From Anadara kagoshimensis (lineage: Eukaryota; Mollusca; Bivalvia; Arcoida; Arcidae), in NCBI GenBank assembly GCA_021292105.1, contig CM037857.1, forward strand, positions 30,804,365 through 30,868,364: 64,000 bases of DNA, in the 5' to 3' direction. This document shows, one piece after another, positions 1 to 64,000 of this stretch (position 1 is its first letter; each line of letters begins with the position of its first letter). A program made the position numbers and the translations under genes. The notes beneath the pieces were generated by a model, which was not told the origin of the DNA, made no database searches, and was given only the letters and a program-made list of their open reading frames with translations.

Positions 1-310
1 GAACTCGGATCCGAGTTCAAAGTATGGTTAAGCTACATTGCGGAGTCCATATCGATTTGTTTTTAAGCGTTTTAAAACCCGCTCTGGTTGTTACACTGTC
101 CTGTAAGGTTGTTTTGTGTGGATTAAGTAAGGCATGTAAACTTGCAGCTGTATCTCCATCGAATAAAGCATTTATAATGCTCTCAGACATATGTTACATT
201 ATAACCCCATCTCAGACACAAAAAGAATGTGTCTTATTTGTAAACAACTGTGCTATATATATATATAATAATAATATCTTCATGCGATATTTATCACAGG
301 GACACATATA

Positions 311-520
311 GGCAAACAACATTGACCTGTCCGCTTGACCTTTCATTAGGAATATTCATATAGAAGGATCCCTGTAGTAGAATTCACTGTTAATAGAATG
401 TACTCAAGGTACATGATTAGTGTTCACATTATGTAGACAAAATAACTCCTGTGATTCCTAAACATTAACTCGTCCACATTAAATATTCAAATTAAAGGTC
501 AAGCGGACAGGTCAAAGTTA
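311..520. mobile_element. MITE family 1, TATA target
   Basis: Ends are inverted copies of GGCAAACAACATTGACCTGT CCGCTTGACCTTT. Flanked by TATA on the left and AT-rich TA repeats on the right. Confidence 0.8.
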
Positions 521-528
521 TATATATA

Positions 529-574
<46 letters not shown>

Positions 575-599
575 TGCCATGGATAAATAGAACGTATTG

Positions 600-863
600 G
601 AAAACAACATTGACCTGTCAGATTGACCTTAATATAAATTTATCTATGTATATATATATAGAGGGGGACAAAAGTACACACGGGAAACACTTTAAAACAA
701 TCCGGAGTTGATCGTCCCACACTGACAGAACCGTCAGTCAGTGCTTTCTCAACGAGCATAAATATTTGTGGTTTGTGCGTGTAAACTGCGAATTATGTAT
801 TGCGGATCATCCTATATGAATATCCGCATGATAGGTCAAGCGGACAGGTCAATGTTGTTTACC
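600..863. mobile_element. MITE family 1, second copy
   Basis: Left end AACAACATTGACCTGTCAGA is mutated; right end AGGTCAAGCGGACAGGTCAA then TGTTGTTTACC is intact. Confidence 0.75.
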
Positions 864-1099
864 TCTACGGCATGTGCCATATTTATATCTAGAGAGAACA
901 AAAATGTGTAAATATGTTGATCAACGTTTTCACGGAAAGCCATGCCGACTCCTTACAAAAAGTTTTTCGGAGAAAACATTATTGTAAACAAACAACAGAT
1001 AATGAACATCTTGATAAACACCCCTAGTTGAAGTTTGTAAATAAATTTGTTTTCTGGACAAAATACATTCTGAATTAGTCATACTTCAAAATTGCCGGA

Positions 1100-1103
<4 letters not shown>

Positions 1104-1146
<43 letters not shown>
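1104..1146. repeat. (GA)n microsatellite
   Basis: About 21 GA units; an ATAA/TAAA tract follows at 1,313-1,347 and a TA tract precedes at 520-580. Confidence 0.95.
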
Positions 1147-1148
<2 letters not shown>

Positions 1149-1349
1149 TGTTTATCCAGTGAAAATTCTTTTATTTATGTCGAGGCGCGCGCGAGTGTGT
1201 ATGTGTATTTTTTTGGCTTTTTTGCGGGGAGGGAGAATATATGTATATAATTGTTAAGCCATTTTGGTGACGCATTTTGTTGGGCTGTCCAGAACGTTAT
1301 TATCACATTTAACAAATAAAATAAATAAATAAATAAATAAATAAATATC

Positions 1350-2830
1350 AGTAGTCTCTCGAAATGGTTTATTCATGATTGTCCCTTTTTTGAAAATCCA
1401 GGTAAGAATTTTGTTAAAAAAAAAGAGGGACAATCATGAATTCAACCGGAATAGGGAACAATAGGACTTCAGTTAAGCTTGGGGTATAGTTTTATTCCAG
1501 AAAAGAAGGTAACCGAAAAATTAAAATTATATCTTACATTATCAGCGTTTTATTTTTAAAATTTATTCATAAATTAAACAAAATCACAAATACATGTGTC
1601 TAATTAAATAACTAAATAATATAAAATATAAACCCAAAATAAAAACATTTTGAAAAATCAATAAAACATTTTGAAAAATCAAATAAAACATGCACATATA
1701 AATAAATAAATGAATGAAAATCAAAATACATGTAAAAAAAATACCGTTACATTGCATTTTAGAGAAAACTTTTTGAGAAAATGTCTAACAGACACATTTT
1801 TCCAATGTTTCTTTTTGAAATTTTAAATATAGTTTCTACCAATATGGAACTTTAACATATATGAAAAGAGTATTTACATTTTTGGGGTAAAAAGAAGCTT
1901 AAAAAACAGTTTTTAGAGAAAACCTTTGAATTTTAAAAGAATAATCTAATAGACACATTTTTCAATGTTTCTTCTTAAAATTTTTGAATAAAGCTTCTAC
2001 AAAGATAGAACTTTATTTTACATATATTATCAGTTTTTTGAAAATATTTTACATTTTGTTTTGAAATTTTAGAGGAATAAGTACAACTTTAAAAACAAAA
2101 TAAATAATAAAATCTCCTTTAAACCTCTATGAAATAGGCATACATGTTATGTGATGATTTGCAATAATGCAATATCTGCTTATTATTTAATTCGAAATAG
2201 GATAAGCTTGAAATTTCTGATAAAAAAATGCAGATATTTTTTCCACTAATTTAAATTTTACTGTATTTAAGTTGTAAATGTAGTCGGAAATTAACATTTA
2301 TATGGAGTGGAAAGGCTATGTAAGTCTTGTTGAATTAATGCAGAATTTGAAAAAAGTATTTTCTTCGAAAAATGTTTACCAGGCGATAAATCTAACTCCA
2401 TGAATTCCTGTTATTCTTCATGTTCTTATTGGTTGAATTAATGCAAAATTTGAAATCAAAAAAGTTTACATCTAATTCTGTGGAATTCCTTTTAATCTTA
2501 TTTTATTTGTTTTTAGTAATAAATCAATAACATTTAAGAATGAGAAATAAATGAAACAGACATAGACTAAAATTTCAAATTAAAAATTATAATAAATGTA
2601 TACCGTAATTTAATTTTTATTTCATTTGTTCAAGTAAAAAGTAACATTTGAATAAGTTTTTTTTTAATTCAAGACAATGAAAGTTATAACTTATTCCATT
2701 AGGTTCACCAGGTAAAATTGGAATAGACTATAATTGTTTGTTTGAACAGCACATCAAACTCAGAAAGGGACAATAATGAATATCTGTTTTTAAGGAAAGG
2801 GACAATCATGAACAGACCCTCGAAATATAC
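1350..2830. mobile_element. 1.45-kb non-autonomous DNA element with inverted ends
   Basis: Left TTCATGATTGTCCCTTTTT (1,370) and right AAAGGGACAATCATGAAC (2,794-2,812) are inverted; further internal copies of GGGACAATCATGAATTC lie near 1,427 and GGGACAATAATGAAT near 2,767. The inside is AT-rich with a diverged ~150-base direct repeat (1,765-1,870 and 1,918-2,030) and no coding frame. Confidence 0.6.
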
Positions 2831-2937
2831 CGTAATTCTGAACGTATGCTTTTCATATATATCAGAGCTAGTTGTGTACTTAGGTTTTTTGCCACATATC
2901 TCCTTTCATGTTAAAGTGACTTTGCCATGTCTGTAAA

Positions 2938-3215
2938 GAAATTTTACATGGACACATTTTTTTTTACTTTTGTGGAAAAAATGTGTCCATGTTAAATTCC
3001 GTTACATATGTATTCTTTTTACATATACATATATATTGCAAATTTCACCTTTGCGAAGAAATGTGTCCATTTAAAATGTCGTAATGGCAAATTTCACAAA
3101 TGTTTCCATTTAAAATGTTATGGCAAATTTCACCTTTGTGAAAAAAATGTGTTCATGTAAAAATTCGTTATGGCAAATTTCACCTTTGTGAAAAAATGTG
3201 TCAACTTATTAACAG
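2938..3215. repeat. Hairpin and palindromic tandem repeat
   Basis: TTTACATGGACACATTTTTT and its inverse flank a short loop at 2,942-2,996; then about four copies of a 40-50-base unit (TGGCAAATTTCACCTTTGTG plus AAAAAATGTGTCCAT), itself partly self-complementary. Confidence 0.65.
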
Positions 3216-4009
3216 TCTATTTTTGACACGCCTGAATGTTAACAGTATTTATTGCAAGTTGTTGCATTTCTGAATTTTTATATTTCATCTCTCGGATATT
3301 AAAAACGATCAATGTTCTAAGACAAGAGATTTCTTTTCGGATATTTAAAAATAAATGCAGAGATAAGGACATCGTCTAAATGCTTTATCGATTCTAATCT
3401 TAACCGCTAACTGCTATTTAATGGAGAAATGTCGATTGTTTTATTAGCTGATGCATATTAACTTAAAGTCCGTGGATAAAAATAACCTCGACAGTAAAGT
3501 ACTGTCAGTGTTCATATTACATGTACATATAGCTATTAGTATTCATGTCAACAAAAGCGTAACAAAACTAAGTATAACGATTCTAATTTGAGTTTGATGG
3601 CTTCCAGGACTAAGTGGACAAATAGACTCTAAAAGCAATACGATCATATTTCGGAAAAAAGATAAGAAATGAAACGCTATTCCTGTTTTATGCCATCTAA
3701 ACTTCAGATGTTTGTCAATTTAGTATCAAGGTTTGACCAAAAGAATAGGTATATCCAATTGTCCACAATATTACGTAAAACCATTTTCAAAACCTTTAAA
3801 GCATTTGCCAAATGTGTAATTTGTATTCAATTTTTCCTACTCAATCCCCCGCTGAATCAAAACATTCCATCGTAGATATAGGCTATTTCGATCAAGAAAA
3901 TATATTTGTAGAATGTGTTCATTTCTAGTACAGAACAAATTCTTAAAGGACGAAAAAAATGCGACAAACTAGTTATATGTATGTTGTCTGAGATAGACAC
4001 AACAGACAG
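3216..4009. other. No feature recognised
   Basis: AT-rich, short chance frames only. Confidence 0.5.
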
Positions 4010-4202
4010 TACAATACAGACCTGTCGAAAGTTAGCCTACTCAGTGTTAAACTTTTGACAAGCCAGTAGTGTATATCTCCCAGCAGCTATTCAGCCACTA
4101 CCTATCTATATCGCAGCCGCCGCTCGGTAACCGAACTTCGGCTCCTTTTCGTAAGTTTGACAGCCCTGTACTGTATCTCTCGGTACCTAGCAGTTCAGCC
4201 AC

Positions 4203-4233
<31 letters not shown>

Positions 4234-4340
4234 TCAGCTGCTCGACACCCGAACTTTAAGCCGCTCGGCAACCGAATTTCGACTTCTTTTCGTTAGCTCA
4301 GTGTCAATTTTTTGGCAGTACTGTACTGTATGTTATTGTG
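4010..4340. mobile_element. MITE family 2, composite copy with (AC) tract
   Basis: Begins ACCTGTCGAAAGTT and carries TAAACTTTTGACAAGCC inside; a second block repeats the CCGCTCGGTAACCGAA text at 4,120 and 4,260, split by (AC)15 at 4,201-4,231. Confidence 0.5.
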
Positions 4341-4684
4341 ACTTAAGTATGTCATGAAGTACAATTAAAATACAACGTATGCATGTACTTATAAATGTAA
4401 ATTGTCCTTGGTTAAATACTACCAGTACCAACGCATAAAATCATTCAAAAATAACGTGACTGGGTCAGGTATCTTAAAGCTAAAGTAGGTCAAATTAAAT
4501 AATCATGACGTCACAAAATAATTTGAGATGAGGTCTTTTAAATAGACTCTTTTAAAATAATTTCAAACAAATAAAATTTAAAACACAATGTTTCGAATCA
4601 ATGTTATCTGATGACGGACAAATATATGCATGCATCACTGTTTCACGAATTGGAATTTGGAGTGAATGAATTGAGTTTACGCCC

Positions 4685-4765
4685 CTGATATACTAGAGGC
4701 GTCCATAGATGGTTGAGGAAACCAGAATAAACCACCGACCCTCTGCAAGCTAGCTGAATAAGGAT
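4685..4765 (-). repeat. SINE fragment
   Basis: GAGGAAACCAGAATAAACCA and CCGACCCTCTGCAAGCTAG match, inverted, the TGGTTTTC ... GGTTTCCTCCACC block of nearby SINEs. Confidence 0.4.
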
Positions 4766-5485
4766 GATGCACTATATATACGAATACATATAAAGATGAA
4801 AAAAGCAGTTATTTAAACATGAGTTCATGTAAATTACAATTCAAACATTAACAAAAATCAATAATAAAAATGGATTGTTACTGAAGTGACATTACAATGT
4901 TATTGAACATAGTTACATGGTTTTGCATTTCCTTTTGTTTTTTCCCGCCGATATTGGGCCCCGTTCACAATTAAAAATCTGATGGGTCTTTTAAGAACAC
5001 TTTAGCTTATTTTCAAAATAATAATAAAAATAATAATAATAAACTGTCCATAAAATTGGTAAAATACTAATAAGCATGTTCATATGTCTTTTATTCATAT
5101 TCAATTAAAATTATAATATATATATATAATTATTTCCACGGTCCATGATTTTGGCTATTTCACTGTAAATATTTACAATATTTAAAATTACAAAGGCCAT
5201 GATCCGTCAAGGTTCATGATCCATCTATAGAATTTTTATAAAAAATATGTTTTTCTCTTCCACGATTTTGGCTATTTGACTGCTAGTATTCACAATTACA
5301 AGGGTCCTTATTCCATTCACAAAAGACTGAAAAGCAGTCCTAGTCCCGGCTCAGTGACACATCATTTATAGACCGTTCTTAATATAATTACAAATAAAGA
5401 TCGATATAATTTATAGTAACTTGGTATTTGCATAACTCGTAAACATGACGCCATTTGGATCGCTGCCATTACAAGGAGTGTTATG

Positions 5486-5965
5486 TTTACTGTAAAAACA
5501 TTTTTGTCCAGAGTTAATATGTCTGGAAGATGAAACCTTCTTTCTAGAACTTTTGCTTTTTATCTTTGGGTTTTGTGGTCAAGTTAACAAAAGAGGCGCA
5601 CTTACTGTTTATTGTAAATACATTTTTGTTCAGAGTTGATATGTCTGGAAGATGAAGCCTTCTTTCTAGAACTTTTGCTTTTTATCTTTGGGTTTTGTGG
5701 TCAAGTTAACAAAAGGGGCGCACTTACTGTTAATTGTAAATACATTTTTGTCTAAAGTTAATATGTCGATGGAACTTTCTTTCTGGAACTTTTGTTTTAT
5801 ATCATTGGGCTTCGTGGTCAAGTTAACAATAAGGGCACACTAACTGTTCACTGTAAACACATTTTTGTCTAGAGTTGATATGTCTGGAAGATGGAACTTT
5901 CTTGTTGGAACTTTTTTTTTATATCATTGGGCCTCGTGGTCAAGTGATCGAAGGGCCCGATTACT
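5486..5965 (+). repeat. Tandem repeat, four copies of about 117-122 bases
   Basis: Markers GAGTTAATATGTCTGGAAGA recur near 5,514, 5,631, 5,753 and 5,868, each followed by TTCTTTCTAGAACTTTTG and TGTGGTCAAGTTAAC. Confidence 0.8.
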
Positions 5966-6019
5966 GATCACAGCTACTGTTCATACCTAATGTAGAATAC
6001 ACTCAAGTACATCCTTATG

Positions 6020-6155
6020 TGAGAAAGTAAGTAAGTTTGCCTGGCAAAGGTAGGTGGTTTTCTTCTGGCACTCAGGTTTCCTCCACCATGACAGAACTGA
6101 CTGCCTCGATATAAGTGAAGTGAAAAAGTAGGACACCATTACTCTACTTCCTTCT
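6020..6155 (+). repeat. SINE fragment (GGTTTTC...CTCCACC block)
   Basis: GGTGGTTTTCTTCTGGCACT CAGGTTTCCTCCACC, then TGCCTCGATATAAGTGAAGT. Confidence 0.5.
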
Positions 6156-6786
6156 TGTGTAACTTGATAATAAACTTCATAAAATAATAGTCATCCATAT
6201 ATTGCTGCATATTTGTTCTTATGTCTGTCAGTAGAGAATAAATGAGGATGAAATATATACATTAACAAATTACGCAATACAACCAAAAAACTACACCACA
6301 ATCGATTGTAATAAGATAGATATATTCAGAACTGATAACAGAAGAACGTTTGATTAAAAAACCAAAAGTATATATTTTATAGTTATAAGCGATTATTTAT
6401 GGGAAAAAAATGTATCTGATGTAATGGCGACAGCTTGTAGCTTCGAAATAGGAATATTGTTCGACACTTTCCGTGATAACTCGAAAAAACAAAAAAGTAG
6501 AACGGAAAAAGCCGAATCAAATTGTTTTGCATGTTTGGCACATTCAACTTGCATCAAAATACCAACTTGTCATATTCCTTACGTAATCGTATAACTGAGT
6601 CTTATTTATGTTGTGTTTTACGAGTGGAAATCTAACGAATGTCTTTGTATCTTTATAGTTTTGGCAAGGCACATGTATATAAACTGAGAACGCGCACTTT
6701 TATTTCTGGAAGGTTAAATTTCTCGTTACTTTTAACACATTTAAAACCCAAAAGAAATCTCACTGTTTAGAACACGGGACCAGTTT

Positions 6787-6857
6787 TATAATAAAATTTT
6801 AAAAAATACCCATAAGTATATAAAAAGAGTGGGTATTTTTTTAAGATTTTATAATGA
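6787..6857. repeat. Long hairpin
   Basis: TTATAATAAAATTTTAAAAA ATACCCAT and its inverse around a short loop (stem about 28 bases with few mismatches), 150 bases before the first visible hexokinase exon. Confidence 0.7.
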
Positions 6858-7012
6858 ATTGGTACATGCTGTCTAGAAAAAAGAATATTTTTGTAATTAA
6901 TTAATTAAACGTAACCAGAAATTCTTTTTATAACAGCTAAGATCATAAGTGACGTGTGGAAATTAATTAATGGGTTAGTTTAGAAATTAATGTATTTATT
7001 TATTAATAATAG

Positions 7013-7112
7013 ATTGACGGCGTGGAAGTCATAGCAGTGGTAAATGATGCCGTCGGAACACTCATGTCGACAGCTCATGGGGACAGGAATTGTGAAATTG
7101 GACTTATCTTGG
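7013..7112 (+). CDS. HK: Hexokinase exon a (catalytic Asp)
   Basis: 100 nt after acceptor ..aataatag and before donor GTAAAT. It codes [10 protein letters not shown], in which the Asp is the family's catalytic base, and ends one base into a Gly codon (phase 1). Confidence 0.95.
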
Positions 7113-10100
7113 GTAAATATATTCTTAACGCTATAGAAAATATTTGAAGAGTTATGTTCATTTGACTATTGATGATTTACACTCTGATCAAGATTCTAGC
7201 ACTTGTATGGGGGCAGTCAATTCTTCGACGGTAGGTGAGATAACTAAGACAAACGAACTAAGACTTTCTAAGGCCAGCAAGGCTGGGGTTTGAACATATA
7301 TTGTGAGAGGGGCTGTGATTCTCCAGCACAATTTTTAGACTACTCGGGTAGCGACATTCCTGCAAGAATATTCACCTAACATAAAGGTATTGCATACAGG
7401 AAAGCATTTATATTACACGATTGTTCGTGTGGCAAAAAGATCTTTTTATAAAACCAGTTAATTTGAATGTTCTGTAGTTTGGTTTTATGTATATAATATA
7501 GAATAAAGCAGTATGTTGCTTCAAAAAGTATTTTATTTCGAAGACACGATACAAAAGACAAACATTTATTTTGACAACTGATTGTACGACCCCCGACTTT
7601 GGATTGACGCTGAAAAATCCCGACTTTCAATGAATTCATTAAGAAGATTAACAGCATTTATTAAGTTTCAGCAATTTTGAAATTTTGAATTGTGATTTTT
7701 TGCAGGTACTGGTTGCAATGCGTGCTATATGGAAAAGATAGAGAACGTTGGGTTATGGGAGGGCGACTGTGACCATCCACAGCAGGTAAGGACATTATGT
7801 AGACCAAGCTATGTCAACAACCATAATGAGAAAAACATGTGTGACACATGTCGAAAACAAGTTTCTTTTTGAACCTGGTTAAAGTTGTTTTTGGGAAAAT
7901 GATATTCTTTTGAATTTATCCAAGTTTACCTGTAAATACCCCTAATGGTTTGAGATGTTTTTATGTTCACAATAACTACTGCTGACGTATATAAGTTTAT
8001 ATGTATAGGTAAACAACATTGACCTGTCCGTTTGATCTTTCATTAGGAATATTCATATAGAAGGATTCACCCAATAAATGGGCTGTAGTAGCATTCGCAT
8101 GGTACATGATTATTGTTCACATTATGTAAACAAAATAAACACCTGTGCTCCCTTTACATGGATGTACTTGGTCCGTGATAAATATTAAAATCAAAGGTCA
8201 AGCGGACAGGTCAAAGTTGTTTACCTATAGATCGTGTCTAATTATCCCGATATAAGATACACTGTTGTCAGTTTAAAGTTATTCACACTAGGATTCAGTG
8301 TATCAAATTTTAATATATTGAGAAACTCGAGAACGGTAGACCTGTCGAAAGTTTAACAGTAAGTTAAACAAATGAATTGGGCATAATTTACAGTTTATAT
8401 CGACCCCTCTTTAGCTGTATCTTGGCAGCTGCTGTATAATTCTTGGTAGCTCTTCTTTCACTGGCTATCCAAATCTCACCACATGACAGCCGATCTTTGA
8501 CTCATTTTAGTTAGCATCGTGTTAAACTATCAACAGGTTTGTACTGTAAATATATCTGGTGTGATGTCTAATGCGTATTACACAAAAATCAGTTTAATCT
8601 TCGATGAGGTAAAATCAACAAGTTGTCAGCTTTTTGTTATCTAGACTAGATCAAATTATCAGTTAAGCTGTTGTATAATTTTGTTATGATTATCTACATG
8701 TTGTGGTAATGGAGAGATTCTTGCTAACCAATCAACATACTAACCTTGCCTTCGTCTCATTAAGTTTGTTTGTCGGTTTTCTTCATGTACTCCAGATTCC
8801 TCAAACCTCCAAGAACTGATTGCCTCGATATAAGTGAAATAATTTTGACTGGGGCGTATACCACTCTTCTCATCTTCTTACTTTTTATATAGAGGGCCAC
8901 CATCAAGTCTTTCTAGAATCTGCTTATCACGATAACTTGTTAGTCCCCCTCAGACTGCTTGTTCACCACATCTCCTCAAGAATATGTGGCATGAACACTT
9001 GTTAGCCCTCTATGGACTGCATTTTTATATAGGTCCATCATAACGTCAATAGACAGTTTAAATGTATATTTATAGGTATTAATCAACACAGAATGGGGTG
9101 CTTTTGGAGACAACGGTTGTCTAGATTTTATTCGCACAGAATATGATAGAGAACTGGATACATTTTCAATCAATCCTGGAAAACAAATGTAAGATTTTAA
9201 ATCATTTTAACCTTAATAGTTTTTCTAGTTTTTCTCGAGTGAATGAGGTTTGGAAAAATGCTTCAAATGACGTCAAAGCACAGTACTATTTACTGCTAAC
9301 GCATGCCCTCTCCCTGTTGATTGTTTTTATGACCAACGGAAACTATGTTTTACTTTTAATTGTAAATAAGTCTCTAAATTTGCATAACATAATATTTTTT
9401 TTACAAAAACTGCATTATTTTTATGTCCAACGGAAGCTAGTTTTCACATTGTAATAATTGTTTTCAATATGTTTATTCGTTTGTCCATTGGATAATGATA
9501 ATTTTGCTTTTAATTTTGATTATATAATTGGTTGGATATTTCATCTTTTTATTGCGTGGTCATAGTGGTTCATTTTATGGCGTAATCGCGTTGCCTCATT
9601 TTAATGCTGCTCATGTTGTCCCATTTTATGACGTAATCCCATTGCCTTATTTTATGGGGTGCTGGCAGTGCCTCATTTTATGGCGTTCTGGTAGCGCCTC
9701 ATTTTATGGCGTGCTGGTAGCGCCTCATTTTATGGCGTAATCCCATTGCCTCATTTTATGGGGTGCTGGCAGTGCCTCATTTTATGGAATGCTGGTAGCG
9801 TCTCATTTAATGGCGGGATCAAAGCGCCTCGTTTACTACCTCCAACTTTCTATATATCATATTATGTTTTAACAGATTAGAGAAAATGATATCCGGGATG
9901 TATATGGGAGAAATTGTCCGTCTAACATTGGAGAGACTTACAATGGAAGGTTTACTGTTCTCTGGCATCGACAGGGAATGCGAGTTGTTTGTGAGACATA
10001 GATTCTACACAAAATATGTTTCTGAAATTGAAAGGTAACGACACTATTAATTTACTACCTGTAAATGCTTTTTTAAGGTGCATAAAGTAGAACCATAAAA

Positions 10101-11573
10101 TCAGCTTTAGCCACAAAAATGAGAAATGTTTGTTACCAGAAAAATCTGCAACTAAATTAATGAAGTCGTAAACTACAAGGTTCTAAGCTTAATGAAACAA
10201 AAACAACTAACCAAATTACCTCCATCATCGTAAATGGTATAAGTATTAAATCGTATATAATAGCACCTGGTCTCATTCCCAAGGTAAGTTCAACTGTTAA
10301 ACTTAATTTGTCTGTTTTCAAAGTTTTAATATGCCTTTAAGTTTGTGATTTGAACATGGGAGGTATGTTTGCGTTTGATATCAGTATGCATATATGCCTA
10401 ATATACTTGGATGACATACTAATTTTTACCTATATTTATTTCAGCGATCATGATGAATTCTTCAGAAACACAAAACAGGTGTTAGATGAAATTGGTGTGG
10501 AGAATTTCACTACCGAAGATTGTAAAATTGTTAAATATGTATGCACACTAATATCCGCCAGGGCAGCCTTCCTAGCATCAGCTTGTAAGTAATTTCCAAA
10601 ATAAAACTAAAATATATGTAATGAGAGAGAGAGAGAGATATATATATAGAGAGAGAGAGAGTTCTTTTATCAATCACAGATGTAAAATAAATATCTCTGG
10701 TGTAGCCTAGTGGCAAATCATGTGTATTTGTTTAAGAGGGAGAGTATCTTCTTGTCAGTTTTGTCTTCACATTCCCAGGTTGTTTAACTTTATAAGTTTT
10801 TATGGAATTTCTTAAACATTTTTGTTAAATTTTGCAGGTTTAGCCACGTTGATCAACAAACTAGACAAAGAAGAAACGACAATTGCTGTAGATGGGTCCT
10901 TGTACAGATTCCACCCAAGGTTTCACAATCTAATGTGTTTAAAGATGAAAGAATTAGTCAGACCAGGCCGCAAGGTAACTATTGAAGGGGAGATAAATCT
11001 AAATAATTGTTGATGGATCGTAGCTTGTAATATATTTCGTTGTAAATATAACACCAGCTTCAAATACTTTTAGTTAAGTTTGTAAATTCTAAAAAGTGGA
11101 CAATAAACAAGAACACCTTTAATCATAATTATATGAATTGCTTGGACAGTGAAAAACAAAAACATGCATGAAAGTATTCTTCAAATAATATTGCCAATTC
11201 GTTTAGCTGATAGATTGTGAACAGGTGATCTGGAACAATATTAATTCTTCTTTTTTCTATTAATTCAGAAAAATACTTTTCATGTTGTTTTCATTCTTAA
11301 TTTTTGCTTCACATGCGTTTGCTGTAGCTAGGTAGAACTTTAACTTAATGCTTACCTTCATTTTTCAAAGTTTTCACTTTGCTTTTAGGATTGTGATTTG
11401 AACATGGGCCGATTTGCTTGCGATTATGTGATTAACTTCTAACTAAAATGTTCTTTTTACAGTTTCGGCTTGAACTTTCACATGATGGCAGTGGTAAAGG
11501 TGCTGCATTAGTTGCTGCTGTAGCAATAAGACTACGAGAAGAAAAGAAAGAAATTGTAGTGGACAATGTATGA
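7013..11573 (+). CDS. HK: Hexokinase, C-terminal part (8 exons, 5' end not in window)
   Basis: Hexokinase phosphorylates glucose at C6 with ATP in the cytosol, the first step of glycolysis. Eight exons (7013-7112, 7706-7785, 9076-9188, 9876-10034, 10445-10584, 10838-10974, 11463-11573; the listed exon entries give details, and the count of seven here plus any missing 5' exons makes the full gene) join in phase with GT-AG borders. They code about 279 residues ending in a TGA. Visible family landmarks in order are [10 protein letters not shown] (holding the catalytic Asp), [19 protein letters not shown] and NPGKQ (glucose-binding loops), [21 protein letters not shown] and [12 protein letters not shown] (adenosine site). 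This equals the large subdomain of one hexokinase half. The small-subdomain exons should lie upstream but none was recognised in 1-7012, so they are probably left of the window. Correction to the count: seven exons are supported here, not eight. Family identity is very secure; the paralogue cannot be named. Confidence 0.95.
7706..7785 (+). CDS. HK: Hexokinase exon b
   Basis: 80 nt between tttttgcag and GTAAGG. It completes the Gly codon and codes the phosphate-loop-like [10 protein letters not shown] followed by an acidic stretch (EGDCDH). Ends in phase 0. Confidence 0.95.
8008..8225. mobile_element. MITE family 1, copy in hexokinase intron
   Basis: 218 bases, ends GGTAAACAAC and GTTGTTTACC, both flanked by TATA (8004-8007 and 8226-8229), a clean target duplication or TA/TATA preference. 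Confidence 0.85.
8335..8550. mobile_element. MITE family 2
   Basis: Inverted ends AGACCTGTCGAAAGTTTAAC and GTTAAACTATCAACAGGTTT, 215 bases apart, in a hexokinase intron. Confidence 0.65.
8755..8890 (+). repeat. SINE fragment, same block, hexokinase intron
   Basis: CGGTTTTCTTCATGTACTCC AGATTCCTC and TGCCTCGATATAAGTGAAAT. Confidence 0.5.
9076..9188 (+). CDS. HK: Hexokinase exon c (glucose-binding loop)
   Basis: 113 nt between tttatag and GTAAGA. It codes [20 protein letters not shown] and then SINPGKQ, the conserved Glu-containing glucose contacts. Ends AT (phase 2); the next exon supplies the third base to give Ile. Confidence 0.95.
9560..9838 (+). repeat. 26-base minisatellite in hexokinase intron
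   Basis: About ten copies of a 26-base unit (CCTCATTTTATGGCGTGCTG GTAGCG), GC-richer than its surroundings. It ends about 40 bases before exon 9876. Confidence 0.85.
9876..10034 (+). CDS. HK: Hexokinase exon d
   Basis: 159 nt between ttttaacag and GTAACG. It codes [14 protein letters not shown], a hexokinase signature helix, and a more variable segment ending VSEIES across the junction. Confidence 0.95.
10318..10375 (+). repeat. Tail fragment in hexokinase intron
   Basis: AAAGTTTTAATATGCC to GTGATTTGAACATGGG matches the last 55 bases of the tail. Confidence 0.4.
10445..10584 (+). CDS. HK: Hexokinase exon e
   Basis: 140 nt between tatttcag and GTAAGT. It codes the helical part with [19 protein letters not shown], matching the V-C-x-x-V-x-x-R-A-A pattern of the family. 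Ends phase 1. Confidence 0.93.
10838..10974 (+). CDS. HK: Hexokinase exon f
   Basis: 137 nt between ttttgcag and GTAACT. It codes [10 protein letters not shown] and [12 protein letters not shown], the conserved strand-turn near the nucleotide site. Ends with a complete Lys codon. Confidence 0.95.
11366..11430 (+). repeat. Tail fragment in hexokinase intron
   Basis: CAAAGTTTTCACTTTGCTTT to GATTTGAACATGGGCC, the same tail end, 35 bases before the last hexokinase exon. Confidence 0.5.
11463..11573 (+). CDS. HK: Hexokinase terminal coding exon
   Basis: Begins after ctttttacag and codes [20 protein letters not shown], the ATP-adenosine motif, then a short charged C-terminus ending in TGA at 11571-11573. 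Confidence 0.95.
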   Translation, partial: FRLELSHDGSGKGAALVAAVAIRLREEKKEIVVDNV

Positions 11574-11687
11574 AGCCTTGTAGTATTGAACATTCTCTAG
11601 GAAAGCTGCAGGTTGTTTCCTTCCACCCGGATGTTGCGCACGCTTCATCAAAGGAAATATCCGATTACTGCGCATGTGTAATGTGTG

Positions 11688-11693
11688 AATAAA
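11688..11693 (+). terminator. Candidate poly(A) signal, hexokinase
   Basis: AATAAA 115 bases after the hexokinase stop. A second AATAAA near 12,727 could serve a longer 3' end. Confidence 0.4.
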
Positions 11694-11699
11694 AGAAAA

Positions 11700-13795
11700 T
11701 TGACTTACAAATAGAATTGCCATGCGCTAAAGGAAGTCAGACTAAAAGGAAGTGACCTGTGAACTTTCTGTGTCCATAAACAGCAGCTCATTCATAAATG
11801 CTATTACAATGCAAACTATATTTGAGAAGAATTACGCATAAATGAATTAAATGGAGATTGATGAATTTCGAGCTTTATTAGTGAATCTGCATCTATAGTT
11901 TAAAAAGTGTGATAGTGTTGTTTATTGATAAAACGCAATCAATACAACAGAAAATATGTCAAGATATATACATTTCCCTGCATCATGTTAATTCATATGT
12001 TTTGGCATTTATCAGCTACAAGATTCATTGTGTGTTATATCGTAAAAAACAATGGATGAAAATTACATATTTTAGCAATAGGGTTCGTTCAAGGATTTCT
12101 CTCTCTGTAAGGAAACCACAGACAATTTCTGTCTTCAAAAGTTACATAACAGTGATATATTACACTGGAGAACTGAAAATAAATTTGTTTTTGGGAGTTG
12201 CTGATGAAATAAAAAAGTCGATTAGCATTTGAGGGTGTTCAAAATTCGATAATTGAGAATTTTATAATTAAAATATCAATTTTCGAATAATACCAACATT
12301 TATTACTGTATTAGAATATCTGAAAGGAGTAGTGATGAGGTTTTCTCGCCAGACATAGGCGAGTGTGATGAATTTATTATAAGTTTGCCAGATTGAGTGA
12401 TTTTCTTGATTGGATGAATGCGATTTTGAAAAATGATAGAGTAGGGCAATTTTTGTTCAAATATGGGGTATAAGTGCACATGTGTCTGAATGAGAAAAGT
12501 TGATATATTTGAGGAAGCTGTGCAATCATTCTAATTGCTGCATAAAATAAATTGTGTATTCCCATTACCCAGATTGAAATATGAATAGTGATTGTTTTGC
12601 CGTCACAATTGTTATATTTATTTAGACTTGTTTTAGATTTTTAAAACATTTTCCATTAGATAAGCGCTACAAAATAAGATGTCCCTGTTATAACATAATA
12701 TTAATTACATTCATTTCTATATCAATAAAGCTGTTACGTTTTAAAGTTGTGGTATAACCACACCATTTAATATTATTGAATGCTTTGTCCACCGAAAAGT
12801 CGTTAATTTTATGACGAGTTGTTTGTCATTTCTTTTTTTTGTCGTGTTTGGCTGTTTTATCATTTACTTCAATTCTTTCATGTTTTATTTGCTTTTTGCG
12901 AAATTGTTATGTTTTATTTAGTTGTAAATTTCCTTCTTTGATTTTGTTACTGCCATTTTAATTATAGAAAAATCAACGATAATAGAAAGTGTTCTGTTTA
13001 ATGTGGTAACTTGTTTAACTATATCATTCATTTCTACTTTGTTCCAAGCATTTCCTAGCTAGAAATAATGTAATACTTCATTTGAATCGAGCATATTAAT
13101 GGGTCAATTTTTTCTGGTATTTTTATGCTCACAATGACGACTGGTTGACATTTTAAGTCATAGCGATGCCAAATATTTTATTTACTTAATGTCGCCGTGT
13201 TTTTTAAACGTGTAATGTGTTGTTTGAAAATCTATAAATTGAATTATAAGAAATAAAATATTTTTCTTGTTTTTATTGAATAATGAAAGCATTGGACATT
13301 CTGCACATATAACTGAATTATATATTGTGTAAAATGTTGACTTTGTTCATATCTTGAAGAAAAATTTATTTCATTTCTATAATAAGAGTAAATGTAAAGC
13401 AAGTTTAATAGAGTTAAACAAAGGGTTACTTTGGACACACACAGTTTATTTTACGCACATTATATCCTTACCCTTTTGATTGATGATATGCAGCTTTTTA
13501 TTTGTTTTAAAAGTTTTTAACGTTAACCAAATGTGCTTTCATAATCTTTTAACAGTTTTAAAGGATTAAATTTGTTGTAGTTCAGGTTCTAGTTGTTTGA
13601 AGCTTCGTTAGATTAATCAAATGGTCAGTAAAAAAATTAAAAAAGAATTATGTTAGATTTGAAAATAAGTGGTATAGACAAACAGATTTTATTGGTCCTC
13701 TTCAATATTATAACAACAATATTATTTACTAAATTTTGTTTACAGTCTTATGTTCCTTTTATTCTCAATTGTAGTTACACACGGTTGGGGTTTAG
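11700..13795. other. No gene recognised downstream of hexokinase
   Basis: Probably partly 3' untranslated or intergenic. A 107-codon open frame at 11,909 has chance-like composition and no motif. Confidence 0.5.
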
Positions 13796-13935
13796 ATAGC
13801 TAAACAGAAAATACTGACCTTTCTTGCCTGGTGTAACCTCGCTTGTTTAATTAAATTTACCAGTTTTCAGGATTTTTGCTGTGTTTTCTTGGATTGTGAT
13901 TTAAAAATGGGCCGGTATACATGTTGTATTTGTTT
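13796..13935 (+). repeat. Penelope-like tail block, diverged
   Basis: Ends in GGATTGTGATT and ATGGGCCGGTAT. It precedes the intact hammerhead by about 380 bases on the same strand. Confidence 0.5.
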
Positions 13936-14316
13936 TTGATTTTGAAAACATTACCTGCTTTTCAAGATACACTATTTCACTAACCAACTGGTAACCTTAA
14001 CGAAGCTTGGGCAACCAAGTAACGATAGATATCTTAAGAACTGTTTTTAATTTTTGGTTGTTTAAGTTTTAAAAAGGTTGTTACAAGATGTACATTATTT
14101 AATTTGATGCTATGTTTACTTTTACTTTTATTTGGCTTAAGTGTCACAATCAACTCTTTTTATTAAAAACATTAGAAACATAAAATATGTGTGATGCTGT
14201 AAATAAATATTTAAAAAATACACGATTTTAAAGAAACCTCCATATTGTCAATTTCAGCTTTGAATAGTAGCTTTTCAACATCTTCAAAATAATTTTGGTT
14301 TCATAATTTTGGTCCA

Positions 14317-14362
14317 AGCACTACTGATGAGGAATTGTATTCCGAAACGGCCGTCTAGTGCT
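14317..14362 (+). ncRNA. Hammerhead ribozyme, minimal type I, all core bases present
   Basis: Stem I AGCACTA (14317-14323) pairs perfectly with TAGTGCT (14356-14362). Core CTGATGA is at 14324-14330 and GAAA at 14344-14347. Stem II GGAAT/ATTCC (14331-14335 with 14339-14343) closes a TGT loop. Stem III is two pairs (A14347-T14354, C14348-G14353) with loop GGCC. The cleavage triplet is GTC, predicted cut after C14355. Such minimal type I forms with a very short stem III are known from Penelope-like elements and retrozymes and often act as dimers. It lies 2.7 kb beyond the hexokinase stop on the same strand, after a tail block. Confidence 0.88.
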
Positions 14363-14399
14363 GTAAAGTTAAAACTGGTATAATATGTAAATATCACAA

Positions 14400-15546
14400 A
14401 CAAACGAAATTTGTGTGATATCAAATTTGCCAGATTTTAAGCTTTTGATGGTGTCAGTTCAGGATTGATTGTTAACCATAGGATTGGTCTTTCATAAGTA
14501 GGATCTTAATAAACAAACTTTCATTATGAAAGTAAAAAAAGTTCAAGTCATTGTTCAAGAATTAAAACTATAGTCTGGTAAGTCAAATGGAAATCATGTG
14601 ATATTTAAGATTAGACATAGAAGTCATAAGTTGTTAGAAAGGTTTAAAAAAATTATCCCATATATTTAAGAGCTTTTGGTTGTTTTTGATGCCAGTACAA
14701 GTTTTCCTTTGCGTCGTTACATGCTTACAAAAGTATTGTTATTTAATTACCATTTTAGTTCACTGTTGCTTAGTTACCGGGTTTCGAGTGTTCTGTTTTT
14801 GAGTAACCGGCATGTGAATTTGCTATTACCTGGATACAGGCCTGCAAGTTTACTGTTTCCGATTTTCTGATTTACAGACTTGCAAGTTTACTGATGCTTA
14901 GAGACAGGTTTACCATTTTCTGGTAAATGATCAAGGTTTCATATAATTTATCAATTGTCACCAAACCAACATTAGCACGGTAATTTTTTAAAATCAAAAT
15001 CTCGTGAAATTATGATTGGAAATTTCTTAAATTGATTGCAAAACCTGGGATAGTTTACCTCACAGATGATTATATGTTCTATCTTTTAAGAATTCTATGT
15101 GTCTGATTATTATATACTCTTTTTAAACCAAAATACTTCATTAATGAATCTCAAGACGTACCAGCTGTATACTAAACTCATACTTAAAGTAAAACGAAAT
15201 GTCAAATGTACGTTAATATGTTTTAGTTAGCCTACGTGTTGTCTGTTTTGTTGTTTTTGTTTTTGTTTTTGTTTTTGGTGTTTTTTTGTGTCTTTTTACA
15301 AAACAAGTAGAGGAGTTTAAACTTTAATAGATTATAGTTCAAGGTAGTGTGTGGGCGTGGTATAAATGGAAGTCCTACTTTCTATTTTGTCTGCTTAATT
15401 TTGGTTAGAATTTCTTTAAAGTATTTCTTACATTGAGTGATAAAACTATTTTTATAGAAAAGTTATTTCTACAAAAGAAGGGGATCTGTGGTCAGAAATA
15501 TAGATAGTCAAAACTGGACAACTTTAAACTATCTTAACGGTTACGT

Positions 15547-15598
<52 letters not shown>

Positions 15599-17180
15599 GA
15601 AGTATTCGTATACTTAAGATAGCTTAAAGTTTAGAGTTATACAGTTCAGATCTAGCGAGGTTCTGTTGCGTCTATGATTGTTAAATTTATTTGTTTTTAA
15701 TTTTATCTGTTAAATTTTTAAAAATAAGGAATTCGAGATGCAATAATATACAACCTATATATAATATTCGATAAATATGAAACCGGTTACAAGATAAATC
15801 AAAGGAAACAATTTCCTCTTAGAATCTCATTTATATAGTTACATCTCCCTGGTCAAAAGCTGTCCTAAAATCAAAATCTTAATGGACTTTAAGCTGTTGT
15901 TAAGCCGCTTAAATGTGACTTAGGTTTTAAGATCAAACACTACTTGAGGATTTCTCTGTTATTAACCTATGAAAATATTAAGAGATTATAAAATACTTGT
16001 ATAACAAGCCATGTTGTTGTACATTTCAATTATTTTCTGTGATGCTCGTAATGACGCACTTGTTATATTTGAAAGAAATTGTTATGTTATGCCTTTTGAA
16101 GAGTCATATGGACTTTGATGGCTATTTTGGCATCGTTTACTAACCTATTTATTATGATTAGACCATATTCTGGCGAATTAACAGTATTCAGTAATGCATC
16201 TTAGAGTAAAAAATAATTAAATAAATAAATAAATAAGAAAAAACATAAAAATTAGTAAATAAATAAATATACAAGTTGAAAAATGAAACAAAAATTATAA
16301 TTAATAACTTCACTTTATCGAAATTATTCAGATTTGGCAAAGACCTTTGAGGATTCATATCAAAAATACTTCAGATTAAAGAGTATTAAAAATTCATAAT
16401 TCAACAATAAAGGAATCCTGATTTTCCGGTATACGGTCTCGCACGAGCTGTATATACCGGAAATTGTAGGTCAAAATGAAGCCAAAATCGCCATTTGAGT
16501 TCATATAATTCTTTAATCCGTATGTTTGTATGTTTCGTTTCATCCATAAAATGATGGAGTTATACTCGATGTAGAAACTTAGTTTGTTACAATTGAGATT
16601 TGTTCTACATTTGATCTAATGGGTTTAATAAAACCGACATTTGAACGATTTCGTTGTTACAAACGACACTTGAACGAATGTCTGCTACATAAAACATTAA
16701 ACTTTCCACCCTGGGTTCGGTAACTCGGATCTATCACCATGGTTTCGGAAACTTAACGCCTTTATATGATACTGATGTTAAGTTTTACTTACCATTAAGA
16801 TAGCTTAGAGTTACCCAAACCCCGGTCTGCTGTTTGTGCGTTTGTCCCAGTCACCCGGACCCCGGTCTGTGTCTGTGTGTCTGTCAATATATTTGATTTA
16901 TAATAATATATGGATTGGCTAAAAAAGTTTATTTTGCTGACCTAACATGATCAGGGTGTTACGGAGCATCATCAAATGAGATCATTTTCTGAATTTGGCC
17001 ACAAGTATAGTTACAAGACAAGCAGCGCAAAACTGAAATGAATTCTGTAATTTGAAATTAATATTGAAAAATAAGCATAAAAATCAAATTTAGGGCAATT
17101 TCAATGTGACGAGCCTTATTATGCAAAATTTTTTATTTCTTATTTGTTTGAATTTCTTCTATTTGTAAACTGAAACTGTT
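14400..17180. other. Intergenic, no gene recognised
   Basis: Contains the two microsatellites noted, a short hairpin (ATCACAAACAAACGAAATTT GTGTGAT at 14,390) and weak GTTTACTG repeats at 14,690-14,900. Confidence 0.5.
15249..15597. repeat. (TTTTTG)n and (AC)n microsatellites
   Basis: TTTTTG repeats at 15,249-15,280 and about 20 AC units at 15,550-15,591. Confidence 0.9.
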
Positions 17181-17186
17181 TGTATG

Positions 17187-17189
<3 letters not shown>

Positions 17190-17233
<44 letters not shown>
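17190..17233. repeat. (TC)n microsatellite
   Basis: About 21 TC units. Confidence 0.95.
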
Positions 17234-17236
<3 letters not shown>

Positions 17237-17439
17237 ACTTGAACAAGTATGTTAATCTTGTGTTTCAACTACAGTCACAGCTGTGAAGACAGATATTTTA
17301 ATCTGTGGCACATTGTTGGTGTCTTATGTTGAATACATTATGTATAATGTAAATAAATAAATAAACGAAAGCATAATGAAACAGGTGTAATATTATTTGT
17401 TTCCGATTAACTTGATTGAGTGAATGGTTGATGGGATTT

Positions 17440-17765
17440 TAAATTGTAGTCAAAAATATTTCACTGATATCGAAACTTCACCAGGTATAAATGATGTTGC
17501 AGAAAGTTTTACCTTTGCAGTGCGCTCAGGGCAATGTGCAGTGACTGTTCTTTAACATGCCACGCCCGCTTTGACACGGGTCATCGGTTTTTAAGGTCTT
17601 TTCCGAAGGACCCTTTGACTTTCCTTTTAAAATGCAGAGTGTTTGGTGAAAGAACAGTCGCTGCCTATTTCTAAACCTTGGTCAGATCCGAGCGAGGTTG
17701 GAATCCACGACCTTCCACATACAAAGCGAGCACTCTACTGAACTGAGCTGCAGTGATGGTATTTT
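17440..17765 (-). repeat. tRNA-derived SINE (family S1)
   Basis: On the minus strand the head (17,765 to about 17,690) has an A-box-like GCAGCTCAGTTCAGTAGAGT and a B-box-like GGATTCCAACC, followed by a body with TCCGAAGGA and GCACATTGCCC. Confidence 0.7.
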
Positions 17766-17781
17766 CTAATTAACTGTATAA

Positions 17782-18029
17782 GGTAAACAACATTGACCTG
17801 TCCGCTTGACCTTTCATTAGATATGTTCATATAGGAGGTTTCACCCAACATGCATCTCTTATAAACACATAACTTTGGGTTAACATTTTCCTTAATGTCT
17901 TTACCACTAGACCTTTAAATAGGGATTTTCTATGATGTAGACTAAACAAACATTACTTTTCACTAAACATGAATGCACTCGTGCAAGAAGTAGAATAAAG
18001 GTCAAACGAACAGGTCAGTGTTGTTAACC
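17782..18029. mobile_element. MITE family 1, diverged copy
   Basis: Left GGTAAACAACATTGACCTGT; right AGGTCAAACGAACAGGTCAG then GTTGTTAACC. Internal sequence shares only the outer 60 bases with other copies. Confidence 0.75.
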
Positions 18030-18224
18030 CATGTAGGTTATTCACGATCAGGTCTGGGATCCTGTGGACAGTTTCAAAGCTCTGTTAGCTAAACAAGTTG
18101 GTAAACCAACTTTTATATTTTGTGTTTTAGGGTATATTTCTGAAATTTCCGTTAAAAATAATGCAAAAATGTTATTAATAATTAAAAGCGGTAACTTCGA
18201 TTTAAGAAATGCTAGTTGACCAAG

Positions 18225-18345
18225 ATATATATGGATAGCTAGTTATCGAAAAGCTAACAGCTGTCGGCATGCTGTCGATATATTGCTCACAAGGAGTTCA
18301 GAAGCTTAATGTTAAACTTTCGACAGGCCTTTACTATACCGAGTC
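18225..18345. mobile_element. MITE family 2, right half
   Basis: Ends in TGTTAAACTTTCGACAGGCC; the left end is missing. Confidence 0.5.
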
Positions 18346-18552
18346 ATTAAAACAAAGTCTCAAGGGGATTTTTATATGATATAGATTATCTACCACTTAA
18401 ACTCATTCTATTTAATTTTCTGTTTGCTTATTTGAAGGCAAATGAATAATTAATTATTCCTTCCGAAGGTAATATTGATGCTGGTTAATGGGTATGCTTT
18501 TAAAGTGCTCTGATATTGCAATGACTTACTTTTTTGTTTTAGAATCCTCTTT

Positions 18553-18650
18553 AAACTGAAGCATATACCCCGAAGAATCCCATTACTTCAAATAACGCAA
18601 GAGATGAAAGACTTGTTTTGTGATTTCAAACAGTACAAATACTCAGGTTT
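18553..18650 (+). CDS. Unassigned exon-like segment
   Basis: A strong acceptor context (cttttttgttttag, ending at 18541) is followed by an open frame that reads LKLKHIPRRIPLLQITQEMK and continues to about 18,846. The donor is weak (GTTTGA near 18,646) or absent. I do not recognise the protein. Three 57-bp tandem copies follow. It may be a terminal exon of an unknown gene or part of an old element. Confidence 0.2.
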
Positions 18651-18822
18651 GAAACTTATCCTAGCTCAAATAAACCTTAATGAAGTAAGGATTTTCACTC
18701 CTTTATTCTTGGTAGTATATATTGTTTCAACTCTCTTACAAGTGGGGTTATTTAAGCTTGATTATTCACTTAACGCCCTAATGGAAGCTTATCTTATAGA
18801 ATTCCAGTCTTTGTCGTCTGAA

Positions 18823-18965
18823 AGTTCAGGTTTTGTTAAAATATAGTCTTAAAATCAGTGGAACGGAGTTGTCAGGATTTGTTAAAATATAGTCTTAAAA
18901 TCATTGCATCGGAGTTGTCAGGTTTTGTTAAAATATAGTCTCAAAATCTGTAGATCGGAGTAATG
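18823..18965 (+). repeat. Three tandem copies of a 57-base unit
   Basis: TTGTTAAAATATAGTCTTAA AATC...GGAGTTGTCAGG repeated with few changes. Confidence 0.8.
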
Positions 18966-19029
18966 TGTTTTACGCCCAAGTTATGATTATTTCCCAATCT
19001 TTCTAAAAAGGAGTGGTGTTATGAATACA

Positions 19030-20040
19030 AGTTGTAATCAAAAACAAACATACTAATCCATATCCGAATCCAGAAGCAAAGTAAAAACTTTGGAACTGAC
19101 AAGTTAGGTTATACACGTGAACTTTCACCAGGGAAGCGAGGCCGTGCGCTCCGGAAGGGTAAGCACCTCCTGTTTAGCTAGCTACACCCGCCACGTGTGT
19201 AATCAAAATTGTGTGAAAGGAACATGGAACTATGAGACGTCAAATATATCCAAGGCAATCCTGGACACAGAGACATCAAACTTGTCAACAATACTGTGAT
19301 GACGGCCATAAAACTTTTTAAGGGCCTTGATAAGCCTAGGCTTGCAATATCCCTGAGTCAACAATTTATTTGCAAGCAGCCTACTTCGTTGTACAAAGTC
19401 CCCGTAGTGGGAACAAGCTCTATCATAGCGTATTAATGGGGAAACAAATACACCATAAGCAGGAGAAGCAGGTATATTAGGCTGCATAAAAAGGAAAGTT
19501 GAAAATAAAAAAATTGAAGTAATCACGTTTGTCATAAGGTTTCAAATGTAGCCTTTCGTGTGCGTCATAAATCAGGTATAAGTCTAAATATGAAGCAGAA
19601 CTTGAGGGATCAGTCGTGTCTTTTATTTCAAGCTCACTACGATAGATGACATTTACATAGTCTGCAAATTTAGGATAATTAAGAGACAGAACGTCCTCTA
19701 TATATCTGTATGTTGAGTTGAATGATTTGGCGACAGTCTTCTCTCCAGATTTAACAAGGTTCTGCATAAATTCTGCTTCATAAAAACAAAGAAACAAATC
19801 AGCAAGCAATGGTGCACAGTTTGTACCCATTGGTATACCGATTGTTTGCTGACAAACTATATTACCAAACACAACAAATATGTTATCTTTCAAAAACTCC
19901 AACATTTTGTTGATGGTATCTTCAGTATATTTTTGTTTGGAATCCGTATGATGCTTGACAAAATAACCAGAATCCCTGTTCACCACCAGATATTTGTATC
20001 TTGGCTTACCAAGATATCTTGTATCTTGTAAACATTTGTT
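19030..20040 (-). pseudogene. Penelope-like element: reverse transcriptase and tail, broken
   Basis: Reading leftward from 20,040: KYLVVNRDSGYF, IGIPMGTNCAPLLADLFL, STYRYIEDVLSL, SYLDLYL and PYDKRDYFNF, then a frameshift near 19,510 and [33 protein letters not shown] and VSRIALDIF before a stop near 19,232. This is the RT of a Penelope-like element; the catalytic YxDD reads YIED, so it is dead. No endonuclease follows the RT; instead the sequence runs straight into the tail block (19,030-19,230) that is dispersed through the window. Relatives with an N-terminal GIY-YIG (Naiad type) also end like this, which fits but does not prove that placement. 5'-truncated. Confidence 0.8.
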
Positions 20041-20184
20041 ATATAAAAAGAGAAATATCTTTCAAAATGCATAAAAGTGGAATGGTATAATAGTGTTTAC
20101 GCTTTATTCAAGATGCTTTTAACATCTTTCTCAAAAAGATTGGTGTTATGAATAAAATATGTAAAAACTTGTTATATAAAAGTG

Positions 20185-20223
<39 letters not shown>

Positions 20224-20340
20224 AAATGCATGAGTGGAGTGGAGTGGAGTATTAGTGTTTTACGCCCTAATCAAGATGTTTTTCAAAACTTTCTTAAATG
20301 AGTGTTATGAATAAAATATGTAAAAATTAGCTCAGTGTTA
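20040..20340 (+). repeat. Duplicated SINE-like unit around a 36-base A tract
   Basis: TTGTTATATAAAA..., TTTCAAAATGCAT..., GTTATGAATAAAATATGTAA occur twice about 190 bases apart; between them lies A36 (20,185-20,220). Confidence 0.55.
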
Positions 20341-20449
20341 AAAGTTCGACAGATCTGTACTGTATCTGTTGTAAGAACTTCTAAACGGGTGGAAACTTGA
20401 TTTACACCACTAAATAGAATTTTGGCATTTTTAAATTATAGTTTGTTGT

Positions 20450-20705
20450 TTGTTGATGTCTCTGTGTCCAGGATTGCCCTTGATATATTTGACGTCTTAT
20501 AATTCAATGTTCCTTTCACACAACTTTGATCACACACGTGGCGGGTGAACAGTAGCTAGCTAAGCTGGAGGTGCTTACCCTTCCGGAGCACACGGCTACA
20601 CTTCCCTGGTGGAAGGTCATGTGTCTAACCCAACTTGTAAGTTCCAAAGTTTTTACTTTGCTTTTTTATTGTGATTCGGACATGGATAAGAATGTTTGTT
20701 TATGA
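20450..20705 (+). repeat. Penelope-like tail block
   Basis: From the RT end (GATGTCTCTGTGTCCAGGAT) to GATTCGGACATGG. With the inverted copy at 19,030 it brackets a 1.6-kb segment. Confidence 0.7.
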
Positions 20706-21014
20706 TTGTCACAATGTATTTCTTATTATCACATTTAACGAATCACTCTTTTGCAATCAACCATAACCATTAACCATAGGCAAAATTAATTTAAATGTAT
20801 TTTATTATGGCACAATATGACTACACTTATTGAAGGGATGTAAAATCCATGTCATTGATAATTCAATCGCCCGTTTTGCATTTGATTCTTGAAATTGAAA
20901 ATGAATAATTTATTATTTTCCTAAAGGTAAAATTGATACTTTGATGACATTGGATAAATGCCAAAATATTATTATATTTATTTATTAAAAAAAATAAAAA
21001 AAATATTCAAATTG

Positions 21015-21205
21015 GGTTTGCCGCTGTACCACGTAATCAATATCTCTTTACGTTTGTGCGGAATGTTTTGGAAACAAGTTAACATAAAACATCCTGGAAT
21101 AACGTCGTTTTTACGAAAAAACGACATCTTATGCGATTCCATATTCATTGGAAATAAGTATTCCGCACACACGTTAGAGGGTGTCACGTGATACCGCGAC
21201 GGACC
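21015..21205. mobile_element. Palindromic MITE
   Basis: Nested inverted repeats: outer CGCTGTACCACGT with CACGTGATACCGCG, middle TGCGGAATGTTTTGG with its inverse, and a perfect central hairpin GTCGTTTTT/AAAAACGAC at 21,105-21,126. Confidence 0.65.
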
Positions 21206-21375
21206 CCATTTTTAGGGATGCCGAATGGTCTAAAGAGCGGGCTTACGGATGAAAGCGTCTTTCAACACCTAGGTTCGAAACTCACTCGGGACAGATCCTA
21301 GTGTGAGAACGTTTGTCGGTACGTTTGCCGTTGTTTTTCCCCGGTCATTCTGGTTTCTAGCTGTTAAGTTTCGGC
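21205..21375 (+). repeat. SINE with tRNA-Leu/Ser-like head (family S2)
   Basis: GATGCCGAATGGTCTAAAGA resembles an A box of long-arm tRNAs and GGTTCGAAACTC a B box, followed by CTCGGGACAGATCCTAGTGT. Too degenerate for a tRNA gene. Confidence 0.55.
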
Positions 21376-21764
21376 GTTCAAACTACAATACCTTACCACT
21401 GCAACGGTCGACCACGCGCAAGACATACAAAAGAATCCTGCATCCCCATCTCTATGAAGGTGATATCGATTTTTCGGAACTAGAGTGACGACAAAATTAT
21501 GGACGAGCAAAATAAAAAGACTTTTTAAACACATAACATGGCGATATTGTCGACACTGGTGTTCAGAGAGGTCGGTACTATGAAATTCATGACAGGACTG
21601 GTCAGTAAAAAACCTTCCCTGCATATTGCCCTAATCATAAAGGCTAAAATGTCTGCCTTTTCACTTATAGTTGGTGACGTCTCGATATCAGTGAAATACT
21701 CTTGACTGGGACATAAAATCCTTTTCAACCAATCAATCAATATGATTTTGTCCAACTAACCACT

Positions 21765-22828
21765 ACCGTGATCCGAGAGCTATTTAGACTACTTCCTGTT
21801 TGGATTGAGACGGTATAGGGGATTCCCGATCTTCCAACTTGCAATATATAGTGTTTATATCATGAGGGAATCATCTGAACTGTGTATCTGTTAATCATGA
21901 ACCCTAACCGCTACTTAGGCATTGGGTGGATCTTCCCATACAAAAGGTCAAAGGCCAATGATATTTGCGATATAAAAAGATTTTGAGAGTCATTCTCTGT
22001 ATCTTTGCATGTAGAAGGTGTTGATAATATCCTATTTACTTATTTATGGGTTCTGTGTCAAACCAACAAAATGCGTAAACAACCGTTTTCATGGTAACCG
22101 ATCGCAAAGAACTCAATCCCTTAAATTTTAAGTTGTTTGGGGTACATGGCCTTTATCTTTAAAATTGCTCAAGTTGATCTTAAATGATAGACAAGTTTTT
22201 GGTTTGCAATCTGTGATTACCTAGGCACTTGGTAAACATAACCATGACAGAATATCAAAATTAGAACTCCACTAAAAATTAATCAGTTTCAAAACTCAAG
22301 CAAATGTGATTTGGACAATTACCTTTATTCACTAATTGGTTTTAATTTGCTTCGATTTAATCAAAACTTTTGAAGCTATATGCTGTTATTACAAAAAGGG
22401 GGTAAGTGTTTTTGTTATCAGAATTATAAGTTTGAGTCAATCAACATTTTCAAAAACCTTGCCTATTACTCATCAAATACATGTGGGGATATTATAGGCC
22501 ATTATTCATCATTACAATAATAATGCCCACATAGATCGATACATAATAAGGTGGAAATTTAGTGCCTATCAAATAAAATTGACTTGATAATAGTGCAATT
22601 AGTAATAATGTTATATACCATTTTTATACAATATTTTGCATTATTTAGTAGCCCTTACTTCAACGTAAATTATTTTCTACCACAGCAGGCAAGATTTGTT
22701 AGCTGAGAGTTAAACAATTGACAAGACTGTGGTTTACTGTTTGTAACACAACAAACAGATAACATCTACCGAACATTCTTTCTGCAGGGCAGATTGTTTT
22801 AATTGTTTGATGAAATTGAAATATTAAA
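21765..22828. other. No feature recognised
   Basis: AT-rich with no frame above chance. Confidence 0.5.
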
Positions 22829-23836
22829 CAAGAGGCCCATTGGGCCTGATGCGCTCACCTGATAAATAATAGCTCGAATGTCAAATGTCAAAATCTTTCA
22901 TAATAGTAACGATTTGAGGCTAAATTGTGAAAACAGTAGTACAAAAGTAAAAATACTAAAATACTTGGTCATTTTGGCATTTTTTGGTATCTGTGACCTA
23001 ATATACATGCCTATATAAAATGTTTATATTTTTGAGAAATTAACAATTTCAATATTATTTTGCATCTGTGACCTTGACCTTTGAACCATGACCTTTTTCT
23101 ACACATCAAAATGATCGTTGTATCAATACCTATAACATTCTAATATACATGCCTATACAAAATGTTAATAGTTTTCAAGATAAATAACCATTTCAGTATT
23201 TTTTTGCATCTGTGACCTTGACCTTTGAACCTTTATACATCAAAATGATCATTGTATCAATATCTACAACATTCTAATATACATCCCTATAAAAAGTTTA
23301 TAGTTTTCGAGATAATAATTAAAATCAGAGGTAAAAAAATTAGGTCATGAAAATCACAATTGACCTTGACCAAGTTATGAAGATAATAACAAGAATATGT
23401 CAAAACTGAAAACCCCATGTCATTATCTGGTCAAATAGTCCAGTTATAAGAATTTGAAGCTATTTTACGATTTTTTCAAAATTAAACGCAAATTCGCGTT
23501 ACACATTTTTCGACCAAATTTCATGAAATGAACAAAGTTTAGTCTTAAAACTCCAGAGAAATTAAATATTACATCAGAATTTTTCTCCAATGTTTGCTTT
23601 CGGAGAAGAAGATTTTTTTTAGAATTTTGCACCCCAAGGTAACTATGACCTAGTTTTGGTAGCTATGGCAACTCCACGAACAATTCTGAATTGCATCACC
23701 CCATACATGCTTCTGACCAAGTTTCATTGGAATCTGTCCTGTAGTTTCAGAGGAGAATTTGAAAATAGGTGTTAACGACGCACGCACGCACCCACACACA
23801 TACACACGCTGCGCTATGCCATACAGGTGAGCTAAA
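22829..23836. mobile_element. 1-kb non-autonomous element with AACAAGAGGCCC start
   Basis: Begins AACAAGAGGCCCATTGGGCC, then GCGCTCACCTGA; ends CATACAGGTGAGCTAAAA, so CTCACCTG/CAGGTGAG are inverted subterminal sites. Inside are three direct repeats of about 105-120 bases, with GACCTTGACCTTTGAACC and ACATCAAAATGATCGTTG. A common bivalve-type repeat by my recollection; no coding frame. Confidence 0.65.
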
Positions 23837-23894
23837 ATTGCTGTTTTACAAATCGTAACAAAAGCGACATTTTGTGAGAATGCTAAAGTTTGAT

Positions 23895-24020
23895 TTTACA
23901 CGTGGCGGATGTAGCTAGCTAAATCCCGATGCTTACTCTTGATAAAACTTACCTTAACATGTTTTACTAAATTTGTCAGTTTTCGAAGTATGGTATTTTG
24001 ATTTGATCATGAATTGATAT
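23895..24020 (+). repeat. Tail fragment, diverged
   Basis: ACACGTGGCGGATGTAGCTA then a decayed end at ATGAATTGATATGTTT. Confidence 0.5.
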
Positions 24021-24299
24021 GTTTGACACCTTTGTTGTCTTTACCTTTTGAGTGTTATTGTTTTTTTTCAGTTTCGGATTGTCCAGTTTCTTTGCTTTAT
24101 GTTTACATCCAGTTTTTAGTTTTAGTTCCCTTGACATACCAAACAAACAAATTCATGCGTATCATTCAACTTGGGCTGTAAACGATATTGCCAAATAAAA
24201 TATTTTTTGCTACTTAATTGCTTGTTTTTTGGAGTGAAGAGGTGGAGCGGAGGGGTTTGCTTGAAGGGGTTAAGTGGAGGGGCGGAGTGGAGTTAAGGG

Positions 24300-24505
24300 T
24301 TCAAACAAGAGTCTTTCACCTATACCGTAGCTTCCAGTTAAGGGATGACAAAGGAAACCGTAGTGCTTCGAGAAAACCCCCGAACTTCAGCAAACGAACT
24401 GCTAATACTACTCATATTAGGATGTGTCCCGAGTGGGATTCAAACCCAGGCGGTAAGTGGCGTTGTGATTTTATAAGCTCGCGATTCAGGCCACCCAAAC
24501 ACCGA
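24300..24505 (-). repeat. SINE, tRNA-like head (family S2)
   Basis: Minus strand: GGTGGCCTGAATCGCGAGC, GGGTTTGAATCCC, CTCGGGACACATCC, then a body with GGGGGTTTTCTCGAAG. Same layout as the 21-kb copy. Confidence 0.55.
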
Positions 24506-24661
24506 AGCATATAACACTATATTAGAAAAATATGCATGCTTAATGATCCCACTTCTAATATATATTGTTTCAGTGACCAGATTTGCATTAATGTTAAATG
24601 GTAGTGCACGAAACCCTGACTTTAAAATAAGACGGGTTCCCTTGATACAAGTAAAATCAGT

Positions 24662-24885
24662 CGGGAATAGCAGTACAGAATTGTCGAAAATTTAATAGTG
24701 AGATAACGCAAAGGAATTGCAGGTCATAATTGTTGTCGAGCGGCCGAAATACTGAAAGTTGGTGACCTAAAATGTGTATAGAAACAGATAGCAGCTTCCG
24801 AAAACGATATCGAAATATTGTAAGAAGCCGATCCGGCACAAAGTCGCTAGCTTAATGTTAAATTTTCGACAGGCCTGTATTGCTG
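24662..24885. mobile_element. MITE family 2, just past the GT92 3' end
   Basis: Inverted ends AATTGTCGAAAATTTAATAG and TGTTAAATTTTCGACAGGCC, about 215 bases apart. Confidence 0.65.
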
Positions 24886-24929
24886 AGTTGTTAAAATTGA
24901 AAACAAAATTATGAAAACAACAAAAAACA

Positions 24930-24935
24930 TTTATT
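24930..24935 (-). terminator. Poly(A) signal of the GT92 gene
   Basis: AATAAA on the minus strand two bases beyond the TGA of the second GT92 frame. The position fits a real gene end and supports reading through the frameshift. Confidence 0.5.
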
Positions 24936-24937
24936 AT

Positions 24938-26418
24938 TCACATAGCATCTAATAATTTCATTACTTCTGGATGATTCGTCAATAAGTCATTGGAATATTT
25001 CTGCGGGACTGTTTTGTCCACCATATTGTTTCTACAGCTGTACACGGCGGAAGAATTGCACTTACTATAATGATGAACATATGCGTATTTTTCATGGACA
25101 TGTTTAACAGAGCGATTTTCTAAAGGAGGCCAACATTTATTTACTTTTGTCATGCTTAAGTCAAATACCTTTTCTGCCATTACAATTAATTTATATTCAC
25201 TTTTTATGAAATTATAGTTCTTTTAGTTGCTATCAACGATCGGAATTTTTTATAGTTATTCTTTTCTTCAGTATTACGACGGTTGGTTCCAAATTCATTT
25301 ATATATTCAGAAATATCAAAATAAACACTTAAAAAACTATAGCCACAGTAACCGTCTCTTTGGACTAGCTTCAGAACATCTTGTAGATTTTTCAAATTTC
25401 CATGAGGTACTATAAACTCGTCTAAATCTATGAAGACAAGATATTTGAAATACGCCATATTCCTATATAGACAGTCGTTAATAGCTATCGTCTGTCCACT
25501 GCCAGTTTTATTTTCGTAAATCATCGGAAGCGTCCATGGGACCACAGTAACAACATCACTAGAACTATAATATTCAAATACCTTCCTCATTTCCTCAGTA
25601 AAATTATGAACATAAATGATAATATTGTCTACTCCTAAAATCTGATTTAATTCTATAAATTCCACCAAAATTTGTGAAGAAATGTTTCCATACAATGGTG
25701 GGACACAAAGTCCTATTTCTTTCTTTACATTAATATCCGGATATTTCGTAATCATTACTGGTACAGGGACTCCAGATTTTGGGTTTTTGCTCCGTTTACC
25801 TGACGTCACAATTACCGTGCATGGTGTAGATTTCAAATCGTCTGGCACGCGACAGGAAATGATCCAACCGTCTGCTTCTTTTCCCCGACTTTCATCTATC
25901 TCATCAAAAGTTGCCAAGACTGACTTGTAATGATTCCTAATTTTATTTTTATCATTAAAATGGCACCAAACTTGACGCCTCTGTCTAACCATATTTCTTA
26001 TGGTTGCTAACATTCGCACGGTGGGTGTTGTTGTCCTATTGTCATAAAATGCGGAGTATATGTAGATATGTTCACTTATGACGTAGTATAATGGTGTTGG
26101 ACTAGTGACCTCCTTTTCACATTGAGGATTGTAGGGAAAACCTATCCTTGGTGTTTGTGGTGCGTCTGGCAGTAAAGATCGAAGTTCTTCTAGTTTCTCA
26201 GAAAAAGCTAGAATTCCTTGTTTTTGTAATGCCGAGTCGGTATGCTTCTCGGTTCTAAGGTATTGATCAGGTGGAGTTTTTTCCCTTTGCAGCGTGCTCA
26301 CAAATTTCTTGTACAAGACTAACGATGTTACACAATACACAGCAAAGAAAATAACGCCAATGCGTTCTGTAAATTTCATTTTTTTTTGGTCAAATGCTAT
26401 ATATTTATGCGACCACAC
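24938..26418 (-). pseudogene. Glycosyltransferase family 92 (DUF23), one frameshift
   Basis: A type II Golgi-style glycosyltransferase in one uninterrupted exon. Frame one runs 26418 to 25204 (404 codons): short cytoplasmic N-terminus, a membrane span at about residues 20-36 (GVIFFAVYCVTSLVLY), a stem, then the GT92 core with a metal-binding LDE in FIDLDEFIVP near residue 330. The frame closes at TAA 25204-25206, but the next frame carries the missing family C-terminus down to TGA 24938-24940, including MAEKVFDLSM, KHVHEKYAYVHHY and a terminal Cys-rich part. The shift must lie between about 25207 and 25225, since a TAA closes the second frame further upstream. Together the two parts give a normal GT92 length of about 490 residues. 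GT92 members such as worm GALT-1 transfer galactose to N-glycan core fucose; the substrate here is unknown. Start at residue 1 or Met14 (26379) are both possible. Either a young pseudogene, an allele, or a one-base sequence error. Confidence 0.85.
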
Positions 26419-26439
26419 ATTAAGTCAAACGAATTCTTA

Positions 26440-28139
26440 AATTCTTATTCTCACTCACGTTTACAATATATCAGTACAAATTGAAGCAGACGACAAAACA
26501 CATATAGTTAGCTGTTATAAATTTTGTTGTCAAGTTAAATGATGGTAGGGATGCCTTTTGTACCACTGCCTGTCTGTAAAATGTTTTTTTGTAGGAATGT
26601 AAAAAATGGCTCGATTTTAGGTCTTTTCAGTCAAAATGTAATTTTGGAGGACGGTGCTCCTGAAACAACTCCCCAATTATAGAATGTATCTTTTTCGATT
26701 GTAAATCCACTATACATCTATATAATGACGAATACTTCTAACAAATTCAACACGACGATAGAATAAATTTCAATGGTAAGTTCACACCGTTGTTTTTTGA
26801 CTTGTGTTGTTTCTCATGAAGTGAATAGTTACTGTCCATGGTATGTCGTACTCACATATCTAACACAAACGTGTTATCCATACGTCTGGCTTATTTAATC
26901 GTTGTTCTTCTTTCTTTATTTCATTATCTTTAATTTCCATATACTTGTATACCTTTGGATATTTTTCTTCCAAGTTCGTAATCACACACACTGTCTACAA
27001 AACATCTAATATATACAATAACCTAAAGCATTAACTAAGCAACTAACAGTGCCTTAGGGACGTCGTTGTAATCAATGGCTGCCCTTATAAAAATCACACA
27101 CACCCTTATGTTCATAATAAATAAGAGTTTACAAATAAATATGACACCATGCCATTCACTTTAGGCTTCAGTATGATATCTTTTCAAATTAATAATTATG
27201 TTTAAAGCTCTTATTCAGAAGAAATAGATATTGGATAAATGAATTACAATATACCTTTTACTATCAACAAATGCAGGTTTTAATTTCCGATGCAATATTG
27301 TCTCTCATTACATCGAACATAAAAAAAGCCAATACATAAAATTCATACAATCCAATTAACATGCCATCAAGAATTCAGCCAGGTCTAATTTGTTCTATGT
27401 ATTGGTATGCCATATGTTATTTTATAGGCATTTAAAATTAACTAGTGTTACGGTTTCAACCCATATCCCAAAATACGGAATGTGGACCCATATTTATTTT
27501 TTCACTTCAATCAACCGAGGTAGCAACAAAATTATTTAACGTGTCTGGCTATATATGTACCAAGGTGAATGCATTGAATTAAATTTTTTGTCCAATAACC
27601 TGTTTATTTGTCGCACAGTAAATGTGCCACTTCAACAAAATAAGGAGCGCGGGTCTACGTTTGCTTTTTCACTTCTATATCCCAGGTATAAGTATATTGA
27701 TAACAGACTATAACTTGCCTATGTATGTCGTCTGGTGATTGCATTTAACTTAAAGAACCTTTCCGGTCTATTAGTAGAACAGTGAATTTGTTGTTTTCAT
27801 TTGTGTGTTAGTCCCATTTGAATGAGTACACATGTTGTTTTTAGTCCTTTATCAAGCTATAACTGGGTCTCCATGTTACACCGATCCATTTTCAATCCGG
27901 AATCACATTACGCGTACACTGCATCGTTTCTCTGTAACGATAATAAAACATTTACACGTGTGTTGTTGCCTTCAAAGCAATATCGGTTTTAGATCAGATA
28001 AAACTGCATTTATCTTCAAACTATGTTCGTTATGATGTTGATAGGCACGCATACTATTGTTGTTTCATGTTTGCTTTGTGTACTTATCAAAGTTATATTT
28101 TATAGAAGCTGCTCACCCATGAAGTGCAAACTTTGCTAT
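26440..28139. other. Upstream flank of the GT92 gene, no feature recognised
   Basis: Promoter elements cannot be assigned by eye. Confidence 0.45.
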
Positions 28140-28540
28140 ATTTTGCTCAACTTTGAATTGTAAACATACGTTGAAATAACTATCCTATACAATATCTCTT
28201 TCTTTCTGAATTAATAGAGCATAATATTGTGGTGTATCCCATATTGACGTGAATTTGCAGTATTGTATTCAAATTGCTCATTCATTGCTGATTAGTGCAA
28301 CCATACCTTAACTTAAAGCATTACTTATTGAATTAGTATATCATAATATTGTCGTATATCCCATTTTGCAGTATTTTGTTTAAATCACTCACGCATGATG
28401 TAAAAACATATGATTTATTAACTATACTATATCCTTTCCTTTCTTGATAAAATTCACTGACTTCTTTTCTTAAGAATATACCATGATAATTATTGCATTG
28501 TATCCCATTTTGACGCAAAATTTATACGAGTTCGGGAAAG
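28140..28540. repeat. Three diverged copies of about 130-180 bases
   Basis: Shared text: ATAATATTGTGGTGTATCCC AT, TTTTGCAGTATT and TCACTCA; upstream of nothing recognisable. Confidence 0.35.
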
Positions 28541-29095
28541 ATTAAAGCAGGGTTAAATTAACATAGCCTCTCTTTTGTATGCAGCTTACCTAGTCTTTAT
28601 TCCCGTTTGTAAGAGCTGTTTGAAAATCCCAATGTCATTAGCTTTTAGGTTGCTTCTCACCATGAAACGTCTGTAAATATCAATCCACTTACCATCATTA
28701 ATTCACAAGGTGTTTATATCTTCTTAAAGGCAGGTAAACAAGTCTTCATATATATGTGTAACATCGACTTACACACCCTGGTAACATAACATATATCACG
28801 TCCATCTCTGATCTATATACATTGTTAATAATTAAGATACGAACAGATATCAACCAGCTGCTACGTACAGGAAATAATTATACATCTCCTACTTATCACA
28901 ATTATCTATCAGGTGGTTTGTTTAGCGCTAACCAGGTATTCTTATCATTTTATCGATATACCCGGTGCTGAAAGTTCCATTTATAATACGTGTGTATTAT
29001 TGTGTATTGATCTGTGAAGTAATATATGTAAATATAAGCGCATTGCGATAAGAATATTGCAAACGTATTCTTTAATCACTCGCCCGTGTAGTCGT

Positions 29096-29096
<1 letters not shown>

Positions 29097-29132
<36 letters not shown>

Positions 29133-29140
29133 GTGTGTGT

Positions 29141-29172
<32 letters not shown>
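29097..29172. repeat. (TA)n-(TG)n microsatellite
   Basis: TA units to 29,126 followed by TG units from 29,135. Confidence 0.95.
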
Positions 29173-29175
<3 letters not shown>

Positions 29176-29198
29176 CTATGTTTGTTTTTAATTTTTCA

Positions 29199-29262
29199 GC
29201 ACTAGACGTTTTTTATAATAATATTGCAGTGATCAAATATTTTCAAGATGTTGAAATGAGAA
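29199..29262 (-). ncRNA. Hammerhead remnant, 3' strand only
   Basis: ACGTCTAGTGCTG and the upstream family flank (ACATCTTGAAAA) remain on the minus strand; the catalytic core is gone. Confidence 0.3.
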
Positions 29263-29499
29263 AAATAAAAGGACAGAAATTAATTTTACGAAAGCCATCT
29301 ATGTCAATGCTTTACGATATTTGTATTCATTATTTGTTTATCTGTTAAGAGTCCAATGATATGAGCAGCAATCGTAATTGTTTTTAATTTCATCAATGTT
29401 TTGTTTCGTTGTGTATTTTATCTCACTTAGAGACGAACGTGCTCCCCAAAGAATTCTGAACTAGTAATAAGATCATTGTACTTTAACTCCGTCCAAGGT

Positions 29500-29640
29500 G
29501 GCTAGTTTTATAATCAATTGTTGCAATGAAAATACAAACATACGAATCCATGTCGAATCACAATCCAGAAGCAAGGTAAAAGCTGCGAAACTGACAAGGT
29601 AGGACAAACACGTGAACTTCCCCCAGAGAAGTGAGGAATA
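29500..29640 (-). repeat. Tail fragment
   Basis: Minus-strand copy running from ACTTCTCTGGGGGAAGTTCA to the GATTGTGATTCGACATGG end; follows the hammerhead remnant. Confidence 0.6.
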
Positions 29641-29793
29641 TATGTTTATCTTTTTGTCCTTAAATTTCGATTTTTCTGTCAAAACTTTGTATTTTTTGTT
29701 TCACTGGTTGTGATTTTTGTTGCACATTTCTTCCATACATTCAATAACTTTGGAGAATTTACATATTATACCCGTTTTAATTTTTAATTTTAC

Positions 29794-29839
29794 AACACTA
29801 GACCGCAGTTGTGGAATACAATTCCTCATCAGTAGTGCT
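29794..29839 (-). ncRNA. Hammerhead ribozyme remnant, minus strand
   Basis: AGCACTA, CTGATGA and the full stem II are intact, but GAAA has become ACAA. It sits between two tail blocks on the same strand and downstream of the GIY-YIG remnant. Confidence 0.7.
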
Positions 29840-29984
29840 TGGACCAAAAATATGAAACCAAAATCGTTTTCAAGATGTTAAAAAGATACCCAAAGGATCA
29901 CTTTACAAATGTTAAGTAAATAGAAACTGGAAAACCCAACGTTAACACAAAAAGTAGGTTAAGACAATGAAGATATATAACAAA

Positions 29985-30260
29985 CATACCAGTCTATATC
30001 AAAATCAAAAGCAAACTAAATACTTTCAAAACTAAAATATTTAGTTAAAAACAGGAACTTCTACGAGAGAAATAAGGGCGAGTGCTCTGCAACCGTAAAC
30101 ACATAAGTTTTAACTAGCTGCATCTGCCAAGTGTGTAATAAAAATTGAAAATAAAAGGATCATGTAACTATAGAACTTTAAATGTATGCAGTGTAATTCT
30201 GGATAAAGAAACATCAAATTTATCAATAATATTGTGATGACCAGAATTTTTTTTAAGAAT
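29985..30260 (-). repeat. Tail block with RT end, minus strand
   Basis: Diverged copy including the GATAAATTTGATGTTTCTT RT end and the tail; lies between the GIY-YIG remnant and the hammerhead remnant. Confidence 0.6.
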
Positions 30261-30310
30261 TGGTAAGTAATTACTAAAGAAAGAGAGGATGAAGATGAAA
30301 CATCATCTAC

Positions 30311-30318
<8 letters not shown>

Positions 30319-30370
<52 letters not shown>
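30319..30370. repeat. (TA)n microsatellite
   Basis: About 26 TA units. Confidence 0.95.
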
Positions 30371-30371
<1 letters not shown>

Positions 30372-30499
30372 CATAGTAACAAAGTAACTAGTGATGACGT
30401 GATTTAGGCAATAGGACAAAAAAACAATACGATGACGTCATTAAGGGAGGTAATTGTGTTAGACTGTTTAGTTTCGGCATTAAAGGTCTAAATAGATAT

Positions 30500-31110
30500 T
30501 TTTATTTTCTTTCAATTGCATTGTCTGTAAATAATTTATAAAGGGGAATACAAAATTTACTTTCAATTGCATTGTCTGTAAATAATTTATAAAAGGGGAA
30601 TACAAAACAAATCTTTTTCCCGCAATTATCTAGGTGTTCGCTTAACTTTATCTTCCTGTATTCAGGAATCTGTATTTGCTGTTTGTGCACTCTTACCCGA
30701 GAGCGAAGTGTTGAACCCGTTTCTTCTATATAAAATTCATTACAACCCGGGCAAATCACATAGATCATATTTTGTGAATGGCAAGAACTTTTTTGCGTTT
30801 ACGGTGAATGTTTTGCCTTTAAAATTGTAAGTTTTTCCTTCTTATAACTGCACACATGTTCCACACCTTGAATCGCCACATTTTGTCACACATAAATCGT
30901 TTGTTCCCGCGAATTTAGATTTGCAAAGCAATCTTTTTAAGTTTTTTGGTTGTGTTTTGCTGTTAATGAATTTTGACTTTTTAAATATTTCTTTGGTGGT
31001 TAAATTTTGTTTTAGTACTTCTTGTAATTGATTAATTTTGGGTGTTATGTTTTTGTTTCGCGGATTGTGTGTTGTAACTAGCGGTAAAATATTTATTTCG
31101 GTGTCTTGGT
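30500..31110 (-). pseudogene. Penelope-like GIY-YIG endonuclease remnant
   Basis: Reading leftward: LPLVTTHNPRNKNI, KNLKRLLCKSKFAG, a Cys cluster KCGDSRCGTC, then after stops and shifts MIYVICPGCNEFYIEETGST, LRSRVRVHKQQI and KIKLSEHLDNCGK. That is the linker zinc motif and GIY-YIG nuclease of Penelope-like elements. YIG is changed to YIE. A 51-base (17-codon) tandem duplication (30,510-30,611) extends the end in frame. Lower down on the same strand come a tail block and a hammerhead remnant, so it belongs to the same family. Confidence 0.75.
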
Positions 31111-31119
31111 TGTATTCAG

Positions 31120-34070
31120 CTATATATATAATATTTGATCAACACAAACTATAACAAATAAGGTAGCCCAAAAGTCTCGCTATCTCCAGTATATGGGAGG
31201 TGTTCATCTAGTTGGTCGCGCAATTTCAGCAAGATATTATACATTGAAAGTTAAAATTGCACCAAACCGCAAGCTGTAATACGTATTTTGACTCATCTGT
31301 TTGAAACATGGTATAGTACCTTTATTATACAAAGACAACATAACAAAAATAACTCCTTTAATACTTTATTAGATTGTTATGAAATATATATTTTATTAAA
31401 ATATTTGTAATATATTTCAATAAATAATAAATATTGATATGCATAAATATACATAAATTTTTACATTCATTTTTAAACATAGCAGATGGAATTGTTTGAG
31501 AAGATTCAGAGTTGTAATCAGTCTTGATATGAGTAAACAGTGTCTAATGTTTCCCTCGTTTGGTTGAATTTGCTTCTGTTGCATTTGTTTTAAATCATAA
31601 ATGTTCGTTTTCAATTATATTAAAGCAAAACCAAAAACATCATTCTTAAATATATTTTAGGCATTATTGTTGAATGTTTCCAGGAGTTAACTCTCCTTGT
31701 CAGAAAAATTATATAGGTTTAAAGTGAAAAAAATCATACTGGTTGAAATTATATAAATGTTTTCAAACAGGAATGAATAAAAATCAATTAAACATTTACA
31801 AACAGCCTGCCTGTATTAACATTTTATTTTAAAACATTATTCAATCAAATTTATTAAATGACTAGTTGAAAAATGTAATACAGCTGTTTGGATGACAAGT
31901 TTATAAATAGCACAGATTAAAAGCACCTTACTCCACAAATGAATATTCTGTAAAATGTAAATTCTTTAATCATATTTGTATAATAAATACATGTATTTAC
32001 ATCAAACATATTCTCATGACAAACACCCAGGACAACCGCCTTAGCTGACATTAAAAAAATTATTTGTTTTGTGTATGGTTTTGAAAACACTATCCTTGCA
32101 GTTTCAATTATGATGTATCGTATCTGATGATTCAATGCACAATTGGTACACTAACGAACTCGGTCCAATTGTAATACAACAAACATCAATGCAATCACAG
32201 TTTAAGAAATAAACACGGATAATTAGTATACATAAGTTAAAATTTTGATACAGACTACAGCTTCTAAAGAATTAGCACATATCAAAGTGACAGATTAAAG
32301 AAAAAACTTTTTAATTCAGATTGAAAATAGTATAATTTTTGCTTTTTAGCTATGATCTTATCTTTCACATATTTTTAGACAGACCACTACCATAGCTAAT
32401 AATTTAAACAAAATATAATACTATCGCCAGTATGAATGACGACTCATTTCTATCTGTCTATTTTACAGTTTTAAGAACTTTTAATATTATATTCGATTTA
32501 CACATTACGAGTATCTATGATTTTATATCCCTGACATTAAGTATAAAATCTGGATGTTAAAACTTTCCAAAAAAGAAACTGTAAAAGCAATTTAAGCATT
32601 ACAAAATCATTTATCTACATGAAAGTAAAAAAAAATGTTATTTTCACATTATAATAATTTTGTAAATTTAAGGAACCATATGAAAATGGGGTTCGCCAAT
32701 GTACCATATGATAACCCATAACATGTCTGTGTATAATTATTGATATTTGAGATTGAATAGCTTCAGTTCACATTTTCCTGTGTATTAACATTACTCTTGG
32801 AAATTTTGATGTGAACGTTTTACAAAACAAACCACAAAAACGTTAATGGATATTGATCAGGTTGTACGCTGGCAAGCCCAATTTTTTATTACATATGTAG
32901 ATAATAAGAAACGTAAATATACATCCAAAGGAACACGATCAGGAAAAAAAGCATAGGCTCTAGGGAATTCGACAAATAAAAATTCGATTTTGCAGATTCT
33001 AAAGTAATATGGATCAGTTATGAAATTAATGTCTATAAATGTTTTTTTTTGTGAATAATAATGGCAATTAACACGTATGATGTATTTACAATGTATCCAT
33101 ATTGGGTAAAGATACAGGGTTTTCATTTTAATGTTTACTATGGAGATATCTGCTTTGTAGTTAAGTAATTGTAACCCGAGTATTACGATTTTTAGTTTTT
33201 CAAACCGAGAGTGCTGAATTTATATCTAAAGTTAGCCCAAATTGATCACTTTGAAAAGGTGTTGTTTTTTCTTCAAAAAGAAAACGAAAATGATTAATTT
33301 AGCTTTAAAGTAAAAACTTTTTACATCAACCCGAAAAAAAACCATTCACATTTTGACGTTATAGCGGGCGAACCGTGTCTTTACACGTGGATTAGACATT
33401 TTTCGAGATTTTATTTTCAGAAGAGGTTTAGAAAACAGAATGTATAATCTTCTTATTAATTCAATATGGATCACGTTTTCCCTGATTTCTGATTTGTTGA
33501 ATGTCAAATTTTAGGACAATGATTACATGAAAGGCGTTATAACAGATGGTGGAAATATTCATTATTGGCATTCTTTAATTATTATTATTTTTTCTAAATA
33601 TTGCGGTACTATATAAATTCTATGAAAGTTGGTTGTATCTTGAGATTAGAATGAAGCCCATGTTATTTGAAAACGTGTTTTTATAGTTGAATTTATGGAT
33701 TTATAATATCTACATGTTTTTGGTAATTTGCACAATGCTCAATGTTGACTTTTATTATATAGCAATATATGCTTCGCACAGAAAATAAACGATAGAATTC
33801 CGAGGTGTAAGCGTGTAATAAATATCGATATTTGCATGGTAATTTGGGTCAAGTCCAAACTGTCTTGAATCAATTTTTTTCATACTGCACGCTTTGTCAC
33901 ATGACGTTATCATGTATGACGTCATACGATTGTTGTCGACGTCATTGCTGTATTGCTCTAGTTTTTATATCCATTCCAAAGAACTAGTTCAATATTTATG
34001 TATTGTACCACGAAATGGTATTTTAGATGAAATACGTGACAAAAGTAAACGAAATTTATTTTGCTATATA
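31120..34070. other. Gene-poor, AT-rich stretch
   Basis: No exon, element or repeat recognised; the minus-strand frame at 32,857-33,126 looks like chance. Confidence 0.5.
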
Positions 34071-34072
34071 AT

Positions 34073-34199
34073 AAAAGGGTTATTGAACTGATGTTGTGAA
34101 ATACAGACCCTCGTGGACTCGAAATTTGCACTCGCAAGCTCGTGCTAATGTTGAGTCAACTCGGGACAATATTTAACAATATCAGTTCAATAACCCTAT
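34073..34199. mobile_element. MITE with 22-base inverted ends
   Basis: AGGGTTATTGAACTGATGTT GT and its near-perfect inverse 127 bases apart, 40 bases from a family 1 MITE. Confidence 0.75.
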
Positions 34200-34239
34200 A
34201 ATATTGATCACACAATACAAACAGTAAATATTCAATATA

Positions 34240-34485
34240 GGCAAACAACTTTGACCTGTCCGCTTGACCTTTCATTTAAATATTTATCACGGACCGAGTA
34301 CATCTATATATAGGAAACACAGGTGTTTATTCTGTATACATCATGAGATATACTCACCTCGTAGAGTACACCTGTGCACTATGTATGTTTAAACTTGGAT
34401 CTAAACACTACCCATTTATTGGGTGGACCCTCCAATATGAATAGTCCTAATGAAAGGTCAAGCGGACAGGTCAATGTTGTTTACC
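34240..34485. mobile_element. MITE family 1, copy past the RTK 3' end
   Basis: 246 bases, ends GGCAAACAAC and GTTGTTTACC flanked by TATA on both sides. Confidence 0.85.
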
Positions 34486-34629
34486 TATACTTGTAAAACA
34501 CACCTCAACCGCCACTAAGGTGAATGTAAATATATGAACGATATATTGTTCATCATGTCACAACCACTCCTTAAAAGGCAGTTGAACATATCACAGACGT
34601 AAAATATATATATTTGTCAAAAAGTGCAA

Positions 34630-34635
34630 TTTATT
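34630..34635 (-). terminator. Candidate poly(A) signal, RTK gene
   Basis: AATAAA on the minus strand 62 bases beyond the stop of the long terminal frame and about 410 bases beyond the TAA of the tail exon. Confidence 0.5.
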
Positions 34636-34696
34636 GTCAATGATTTGCATTCGTTGTCTCCATCTACATATAGTCACATTAGTCACAGATGTGTCT

Positions 34697-35120
34697 TTAT
34701 AATGTTGAATTATCTAACCTTTGTTTGATCGGAGTTGTATAACCGTTTTGTGACAAAGTTTGAAAATCACAGAATCTACAAATATCATTAGTTCTATGTC
34801 CTAATGGAGACGAGGGATGGAAACAATGACAAGGCTCCTTCGTAACTGTTTGTAGTGACGTTGTCTTGGTAACACGAAATCCATTTTGGTCAGATTTAGA
34901 ATTAAGTTTATTACCTTTTTGCATTCTTTTGTCATATTGATTCTTATTTTCTCGTTTTAATTTCACATTGCTTCCTAAATCTTTATATTGTTCACATGAT
35001 GATAAAAATTCTGATCTTGAAGGTATTTTTATGTGCAAGTTTTTATTAATTTCTCCGTTTAAGTTCGAATGTTGCTGTGGAAATAATGTGGGTACTGCTA
35101 CCGATGTGGTCTAATAAACG
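34697..35120 (-). CDS. Second open frame overlapping the RTK terminal exon
   Basis: A frame of about 135 codons overlaps the tail exon in another phase and ends in a stop at 34697-34699, 62 bases before an AATAAA. It is Lys/Asn/Ser-rich with a Cys/His patch (CHCFHP, CRFCDF) and ends near NGYTTPIKQ, which resembles an RTK tyrosine docking site. No splice acceptor joins it in phase to the last kinase exon. A one-base shift near 35,050-35,110 would fuse it to the tail. It may be a longer, frameshifted terminal exon, an alternative exon, or chance. Confidence 0.4.
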
Positions 35121-38100
35121 TTCGCCCTGCAACACAGTGTCCCTGGACGTCATTCGGTCCTCCTGGAATGATCCGGAACTGCAAGCTGTCGATGAACTAC
35201 TGCAAATAAAACATAATCACTGCAAAGGGAAAAGTAAACCAATACAGTCCAACCTGCCTTAAAGATCACCTCTATATATGGACACCTGCTTATAAAGGCC
35301 AGTAAAATTGTATCCCAATGCTTTTTTCATATAATCTAAAACTGTAGAAAAGGGGCCACCTGCCCAAAAGGCCACTTTTACTTGTTTACCTGGGTGACTT
35401 TTATGGACAGGGTTGACTGTACATCTGTACATGTTCTAATTTGAAAAAAAAAAACACACTTGGTCATGTTAAAATGTTAATACTTATAAAACATAACCAT
35501 TTAATTTTGTTTTTTAATCTCAAACATGATTGATAAAACAGTATCAGGCTTGTACGTCTTGTCTGAAATATTTGTTTGTTAAATACTACTACTACTACTA
35601 CTAATAATAATAATAATAATAATGGTAATAAGAATAATAAAACAATTTCCATTTGGCGACCAAAATTGAATTCAACTGAATATTTTGCTTCTTTTGAATA
35701 CTTTTGTATTGTAAGAAATAAACTATTTTCTAAATGTGCGTTAGTTAAAATTTAAACTCCCCAAGTATTCCCTTACTAACTTTAGTTAAATATGTTTTAG
35801 TCGTTTGGACATTTTTCAAGCCTTTGAAAAGTTCGATTTAACAATTTTGGTTCAAATGCTTCTGCAATTAAAGAAATTGCATTCTGAACGACTGTCTAGT
35901 GCTGTAAAATTACACTAGTATAATATTAAAATTAACAGTTGTAACGCAGTATTTGATTTTACATCATTGCTTGATTGTCAATTATCATCATTAGTCACAC
36001 AAACTGCCTTAATACGTTTTTCTATGAACTTTCTGGACCTTTGGTATATATATGTCTCTATAAAGGCAGAACTTCAAACCAAAGACATTTGATATTATTA
36101 TATCATTCTCAATTTCGATTACACACTTTGCAGGTATAACTATTTCTGAAAAGGAGATCCTTACTCTCCGGATCATACAACCTTACTCCTTGGTGGAAGT
36201 TTACGTGTAACTATATTTGTCAGTTTTAACGTTATTTTTGGATTGTGATTTGAACATGGATAGGTATGTTTATTCTATATTTTGTTGTTTTCATTTATTG
36301 AGCGATTAAGATGCACTGTATGAGCGCAAATATAAATAAAACATTATACTGTACCTGGACGAATCATTTTGGTAGTAATCCTCTGACACTGCCACTGATA
36401 AGTTGATATATGATTTAGTTACTTCTAACATTGTTTCCAGTTTTGTTTTAAGTTCAGTAAATGTTGGCCGACATATCGGATTTGGATGCCAACATGACAG
36501 CATGATTTGATAGCTGAAAAATTGATAAGCTCAATTGTAGCTTTAAAGAAATATTTCTTGTACACCATTACATGGATATTGTCATTTCAACAAGTTACAT
36601 GTTTCGCTACCAATATATCAAATTTCCATGCAGTTATATACGAAGAGATGAAATATTTTTTTATTTTTTGCGATGCATATTTAAAGTGACGTACGGATCA
36701 AACTGTTTCTGAATGCCTAGTTAGAAAATCCAAGGGTCTGATTCTAGACCTAATCGCTGGAATATAAATGAAAAAATGTAGCTAGACGTTTACTAGTTTT
36801 ACAGAATCAATTTCTTAATCTAGATATAACTGTAATTGAATATATTGCCATATTTAGATAATTTCAGAGATATATAGTAATTTTTTTACATGATGTATGA
36901 TAGACGGCGTGTTATGCACAACATGGATAGTTAACCATCAAAATAGTTCACCTTGATCTCCGTTTACGCTGGTAAATGAATACATGTATTGAATGTTTGA
37001 AACACTAAACAAATTTTTAGTCATTATAGATTTCGTTTTCGTATACCGACGATATATATGACACGAGTTGTCTTTCTTGCATTAATGTCTTCTTTTGATT
37101 TCTTAACGACCAGTAAATGTTGTAGCTATAGAATAATTTAAAATAATGTGGTAGAGCTTGTTCCCACTACGGGGACTTTGTACAACGAAGTAGGCTGCTT
37201 GCAAATAAATTGTTGACACAGGGATATTGCAAGCCTAGGCTTATCAAGGCCCTATTGTTGATAAGTTTGATGTCTCTGCGTCCAGGATTGCCCTGGACAT
37301 ATTTGACGTCTCATAGTTCCATGTTCCTTTCACACAGTTTTGATTACACACGTGGCGGGTGTAGCTAGCTAAACAGGAGGTGCTTACCCTTCCGGAGCAC
37401 CCGGAAAGTTTTTAACTTTGCTTCTGGATTGTGATTCGGACATGGATTAGTATGTTTATATTTTATTATTCCACGCATTATATGGTCTCTGCTTTTAATT
37501 TGGACAGATGCTAGATGGTATGGTTATTGATTTGTAGTTACTTACAGTTACAGTTTGAGAAGTACGAATTTGTATATGCTGTTTACATATATATATTTAA
37601 CCGTAAAAATAAATTGTGTCCCCTGCATAATTAATCCTAACCTAATCAGTTATTTACACTTAAAGTTTAAACAATACAAATTTGAAAATACAGTTTACAA
37701 AAACACATTTAACCATAAAACATAACTGTGTCCCCTTTCATAATTAACCCTAAATCAGTTATTTACACTTAAAGTTTGAACAATACAAATTTGTAAATAC
37801 AGTTTACAAAAATACATTTAACCATAAAACATAACTGTGTCCCTTTCATTATTAACCCTATGTCAGTTATTTACAGTTAAAATTTGAACAGAATGAATTT
37901 GTATATGCTTTTACTATATGCATGTAACCGTAAAAATAATTGTGCCCTCTTCATAATAATCCTAACATAGCAGTTATTTACAGTTAAAGTTTAAACAGAA
38001 TGAATTTTTATATGCTGTTTACATATATGCATGTAACCGTAAAAATAATTGTGTCCCCTTCATAATTAATCCTAACATGTCAGTGTTTGAACAATACAAA

Positions 38101-41100
38101 TTTGTAAAAACAGTTTACAAAAATATATTTAACCATAAAACATAACTGTGTCCCCTTTCATACTTAACCCTGACTATGTCAGTTATTCACACTTAAAGTT
38201 TGAACAACAAACGCGGTTTCATAAAACATTTAACCTTGAATATGGTACATAAAAAGCTGATCAACATACATTTCCGGGCTACAGTTTTCTGGTTTTTCCA
38301 TTCTGTAACCGTCTTTAAGTAATCTAAATATGTCTTTATTTGGTATTCCAGGATATGGACTCCCAGCCAGAGTCACAATTTCCCAAAGTACTATTCCAAA
38401 TGACCACCTGAAAACAAATATTGAACGTTAATAAATAACGGTAGTAAGTTTATTCTATTACATACATAACATTTGAACGAATTTAAATGGGAAAAAAGTT
38501 AATGAATATTAAAAATTCCACATTTTACCATACTCATAACTCCTCATTATATTCCGAAACGGCCGTCTAGTGTTGTAAAATGAAAACTAGTATTATATGT
38601 ATTTAAACCGCTTGACCAGTATATCTGCTGTGGCTGGTGCCTCGAGTATATCTCAAACTCAGTAGGCAATAATTGTGAATTATTGTCAGAAATATACAAC
38701 TATTCTAAGTTTGCTGCTAGTTAAAATTTGATATTCCTCAAAGACTAAGGTATACTCCATCGTGCATCCCTTTGGGTATCTTTTCAACATCTTGATAATA
38801 AGTTTGGTTTCATAATTTTGATCCAAGCACTACTGATGAGGAATTGTATTTAGAAATGGTCGTCTAGTGCTGTAAAATTAAAACTGGTATAATATCTAAT
38901 TTGTTATGAGCGCAAATACAACAATAAATGGAGACATTTCTTTTCAAGTGTGACGTACTTTGCCATATATTTATGATCTTTGAAGGACCAGAACCGCAAC
39001 AAATAATTAAACTAAACTCCATTAAAGTGTTAGCAGTCAGTATGAAAGTGAATGTCATAGAAAACCACCCGTTCGTGTTTGGTCATGATTACTTGATGAT
39101 GTTGACCTTTCCAATATATCGAAAACCAAATATATTAACAACTTACACATCACTTTTAATAGTGAACGTTTGATCAAATACAGCCTCTATTGCCATCCAT
39201 TTGTATGGAAGTTTTCTAGCTGAGGTTGGCTGGTACATATTAGTTTCATATACATCTCTCGTCAGTCCAAAATCGGATATCTTCAACCTTCTATCATCAC
39301 ACATTAATATATTCCGTGCTGCCAGATCTCTATGAATGAATTTTTTCTGAGACAGGTATTCCTAAAAATAATTAAAAGTCAAAACAAAAGATTTTAGATT
39401 TTTCAGAAAAATTGAGAGGTTCACTGGTAAATATCAAAGGGGTAGTGATTTAAATATATGAAAAATAACATTAAGTGGGAAAATTCTCAAATCATTTACG
39501 AATTAAAACAGTAATTTTCTTAAGTAAGATATAATGAAAATGCAATTTGATAATAAGTTACAGCTACCGTCACTGAATTTTGAACCCCCGCCCTAGAGAA
39601 CAAAATATCCAGGCAAAGATAGAGCAATGGCCTTCTGTAAATCTTCGAGGCTGTTTTTAAGGTATTTCTTCACTTTGTCGGATGAATGCTATTGCATATT
39701 GAAGCGAAATACCTCTAATCAATATTATACCAGTGTTAATTTGACAGCACTAGACCCTCTTTCTGAATACAATTTCTTATCAGAAAATGAAATTAACATT
39801 TTCAAAAGTTTTATTTTCGTTTTATATTCTCGCAAATTTTACGTGAAAATAAAACGTTAGCAAAAGACTTTAGATTTACAGAATCGTATCGCGCTATCCA
39901 TGGCATGTTGCAAAAATACGCCAATTTAGCACATCAGATCAAATACATGTACAATAAAACTTCACACGGAGGTCGACAAAAATAGAGAAAAAGCAAGTCA
40001 CCTTTACCCAGAATGACACTGGACAGGGAGGCCAAATAGTTCGTCAAATGCAGGGTTCTAATCATCTCAAATATTTTATTATTATTGATTCTGAAATCGC
40101 AACATAGTATATATTTACTGGCATTGTGTAAAATAAAATCTATAGTTTCTTTTGTAAAGATTTATAGCTTAGGTCCAACCGTCGTCATGACATTGTTGAT
40201 AAGTATGATGTCTCTGTATCGTAAATTACCATGGATATACTGTATTTGACTTCCCATGTTCCATGCTTATTTCATTCTCAATTTTGATTACACACGTGGC
40301 GGGTTTAACTGGCTGTACAGGAGGCGCTAATCCTTCAAGAGTAACCGGGCTTAGATTAGATTTTAGATTATGTTTGGGACGTAGACTAGTATGCTTGTTT
40401 TCATTAAAACTGAAGAACGCTACAATAATGTTGTTTTGCTTATTAGAAAAATCGTAATATAATAGTTAAGTATATGATCATAACTTACCATCCCAATAGC
40501 TATTTGTCTGGCGTATGACAAAAGTGTTCCCTGGCATATATAGGCACCTCTATCATCCAACGTATCTGAAAAATAAATTTATATGTCTGTCTTTACATAA
40601 CTCGATCGATTACCGCTGTTTATATTTTTCTACCTTTATTACATGTTTTTGTAAACAGAAAATTTATGAAACAATTGTTTACAAGTGTTCAATCTCAATA
40701 AACTGTTTTAATAGGTTTCTAGTCCAAATGAATGAAGGTTTATTTTTTCGTTTTATATAATATAATTCTGATACCGGACTGAACAACTGCAAATCATAAT
40801 TTACTTTTAGTGAGAACATCACGTGTTCAACTTAATAGGTCAATTTCAAAAATTTAATTTGCTTTGAGATTGCGATTTGGACATGGAATGGTATTTTTCT
40901 TTTTTGATTCAACACCATTTGCTATGTTTTCCAAGTTTCGTAAAAACCTGACCGCACTGTTTCGAACCAGGAACTAAACTCTTTTCAACATCTACATTCT
41001 TTGACATCAACTTGAAATGCATGGTCCAACAAAGGCCAATGTTAAACCATAAACATATAATCTCCTGACATCAAAACTCACTTTGTACATGTGTTGGTAT

Positions 41101-44100
41101 TTTCGCTTCATGTGAAACACTTGCAGGGTTACCTATAGCCAAATTTTAATGAGACGTGGCAGGTGTAAAAGCTCATAAAATGCAAATGTACCAAGTTTTT
41201 AAGTATAATGTCATAATCAACTCAAAATATTTTGAAAGTAATTCTCGACTTTAATGTAATATTTATGAATAAATTTGATATATTTATTGTTATATAGATA
41301 ATTATACAAAGAATTGAATGTAATAGTAGCGTTAGGTGAAACAAACGTATACTATTAATGTCAGTATATAATTTTTGAGATAGAAATATTATTAGCTTAG
41401 ATGTGTATGGGAAAAAGAGTTGCATTCACAAATAGTACGTATAAGTAATTCAAACTAAAAAGTACAACAAATTGCGAAAATTTGATGCGTTTAACTTAAT
41501 GTGTTAATTTTCAAAGTTTTACTCTAATTTTGATTGTATTTGAACTCGGACGGGAATGTTTTTTGTCAGTAAAGCTAGCACTTTGCAATTAATGCTTTTG
41601 CTTTTTATCGAAAATACAATTTGGTTTGTTTGTCTAACTGCAAACTAAAGTAACGTTTCATGTGCATACTGACATCATACATTTCAGTTTGAGAACGTGA
41701 CAACACATGTTTTTTCAAATAATATATGTATTGTTAATAAGTTTGGTGTCTCAGTGTCCAGGATTGCCCTGGATATATTTGACATCCCATGGTTTCTTGT
41801 TCATTTCACTCAATTTTGTGGTGGGTGTAGCTAGCTAAACAGGAGGTGCTTTCCGGCCTCACTTTCCAGGTGGGAGTTCACGTGTTTAACCTTATTTGTC
41901 AGTTTCAAATTATTTACATTGCTTCTAGATCGTGATTCAGTCATGGGTTAGTATGTTGGTTTTTTGATTAGAATTAATTTGAAACTGAAATTAAGTATTA
42001 AGCAACAGTCAATGTAAAAATGTAGCATAATTATAAGTTAATGATACGATAGTTAAACAAGACAAGAAAGGACAAAAACATATACATTGGACGGGAATTA
42101 ATTAGGTTATGAAATATACTATTGTAGGTATTCTAACTCATTAAAAGTATTTCCTAAGCTACATTGGGTCAAATATATTTTTGGACAATTCTTCGAAAAA
42201 AATGGTTTCACAATTTTCGCCCAAGCACTACTAATGAGGAATTGTATTCCGAGACGGCCATCTAGTGTTGCAAAATTAACACAGATAATATAATCATTAT
42301 GTTATTATGTTAATATGCTTTTGTGGTAAACGAGTAGGCCTTTAATGTAAAGACAGTCACCCCGGTAACAGCCAACGTAATCGAGAAATGTATCATTAAA
42401 TAAGTTAAGCACCTAAACAAGACAAGGAAAGTAACAATATTGTGTATTCTATATATTACAAAATTAAGCGAGTAAGGGCATTTTCGATGTGGTTGTAACT
42501 TTCCTTGTAAATTGACAACCATCAAACTTATTATAAAACTAACATTTGAAAAATACAAAAAAAAAACTTACAAGTCGAGATTTACCAATTTAATTTTTAA
42601 TTAACATTATAAAAAATTATAGGTGTAACGATATGATATAACATTGTCAGAGCACACAGCCTCACTTCCGTGGCTGGAGGTGGTGTATTGTATTAAACTT
42701 GTCAGTTTTCAAAGTTTTAAGTTTGCATTTGAGATTGTGATTCATGCGCGAGTCGGCCTGTGTTGGTTGATAGACAGGATAAGAGTAACCGTCGCTGAGG
42801 TTCGAATATTAGCTTTATGGAACCCAGTAACTTAACGAACCGCGCCTTATGGAACAAATTAACCTAACATGGGTTATTTTTCAGATATTTCACTTTAGGG
42901 ATGTTATTTTAAAATTGATTTGTATATTTCTTTTTTATGTAGTCTGACGATGACAATGATCTACGACATATAAAAAGTACAAAAAAGGTAATGCTGATTA
43001 AATCCACCATTGATTAATGCAAATAGAATCATATGGAAATGTATATTCGGGTTTGAATTCGACAATTTTACAAGATTTATTTAATAAGAATTTACGTCTC
43101 AGTCAAGAATATTTCACTTATATCAAGACGTCGCCAGTTATAGGTGACGTGGCATATATATTTTTACCGTTGTAGTATAGCAATATATAGCAATATATTG
43201 AAGCATCGGTTTAAATGTCTCTTCCAAAGGACTTCGTTTGTAAATAAAGAGTATTTATCGAAATAGTCACTTCCTATTTTTAGGTCTTGATCAGACCCAC
43301 CCGGGGTTCGAACCCACGACTTCTCACATAAGGAACGATGGGGCGATCTTAAAAACCACTAGCATAAATTGTTTATTATTGCGTAGAATTGAATAAGCTT
43401 TGAAATATTAATTGATTAATGAATGAATTAATTACTCTGATTAATTATATATTAATTAATATACTGAAGTTAATACGACAATGTTCATATTATAAATAAC
43501 CAAGAATCTATTGTGCAATGGTCATACATTACTGCTTTTGAAATAATGAGCCAATGAATGACATAATGAAGATATAATTTGGCATGAGGTTTAATTAGCA
43601 ATTGGCATGCAAACACGGAGTAAATCGTCAGTATTTAGTAGATGTAGTTTTATTTTGACCAATTACCAATATTTTCTTGTGAGGCAGCGTTCACACTTTC
43701 GTCGGAGGAATATAAATGCCGATATTTGTTGGAATCTGAATTTGCAGCACATGGACTGCCATCTGAGAAATACAGAAACAACTCAAACTATTTGCGATTT
43801 TGTAAACCCATGCCTTCCTAGAACACAAAGCTACTTTACAGAATAAACTTAAAGTATATACAACTAGTTGAGTGATAGACAATCCTGTAAAACCTTTTGT
43901 AATTATTTAATCAAGATCTTGTAAAAAACATAAATAATCATAGGTGATATATTCCAGTATTTTTGGTTAATATTGAGTTTAAGGATTTTTCTAAACATAT
44001 TGTCTTTAAACATAGAAGGTTATCGATGCATGTAAATTCAAGACATACAGTTTGACGATAAAATGGAAAAACAAATGGAATTCTGTCTTGCAAATCTATT

Positions 44101-47100
44101 TAAACAGAAGGTGCTTTCCCTCCCAGAGCACCTGACCTGACTTTACCATTAGAAGTTCATGTGTTGAATCATAAATCAAAATTAATATTTTGTTCATTTT
44201 GCCATTTTAAGAGTATATGTCGAAGCTTGCCATACAGTTTGCATACGATTCCAAGGCTCTGGTAAATTAAGATAAAAAGTTTCAAAATTCTAGTCTAAAA
44301 AACGGAATAACAAAAGGGAAAAATTTCACTATATATTCAGAAAATGAATCTAATTAAAAGACTTACCAATTGTGTCATCGCTTGAACATGGCTTACTATT
44401 CCTACTTATTCCACTGTCAGAGCTGCGTTGTTTATGATGTTCTCCATATATGTGCTTTAAATAAATAAGCTCAGTTTAAAACAAGTTTATAGTGAAATTG
44501 TGTAAGTAACTAATAACCCTTTAACCCTTTAATCTAATGTCCAAAATAGGAAAAGTATATCACCTAATTATTTAAATTGCAATGAAAGAAATAAACGTGG
44601 TTCTGAAAATGTTTTATGAACGAGAAAAATTAATAATAATGTAGATTAGACCGGAATAATTTAGTTGTCATGGTTTTTGTATACGAATATTTACTTGTAT
44701 AGAGACAAATATGTCGTATATTTATCATAACAGTCATGAATGTTTTAAATATTGTCGTCATGATTTGTTGAAATTATAAATATAATATGGAGTACTCGGT
44801 CTCACTTCCCGGGTGGAAGTTCCCGTGTATAACCTTACTTGTCAGTTCAAAGTTTTTACTTTGCTTCTGGATTGTGATTCGGATACGGATTAGTATGTTT
44901 GTTTTGATATGTGTCTACGCTAACGTTTTGATGCCAAAAGTAAATAAAATTATGAAAAAATGTTAACGCAAGTAAGTACGTCCCAAATCGGATGCTAGAA
45001 TTTTCTCGAGTTTAATGATATATTAAGAAAATATAACTATAACAATATTTCGAAGCTTTTCTGAACTAATCCGTATCATAAAATGCACATAAGAAAATAC
45101 GTTAACATAGGTCAGCAGGAACGTGCATGATCAACAGTGAAATTTCAAATAACAGTAAACAGTAATTAAAAATTTTTAGTATAAACTTTAGATCTGACTT
45201 AGAAAAGAAAATTCATATTATATGAAACAACTTTTTCAAACAGAAGGTGTTTACTCTTCCGTAGCACCTGGTCTCACATCCCTTGTGGAAGTTCACGTGT
45301 TTAACCACATTTACCAGGTTCAATGTTTTTTAATTTGCTTTGAGATTGTGGTTTGGTCATAGATTTGTATGTTCGTTTTGGATAACTGTAAAGAGTGTTT
45401 TTCCGTTTCATACTGCTTATCGTAAAATAGTTGAGGTGAAAAATGAACGAAACTAATTTATGTTGTTCGACGACAAACATTTAAATTTGATAAATCAACT
45501 CAAAATAAACATTACTACCCCGTACATTATGATTTTTATTTTAAATCAATTTGTAACTAAAATCATGAAGATGTTTTACCTACACCGACATGATTTTCAC
45601 CTCCTATATCATACTGTGATCTATTTCCTCATGTTTTAATCTATATGTTTTGAAGCATAATTTTGTTTGTGTTTTACCGACTACTAAAATATTACACTCA
45701 TTATATTTATTATAATATAACCTACCTAAACAGAAGGTGCTTACCCTTCCGGAGCACCCGGTCTTACTTCTCTAGTGGCAGTCCACGTGTCTAACCGGAC
45801 ATGTAAGTTTAAAAGTTTTTACTTTGTTTCTGGATTGTGATTCGGACATGGATCAATCAATGTGTTTGATTTTTATTATAATGCTGTTTTCAACTTTTTT
45901 TCAATTAGGTGTTACTGGTAACAACTTTACTAAGAGATACCTTATGTCGGAATTGTAAAAGATAATTTCGCAGATCACCAAGCAAACAATAATCCATTAT
46001 CAAACATATTTTTGGTCCTCTGGTACAACAACCAACAATACTGACGATATTGGGATGATGTCCTAGGTGTTTCATTGCCTCGATTTCGAGCATTAAATTT
46101 CTTCTTTCTGTTGAATCTGGATTATCTAAAACAAAAATGAAAATTTGTAATGCTACAGTATACAGTTTTGCCTCGATCTAGAATGCGATAGTCCTATCCG
46201 TCATCAACCTGAATTATCCAAAAAAAAATTAAGGCCAGTTAACCGAGATTTATCAGCAGTTACTGTGTTGCATGTGCGAAAGAAGGCATACGAAAAGATG
46301 TGGTAACTTATTTAAATACAGTTTAATAATACATTAGGCAACAGCTTCATTAAAGCAATAATAATTGAGTGAATATCATAACATTGAAAAAATACATTTG
46401 TTGATCAATGCGATTGTTACGTGTGTATAAAATTTTACTTAGGTCTTTTTTAAAGTATTTCCTTAGTTTAATTTTATAAAGGTAGTCCTTTTGGGTTTTT
46501 TCAACATCTTCAAAAAAGTTGGTTTCGCAATTTTGGTTTAAGCACTACTGATGAGGAATTGTATTCCGAAACGACCATCTAGTGCTGTAAAATTAAAACT
46601 TCTAAAAAAGTATTTTCATCATGGGTATAGGTAACAACTCAAACTCTGATACTGAGCACTGGTTGTAAAAGGTGAGATAGAAGAGTCTTTTAATAACAAT
46701 ATATACATACTTCAAATTCATTACATATAATGACCTTCCAATGCAAACAAATCATAGTCATTGATGCTGTCTTTTAATTGCTTGATTTTTTTGTGTTCCT
46801 GGTTGCATTTACGACTATAAACAGTTTAGCTGCCAGAAGTTGTTTCACTAACAAAAACGTACTAACACCAGTGTTACACTGTGTCTACTTTAAAATTAGA
46901 AAAGATTTCTCACCAATTACTTTAATCAAGGTACTTTATTCTATTTGATTTGAACATGGACCGGTATATTTGTTTTTTATTATAAAACTAAGTGTAAATT
47001 CTAGTTTGATGGTGTGGGTATTTAGGTACAGTTTAACCTGCCTTAAGGGTCAACTCTAAATAAGGGTCACCTGCTTATAACGGTCAGTAGAATTTTATCC

Positions 47101-48664
47101 CAATTGTTCTTTATTCATATTATTTGAACCTGTATATAAAGGTCACTTGCCCATAAAGGCCTATTTTACTAGTTCCCTTGGTGGCCTTTATAAACAGGTT
47201 TTACTATATCTATTTTATAAGTTTTCTTTTTGCTTTGTGTTCTGGTTTTCATAAGTTATGTTTTTAAACCTCAAATGCCCATGGCATGGCTTTCATTGCT
47301 TGATATTGATGATAAAAAATAAAACGTTTATGTTACCTTTAAGCATTTTAACTGCAACGGTTTTTACTTCAACCGAATTCCCATTATTAGCAACATAAAT
47401 TTCAGCTTTCATAACTTTTCCAAATGCTCCTTCGCCTATAGCCGATACTAGTTTAACATTTAAAAAATCGATTTCATATTCATCAGTAAGAGGCTCACTA
47501 TTTTCAACACTTGTATAAATTGGATTCATTTCCTGTTAAAGAAATTTCAAAATTACATTAAATAATCATGATCATTACTATTTTTAAATTTGCTTTACAA
47601 ATTCCTCCCAAGCAATCAGCAGTTATTCCCATTTTGCATTAAACAAGATTTTTTTGTAGAAACCGACCGCCTTGTTTGTGTTGTGTCTGTAATGAACATG
47701 TATTTGTTCGAATTTTAGGGTGTACGGAATTAAGAGTAAATCATTATATTGGTAAATTCACGTGGACTTGAATGAGCGTAAATGTCATGCGCCACTTTTT
47801 ACGCTATGATCGCTTTTAATTAGTCAGTGGCGGAAAAATTGCATTGTATCATGGCGAATATCGCGTAATTCGTACACCGCTAAAGTTAATTATTTAATTG
47901 TTTGGACAAATGTGGTTTTATGGCACTGTTACATTAAAAAAATATTTCTCTGATATCAAAACGTCACCATCTATAGGTGAAGTGGCAGAAATGTTGACCT
48001 TTGAAGTGCGCACAGGACAATGTGCAGAGAAGGTTCCTTAACGTAACACGCCTTTGATGACACGGGGTATCGGTTTTTAAGGTATCCTCCGAAGGACCTC
48101 GTGTCTCACATTTCTGTATGTCAAATGTTTGGTGAAAATACAATCACACAGTGTCTACCTTTGTTTAAGTGTTCACCATACCCCCGACCAGGATCAAACC
48201 CGCGACCTCCAAAATACGACGCAAACAATTTTATTTGAGGTACGATAGTGGTGCTTACATTAATACGAGTACAGTATTTTGTCCTACAAAAGAATGCTAA
48301 AATGACACAGACATGAAAACTCTTCCAAAAATGTGGTACACTGGAGCACGTGAAATCATATGGTATAGATGCTGAATGAAATACCATAGCATAAAGAGAA
48401 AACGTTTTTATTTTTTATTAAAATGACGGTGATAATAACATACTTACCTCTATTCCTGTGTGATGTTGTTGTCTGTGTTTAATGCAAACGGTTATTTTGT
48501 TATAGCGCCATAACATGACAAAAAGAGCTGATGTAATTAATAGCACACTGAAAAATACCACTAAGATGACGTACACGTAATCATTTTTAGGCCCTGTAAA
48601 ATAAAATATTAAACATTAAACATGTGATAAAAACAAAGGAGGAAACAACAATAACAACATAACC

Positions 48665-48732
<68 letters not shown>

Positions 48733-51700
48733 ATCAATCAAAGAAGCAGAACACCATAATGACAATTGTACGTAGTGTTATGTCTTATGCGTTAATTAAA
48801 ATACTCTTGTTTGTTCAATTACAATTACAAAAACGCTATCTTTTGATATATGACACATGTTAACATGTTTACAAATCAAAATCGGACAAACTTACCCATG
48901 TCCGAATCACAAGCCAGAAGGAAAGTAAAAACTTTCGAACTCACTAGTTAGGTCAGACGCGTGAACGTCCACCAATAAAACCGGATGCTCCGGTAGGGTA
49001 AGCACCTCCAGTTTAGCTAGCTACACCCGCCACGTGTGTAATCAAATTTTTGTGCACAAAATATGAAACTATGGGACGTCAAATATATCGAGGGTAATTC
49101 TGGACACAGAGACATTTAACTTATCAACAATACTGTGATGACGTCCATAATACTTTTTGAGGTAAAAAAATTTAACAGTCTTAAAAAGCATGTGCTCATA
49201 TGGAGAAAGGAACATCTATATATCTCAAACATTAAAAAAATACTTCACTTTTGCCATTTAAAAGGGGTACATATAGATAATAATGGGGTTCAGTTGGTGT
49301 TAACTTTAGTGAGGCCAATGATGCTCGAAATCAAAAGGGTTTTTTTTAGTATGAGCTATTAATACAATGCATGTTATGAACATTTACTGCACATGATGAA
49401 ATTAAATAAACGGATTATAATTTTGAATACCTGTATGTTCCGTTATTTTGGTACTGTTCAGGTAAAGCGGAGACCGATAATCTGCAATTAATAAAGATAG
49501 ACTTAGGATTAAGACACCTTGCCTCAATTATTACAGAAAATACAGAGAGTTTAAATATGTAATAGACTTAGGATCAACACCTTTTGCCTCAATTATGACA
49601 GAAAATGCAGAGTTTAAACATAATGGACATTAGGCGGGCACCGAGTCTGAAATTAATAAAAAACAGACTTAGGATTAAGACACTTTGCCTCAATTATTAC
49701 AGAAAATGCAGAGAGTTTAAACATATAATGGACATAAATCGGAGACCGAGTCTGAAATTAATAAAAATAGACTTAAGATTTACAGACTTTGCCTCAATTA
49801 TTACTAAAAATGCAAAGAATTGAAACATATGATGGACAGATCCATAGTTGTAATTAGCTTCTATCTTCTAAGCTGAATTTATTATAAATGTCTTCCATGA
49901 AAACGCAAGTATTTGATTTGTTTAACGTAATTATGTTGATGTCGGTCGAAATGTAAACAACACCCGTGTCATTAGCAGGTGACCTATATATCTAACGTTA
50001 AGGTCGTCACTATGAATTGTGAATGTATCTTGTTTACATAACTTTGTTCCTGTCTTTTTTATGGGAAAGATGATGCTCTATGTCATCAGCATGCGGGTTA
50101 TCACGCAATTTCTATATTTTTAATTCGGTTATTTTCGTAACGTATATCAGATTTAATCGCGAGTAGCTGAATTTAAAATTTAGCCATCGGGTTTTGACTA
50201 GCAATATAAATTTAAAGTGAATACTTCTAATACGCAAAAAGAATCTGAACGCGAATAAACGCAAAAATTGTGTTTATGCGAATAAAATAGGATTTTCGGT
50301 ATAAGAAAATTACTTGGCAGTGTAACTTTACAGAGTATCACTATGATCAGAAAAACTATACATAGTATCATTATGATACCAGCATGAATATTCGATAAAG
50401 GTAACAGGAAAAAACGGCTTCAATAGAAACTATGTGAATGACGTAACAACTCGTCTTTTGATTCGCCGATGTCAATTTTTCTTCTTAAATGAAAGAATAA
50501 AGAAATAAAGAATAAAGAAAGACTGTTCAGATAAATAAAAGTAAAATTAAACTTACCGGCATCTACGTGCACAACTAACGTTTCTCCTTCTTTTTTTGAC
50601 AAAGAAATAGCTTGAATTTTAACAATGTAATTTTTTCCCATTTCCATTCCTTTGATGATATATCTGCAAACTTCCTGTCATGAAAACACAAAATAATAGT
50701 CACATTACTCTACGACGATCCATACTTGATAGGATTTTCGTTGGTCATAAAACAAAATCAATTTATAAGTTTATCCAACGAAGCAAATAAATTATTGATG
50801 CAGTGATATTGCAAGTCCGGGCTTATCAAAGCCATAAAAAGCTTTATGGCCATCATCAGAACAGTGTTGATATGTATGATGTCTTTGTTTCAAAATTACT
50901 ATGGGTGTATTTGACATCCCATAGTTCAATGTTCCTTTTATTCTCAAGTTTTATTTAAAACGTGGAGCATGTTGTTAGCGAAACAGTAGGTGCTTACCCT
51001 TCTGGATAACTCGGTCTCACTCCCTAGTTTAAGGTCATTTGATACTTTCAACGTTTTACCTTGTTTTGGGTCTGTGATTTGGACATGGATGTGATTAATA
51101 ACACACATTTTATCTATTCTATAAAGATTGTAAACATTTTTTCATTAAATATATTTTTAATTTCCATGATGAATAATGTTTAACTGGAATAAATAACAAA
51201 ATGTTACACAAAGTTCCAAAATATTTAGGAATGAATTACCCCTCTTAGTGTTGTATTGCCATAGTGTGGATCTGTTGTTCCAGTTAAACGCAAGGGGGTC
51301 TGTTTCCTCCACCATACAGAGTACCCAACGATTCTGTTTTTCTGTGATGTATATAATGGTGGTTCCCACTGGACAATGACATCGCCTTTTGTTTCATTGT
51401 TTATCGAGTATTCCCTGAGAACTTTCCATTTAGCATTTCTTGGTGGTGCCGGAGCTTCAAAATTCAAATTTAACGAAATATACAATTTAGTAATTTGACA
51501 AACTGAAAACACGTTTATAAATATACTTGACAATGTAAAATTAACAATAATACCAACACGTGTTTCAAATAAAAATTAAAATTTTTCATTTGCTTAAACC
51601 TTTACAACATCAAGCCAAAATCACGCATTTTTTGTACAACGGCAAATACGCTTCGAAAATTAATATAATGAGAAATTGAGATCAAGTTTATAAATTTCAC

Positions 51701-54700
51701 ATATGCTTAAACTTTTATCAAATCACACATTTTCTGTGCATAAAGGCAAAACCTTTTCACAATGTAACCAAAAATAACTTTAATGCAAGGTGTAAATGAG
51801 GCATTTTCGTACTCAAGACACAAGGTTAAAAAGCTGATCGCGATTTATCCACAATTTATGATCAGTTTTATACTACTAACTACCCTAAATGCAAAGGGGT
51901 TGTGCTTTTATATGACATAATGATATCAACTTGAAACTGAATAATATGAACTTACCACAGATACTATAGTTGTAGTTTGTGGCATTTAAACAGTCTACTG
52001 TATAAAATCTAGTTTTAGTTTCGTCGTTTACTCCTTTCTCTGACTTCTCTTTCTTAAAACTCGGATCATCATAACTGTGCATTGTGATAGTATAATTACA
52101 ACCGAATCTCAGTTTGTTGATCCAATACTCATTTACTGGATGTGTCTTTAAAAGAGAAGAACACTTAAAATTCAACATGGAATTTTGGATACGAGAGACA
52201 CATTGAATTTTAAGCTAACATAATAGCTAATTAAAATACGAACCAAATCGTTTACAGATACACAGATACATAAAGACCTTTTTATAAAAAAAGTCAGAGA
52301 GTCCAAGGACTCAAATCAGAGCCTTAATGACTAAAATCAATTAAAATTTAAAAATTTAAATAGACACTGTACAGGGGACTGCTTTTTAATTGTTCCAAAT
52401 CCCATAGTGAAAGAGGGACTGTAAAACTCTGTGGACCTACCAATTTAAGATGCAGTTACGTCTTTGTATTTTCATTTCAATTGAAACAAATCATTTGTGT
52501 CAGGTTCTTTTAGTGATGGTTAAGAACAATGTAATTGCTCGACAATATGTGTCTTCAGGACATGTTGGTTTTCAAACAAGTAGAAAATTTATTGATTGGA
52601 TGAATGTGGTTTTCAGTTCAAGACAAGTATATATCACTAATATCGAGACGTCACCAGCTAAAGGTGGAATGCCGCAGGAATTTTTAACTTTGCTGTGCGC
52701 TGAGCGCAATTTGCGAAAGGGGTTCTTCAACGTGCCATTGGACATAGGTTTTTAACGTTTCGTCCCCCTGGCTGATTTCTAAATACCAAGTGATTGGAAA
52801 GAGAAGCGTATCTACCTATTTTCAAGTCTTGTTCAACAAACGATTTTCAACATACACAGCCAGCTGTCTACCACTGAGCTACGGTAGTGGTCTTAATCAA
52901 AAACAAACATACTAATCCATGTCCGAATCACAATCCAGAAGCAGAGTAAACACTTTGGAACTGACAAGCTAGGTTAGACATGTGAACTTCCACTAAGGAG
53001 GCCGAATGCCCCGGAAGGGTAAGCATTTCCTGTTTAACTAGCTGCACCCGCCACGTATGTAATTAAAATTGTGTGAAAGGAACATGGAACTACGGAACTT
53101 CAAATATATCCAGGGCAATCCTGGACACAGAGACACAACAATACTATGATGACGGCCATAAAACTTTTAAGGAGCCTTGATAAGCCTAGGCTTCCAATAT
53201 TCCTGAGTCAACAATTTATTTGCAAGCAGCCTGCTTCGTTGTACAAAGTCCCTTAGTGGAAACAAGCTCTACCATAGCGTTTTAATTAGGAAACAAATAC
53301 ACCATAAGCAGGAGAAGCAGGTATATTGCTACATAGAAAAGGAAAGATGACAAAGGAAAAATTGAAGTAATCACGTTTGTTCTAAAGTTTCAAATATAGC
53401 CTTTCGCGGGCGTAATAAACAAATACAAAAATGTTTTAATTGCAGATGTTTTTCATTTATTTCGCTCATTTCGCTCATTCGATACTAGAAAGAAGTTGAA
53501 GTTGAATTCAATAGTCAAATCTGTATTGCATGGATACAAGGTCTGTTAATTATAATTTTTGATTTAAACAGCTGCTAACTTTCTAGCCCAAATTCAAATA
53601 AAAGGAGTTCAACAACAATTTTATCAATATGATTTCTATTTAAGGAATTAACTGATGAAACAAAATATTCTAAAGGGATATCTACATGTATTGAGACTGG
53701 GTAAAACATTCCCAATTAAGAGAGATACAGACTTAGACAGTAGACACCAATTCTAAAGGGAGATTTCGTATGTGAAAAATCTGCGTTATATATGAGATTT
53801 CAAAATGAATGGTATTACTGGAAACGTGGTTATTTTTGCGAGTGGAAATATTTGCGAAATCGGACCTAGGTTTTGTTGAAATTTTCACGAGTGGGTAACT
53901 TTTGCGATCTTTTTTAAATCGCAAAGCAGAGAAAATTTTCACTTTGCGAAAATAACCACGTTAACAGTATTCATTTGCACGTTTACAGTATTTTTATGCT
54001 AAAATACATGTTTGTCCTTTTATTTTTACCATTTAAACGTCTTAGAAATATTTGGATAGCCAAAATTTTAGTCCAAGCACGACTGATAAGGAATATATTC
54101 CGAAAAGGTCGTCTAGTTCCGAAACATTTAAACAGGCTTGATACCAATCACGTACATTCCGGATATTTATAAATAACAAACATGACGATCCATGTCAAAT
54201 ATATTATAAAAATACAGCTAACATGTTTTCTAATAAAGTTCAGTTCAAGTGAGTATGGTATTCTTTTTGAATTGATATTTTAGCTATGTAGGTATTTCAA
54301 CGAACTCCTCTATAGAACAATGTAATACATATCGCCCGTGCAGTCAGCTTACTTTTTGTAATCATAATTTGAAAATGAAAAAAAAACTTATAAAAAGTAA
54401 AGTTGTATTATACCTGATTGCGTTAATAAAATATATCTAACTGATTAATATATATGTCTATATTTAGGTAGGCGTGAAACAATACAATACTAAATATTTT
54501 TTCGTCAACAAAGCTAAAATTTTACTCCCCTGTGGTTTGATGCGACAAAAAGTTTTACTTAATTGTAAAATCTTGTACTATTTAAATAAAGTGTGGTTTT
54601 AATTTTATTTTAGAAAGCTGATAATTTCTCGAATACAAACAAATAAGAAAAGGTGAAAACTAAATCATAAAAAATATTCAATTTTTTAATATTACAAAAG

Positions 54701-57700
54701 AAATCTTATGTTTTCAATCGACAGGGACTTTGTATCAGGAATACTATAATTATATAGTGTAGATATTATTATTTGACAAAACACATGCCCGGATTTTCTA
54801 ATTATAATTCGAACTTACAATAGGTTGTTTTTGTTATAATATGGCGCATTTGTGTTTTATTGTTTTTTAGTTTTTAAGTATTTTACAACATGTTATGTTT
54901 TGGATATATAAAAAAATTCTTAATGCAAATATTATATTTATCATTGGAAATTGCAAAATATTGTTTTCATAAAAGTATGGCGCCATTCTCTGATCTTAGG
55001 TTTGGTTTCTTAATTATTTTAAACAATTGGAGAAATGTAAAATCCTTTTTCAAAGGAAAAACATTTATGCAGCTGATTCACTGTTTCAATCAATATCTAA
55101 AAAACAATGCACTACAAACTTAAATCATATAAGAACTTTTGATAAAAAATATTGAGACAATTGTAGTTTTCAAATCGCTAAAATATCAAATACTAGTACA
55201 TGATCTCGGTCCTTTTATATTTGTCATTTCAACATCTTAAAAATATTTGGATTTAAAAAATGTTAGTGCTGGCGCTACTGACAAGGAATCTTTTTCCAAA
55301 ACGGCGTTCTAGTCCTGAACAATTAAGTTACTGTATATTGCTTTATTTTCACGGTGTTAAATTTTCGCGGTTTGACGATAACTAATGTACTCTCGGCGAC
55401 ATATTTTCGCGGTTTTATCTGAAGGAAAACGACCTTATCAAGAGTAATGGACTGGTTATACTCATGTATTTTCCACAACGAAGTTTAAAAATTAAAAAGT
55501 AATTGTAGTAATAATAAGGTTTTTGGTCACAAAATGATTATGGTGAAAATAAATCTGATGCTTGTCCATAGTCAGTCGTGTTATGACCAATGACTCAAAT
55601 ATTTGTTATGTCTTCTGTCTTGATTATTTGCTCTTTCATTACATTTTATTTTTCGCGCTGTTTATATAAGCTGTTGCAAAGTATATTTCTTTTTTAAACA
55701 TGTAACAAATACATTCAAATTCTGTACTTTTGTCCATCACGGGGATAAAGGACGCAATTTGTCTCAGTGGTGTGGTTTGAATATCCGTTTTAAAAGCATT
55801 ATTGTCATTCTTACCCGTATTTCCTCAGCAGCATAATTCGATTTTTCAGGACCACATGTTGACATCCAATATAATCTGTAAAAACACGGGGGTCCTGTCG
55901 GAAGAAAAAAATATGGAAATTATTTCGAGAGCAAATACGGTTATAGATTAAGGTCGTATAAACAGGAGGCAATACGAAGTCAGTTTTTTATAAACTGTTT
56001 CCTTTGTAGTCTGTAATATCAATAACATACCAAAACATATACGAATGAAAAGGTTTTAAATGAAAGACGAACATACTAATACATGTCAAAATTACAATCC
56101 CAAAGGAAAGTATAAAAATTGAAACTGACAAATTTGGTTAACCTGCACTTCCACCTGGAAAGTGAGGCCGGTGCTCTAAATTGGTTAGCATCTACAGTTC
56201 AGCTAGTTTCACCCGCAAGGTGTGCAATTAAAATGGTAATGAAAGGAACATGTAATTATGGGATATATTTTATCTTCAGGGTGATTTTGGAAACACAGAC
56301 ATCATTCATATTAACAATATTATGATTACGGCAATAAAACACTCTGAGGTCCTTGTTAAAATCTTTAATAAGCAAGATCAGAAAATGTTCTTATCATCTT
56401 TGAATCATAATTTTTTTTTGTAAAATGTAAACTTTGATGCACATAAATGAATAATCTCCACGAAATACATGCCACGAAAACTTACCTACATTTGGTTCCC
56501 ATACCAATTTTGCACTTATAGATTTGCGGAAATACAACTGGTGAACGATGCGCATATTCTTTGGTGGTTTTGATTGAAAACTTGCTGTAATTTAAAGATA
56601 TAAAAATCGAAATTTCAATTTTAAATTCGACTATATTATAATACAATGCAAATCTTTAAGAAAGAAAGGTTTGAAAAAGGAAACCAAAATCATGTAAATA
56701 AATACTTCGATATCATCAGATTGATTGGATTGATCGATTTGTAATAATAAAAATAAAGGTAATCAAAAGTAGCATGAAGCTCTAAAGCTTTATGAAAAGC
56801 AAACATGAAATTCCATGTCAAAATTGCAATTCTAAAGCAAAGGTAAAAACTTTGAAACTGGCAAATTAAGTTCCACTAGGGATGTGAGGTCGGGTGTCTC
56901 CTGATGAGCTAGCTAAACTCGCCAGGTATGTAATCAAAGTTGAGCAATAAATTAATTTGGAAGTATAGGACCTCATGTCGAGGACGTTTTTGGAAACAGA
57001 GACATAATACTTATGAACGATATTGTGACGACCGCCCATAAAATAATATCGTTGTGTCAACTATCTATTTGTAAGCAGCTCGATTTGTGTGTATAAAGTT
57101 TCCGTCGTTGTTACAAACTCTATTATAGCGTATATCTAATACGCATATTCTCGCAAGTACTTTTTCTTTTACTTACCTGGTAGGGTTTTTATCCATTTTG
57201 ATTTTACGGGTGGTATGATGATACCCCTACTATACACTGCCGTAATTCTAAATCGGTATTCAGTGTCAAAATTTAAATTATTTATCGGCACAAATGAAAG
57301 GTTTGTCTGAAAAAAGCAGATGATATAAAAACACAATACTAATCGAAATAAAAGAAAAATACCAAATCCATTAGCAACATGTCAAATATAAGTTATATAA
57401 ACTTACATGCTTGTGTATATAATTAAAACTCGATGAAATAAGTTGAAATAAGACATATTGAAAAGTATTCATGTATCAATTTTAGGCAATACATTGAAAA
57501 GATTACGAGCCATTGTAAGTATTTGAAACAAAACTGGTTATAATATTGTTTGCAGGCTTCAAACATTCCACACCAAAAAGGTTTATAAATAAGACCACAA
57601 AAATACTCCGTAGTGTACTAAACTATGAACCAACATGCCTTGCATGTATAACACTTAATATGTTCGTGTTCACAGTAAATGGTTGTAAAAATGTCAATAG

Positions 57701-60700
57701 TGTTCAAATTATTAAAAAGAAACAAAACACATAAATGAACAACAGGCGACAACTCATTTGATACAGTGATACACACAGAAATACAGGAGTTCTTCCTTTG
57801 TAAATGTTTGATTATACCAATAAAATACTAAAACTGAGAACAAAACTCTTAAAGCTGATAATGACAACTTGCGCATTAAAATTGATGACCTTGAGCAGTA
57901 TTCTAGGCGAAATGCAATTAGAATATCTGGAATTCCAGAAAACTCCGACTCGGAGGACACCGACGACATAGTCAAGAAGGTCGTAAGCGATTTGGGCATA
58001 TCGATCAAGGATGAAGACATTGATCGCTCTCATCGCACCGGACGTCCCAAACAAGGCTACCATAGGCAAGTTCTAGTAAAATTCACGAACTACCACATAA
58101 AACGGCGCATTCTTAAGTCTCAGGCTGCTTTGAAAAATACCCCCAATCTGCGGAACATATTTATTAATGAAGACCTCACCAAACGTAGGCAAAATCTATT
58201 TAAAAGTGCACGAAAATTATTTCTAGATGGAAAACTTAATAAAGTCTGGACCTGGGACGGTAAAATCTTCGTTACCAACTCAACTAATACAAAATTTCGA
58301 ATAGACTCATTAGAAGATTTGGACCGCTTTCGCGATGGCAACTCACCCAATGCTGACCGCACGGACACAGACTCTACTGACACAGCTAGGAACTAACACG
58401 TTTCGTGTCTATGACACACCCTGTTGACTTTTCAGGGGCTATACGTTCCTCAGTGGTTAACGTTTTCAGTGTTAACCATATGTATATACTTTAGTTTTCC
58501 GTGTTGGTGCAAGTTAAAACTGGATTATCCCAATGTACATTTGTATTATATAATTTATGTCCCTTGCAATAGGCTGTCCTCGATCTGATTACAGTAGTGT
58601 ATATCGTTAACTCCAATACTGGGGGTTTTAACATTTATACATTGAACACGAACACCGATTATTAAATATGAAAGTATAACCTCCTATAGTAGAATTTATA
58701 ATAAGATGATACACTCTGGAACCGGACCGTGGACAACCTTAATGCATAAGCTATATCACATGTCTATGATCTTAAGTTGGTTTTCATTTTAATTTTCATT
58801 ATAAATATAATCACATTATTCACCATCAGATATCTTTATTATCTGTTAATTGTTCTGTCTCTCTGGCCCAGTTCTACACTATTCTACACTTTTCTTACTT
58901 CCTAATTTATACAATGTTTTTCTTATTGTTTTCTATTTTCCATTTATTTATTACTTTTATTTTTTTCTTTCCATCTTTTTCTTCTGTTACTTTTTACAGT
59001 GTTTCATTTGACCTTTGTTTTTTTACATCAGTGTACCACAACAAGTTTTTTCTTTTTATGTATATACATGTTTTCTATAACTGTGTATCAAGTATACTAT
59101 CCAATACTGCCCGACATTTCCTGCATTACATCCCCGGTATTACTTAATTTATAATGACTGTATCACTGAATATTTATCGGGCTCGTATTGGAAGTTATAA
59201 TATGCGCCATTTACGCGTTAGTACAATAAAAAACATGTCACCCAATTCTTTTACAATTTATTTGTTATATACCTGCATAATGTTGATTGTTTATGGTATA
59301 AGATTATGTATTGTTATTATAATCTTGTTTTTTCTTGAGTTATGTACACGGGTAGATACATCACTCATCACAGTGGTATTTGTAATTACTTCCCTTGTAT
59401 CAAGGTCAACTCTGTCCTGTTCTTATGACATGCTTGATAAAGTATATATTTTTGATTTCCTGAAGAAAATAATTTTTTCTATACATGACACTATCTTAGT
59501 AATTTTGATTGCTGCGTGTATTTATAATATTTTGCACAAATGTGGTGATATACATAAAAACCCTGGTCCAGGCACCGATTCAGAAACCTTCGATTCTACA
59601 TCATGTGACGATTTATCAGACCCCTCTATTGAATTATTCTCTCAAAAATATCTCACAATCCTTCATCTAAATGTACAAAGTATTTTACCCAAACTTGAAA
59701 GCATACGAACCGAGCTTAATTCTTACGACATTCTTTTATTTACAGAAACATGGTTGACACCCGACACTGACGAATCGGACATAACAATTGACGGATATCA
59801 CAAACCACTACGTTTTGAAAGAAATAACAAAAGGGGAGGGGGTTTGTTGGCATATGTCAGTAAATATATTTATTGTAAACCTAGACCAGAACTCAATGTT
59901 TATGGAATTGAATGTCTTTGGTTGGAAATGTTCATAAGAAACAAAACATTACTAGTAGGTGCATTTTACAGACCTCCTGATTCGGACGTTTCTGTATGGG
60001 ACAAAATTATGCATTCCATTGATCTCGCTTCAAATCTTAACCCCGACTATATGGTCATAACTGGTGACTTTAATGAAGACCAATTGTCCAATTCTAATAA
60101 GAAAATAAGTAATATATCACAAACGTTTAATCTCACTCAGCTTATCAAAGAACCTACACATTACTGGGATAATTCGGCCTCCCTTTAGATCTTTTCCTCA
60201 TAAATGACGAAACTATAGTGATTAACAGTGGTGTGGGTGAATCTTTTTACGATGTCAATGTTAGATATCACTGTCCCATTTTTCTTGTCTTGAATATTGA
60301 GAAACCACAGAAATTTCTATCCAACGAACTATCTGGTATTACAACCAAGCTAATTGGGATTTATATAGGGAGAACCTTTTAGATACTAATTGGGATTTTA
60401 TAAATGATGATAATTTGAATAATACTGCTCTTCGCATTACAAACATTATAAAAGAAGCTGCTTCAAAATATATACCTAATAAACAAGTAACAGTTAGACA
60501 TAACGACAAGCCTTGGATGCATAATAATATAAGAAAATTAATAAGAAAACGTAAGAGATTCATAAAAAGGCTAAGAAAAGTAATGAAGTTGCTCACTGGG
60601 CTGATTTTAGAAAAATAAGAAATAGGTGTATTACTGCTTGTAGATTAGCCAAAGAACAATACTACACTAAAATGACTGAAAAATTGTGTTTGGTAAGCTT

Positions 60701-63273
60701 GACGAGAAAAACTGGTGGCAAATTGCTAAAACATTTATGTGTATAAAAAAGTCTTCCTCTATCCCACCGTTACTTATTGGAAATACAGTGATAAGCGAGG
60801 AGCAAGATAAAGCTGACGCACTCAACAAGTTTTTTGTAAAACAAACTTATCTCTGTGATGATAATCAATCACCCCCAAACCTCCCCGTTCCTGAATACTC
60901 TTTATCAAACTTACAAATCACTCCTAAGGATGTTGAAGATATTATAAATTGCCTTAAGGCATCAAAAGCTTCTGTCCAGACAATATCCACCCCCTCTTAC
61001 TAATCCGGGCTTCTGATATACTATGCTTTCCTCTAAGTAAATATTTTACAAAACTGTTACAAAACTCCATATTTCCAACTATTTGGAAACAAGCAAATAT
61101 TACTCCTGTATATAAGAAAGAAGATCCAAGTAATGTTAGTAATTATCGCCCAATTTCATTGTTAAACATTCTTGGCAAGGTTATGGAACGTTGTGTTTAT
61201 AAATATTTAAACAACTATTTACTGGACAACTCTATCATTACACCTTTTCAGTCTGGTTTCAGACCGGGTGACTCAACTGTAAATCAACTTTTAGACATTA
61301 GCAATGACATTTCTACAGCACTCGATAGTGGGAAAGAAATAAGGGTTATATTTTGCGACATAAGCAAAGCTTTTGACAGAGTTTGGCACGGGGTTTATTA
61401 GAAAAACTAAAGTCTATTGGAATAGGTGGATCTTTACTTCTGTGGTTTAAAAGTTATTTGGAAGGTAGACAACAAAGGGTTGTTTTTAACAATAATGTAA
61501 CTTCAACCTGGGAATTCATACGAGCAGGCGTCCCACAAGGTTCAATTCTGGGTCCTATTCTTTTTATAATTTATATTAATGATATAGTAAATAACATACA
61601 AAGTCAAATTAAACTGTTTGCTGACGATACTTCTTTATATATAACTGTTGAAGATCCATTTGATGCTGCAGTCATTTTGAATAATGATCTTGATCTTATA
61701 CATAACTGGGCTCAAAAGTGGCTGGTCACATTTACCCCAACAAAACAGAATCATGATTATTTCACGCAAAACATCTATGCCCTTTCATCCCCAACTTTAT
61801 ATGAACCACATTCCAATAACCGAAGTCGAAACCCACAAACATCTTGGAATATTGTTTTCCTCTGATGGGTACTGGAAAAATCATATAGTTGCCATTTTAT
61901 CAAAAGCTAATAACAGACTTTCCCTCCTGAGAAAACTTAAGTATAAACTCGACCGTCACAGTCTAGAAAAAATATATATAACTTTTATAAGGCCTTTATT
62001 AGAATATGCTGACATAGTATGGGACAATATAACTGAAACTTGACAGAACAACTTGAAAAAATTAATTTAGAAGCAGCCAGAATTGTAACTGGCGCTACCA
62101 AACTGACTAGCATTTTTCGTTTATACAAAGAGACTGGATGGGACACATTACACGACAGACGGAAGAAACATCGACTGATACAATTTTACAAAATGTACCA
62201 CGGACTGACACCTGATTATTTAACAAACTTAATTCCCAATGACTATACTCATCGTTACGGCACTAGACAAAATCGTTTACTGACTGCTCGTTGTAGAACA
62301 CATTTTCATTACAATTCATTTCTCCCTCAAACCATTAGAGATTGGAACGAAATTCCCCAAGATGTAAGAAATGGTTCGCTTTATGGTTTTAAACAATCTA
62401 TTGACATGAATTCTAAAGTCCCTTCTTTTTATTCTTCAGGATCACGCAAAGGTCAAATTCAACACGCTAGACTTAGAATGAAATGCAGTTCTTTAAATAA
62501 ACATCTATTTGATAAAAATTTAATTTACAGTTCTCGGTGTTCATGTGGTGAAGTAGAGTCTACTTTTCATTTTTTGCTAAAGTGTTCAAAATACAACATT
62601 ATTCGTCAAAGCACAATCTCCAAACTTGAACAGAGTTATAATATTACCACTGACTTATTATTATATGGTGACGCAGATTTACTTTCCGACTCACAAAATA
62701 ATGAAATTTTTCAACTGTCCAAAGATATATTGAACTTACTAAGCGTTTTTGATAAAATATTTGGCATATTTATGGTACACTGTTTTATTTATTAATTGTT
62801 TTATGGTACATCGATTTATTTATTAATTGTTTTATGGTACACTGATCTATAATTTATTTATTGTTTAATGGTACACTATCTTATTTATTTATAATTCATA
62901 ATATTTTTTTCTCTCCCCACATATATATATTCATCGGTCAAAAATTGTAACTTCAGATATGGAGACGGGTTAATATTTGTATATGTTATTTATTTTACTT
63001 ATGTATTTATGAATTAAATAAAATATTGTTTAAACTAAAATACTAAAAAACTTACCGAGCCCATAGTATTCCATATATCTACAAATGGTTCTGTGGTGTT
63101 CCGTTTTTGATACTGAACAACAAATGTGAATTGGGGACTAATAGCTTCATTCATTACTTTATTCCTGTTCTTCAATGACCATTTAAGGTATAACGTGGAT
63201 GTATTGTTGACCTTGTTGTTATATTTACACACTAATTCCGGCTTTGTTACATGATACTGGTTATCATAATGAC
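34697..63273 (-). CDS. Receptor tyrosine kinase with FN3 ectodomain (5' end beyond window)
   Basis: A single-pass plasma-membrane receptor that should phosphorylate tyrosines after ligand binding. At least 16 exons join in phase on the minus strand: 63056-63273, 57177-57306, 56486-56584, 55815-55894, 51956-52145, 51240-51454, 50557-50674 (ectodomain, three FN3-like modules each split over exons), 48448-48593 (membrane span), 47337-47532, 45941-46125, 44367-44454, 40489-40565, 39147-39361, 38270-38407, 36355-36513 (kinase) and 35046-35199 (tail). Kinase landmarks are intact: GEGAFG loop, VAVK lysine, [18 protein letters not shown] and [11 protein letters not shown] hydrophilic kinase insert and the phrase PYPGIP place it near the FGFR/RET/VEGFR split-kinase group; a tail YINL resembles RET. 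FN3 modules are not typical of those families in vertebrates, so I leave the orthologue unnamed. Signal peptide and first ectodomain exons are outside. Introns carry many mobile elements. Confidence 0.92.
35046..35199 (-). CDS. RTK C-terminal tail exon
   Basis: A strong acceptor (gttttatttgcag) continues the phase of the last kinase exon into 50 codons, Ser-rich first ([14 protein letters not shown]), then [12 protein letters not shown], ending TAA at 35046-35048. The phase match and acceptor are good evidence; there is no homology to lean on. Confidence 0.6.
35244..35424. mobile_element. MITE family 3
   Basis: Left ATACAGTCCAACCTGCCTTA and right ACAGGGTTGACTGTAC are inverted; the inside repeats CACCTGC and AAAGGCCA. 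Confidence 0.7.
35587..35628. repeat. (TAC)n-(TAA)n microsatellite
   Basis: Five TAC units followed by seven or eight AAT units. Confidence 0.9.
35855..35903 (+). ncRNA. Hammerhead remnant
   Basis: Only the GAA, GTC and TAGTGCT side survive; CTGATGA is lost. Confidence 0.45.
36105..36275 (+). repeat. Tail block, about 200 bases after a hammerhead remnant
   Basis: ATTACACACTTTGCAGGTAT to TTGAACATGGATAGGTATG. Confidence 0.55.
36355..36513 (-). CDS. RTK last kinase exon
   Basis: 159 nt, acceptor tttttcag, donor GTACAG. Codes [18 protein letters not shown], the C-lobe Trp and Arg of the family, then KSYINL and EDYYQN of the tail. Ends in phase 2. Confidence 0.93.
37148..37465 (+). mobile_element. 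Penelope-like fragment: RT end plus tail
   Basis: Opens with codons for [20 protein letters not shown], the RT end seen at 19 kb, has a small deletion, then the tail ACACGTGGCGGGTGTAGCTA to CGGACATGGATTAGTATG. Confirms on the plus strand that RT and tail are one element. Confidence 0.75.
37545..38215. repeat. Minisatellite, six copies of about 107 bases
   Basis: AACTGTGTCCCCTTTCATAA recurs near 37,612, 37,723, 37,831, 37,940, 38,046 and 38,145 with TCAGTTATTTACACTTAAAG. It fills the RTK intron next to the 38270 donor. Confidence 0.85.
38270..38407 (-). CDS. RTK kinase exon: helix F region
   Basis: 138 nt, acceptor tgttttcag, donor GTATGT. Codes [20 protein letters not shown] and [19 protein letters not shown] minisatellite starts about 55 bases beyond its donor. 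Confidence 0.95.
38536..38574 (+). ncRNA. Hammerhead remnant, 3' half
   Basis: ATTCC, GAAAC, GGCCGTC and TAGTGTT are kept; the CTGATGA side is scrambled. Confidence 0.5.
38826..38871 (+). ncRNA. Hammerhead ribozyme, near-intact copy with weak stem II
   Basis: Stem I AGCACTA/TAGTGCT, CTGATGA and GAAA are intact, triplet GTC. Stem II reads GGAAT/ATTTA, losing its G-C closing pair, and stem III has a T-G wobble. Cleavage would be impaired. Antisense in the RTK intron 38408-39146. Confidence 0.7.
39147..39361 (-). CDS. RTK kinase exon: catalytic and activation loops
   Basis: 215 nt, acceptor tttttag, donor GTAAGT. Codes [30 protein letters not shown] and [12 protein letters not shown]. Catalytic Asp, DFG and activation-loop tyrosines are all present, so the kinase looks active. 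Confidence 0.97.
39746..39790 (-). ncRNA. Hammerhead remnant, minus strand
   Basis: CTGATAA core (one base off), stem II and GAAA kept; the 5' strand of stem I is lost. Confidence 0.5.
40190..40400 (+). repeat. Tail block with RT end
   Basis: GTTGATAAGTATGATGTCTC through ACACGTGGCGGGTTTAAC to a decayed ACGTAGACTAGTATG end. Confidence 0.6.
40489..40565 (-). CDS. RTK kinase exon: helix E
   Basis: 77 nt, acceptor atttttcag, donor GTAAGT. Codes TLDDRGAY and [12 protein letters not shown], which runs straight into [13 protein letters not shown] of the next exon. Confidence 0.93.
40835..40910 (+). repeat. Tail fragment
   Basis: TTTGCTTTGAGATTGCGATT then GGACATGGAATGG, the end of the tail only. 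Confidence 0.45.
41500..41575 (+). repeat. Tail fragment
   Basis: TTCAAAGTTTTACTCTAATT to GAACTCGGACGGGAATG, the end of the tail only. Confidence 0.4.
41735..41965 (+). repeat. Tail block with RT end
   Basis: Well-preserved copy from TCTCAGTGTCCAGGATTGCC to CAGTCATGGGTTAGTATG; 260 bases before a hammerhead copy. Confidence 0.7.
42224..42269 (+). ncRNA. Hammerhead ribozyme, mutated core
   Basis: Stems I and II are kept, but the core reads CTAATGA and GAGA; both changes hit invariant bases, so it should be inactive. Confidence 0.7.
42648..42775 (+). repeat. Tail fragment
   Basis: GAGCACACAGCCTCACTTCC to GAGATTGTGATTCATG; follows the 42,224 hammerhead copy. Confidence 0.5.
42940..42987 (+). 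CDS. Possible mini-exon, antisense inside an RTK intron
   Basis: An acceptor (ttttttatgtag), 45 bases coding an acidic then basic peptide ([15 protein letters not shown]) and a donor (GTAATG) are in line. No partner exon was proven. Confidence 0.2.
43095..43370 (-). repeat. tRNA-derived SINE (family S1)
   Basis: Minus-strand head has GGGTTCGAACCCC as a B box; the body matches 17,440-17,680 with a deletion. Confidence 0.6.
43653..43832 (+). CDS. Unidentified coding-like segment, antisense inside an RTK intron
   Basis: About 58 codons open after a tag acceptor-like site and ending TAG. The peptide has protein-like composition ([27 protein letters not shown]), unusual in this AT-rich intron. 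It could be the last exon of a nested gene on the plus strand or a decayed gene copy. Family not recognised. Confidence 0.3.
44095..44175 (+). repeat. Tail fragment
   Basis: AAACAGAAGGTGCTTTCCCT to GAAGTTCATGTGTTG, mid-tail only; ends 190 bases before an RTK exon. Confidence 0.5.
44367..44454 (-). CDS. RTK kinase-insert exon
   Basis: 88 nt, acceptor atttaaag (pyrimidine-poor), donor GTAAGT. Codes a hydrophilic Ser/His/Asp-rich kinase insert ([18 protein letters not shown]) with a Tyr that could dock SH2 proteins. Confidence 0.85.
44790..44915 (+). repeat. Tail fragment
   Basis: GGTCTCACTTCCCGGGTGGA to GGATACGGATTAGTATG. Confidence 0.6.
45235..45385 (+). repeat. Tail fragment
   Basis: AAACAGAAGGTGTTTACTCT to TTGGTCATAGATTTGTATG. 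Confidence 0.55.
45722..45885 (+). repeat. Tail fragment
   Basis: CTAAACAGAAGGTGCTTACC to CGGACATGGATCAATC, ending 56 bases before an RTK exon; the next hammerhead copy follows at 46,541. Confidence 0.65.
45941..46125 (-). CDS. RTK kinase exon: helix C and hinge
   Basis: 185 nt, acceptor tgttttag, donor GTATCT. Codes [20 protein letters not shown] with the helix-C Glu, then [18 protein letters not shown] at the hinge. Confidence 0.95.
46541..46586 (+). ncRNA. Hammerhead ribozyme, near-intact copy
   Basis: Stem I, CTGATGA, the five-pair stem II and GAAA are all retained. Stem III has lost its second pair (C46572 opposite A46577), leaving one pair, and the cleavage triplet is ATC. It lies antisense in the RTK intron between the 46125 and 47337 exons. 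Confidence 0.75.
47027..47215. mobile_element. MITE family 3
   Basis: TACAGTTTAACCTGCCTTAA to TATAAACAGGTTTTACTAT; same inside as the 35-kb copy. In an RTK intron. Confidence 0.7.
47337..47532 (-). CDS. RTK kinase exon: glycine loop and VAVK
   Basis: 196 nt, acceptor tttaacag, donor GTAACA. After a juxtamembrane Tyr (NPIYTS) it codes [17 protein letters not shown] and VAVKMLK, the ATP-binding loop and the catalytic lysine. Confidence 0.95.
47935..48235 (-). repeat. tRNA-derived SINE (family S1)
   Basis: Near full length, B-box-like GGGTTTGATCC; in the RTK intron 47533-48447. Confidence 0.65.
48448..48593 (-). CDS. RTK transmembrane exon
   Basis: 146 nt, acceptor attttacag, donor GTAAGT. 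Codes [20 protein letters not shown], the only membrane span, followed by a basic stop-transfer stretch ([13 protein letters not shown]). Confidence 0.92.
48669..48730. repeat. (GA)n microsatellite in RTK intron
   Basis: About 31 GA units, 75 bases from the transmembrane exon acceptor. Confidence 0.95.
48880..49165 (-). repeat. Tail block with RT end, minus strand
   Basis: Copy running from the CATAAAGTATTATGG side to the CATGGGTAAG side, with ACACGTGGCGGGTGTAGCTA in the middle. Confidence 0.65.
49469..49840. repeat. Tandem repeat, four copies of about 100 bases
   Basis: Unit contains ATAGACTTAGGATTAAGACA, TTGCCTCAATTATTACAGAA and GCGGAGACCGA; in the RTK intron 48594-50556. Confidence 0.8.
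50557..50674 (-). CDS. RTK ectodomain exon, membrane-proximal FN3 second half
   Basis: 118 nt, acceptor catgacag, donor GTAAGT. Codes [20 protein letters not shown] and the closing strand LVVHVDAG that leads into the membrane exon. Confidence 0.9.
50785..51100 (+). repeat. Tail block with RT end
   Basis: Starts in the RT end codons (ATTGCAAGTCCGGGCTTATC), keeps the AAAAGCTTTATGGCCATCAT segment lost at 37 kb, ends TTTGGACATGGATG. Confidence 0.65.
51240..51454 (-). CDS. RTK ectodomain exon, membrane-proximal FN3 first half
   Basis: 215 nt, donor GTAATT. Codes [23 protein letters not shown] and [10 protein letters not shown], a canonical FN3 A-B-C strand series. Confidence 0.9.
51956..52145 (-). 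CDS. RTK ectodomain exon, FN3-like end
   Basis: 190 nt, donor GTAAGT. Codes [18 protein letters not shown], the Y-x-I-x-V type strand, then a Lys/Glu-rich loop and [13 protein letters not shown]. Cysteines here and in the neighbouring exon may pair. Confidence 0.82.
52615..52895 (-). repeat. tRNA-derived SINE (family S1)
   Basis: Head with TAGCTCAGTGGTAGACAG on the minus strand at about 52,890; body shares ATCGAGACGTCACCAGCTA with the other copies. Confidence 0.65.
52900..53410 (-). repeat. Penelope-like fragment, RT end plus tail, minus strand
   Basis: The longest tail copy apart from 19 kb; its left part codes the tail and its right part reaches back into RT codons (homologous to 19,030-19,560), with a deletion of the IVDKF stretch. 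Confidence 0.7.
53803..53968. mobile_element. MITE with TTTGCGA motifs
   Basis: Inverted ends AATGAATGGTATTACTGGAA ACGTGGTTATTTTTGCGA and its diverged inverse. Confidence 0.65.
54076..54120 (+). ncRNA. Hammerhead remnant
   Basis: AGCACGA, CTGATAA, a GGAAT/ATTCC stem, GAAA and GTC remain; the core G to A change and broken stem I predict inactivity. Confidence 0.5.
54130..55270. other. RTK intron sequence, no feature recognised
   Basis: Between hammerhead remnants; AT-rich with no exon candidates. Confidence 0.45.
55273..55317 (+). ncRNA. Hammerhead remnant, strongly decayed
   Basis: CTGACAA, AAAAC and TTCTAGTCC still align to the family; function is not expected. Confidence 0.35.
55323..55470. 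mobile_element. MITE fragment with TTTTCGCGG motifs
   Basis: TATTTTCACGGTGTTAAATT TTCGCGGTTTGACG and a second TATTTTCGCGG; relative of the 53.8-kb element, right end unclear. Confidence 0.45.
55815..55894 (-). CDS. RTK ectodomain exon, FN3-like middle
   Basis: 80 nt. Acceptor ccgacag at 55895-55896 keeps the phase and gives WEPNV followed by [20 protein letters not shown]. The nearer acceptor at 55876 would break the frame. Donor GTAAGA. Confidence 0.75.
56065..56345 (-). repeat. Tail block with RT end, minus strand
   Basis: Diverged copy, tail end near 56,070 and RT end codons near 56,300; lies 140 bases from an RTK exon. Confidence 0.6.
56486..56584 (-). CDS. RTK ectodomain exon, FN3-like start
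   Basis: 99 nt, acceptor aaattacag, donor GTAAGT. Codes [10 protein letters not shown] and AKLVWEPNV, the Pro-rich entry and the Trp strand of an FN3 module. Confidence 0.85.
56790..57135 (-). repeat. Penelope-like fragment, RT end plus tail, minus strand
   Basis: Diverged copy reaching back to the codons for YGRHH and the ACxxYGD region; 40 bases from an RTK exon. Confidence 0.6.
57177..57306 (-). CDS. RTK ectodomain exon, FN3-like second half
   Basis: 130 nt, acceptor ttttttcag, donor GTAAGT. Codes [20 protein letters not shown], the L-x-P/F-x-x-x-Y-x-F-R-V pattern of FN3 strands E-F. The 5.7-kb intron upstream of it holds the LINE. Confidence 0.88.
57869..58396 (+). pseudogene. LINE ORF1 (L1-ORF1p-like RNA-binding protein), 5'-truncated
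   Basis: 175 codons. A coiled-coil end ([20 protein letters not shown]) leads into the conserved [12 protein letters not shown] block, then [23 protein letters not shown] and [13 protein letters not shown], the RRM and C-terminal domain pattern of L1-type ORF1 proteins. These bind the element RNA as a chaperone. The true start is missing upstream. Confidence 0.85.
58397..59153 (+). other. LINE ORF1-ORF2 spacer
   Basis: 757 bases with no long frame. The last 250 bases are very T-rich (58,850-59,080), which may act as a start-site or reinitiation region but shows no defined motif. Confidence 0.5.
59154..60188 (+). pseudogene. LINE ORF2, N-terminal part with 2A-like motif and AP endonuclease
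   Basis: 344 codons. Residues 1-135 hold several hydrophobic stretches ([28 protein letters not shown]). At 59541-59570 comes [10 protein letters not shown], a 2A-like peptide. After it lies the exonuclease-endonuclease-phosphatase domain: [26 protein letters not shown] and ITGDFNED. This domain nicks target DNA to prime reverse transcription. The frame is cut by a one-base shift near 60,180 and resumes as [12 protein letters not shown] in another frame. Confidence 0.88.
60185..61002 (+). pseudogene. LINE ORF2 linker region, multiply frameshifted
   Basis: Pieces in changing frames cover the link between endonuclease and polymerase: [28 protein letters not shown] and [15 protein letters not shown]. 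Breaks lie near 60,335, 60,580, 60,685 and 60,970. The signature S-G-P-D-x-I at the entry to the polymerase is recoverable only across the last break. Confidence 0.75.
61003..61865 (+). pseudogene. LINE ORF2 reverse transcriptase
   Basis: Polymerase blocks in order: [40 protein letters not shown], then after a shift near 61,390 [20 protein letters not shown] and LFADDTSLY with the catalytic FADD intact. Frame breaks near 61,390 and 61,740 make the polymerase non-functional. The block pattern is that of the CR1/jockey/L2 group. Confidence 0.88.
61684..62795 (+). pseudogene. LINE ORF2 C-terminal region
   Basis: Two frames (61684-62043 and 62040-62795) carry the thumb and C-terminal domain: [37 protein letters not shown], and a Cys/His segment [19 protein letters not shown]. 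The frames overlap by four bases at ATGA near 62040; relatives code them as one protein, so this is a frameshift and not a designed overlap. Confidence 0.85.
62765..62895 (+). repeat. LINE 3'-terminal short tandem repeat
   Basis: Four imperfect copies of a roughly 38-base unit containing TTTTATGGTACACTG and TTTATTTATTAAT. CR1/L2-type LINEs often end in such short repeats instead of poly(A). Confidence 0.6.
63056..63273 (-). CDS. RTK ectodomain exon, FN3-like first half
   Basis: 218 nt, acceptor ttccag, donor GTAAGT. Codes [17 protein letters not shown] and [10 protein letters not shown], the alternating strands of an FN3 sandwich with N-glycosylation sequons (NNTST). Enters in phase 2 and leaves in phase 0. 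Confidence 0.85.
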
Positions 63274-64000
63274 CTGGAACACAAAATAGAAATATTCAAA
63301 TCAATTGATGTTGGAAATGTGAAATGGTCAAATGGTTTCAAAACATTTGCCCTCATAATGTTTTGTGGAAATAACTATATTTTAAAAGAATGAGATTTAA
63401 ATAATAAACTAAACAAGAATTTAGAAAAATAGAAAATAACTATGGATAATCATTATACGTTGGTTAACCCGTTATGAAAATATTTCTCTGTTATGATAAA
63501 ATCAAATGGTCAAGGGTTTAAAATATATGTACGCATAAAATCTACAATCCACAAATATTTACATAAAAAGAAATATAGTTTTACAAAGAATACAAAAACA
63601 AACTGATTAAATTATTTACTGATCATCGCCTTGAAAATAGGACTCGTAAATTAATAAGTTGATATATATTTCTATCAATTATTAATTATTTATATCTATG
63701 AATACATTTGATTTATAGAATTATTTACAAGCAATACATATTTAATTTTACAAAAAACAGGAAACAACATTTGATATATTTACTTTCGTCACTTTTTTTC
63801 GACTAAAACGAAATGCCTCAGTTGGTTGTCAAAATCCATTTAAATATGACCCATATTTATCATATGAATATATTATATAAAATGTCAATTAAATTGTTAT
63901 ATAACTGATAAATGAAAAGGTAATACAAATATAATTTATAAGCATAGCAGGGTCATTAAAGATTAACTGTTTAATATATTTTCTTTTTTGTTTATCTAAA

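Follow-up and report, generated by a model that had tools for sequence, protein, structure and literature searches.

A sequence with every part of a hammerhead ribozyme lies at positions 14317-14362 of the window, the 64,000-nucleotide stretch of Anadara kagoshimensis DNA analyzed here, downstream of apparent hexokinase exons. The question raised by this locus is whether the hammerhead is genuine and, if so, whether it serves the neighboring gene or belongs to an element that moves. Our preferred reading, to which we assign a probability of about 0.85, is that it forms the 3' part of a dispersed copy of a non-LTR retrozyme, a 339-bp, AT-rich, non-coding element for which we propose a cycle of copying via RNA circles. 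Self-cutting, non-coding mobile repeats of this kind have been described before, in mussels, corals and salamanders.

The hammerhead and its detection

A previous interpretation of the locus, made from the sequence alone and hereinafter the sequence-only reading, claimed a complete hammerhead core with perfect stems of 7 and 5 bp and a third stem of 2 bp, and direct inspection of the letters confirms this. Stem I pairs AGCACTA (14317-14323) with TAGTGCT (14356-14362) over 7 bp without a mismatch; the core consists of CTGATGA at 14324-14330, GAA at 14344-14346 and C at 14355; stem II, GGAAT-TGT-ATTCC (14331-14343), has 5 perfect pairs and a TGT loop; and stem III, AC-GGCC-GT, has 2 perfect pairs. 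The RNA is expected, from this arrangement, to be cut after C14355.

A covariance-model search, suggested as a check in the sequence-only reading, gave a divided answer. In an Rfam scan of the whole window, no family reached its gathering score, but at a permissive threshold positions 14318-14361 aligned to Hammerhead_1 (RF00163). The likeness extends over the full model (positions 1-45 of 45), and the difference lies in the score, which at 28.1 bits falls short of the 34 needed for gathering, with an E-value of 4.3e-5 for 281 bases that we rescaled to about 0.01 for the window. The gathering score of this model was reached in 0 of 13 related loci scanned, and a whole-genome Rfam search with RF00163 produced 0 matches, the control genomes being equally silent (0 of 14).

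A descriptor script that combines CTGANGA and GAA with a stem I of at least 5 bp, a stem II of at least 4 bp and a stem III of at least 2 bp matched the window at this site alone, and yielded 0 matches in 12 Mb of first-order Markov sequence searched on both strands. The core by itself occurs twice in the window, compared with a mean of 0.48 in shuffled sequences, a count of 2 being reached in 9 of 100 shuffles, and the single-strand minimum free energy fold at the site is unremarkable (z -0.76). Across the genome (1.115 Gb in 36 contigs), the 32-nt core is present in 3,061 exact copies, whereas the reversed pattern is found 0 times. Taken with the absence of the full descriptor from the Markov sequence, these counts rule out a chance hammerhead, as the sequence-only reading had anticipated.

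The same counts bear on the gene upstream. Exon pieces of hexokinase are detectable on the same strand at 7696-7869 (25.0 bits) and 10816-11010 (32.8 bits; cut-off 24), an arrangement that would suit a functional hammerhead trimming the hexokinase mRNA in its 3' region. However, the site belongs to a mobile repeat dispersed in thousands of copies, and those retrieved besides this one are spread over many contigs; the idea of a special feature downstream of hexokinase is thus abandoned, and we consider a role in trimming the mRNA scarcely credible.

The 339-bp unit and its copies

The structure of the repeat is most apparent at one locus (L031), where units of 339, 339, 339 and 338 bp follow each other head to tail, are nearly identical and are each closed by a hammerhead. 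The unit has a GC content of 33.9% (about 34%), is non-coding, lacks a reverse transcriptase and, being a direct repeat of 339 bp, displays no visible LTR arrangement. Metazoan non-LTR retrozymes are characterized, among other traits, by the absence of LTRs, primer binding sites and polypurine tracts. Copies in the genome are either 5'-truncated fragments or tandem arrays of this unit. The number of exact genome-wide matches drops from 3,492 for the tail to 3,061 for the core and 2,163 for the stretch upstream, which is consistent with 5' truncation. Animal retrozymes are described as type I hammerheads within tandem repeats of 150-450 bp, present as dimers to multimers (PMC7229834). By the features compared, namely a type I hammerhead, tandem repeats of 339 bp within the published size range, low GC content and many dispersed copies, the element found here is an animal non-LTR retrozyme.

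The unit matches nine places in the window (Table 1). The fragment that contains the hammerhead starts at 14267 in alignments with other genome copies and at 14272 in the alignment with the L031 unit. Because it has a single hammerhead, it could not release a unit alone, and this truncated copy is probably an inert fossil. In the copy that slightly exceeds one unit, the second hammerhead (38826-38871) keeps the core and has an incomplete stem II; the short copy on the opposite strand (39719..39783) is absent from the set aligned over the hammerhead.

Table 1. Hammerhead and retrozyme features in the window
Feature	Positions	Strand	Basis
Type I hammerhead ribozyme	14317..14362	+	sequence; sub-threshold RF00163 alignment; sole full descriptor match in window
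Stem III with GGCC loop, ACGGCCGT	14347..14354	+	self-complementary; 8-bp stem III possible between two hammerheads; two-copy cofold
Retrozyme fragment, 5'-truncated, about 0.35 unit	14267..14390	+	alignments to genome copies and L031 unit
Fixed 3' tail past cleavage site, element terminus	14356..14390	+	3' end common to genome copies
Decayed copy, core broken	29756..29900	-	unit and hammerhead alignment
Old decayed copy, core broken	35763..35935	+	unit and hammerhead alignment
Copy of slightly more than 1 unit, starting within hammerhead (unit position 318)	38546..38902	+	unit alignment
Short decayed copy, starting within hammerhead (unit position 308)	39719..39783	-	unit alignment
Decayed copy, core broken	42126..42291	+	unit and hammerhead alignment
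Decayed copy with intact core, lacking a stem III pair (GACCATC instead of GGCCGTC)	46452..46600	+	alignment
Old decayed copy, core broken	53997..54136	+	unit and hammerhead alignment
Old decayed copy, core broken	55227..55326	+	unit and hammerhead alignment

According to the sequence-only reading, decayed relatives in the window share the fold. They do belong to the same repeat, but the core is kept in three of the eight aligned window copies, 14317-14362 included. As independent support for the fold, the decayed relatives fail: among 19 aligned copies, 0 of 14 hammerhead pairs changed on both sides, the fraction of pair cells that remain paired is 83.0% compared with 83.9% in shuffles, and the core is broken in 11 of the 19. 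Core and stems of decayed copies diverge by 14.2% as opposed to 19.2% for the flanks (p 0.014), a comparison set aside given that the matches had been seeded on the hammerhead. Exact matches to the core do not outnumber those to the tail, and the pairs do not covary, so that these data show no selection on the ribozyme.

The suggestion that the tiny stem III implies action as a dimer is supported computationally. The motif ACGGCCGU reads identically on both strands, and a pair of hammerheads is predicted to cofold at -34.5 kcal/mol into a double structure in which stem III, now of 8 bp, is shared and the stem I strands are swapped; for one copy, the best fold has -12.3 kcal/mol and the single hammerhead fold -7.8. 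In this model, the hammerheads likely work as pairs via the ACGGCCGU palindrome.

Other repeats are present in the window as well. A 26-bp tandem repeat with the unit TTTTATGGCGTGCTCGCAGTGCCTCA occupies 9547-9834 and does not match the retrozyme unit, and a LINE remnant that preserves parts of an endonuclease and of a reverse transcriptase extends over 57824-62795 on the plus strand and is followed by short tandem repeats at 62769-62889.

Copy ends, arrays and a proposed copying cycle

The ends of the copies were examined by alignment to the unit in 63 non-overlapping loci out of 69 (6 overlap others), from which 4 near-duplicates were removed. The resulting 59 copies represent a small part of the thousands present and were picked either for an exact core, in which case most lie on contig C1, or by best similarity, so that young and intact copies are favored and those truncated inside the core are hidden. 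Counted from the cleavage site, the 3' end falls at unit positions 36-40 in 45 of the 59 copies and at 27-47 in 57, the two others being L006 and L051. A 3' end that lies past the cleavage site, with the sequence unbroken through that site, implies a template that was continuous there, either uncut or cut and circularized.

The 5' ends are scattered. Of the 59 copies, 38 are shorter than a unit, and these are dispersed, single and 5'-truncated; their starts are compatible with a uniform distribution along the unit (KS p 0.37). Starts were counted in 57 copies, L041 (cut by the end of the locus) and L051 (with a different 3' end) being excluded, and a single one of these lies near the cleavage site, at +3 (L018), where a cut linear monomer predicts a copy ending at +1. 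Among the 19 counted copies of at least one unit, 7 start between unit positions 301 and 319, in the hammerhead's 5' half, a weak clustering with p 0.0005 for a place picked by eye and p 0.014 after allowing for that choice; another 3 start at positions 36-38, adjoining the insertion end, and this clustering is weak as well (p 0.09).

At the 3' junction, aligned in 54 of the 59 copies, the base after ...TATAATATGTAA is A or T in a fraction of 0.98 and the second base is T in 0.85 (A+T is 0.68 in the window), and the flank beyond these two bases is near background composition; this bias may reflect a target preference or be part of the end of the element. Target site duplications of the SINE or LINE type are mostly absent from the 55 copies tested (55 of the 63 loci), 7 of which reach a duplication score of 7 compared with 4.1% of null pairings. 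The one clear duplication among these copies is of 32 bp (L037); another is of 9 bp (L089) and a third is within a microsatellite (L028), and the rest hardly exceed the null. The 32-bp duplication places the true end of the element at +36. A weak hairpin at the 3' end, which recurs when units are folded as circles (4 of 5) or locally (3 of 5), carries no weight in the argument.

At least one unit is held by 21 of the 59 copies, and five copies hold 2.2 to 5.0 units. Within each of the five arrays with at least two near-complete units, these units share variants relative to the family majority: 4 in L010, 7 in L024, 7 in L031, 3 in L084 and 1 in L086. In other loci, 14 of the 22 shared variants have a frequency of at most 0.01 and the rest of 0.02-0.29, those of L084 falling at 0.02-0.07, and 46 of the 53 sites that vary inside an array are singletons. 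Near-complete units diverge by 0.3-1.5% within four arrays and by 4.1-5.3% within L086, the median between loci being 4.6%. In two-copy loci with partial overlaps, the divergence is 1.1-1.6% for three (L006, L023, L051) and 4.3-6.9%, as between unrelated loci, for the other four of the seven (L015, L019, L022, L039). Low divergence together with shared rare variants is expected if one template was copied again and again; both would equally arise if the DNA was amplified once inserted.

The arrays could be ordinary satellite DNA grown by unequal exchange, with the hammerhead as a passenger, and the mere existence of tandem arrays, as well as the similarity of units within four of them, agrees with such an origin. 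However, the 38 single, dispersed, 5'-truncated copies with a common 3' end are the product expected of a retroelement, and arrays and single copies share that end, which makes the satellite origin very improbable.

The ends and arrays can be accommodated in a retrozyme cycle of five steps, of which the first three are known for other animal retrozymes, as described in the survey of these elements (PMC7229834). Tandem copies would be transcribed into multimers; the multimers would be cut into 339-nt units by hammerheads, likely paired via ACGGCCGU; and the units would be circularized by a host ligase. At a cut target, the reverse transcriptase of an autonomous element would then begin at an invariant internal position, 36 nt beyond the resealed junction, and would pass the junction and circle the template until falling off, yielding copies that share a 3' end, differ in their 5' ends and sometimes exceed one unit. 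Reverse transcription probably starts inside a junction-sealed RNA and runs around it, and that RNA would probably be a circle. Unlike the hammerhead sequence, the unit, its copy number, the ends, the arrays and the base preference at the 3' junction, which are observed, the first three steps in this species, the circle as template and the helper reverse transcriptase are what we infer.

The template might instead be a linear multimer that is transcribed from arrays already in the genome and stays uncut, with the hammerhead dispensable for insertion. In the Anolis Penelope-like element, hammerhead mutants are reported to leave insertion in vitro unchanged (PMC11167929), and the read-through of the junction in 57 of the 59 copies needs just an uncut RNA. 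Against this stand the rare variants common to all near-complete units of an array, which are derived most simply from one recopied template, and, more weakly, the three starts at 36-38 noted above, as whole circuits would generate. On balance, we regard a linear template as unlikely, although it deserves serious consideration.

Candidate helpers and known systems

A reverse transcriptase fragment is present in the window itself (19477-20061, minus strand) and belongs to a family, which we take to be Penelope-like, characterized by 5' truncation; 150 matches to it were scored across the genome, and identical scores are frequent among them. Pfam detected nothing in the window piece, a longer copy of the family matched RVT_1 at 23.9 bits (below the cut-off of 29.6), and comparison of the family with solved structures gave no useful match. 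The retrozyme is not a part of this family, which in 15 loci has its own fixed 3' end and a tail unlike that of the retrozyme, and which in 20 loci contains no such hammerhead inside the element. A related hammerhead fragment does occur near 5 of these 20 loci and was considered as a link to a helper; it was rejected given that it lies beyond the end of the reverse transcriptase element, within a larger repeat. Among the loci read, we found no element that encodes a reverse transcriptase and carries the retrozyme tail ...AAAACTGGTATAATATGTAA.

The larger repeat, in which a decayed reverse transcriptase copy and a retrozyme fragment occur together (L075, L076, L077, L065, L070), includes arrays with a period near 21 bp, and over 4.4 kb the identity between its copies on C4 and C17 is 98.7%. 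By eye, an apparent decayed 3' end of the window reverse transcriptase family is located at about 13870-13945, shortly before the hammerhead copy in the window.

The genome also contains 50 matches to the GIY-YIG endonuclease. Three of these 50 loci were read downstream, and in these any resemblance to the retrozyme unit is confined to chance matches of 15 nt. One of the three (L095) has, about 990 bp downstream of the GIY-YIG domain, a hammerhead-like motif (1239-1271) with a 7-bp stem II and a self-complementary ACATGT (ACAUGU) that replaces stem III; presumably, this is the minimal Penelope kind of hammerhead. No hammerhead model matched in an Rfam scan of this motif, which has 19 exact copies in the genome, 12 of them in six close inverted pairs. 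These observations suggest that two kinds of hammerhead element may coexist in this genome, as reported in other animals (PMC7229834).

Could, then, the hammerhead of the 339-bp unit be the pLTR hammerhead of an autonomous Penelope-like element? The sequence-only reading had likened it to those of both retrozymes and Penelope-like elements, and the first likeness holds, with a type I fold and a weak stem III within a repeat; the second fails, the 339-bp unit being devoid of a reverse transcriptase. Penelope-like elements do have type I hammerheads of a minimal form, and their reverse transcription begins internally (PMC11167929); the L095 motif also speaks for this reading, the exact motif being located at the same distance of about 990 bp from two GIY-YIG hits (C15:59.52 Mb). 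That motif, however, differs in sequence from the retrozyme hammerhead and is far rarer (19 compared with 3,061 exact copies), a directly repeated 339-bp unit leaves no space for a reverse transcriptase, and the related hammerhead near the 5 of 20 reverse transcriptase loci sits past the 3' end of that element. An identity of the unit with a Penelope-like element is accordingly quite improbable.

With internal initiation published for a Penelope-like element, a Penelope-type reverse transcriptase is, by analogy, a plausible helper of the retrozyme. The purified Anolis protein is reported to begin reverse transcription within the RNA, downstream of the hammerhead cut, and to prefer A/T-rich DNA, and two start sites account for the tail of 30-40 nt in genomic copies of the element (PMC11167929). 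Tentatively, and at somewhat less than even odds, we propose that the insertion of animal retrozymes is the work of a reverse transcriptase of the Penelope type, which would begin at one fixed place on a ribozyme-made circle, 36 nt beyond the resealed junction, and roll round it. If this is true, the single 3' end, the scattered 5' ends and the arrays with shared rare variants are a genomic record of circle copying. In the paper describing animal retrozymes, the enzyme that moves them and the circle as template are presented as proposals, with LINEs or Penelope-like elements put forward, without demonstration, as the copiers (PMC7229834). The end at +36 points to an RNA segment that a helper must recognize and offers a read-out for reconstituted insertion, and thousands of copies with a sharp 3' end, as well as arrays with shared variants, make the questions of the helper and of the circle testable.

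By description alone, the nearest known system is the retrozyme of the mussel Mytilus galloprovincialis (Cervera and de la Pena 2020, PMC7229834), for which about 5,000 hammerheads and repeats of 350-390 bp are reported; the unit described here is of 339 bp, and the fixed 3' end and the 5' truncation are measured here. In the open-licence literature, we found neither a retrozyme family in a clam nor the ends of such copies. Like the 339-bp element, metazoan non-LTR retrozymes are characterized by type I hammerheads with a short stem III, low GC content and thousands of dispersed copies (PMC7229834). Most of the conserved loop contacts are reportedly missing from the hammerheads of Mytilus (PMC7229834), and none are evident by eye at 14317-14362, where stem I is unbroken and loop II has 3 nt. 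Animal retrozyme RNAs are reported as unit-length circles and appear as circular RNAs on blots (PMC7229834). Such circles are described as highly self-paired, whereas the 339-bp circle, at 65% paired, folds no better than shuffles (z +0.37 against 100).

Plant LTR retrozymes resemble the 339-bp element in being non-autonomous, in bearing hammerheads and in the proposed movement through circular RNA (PMC4918200); they differ in having type III hammerheads and LTRs (PMC7229834), as opposed to a type I hammerhead in a 339-bp direct repeat. Penelope-like elements encode a reverse transcriptase, usually along with a GIY-YIG endonuclease, whereas the 339-bp unit has no reverse transcriptase and a different hammerhead. 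With Poseidon of Anolis (PMC11167929), the likeness consists in an internal start past the hammerhead cut, A/T-rich targets and partial tandem copies. In that element, the hammerhead cuts at ORF position +26, reverse transcription starts most often at +111-118, and the tail lies between two start sites (PMC11167929), in contrast to the single end 36 nt past the cut here. Judged by analogy, the fixed internal end and the base bias at the junction suggest that the retrozyme may resemble a Penelope-like element in the way it works, as distinct from belonging to that class.
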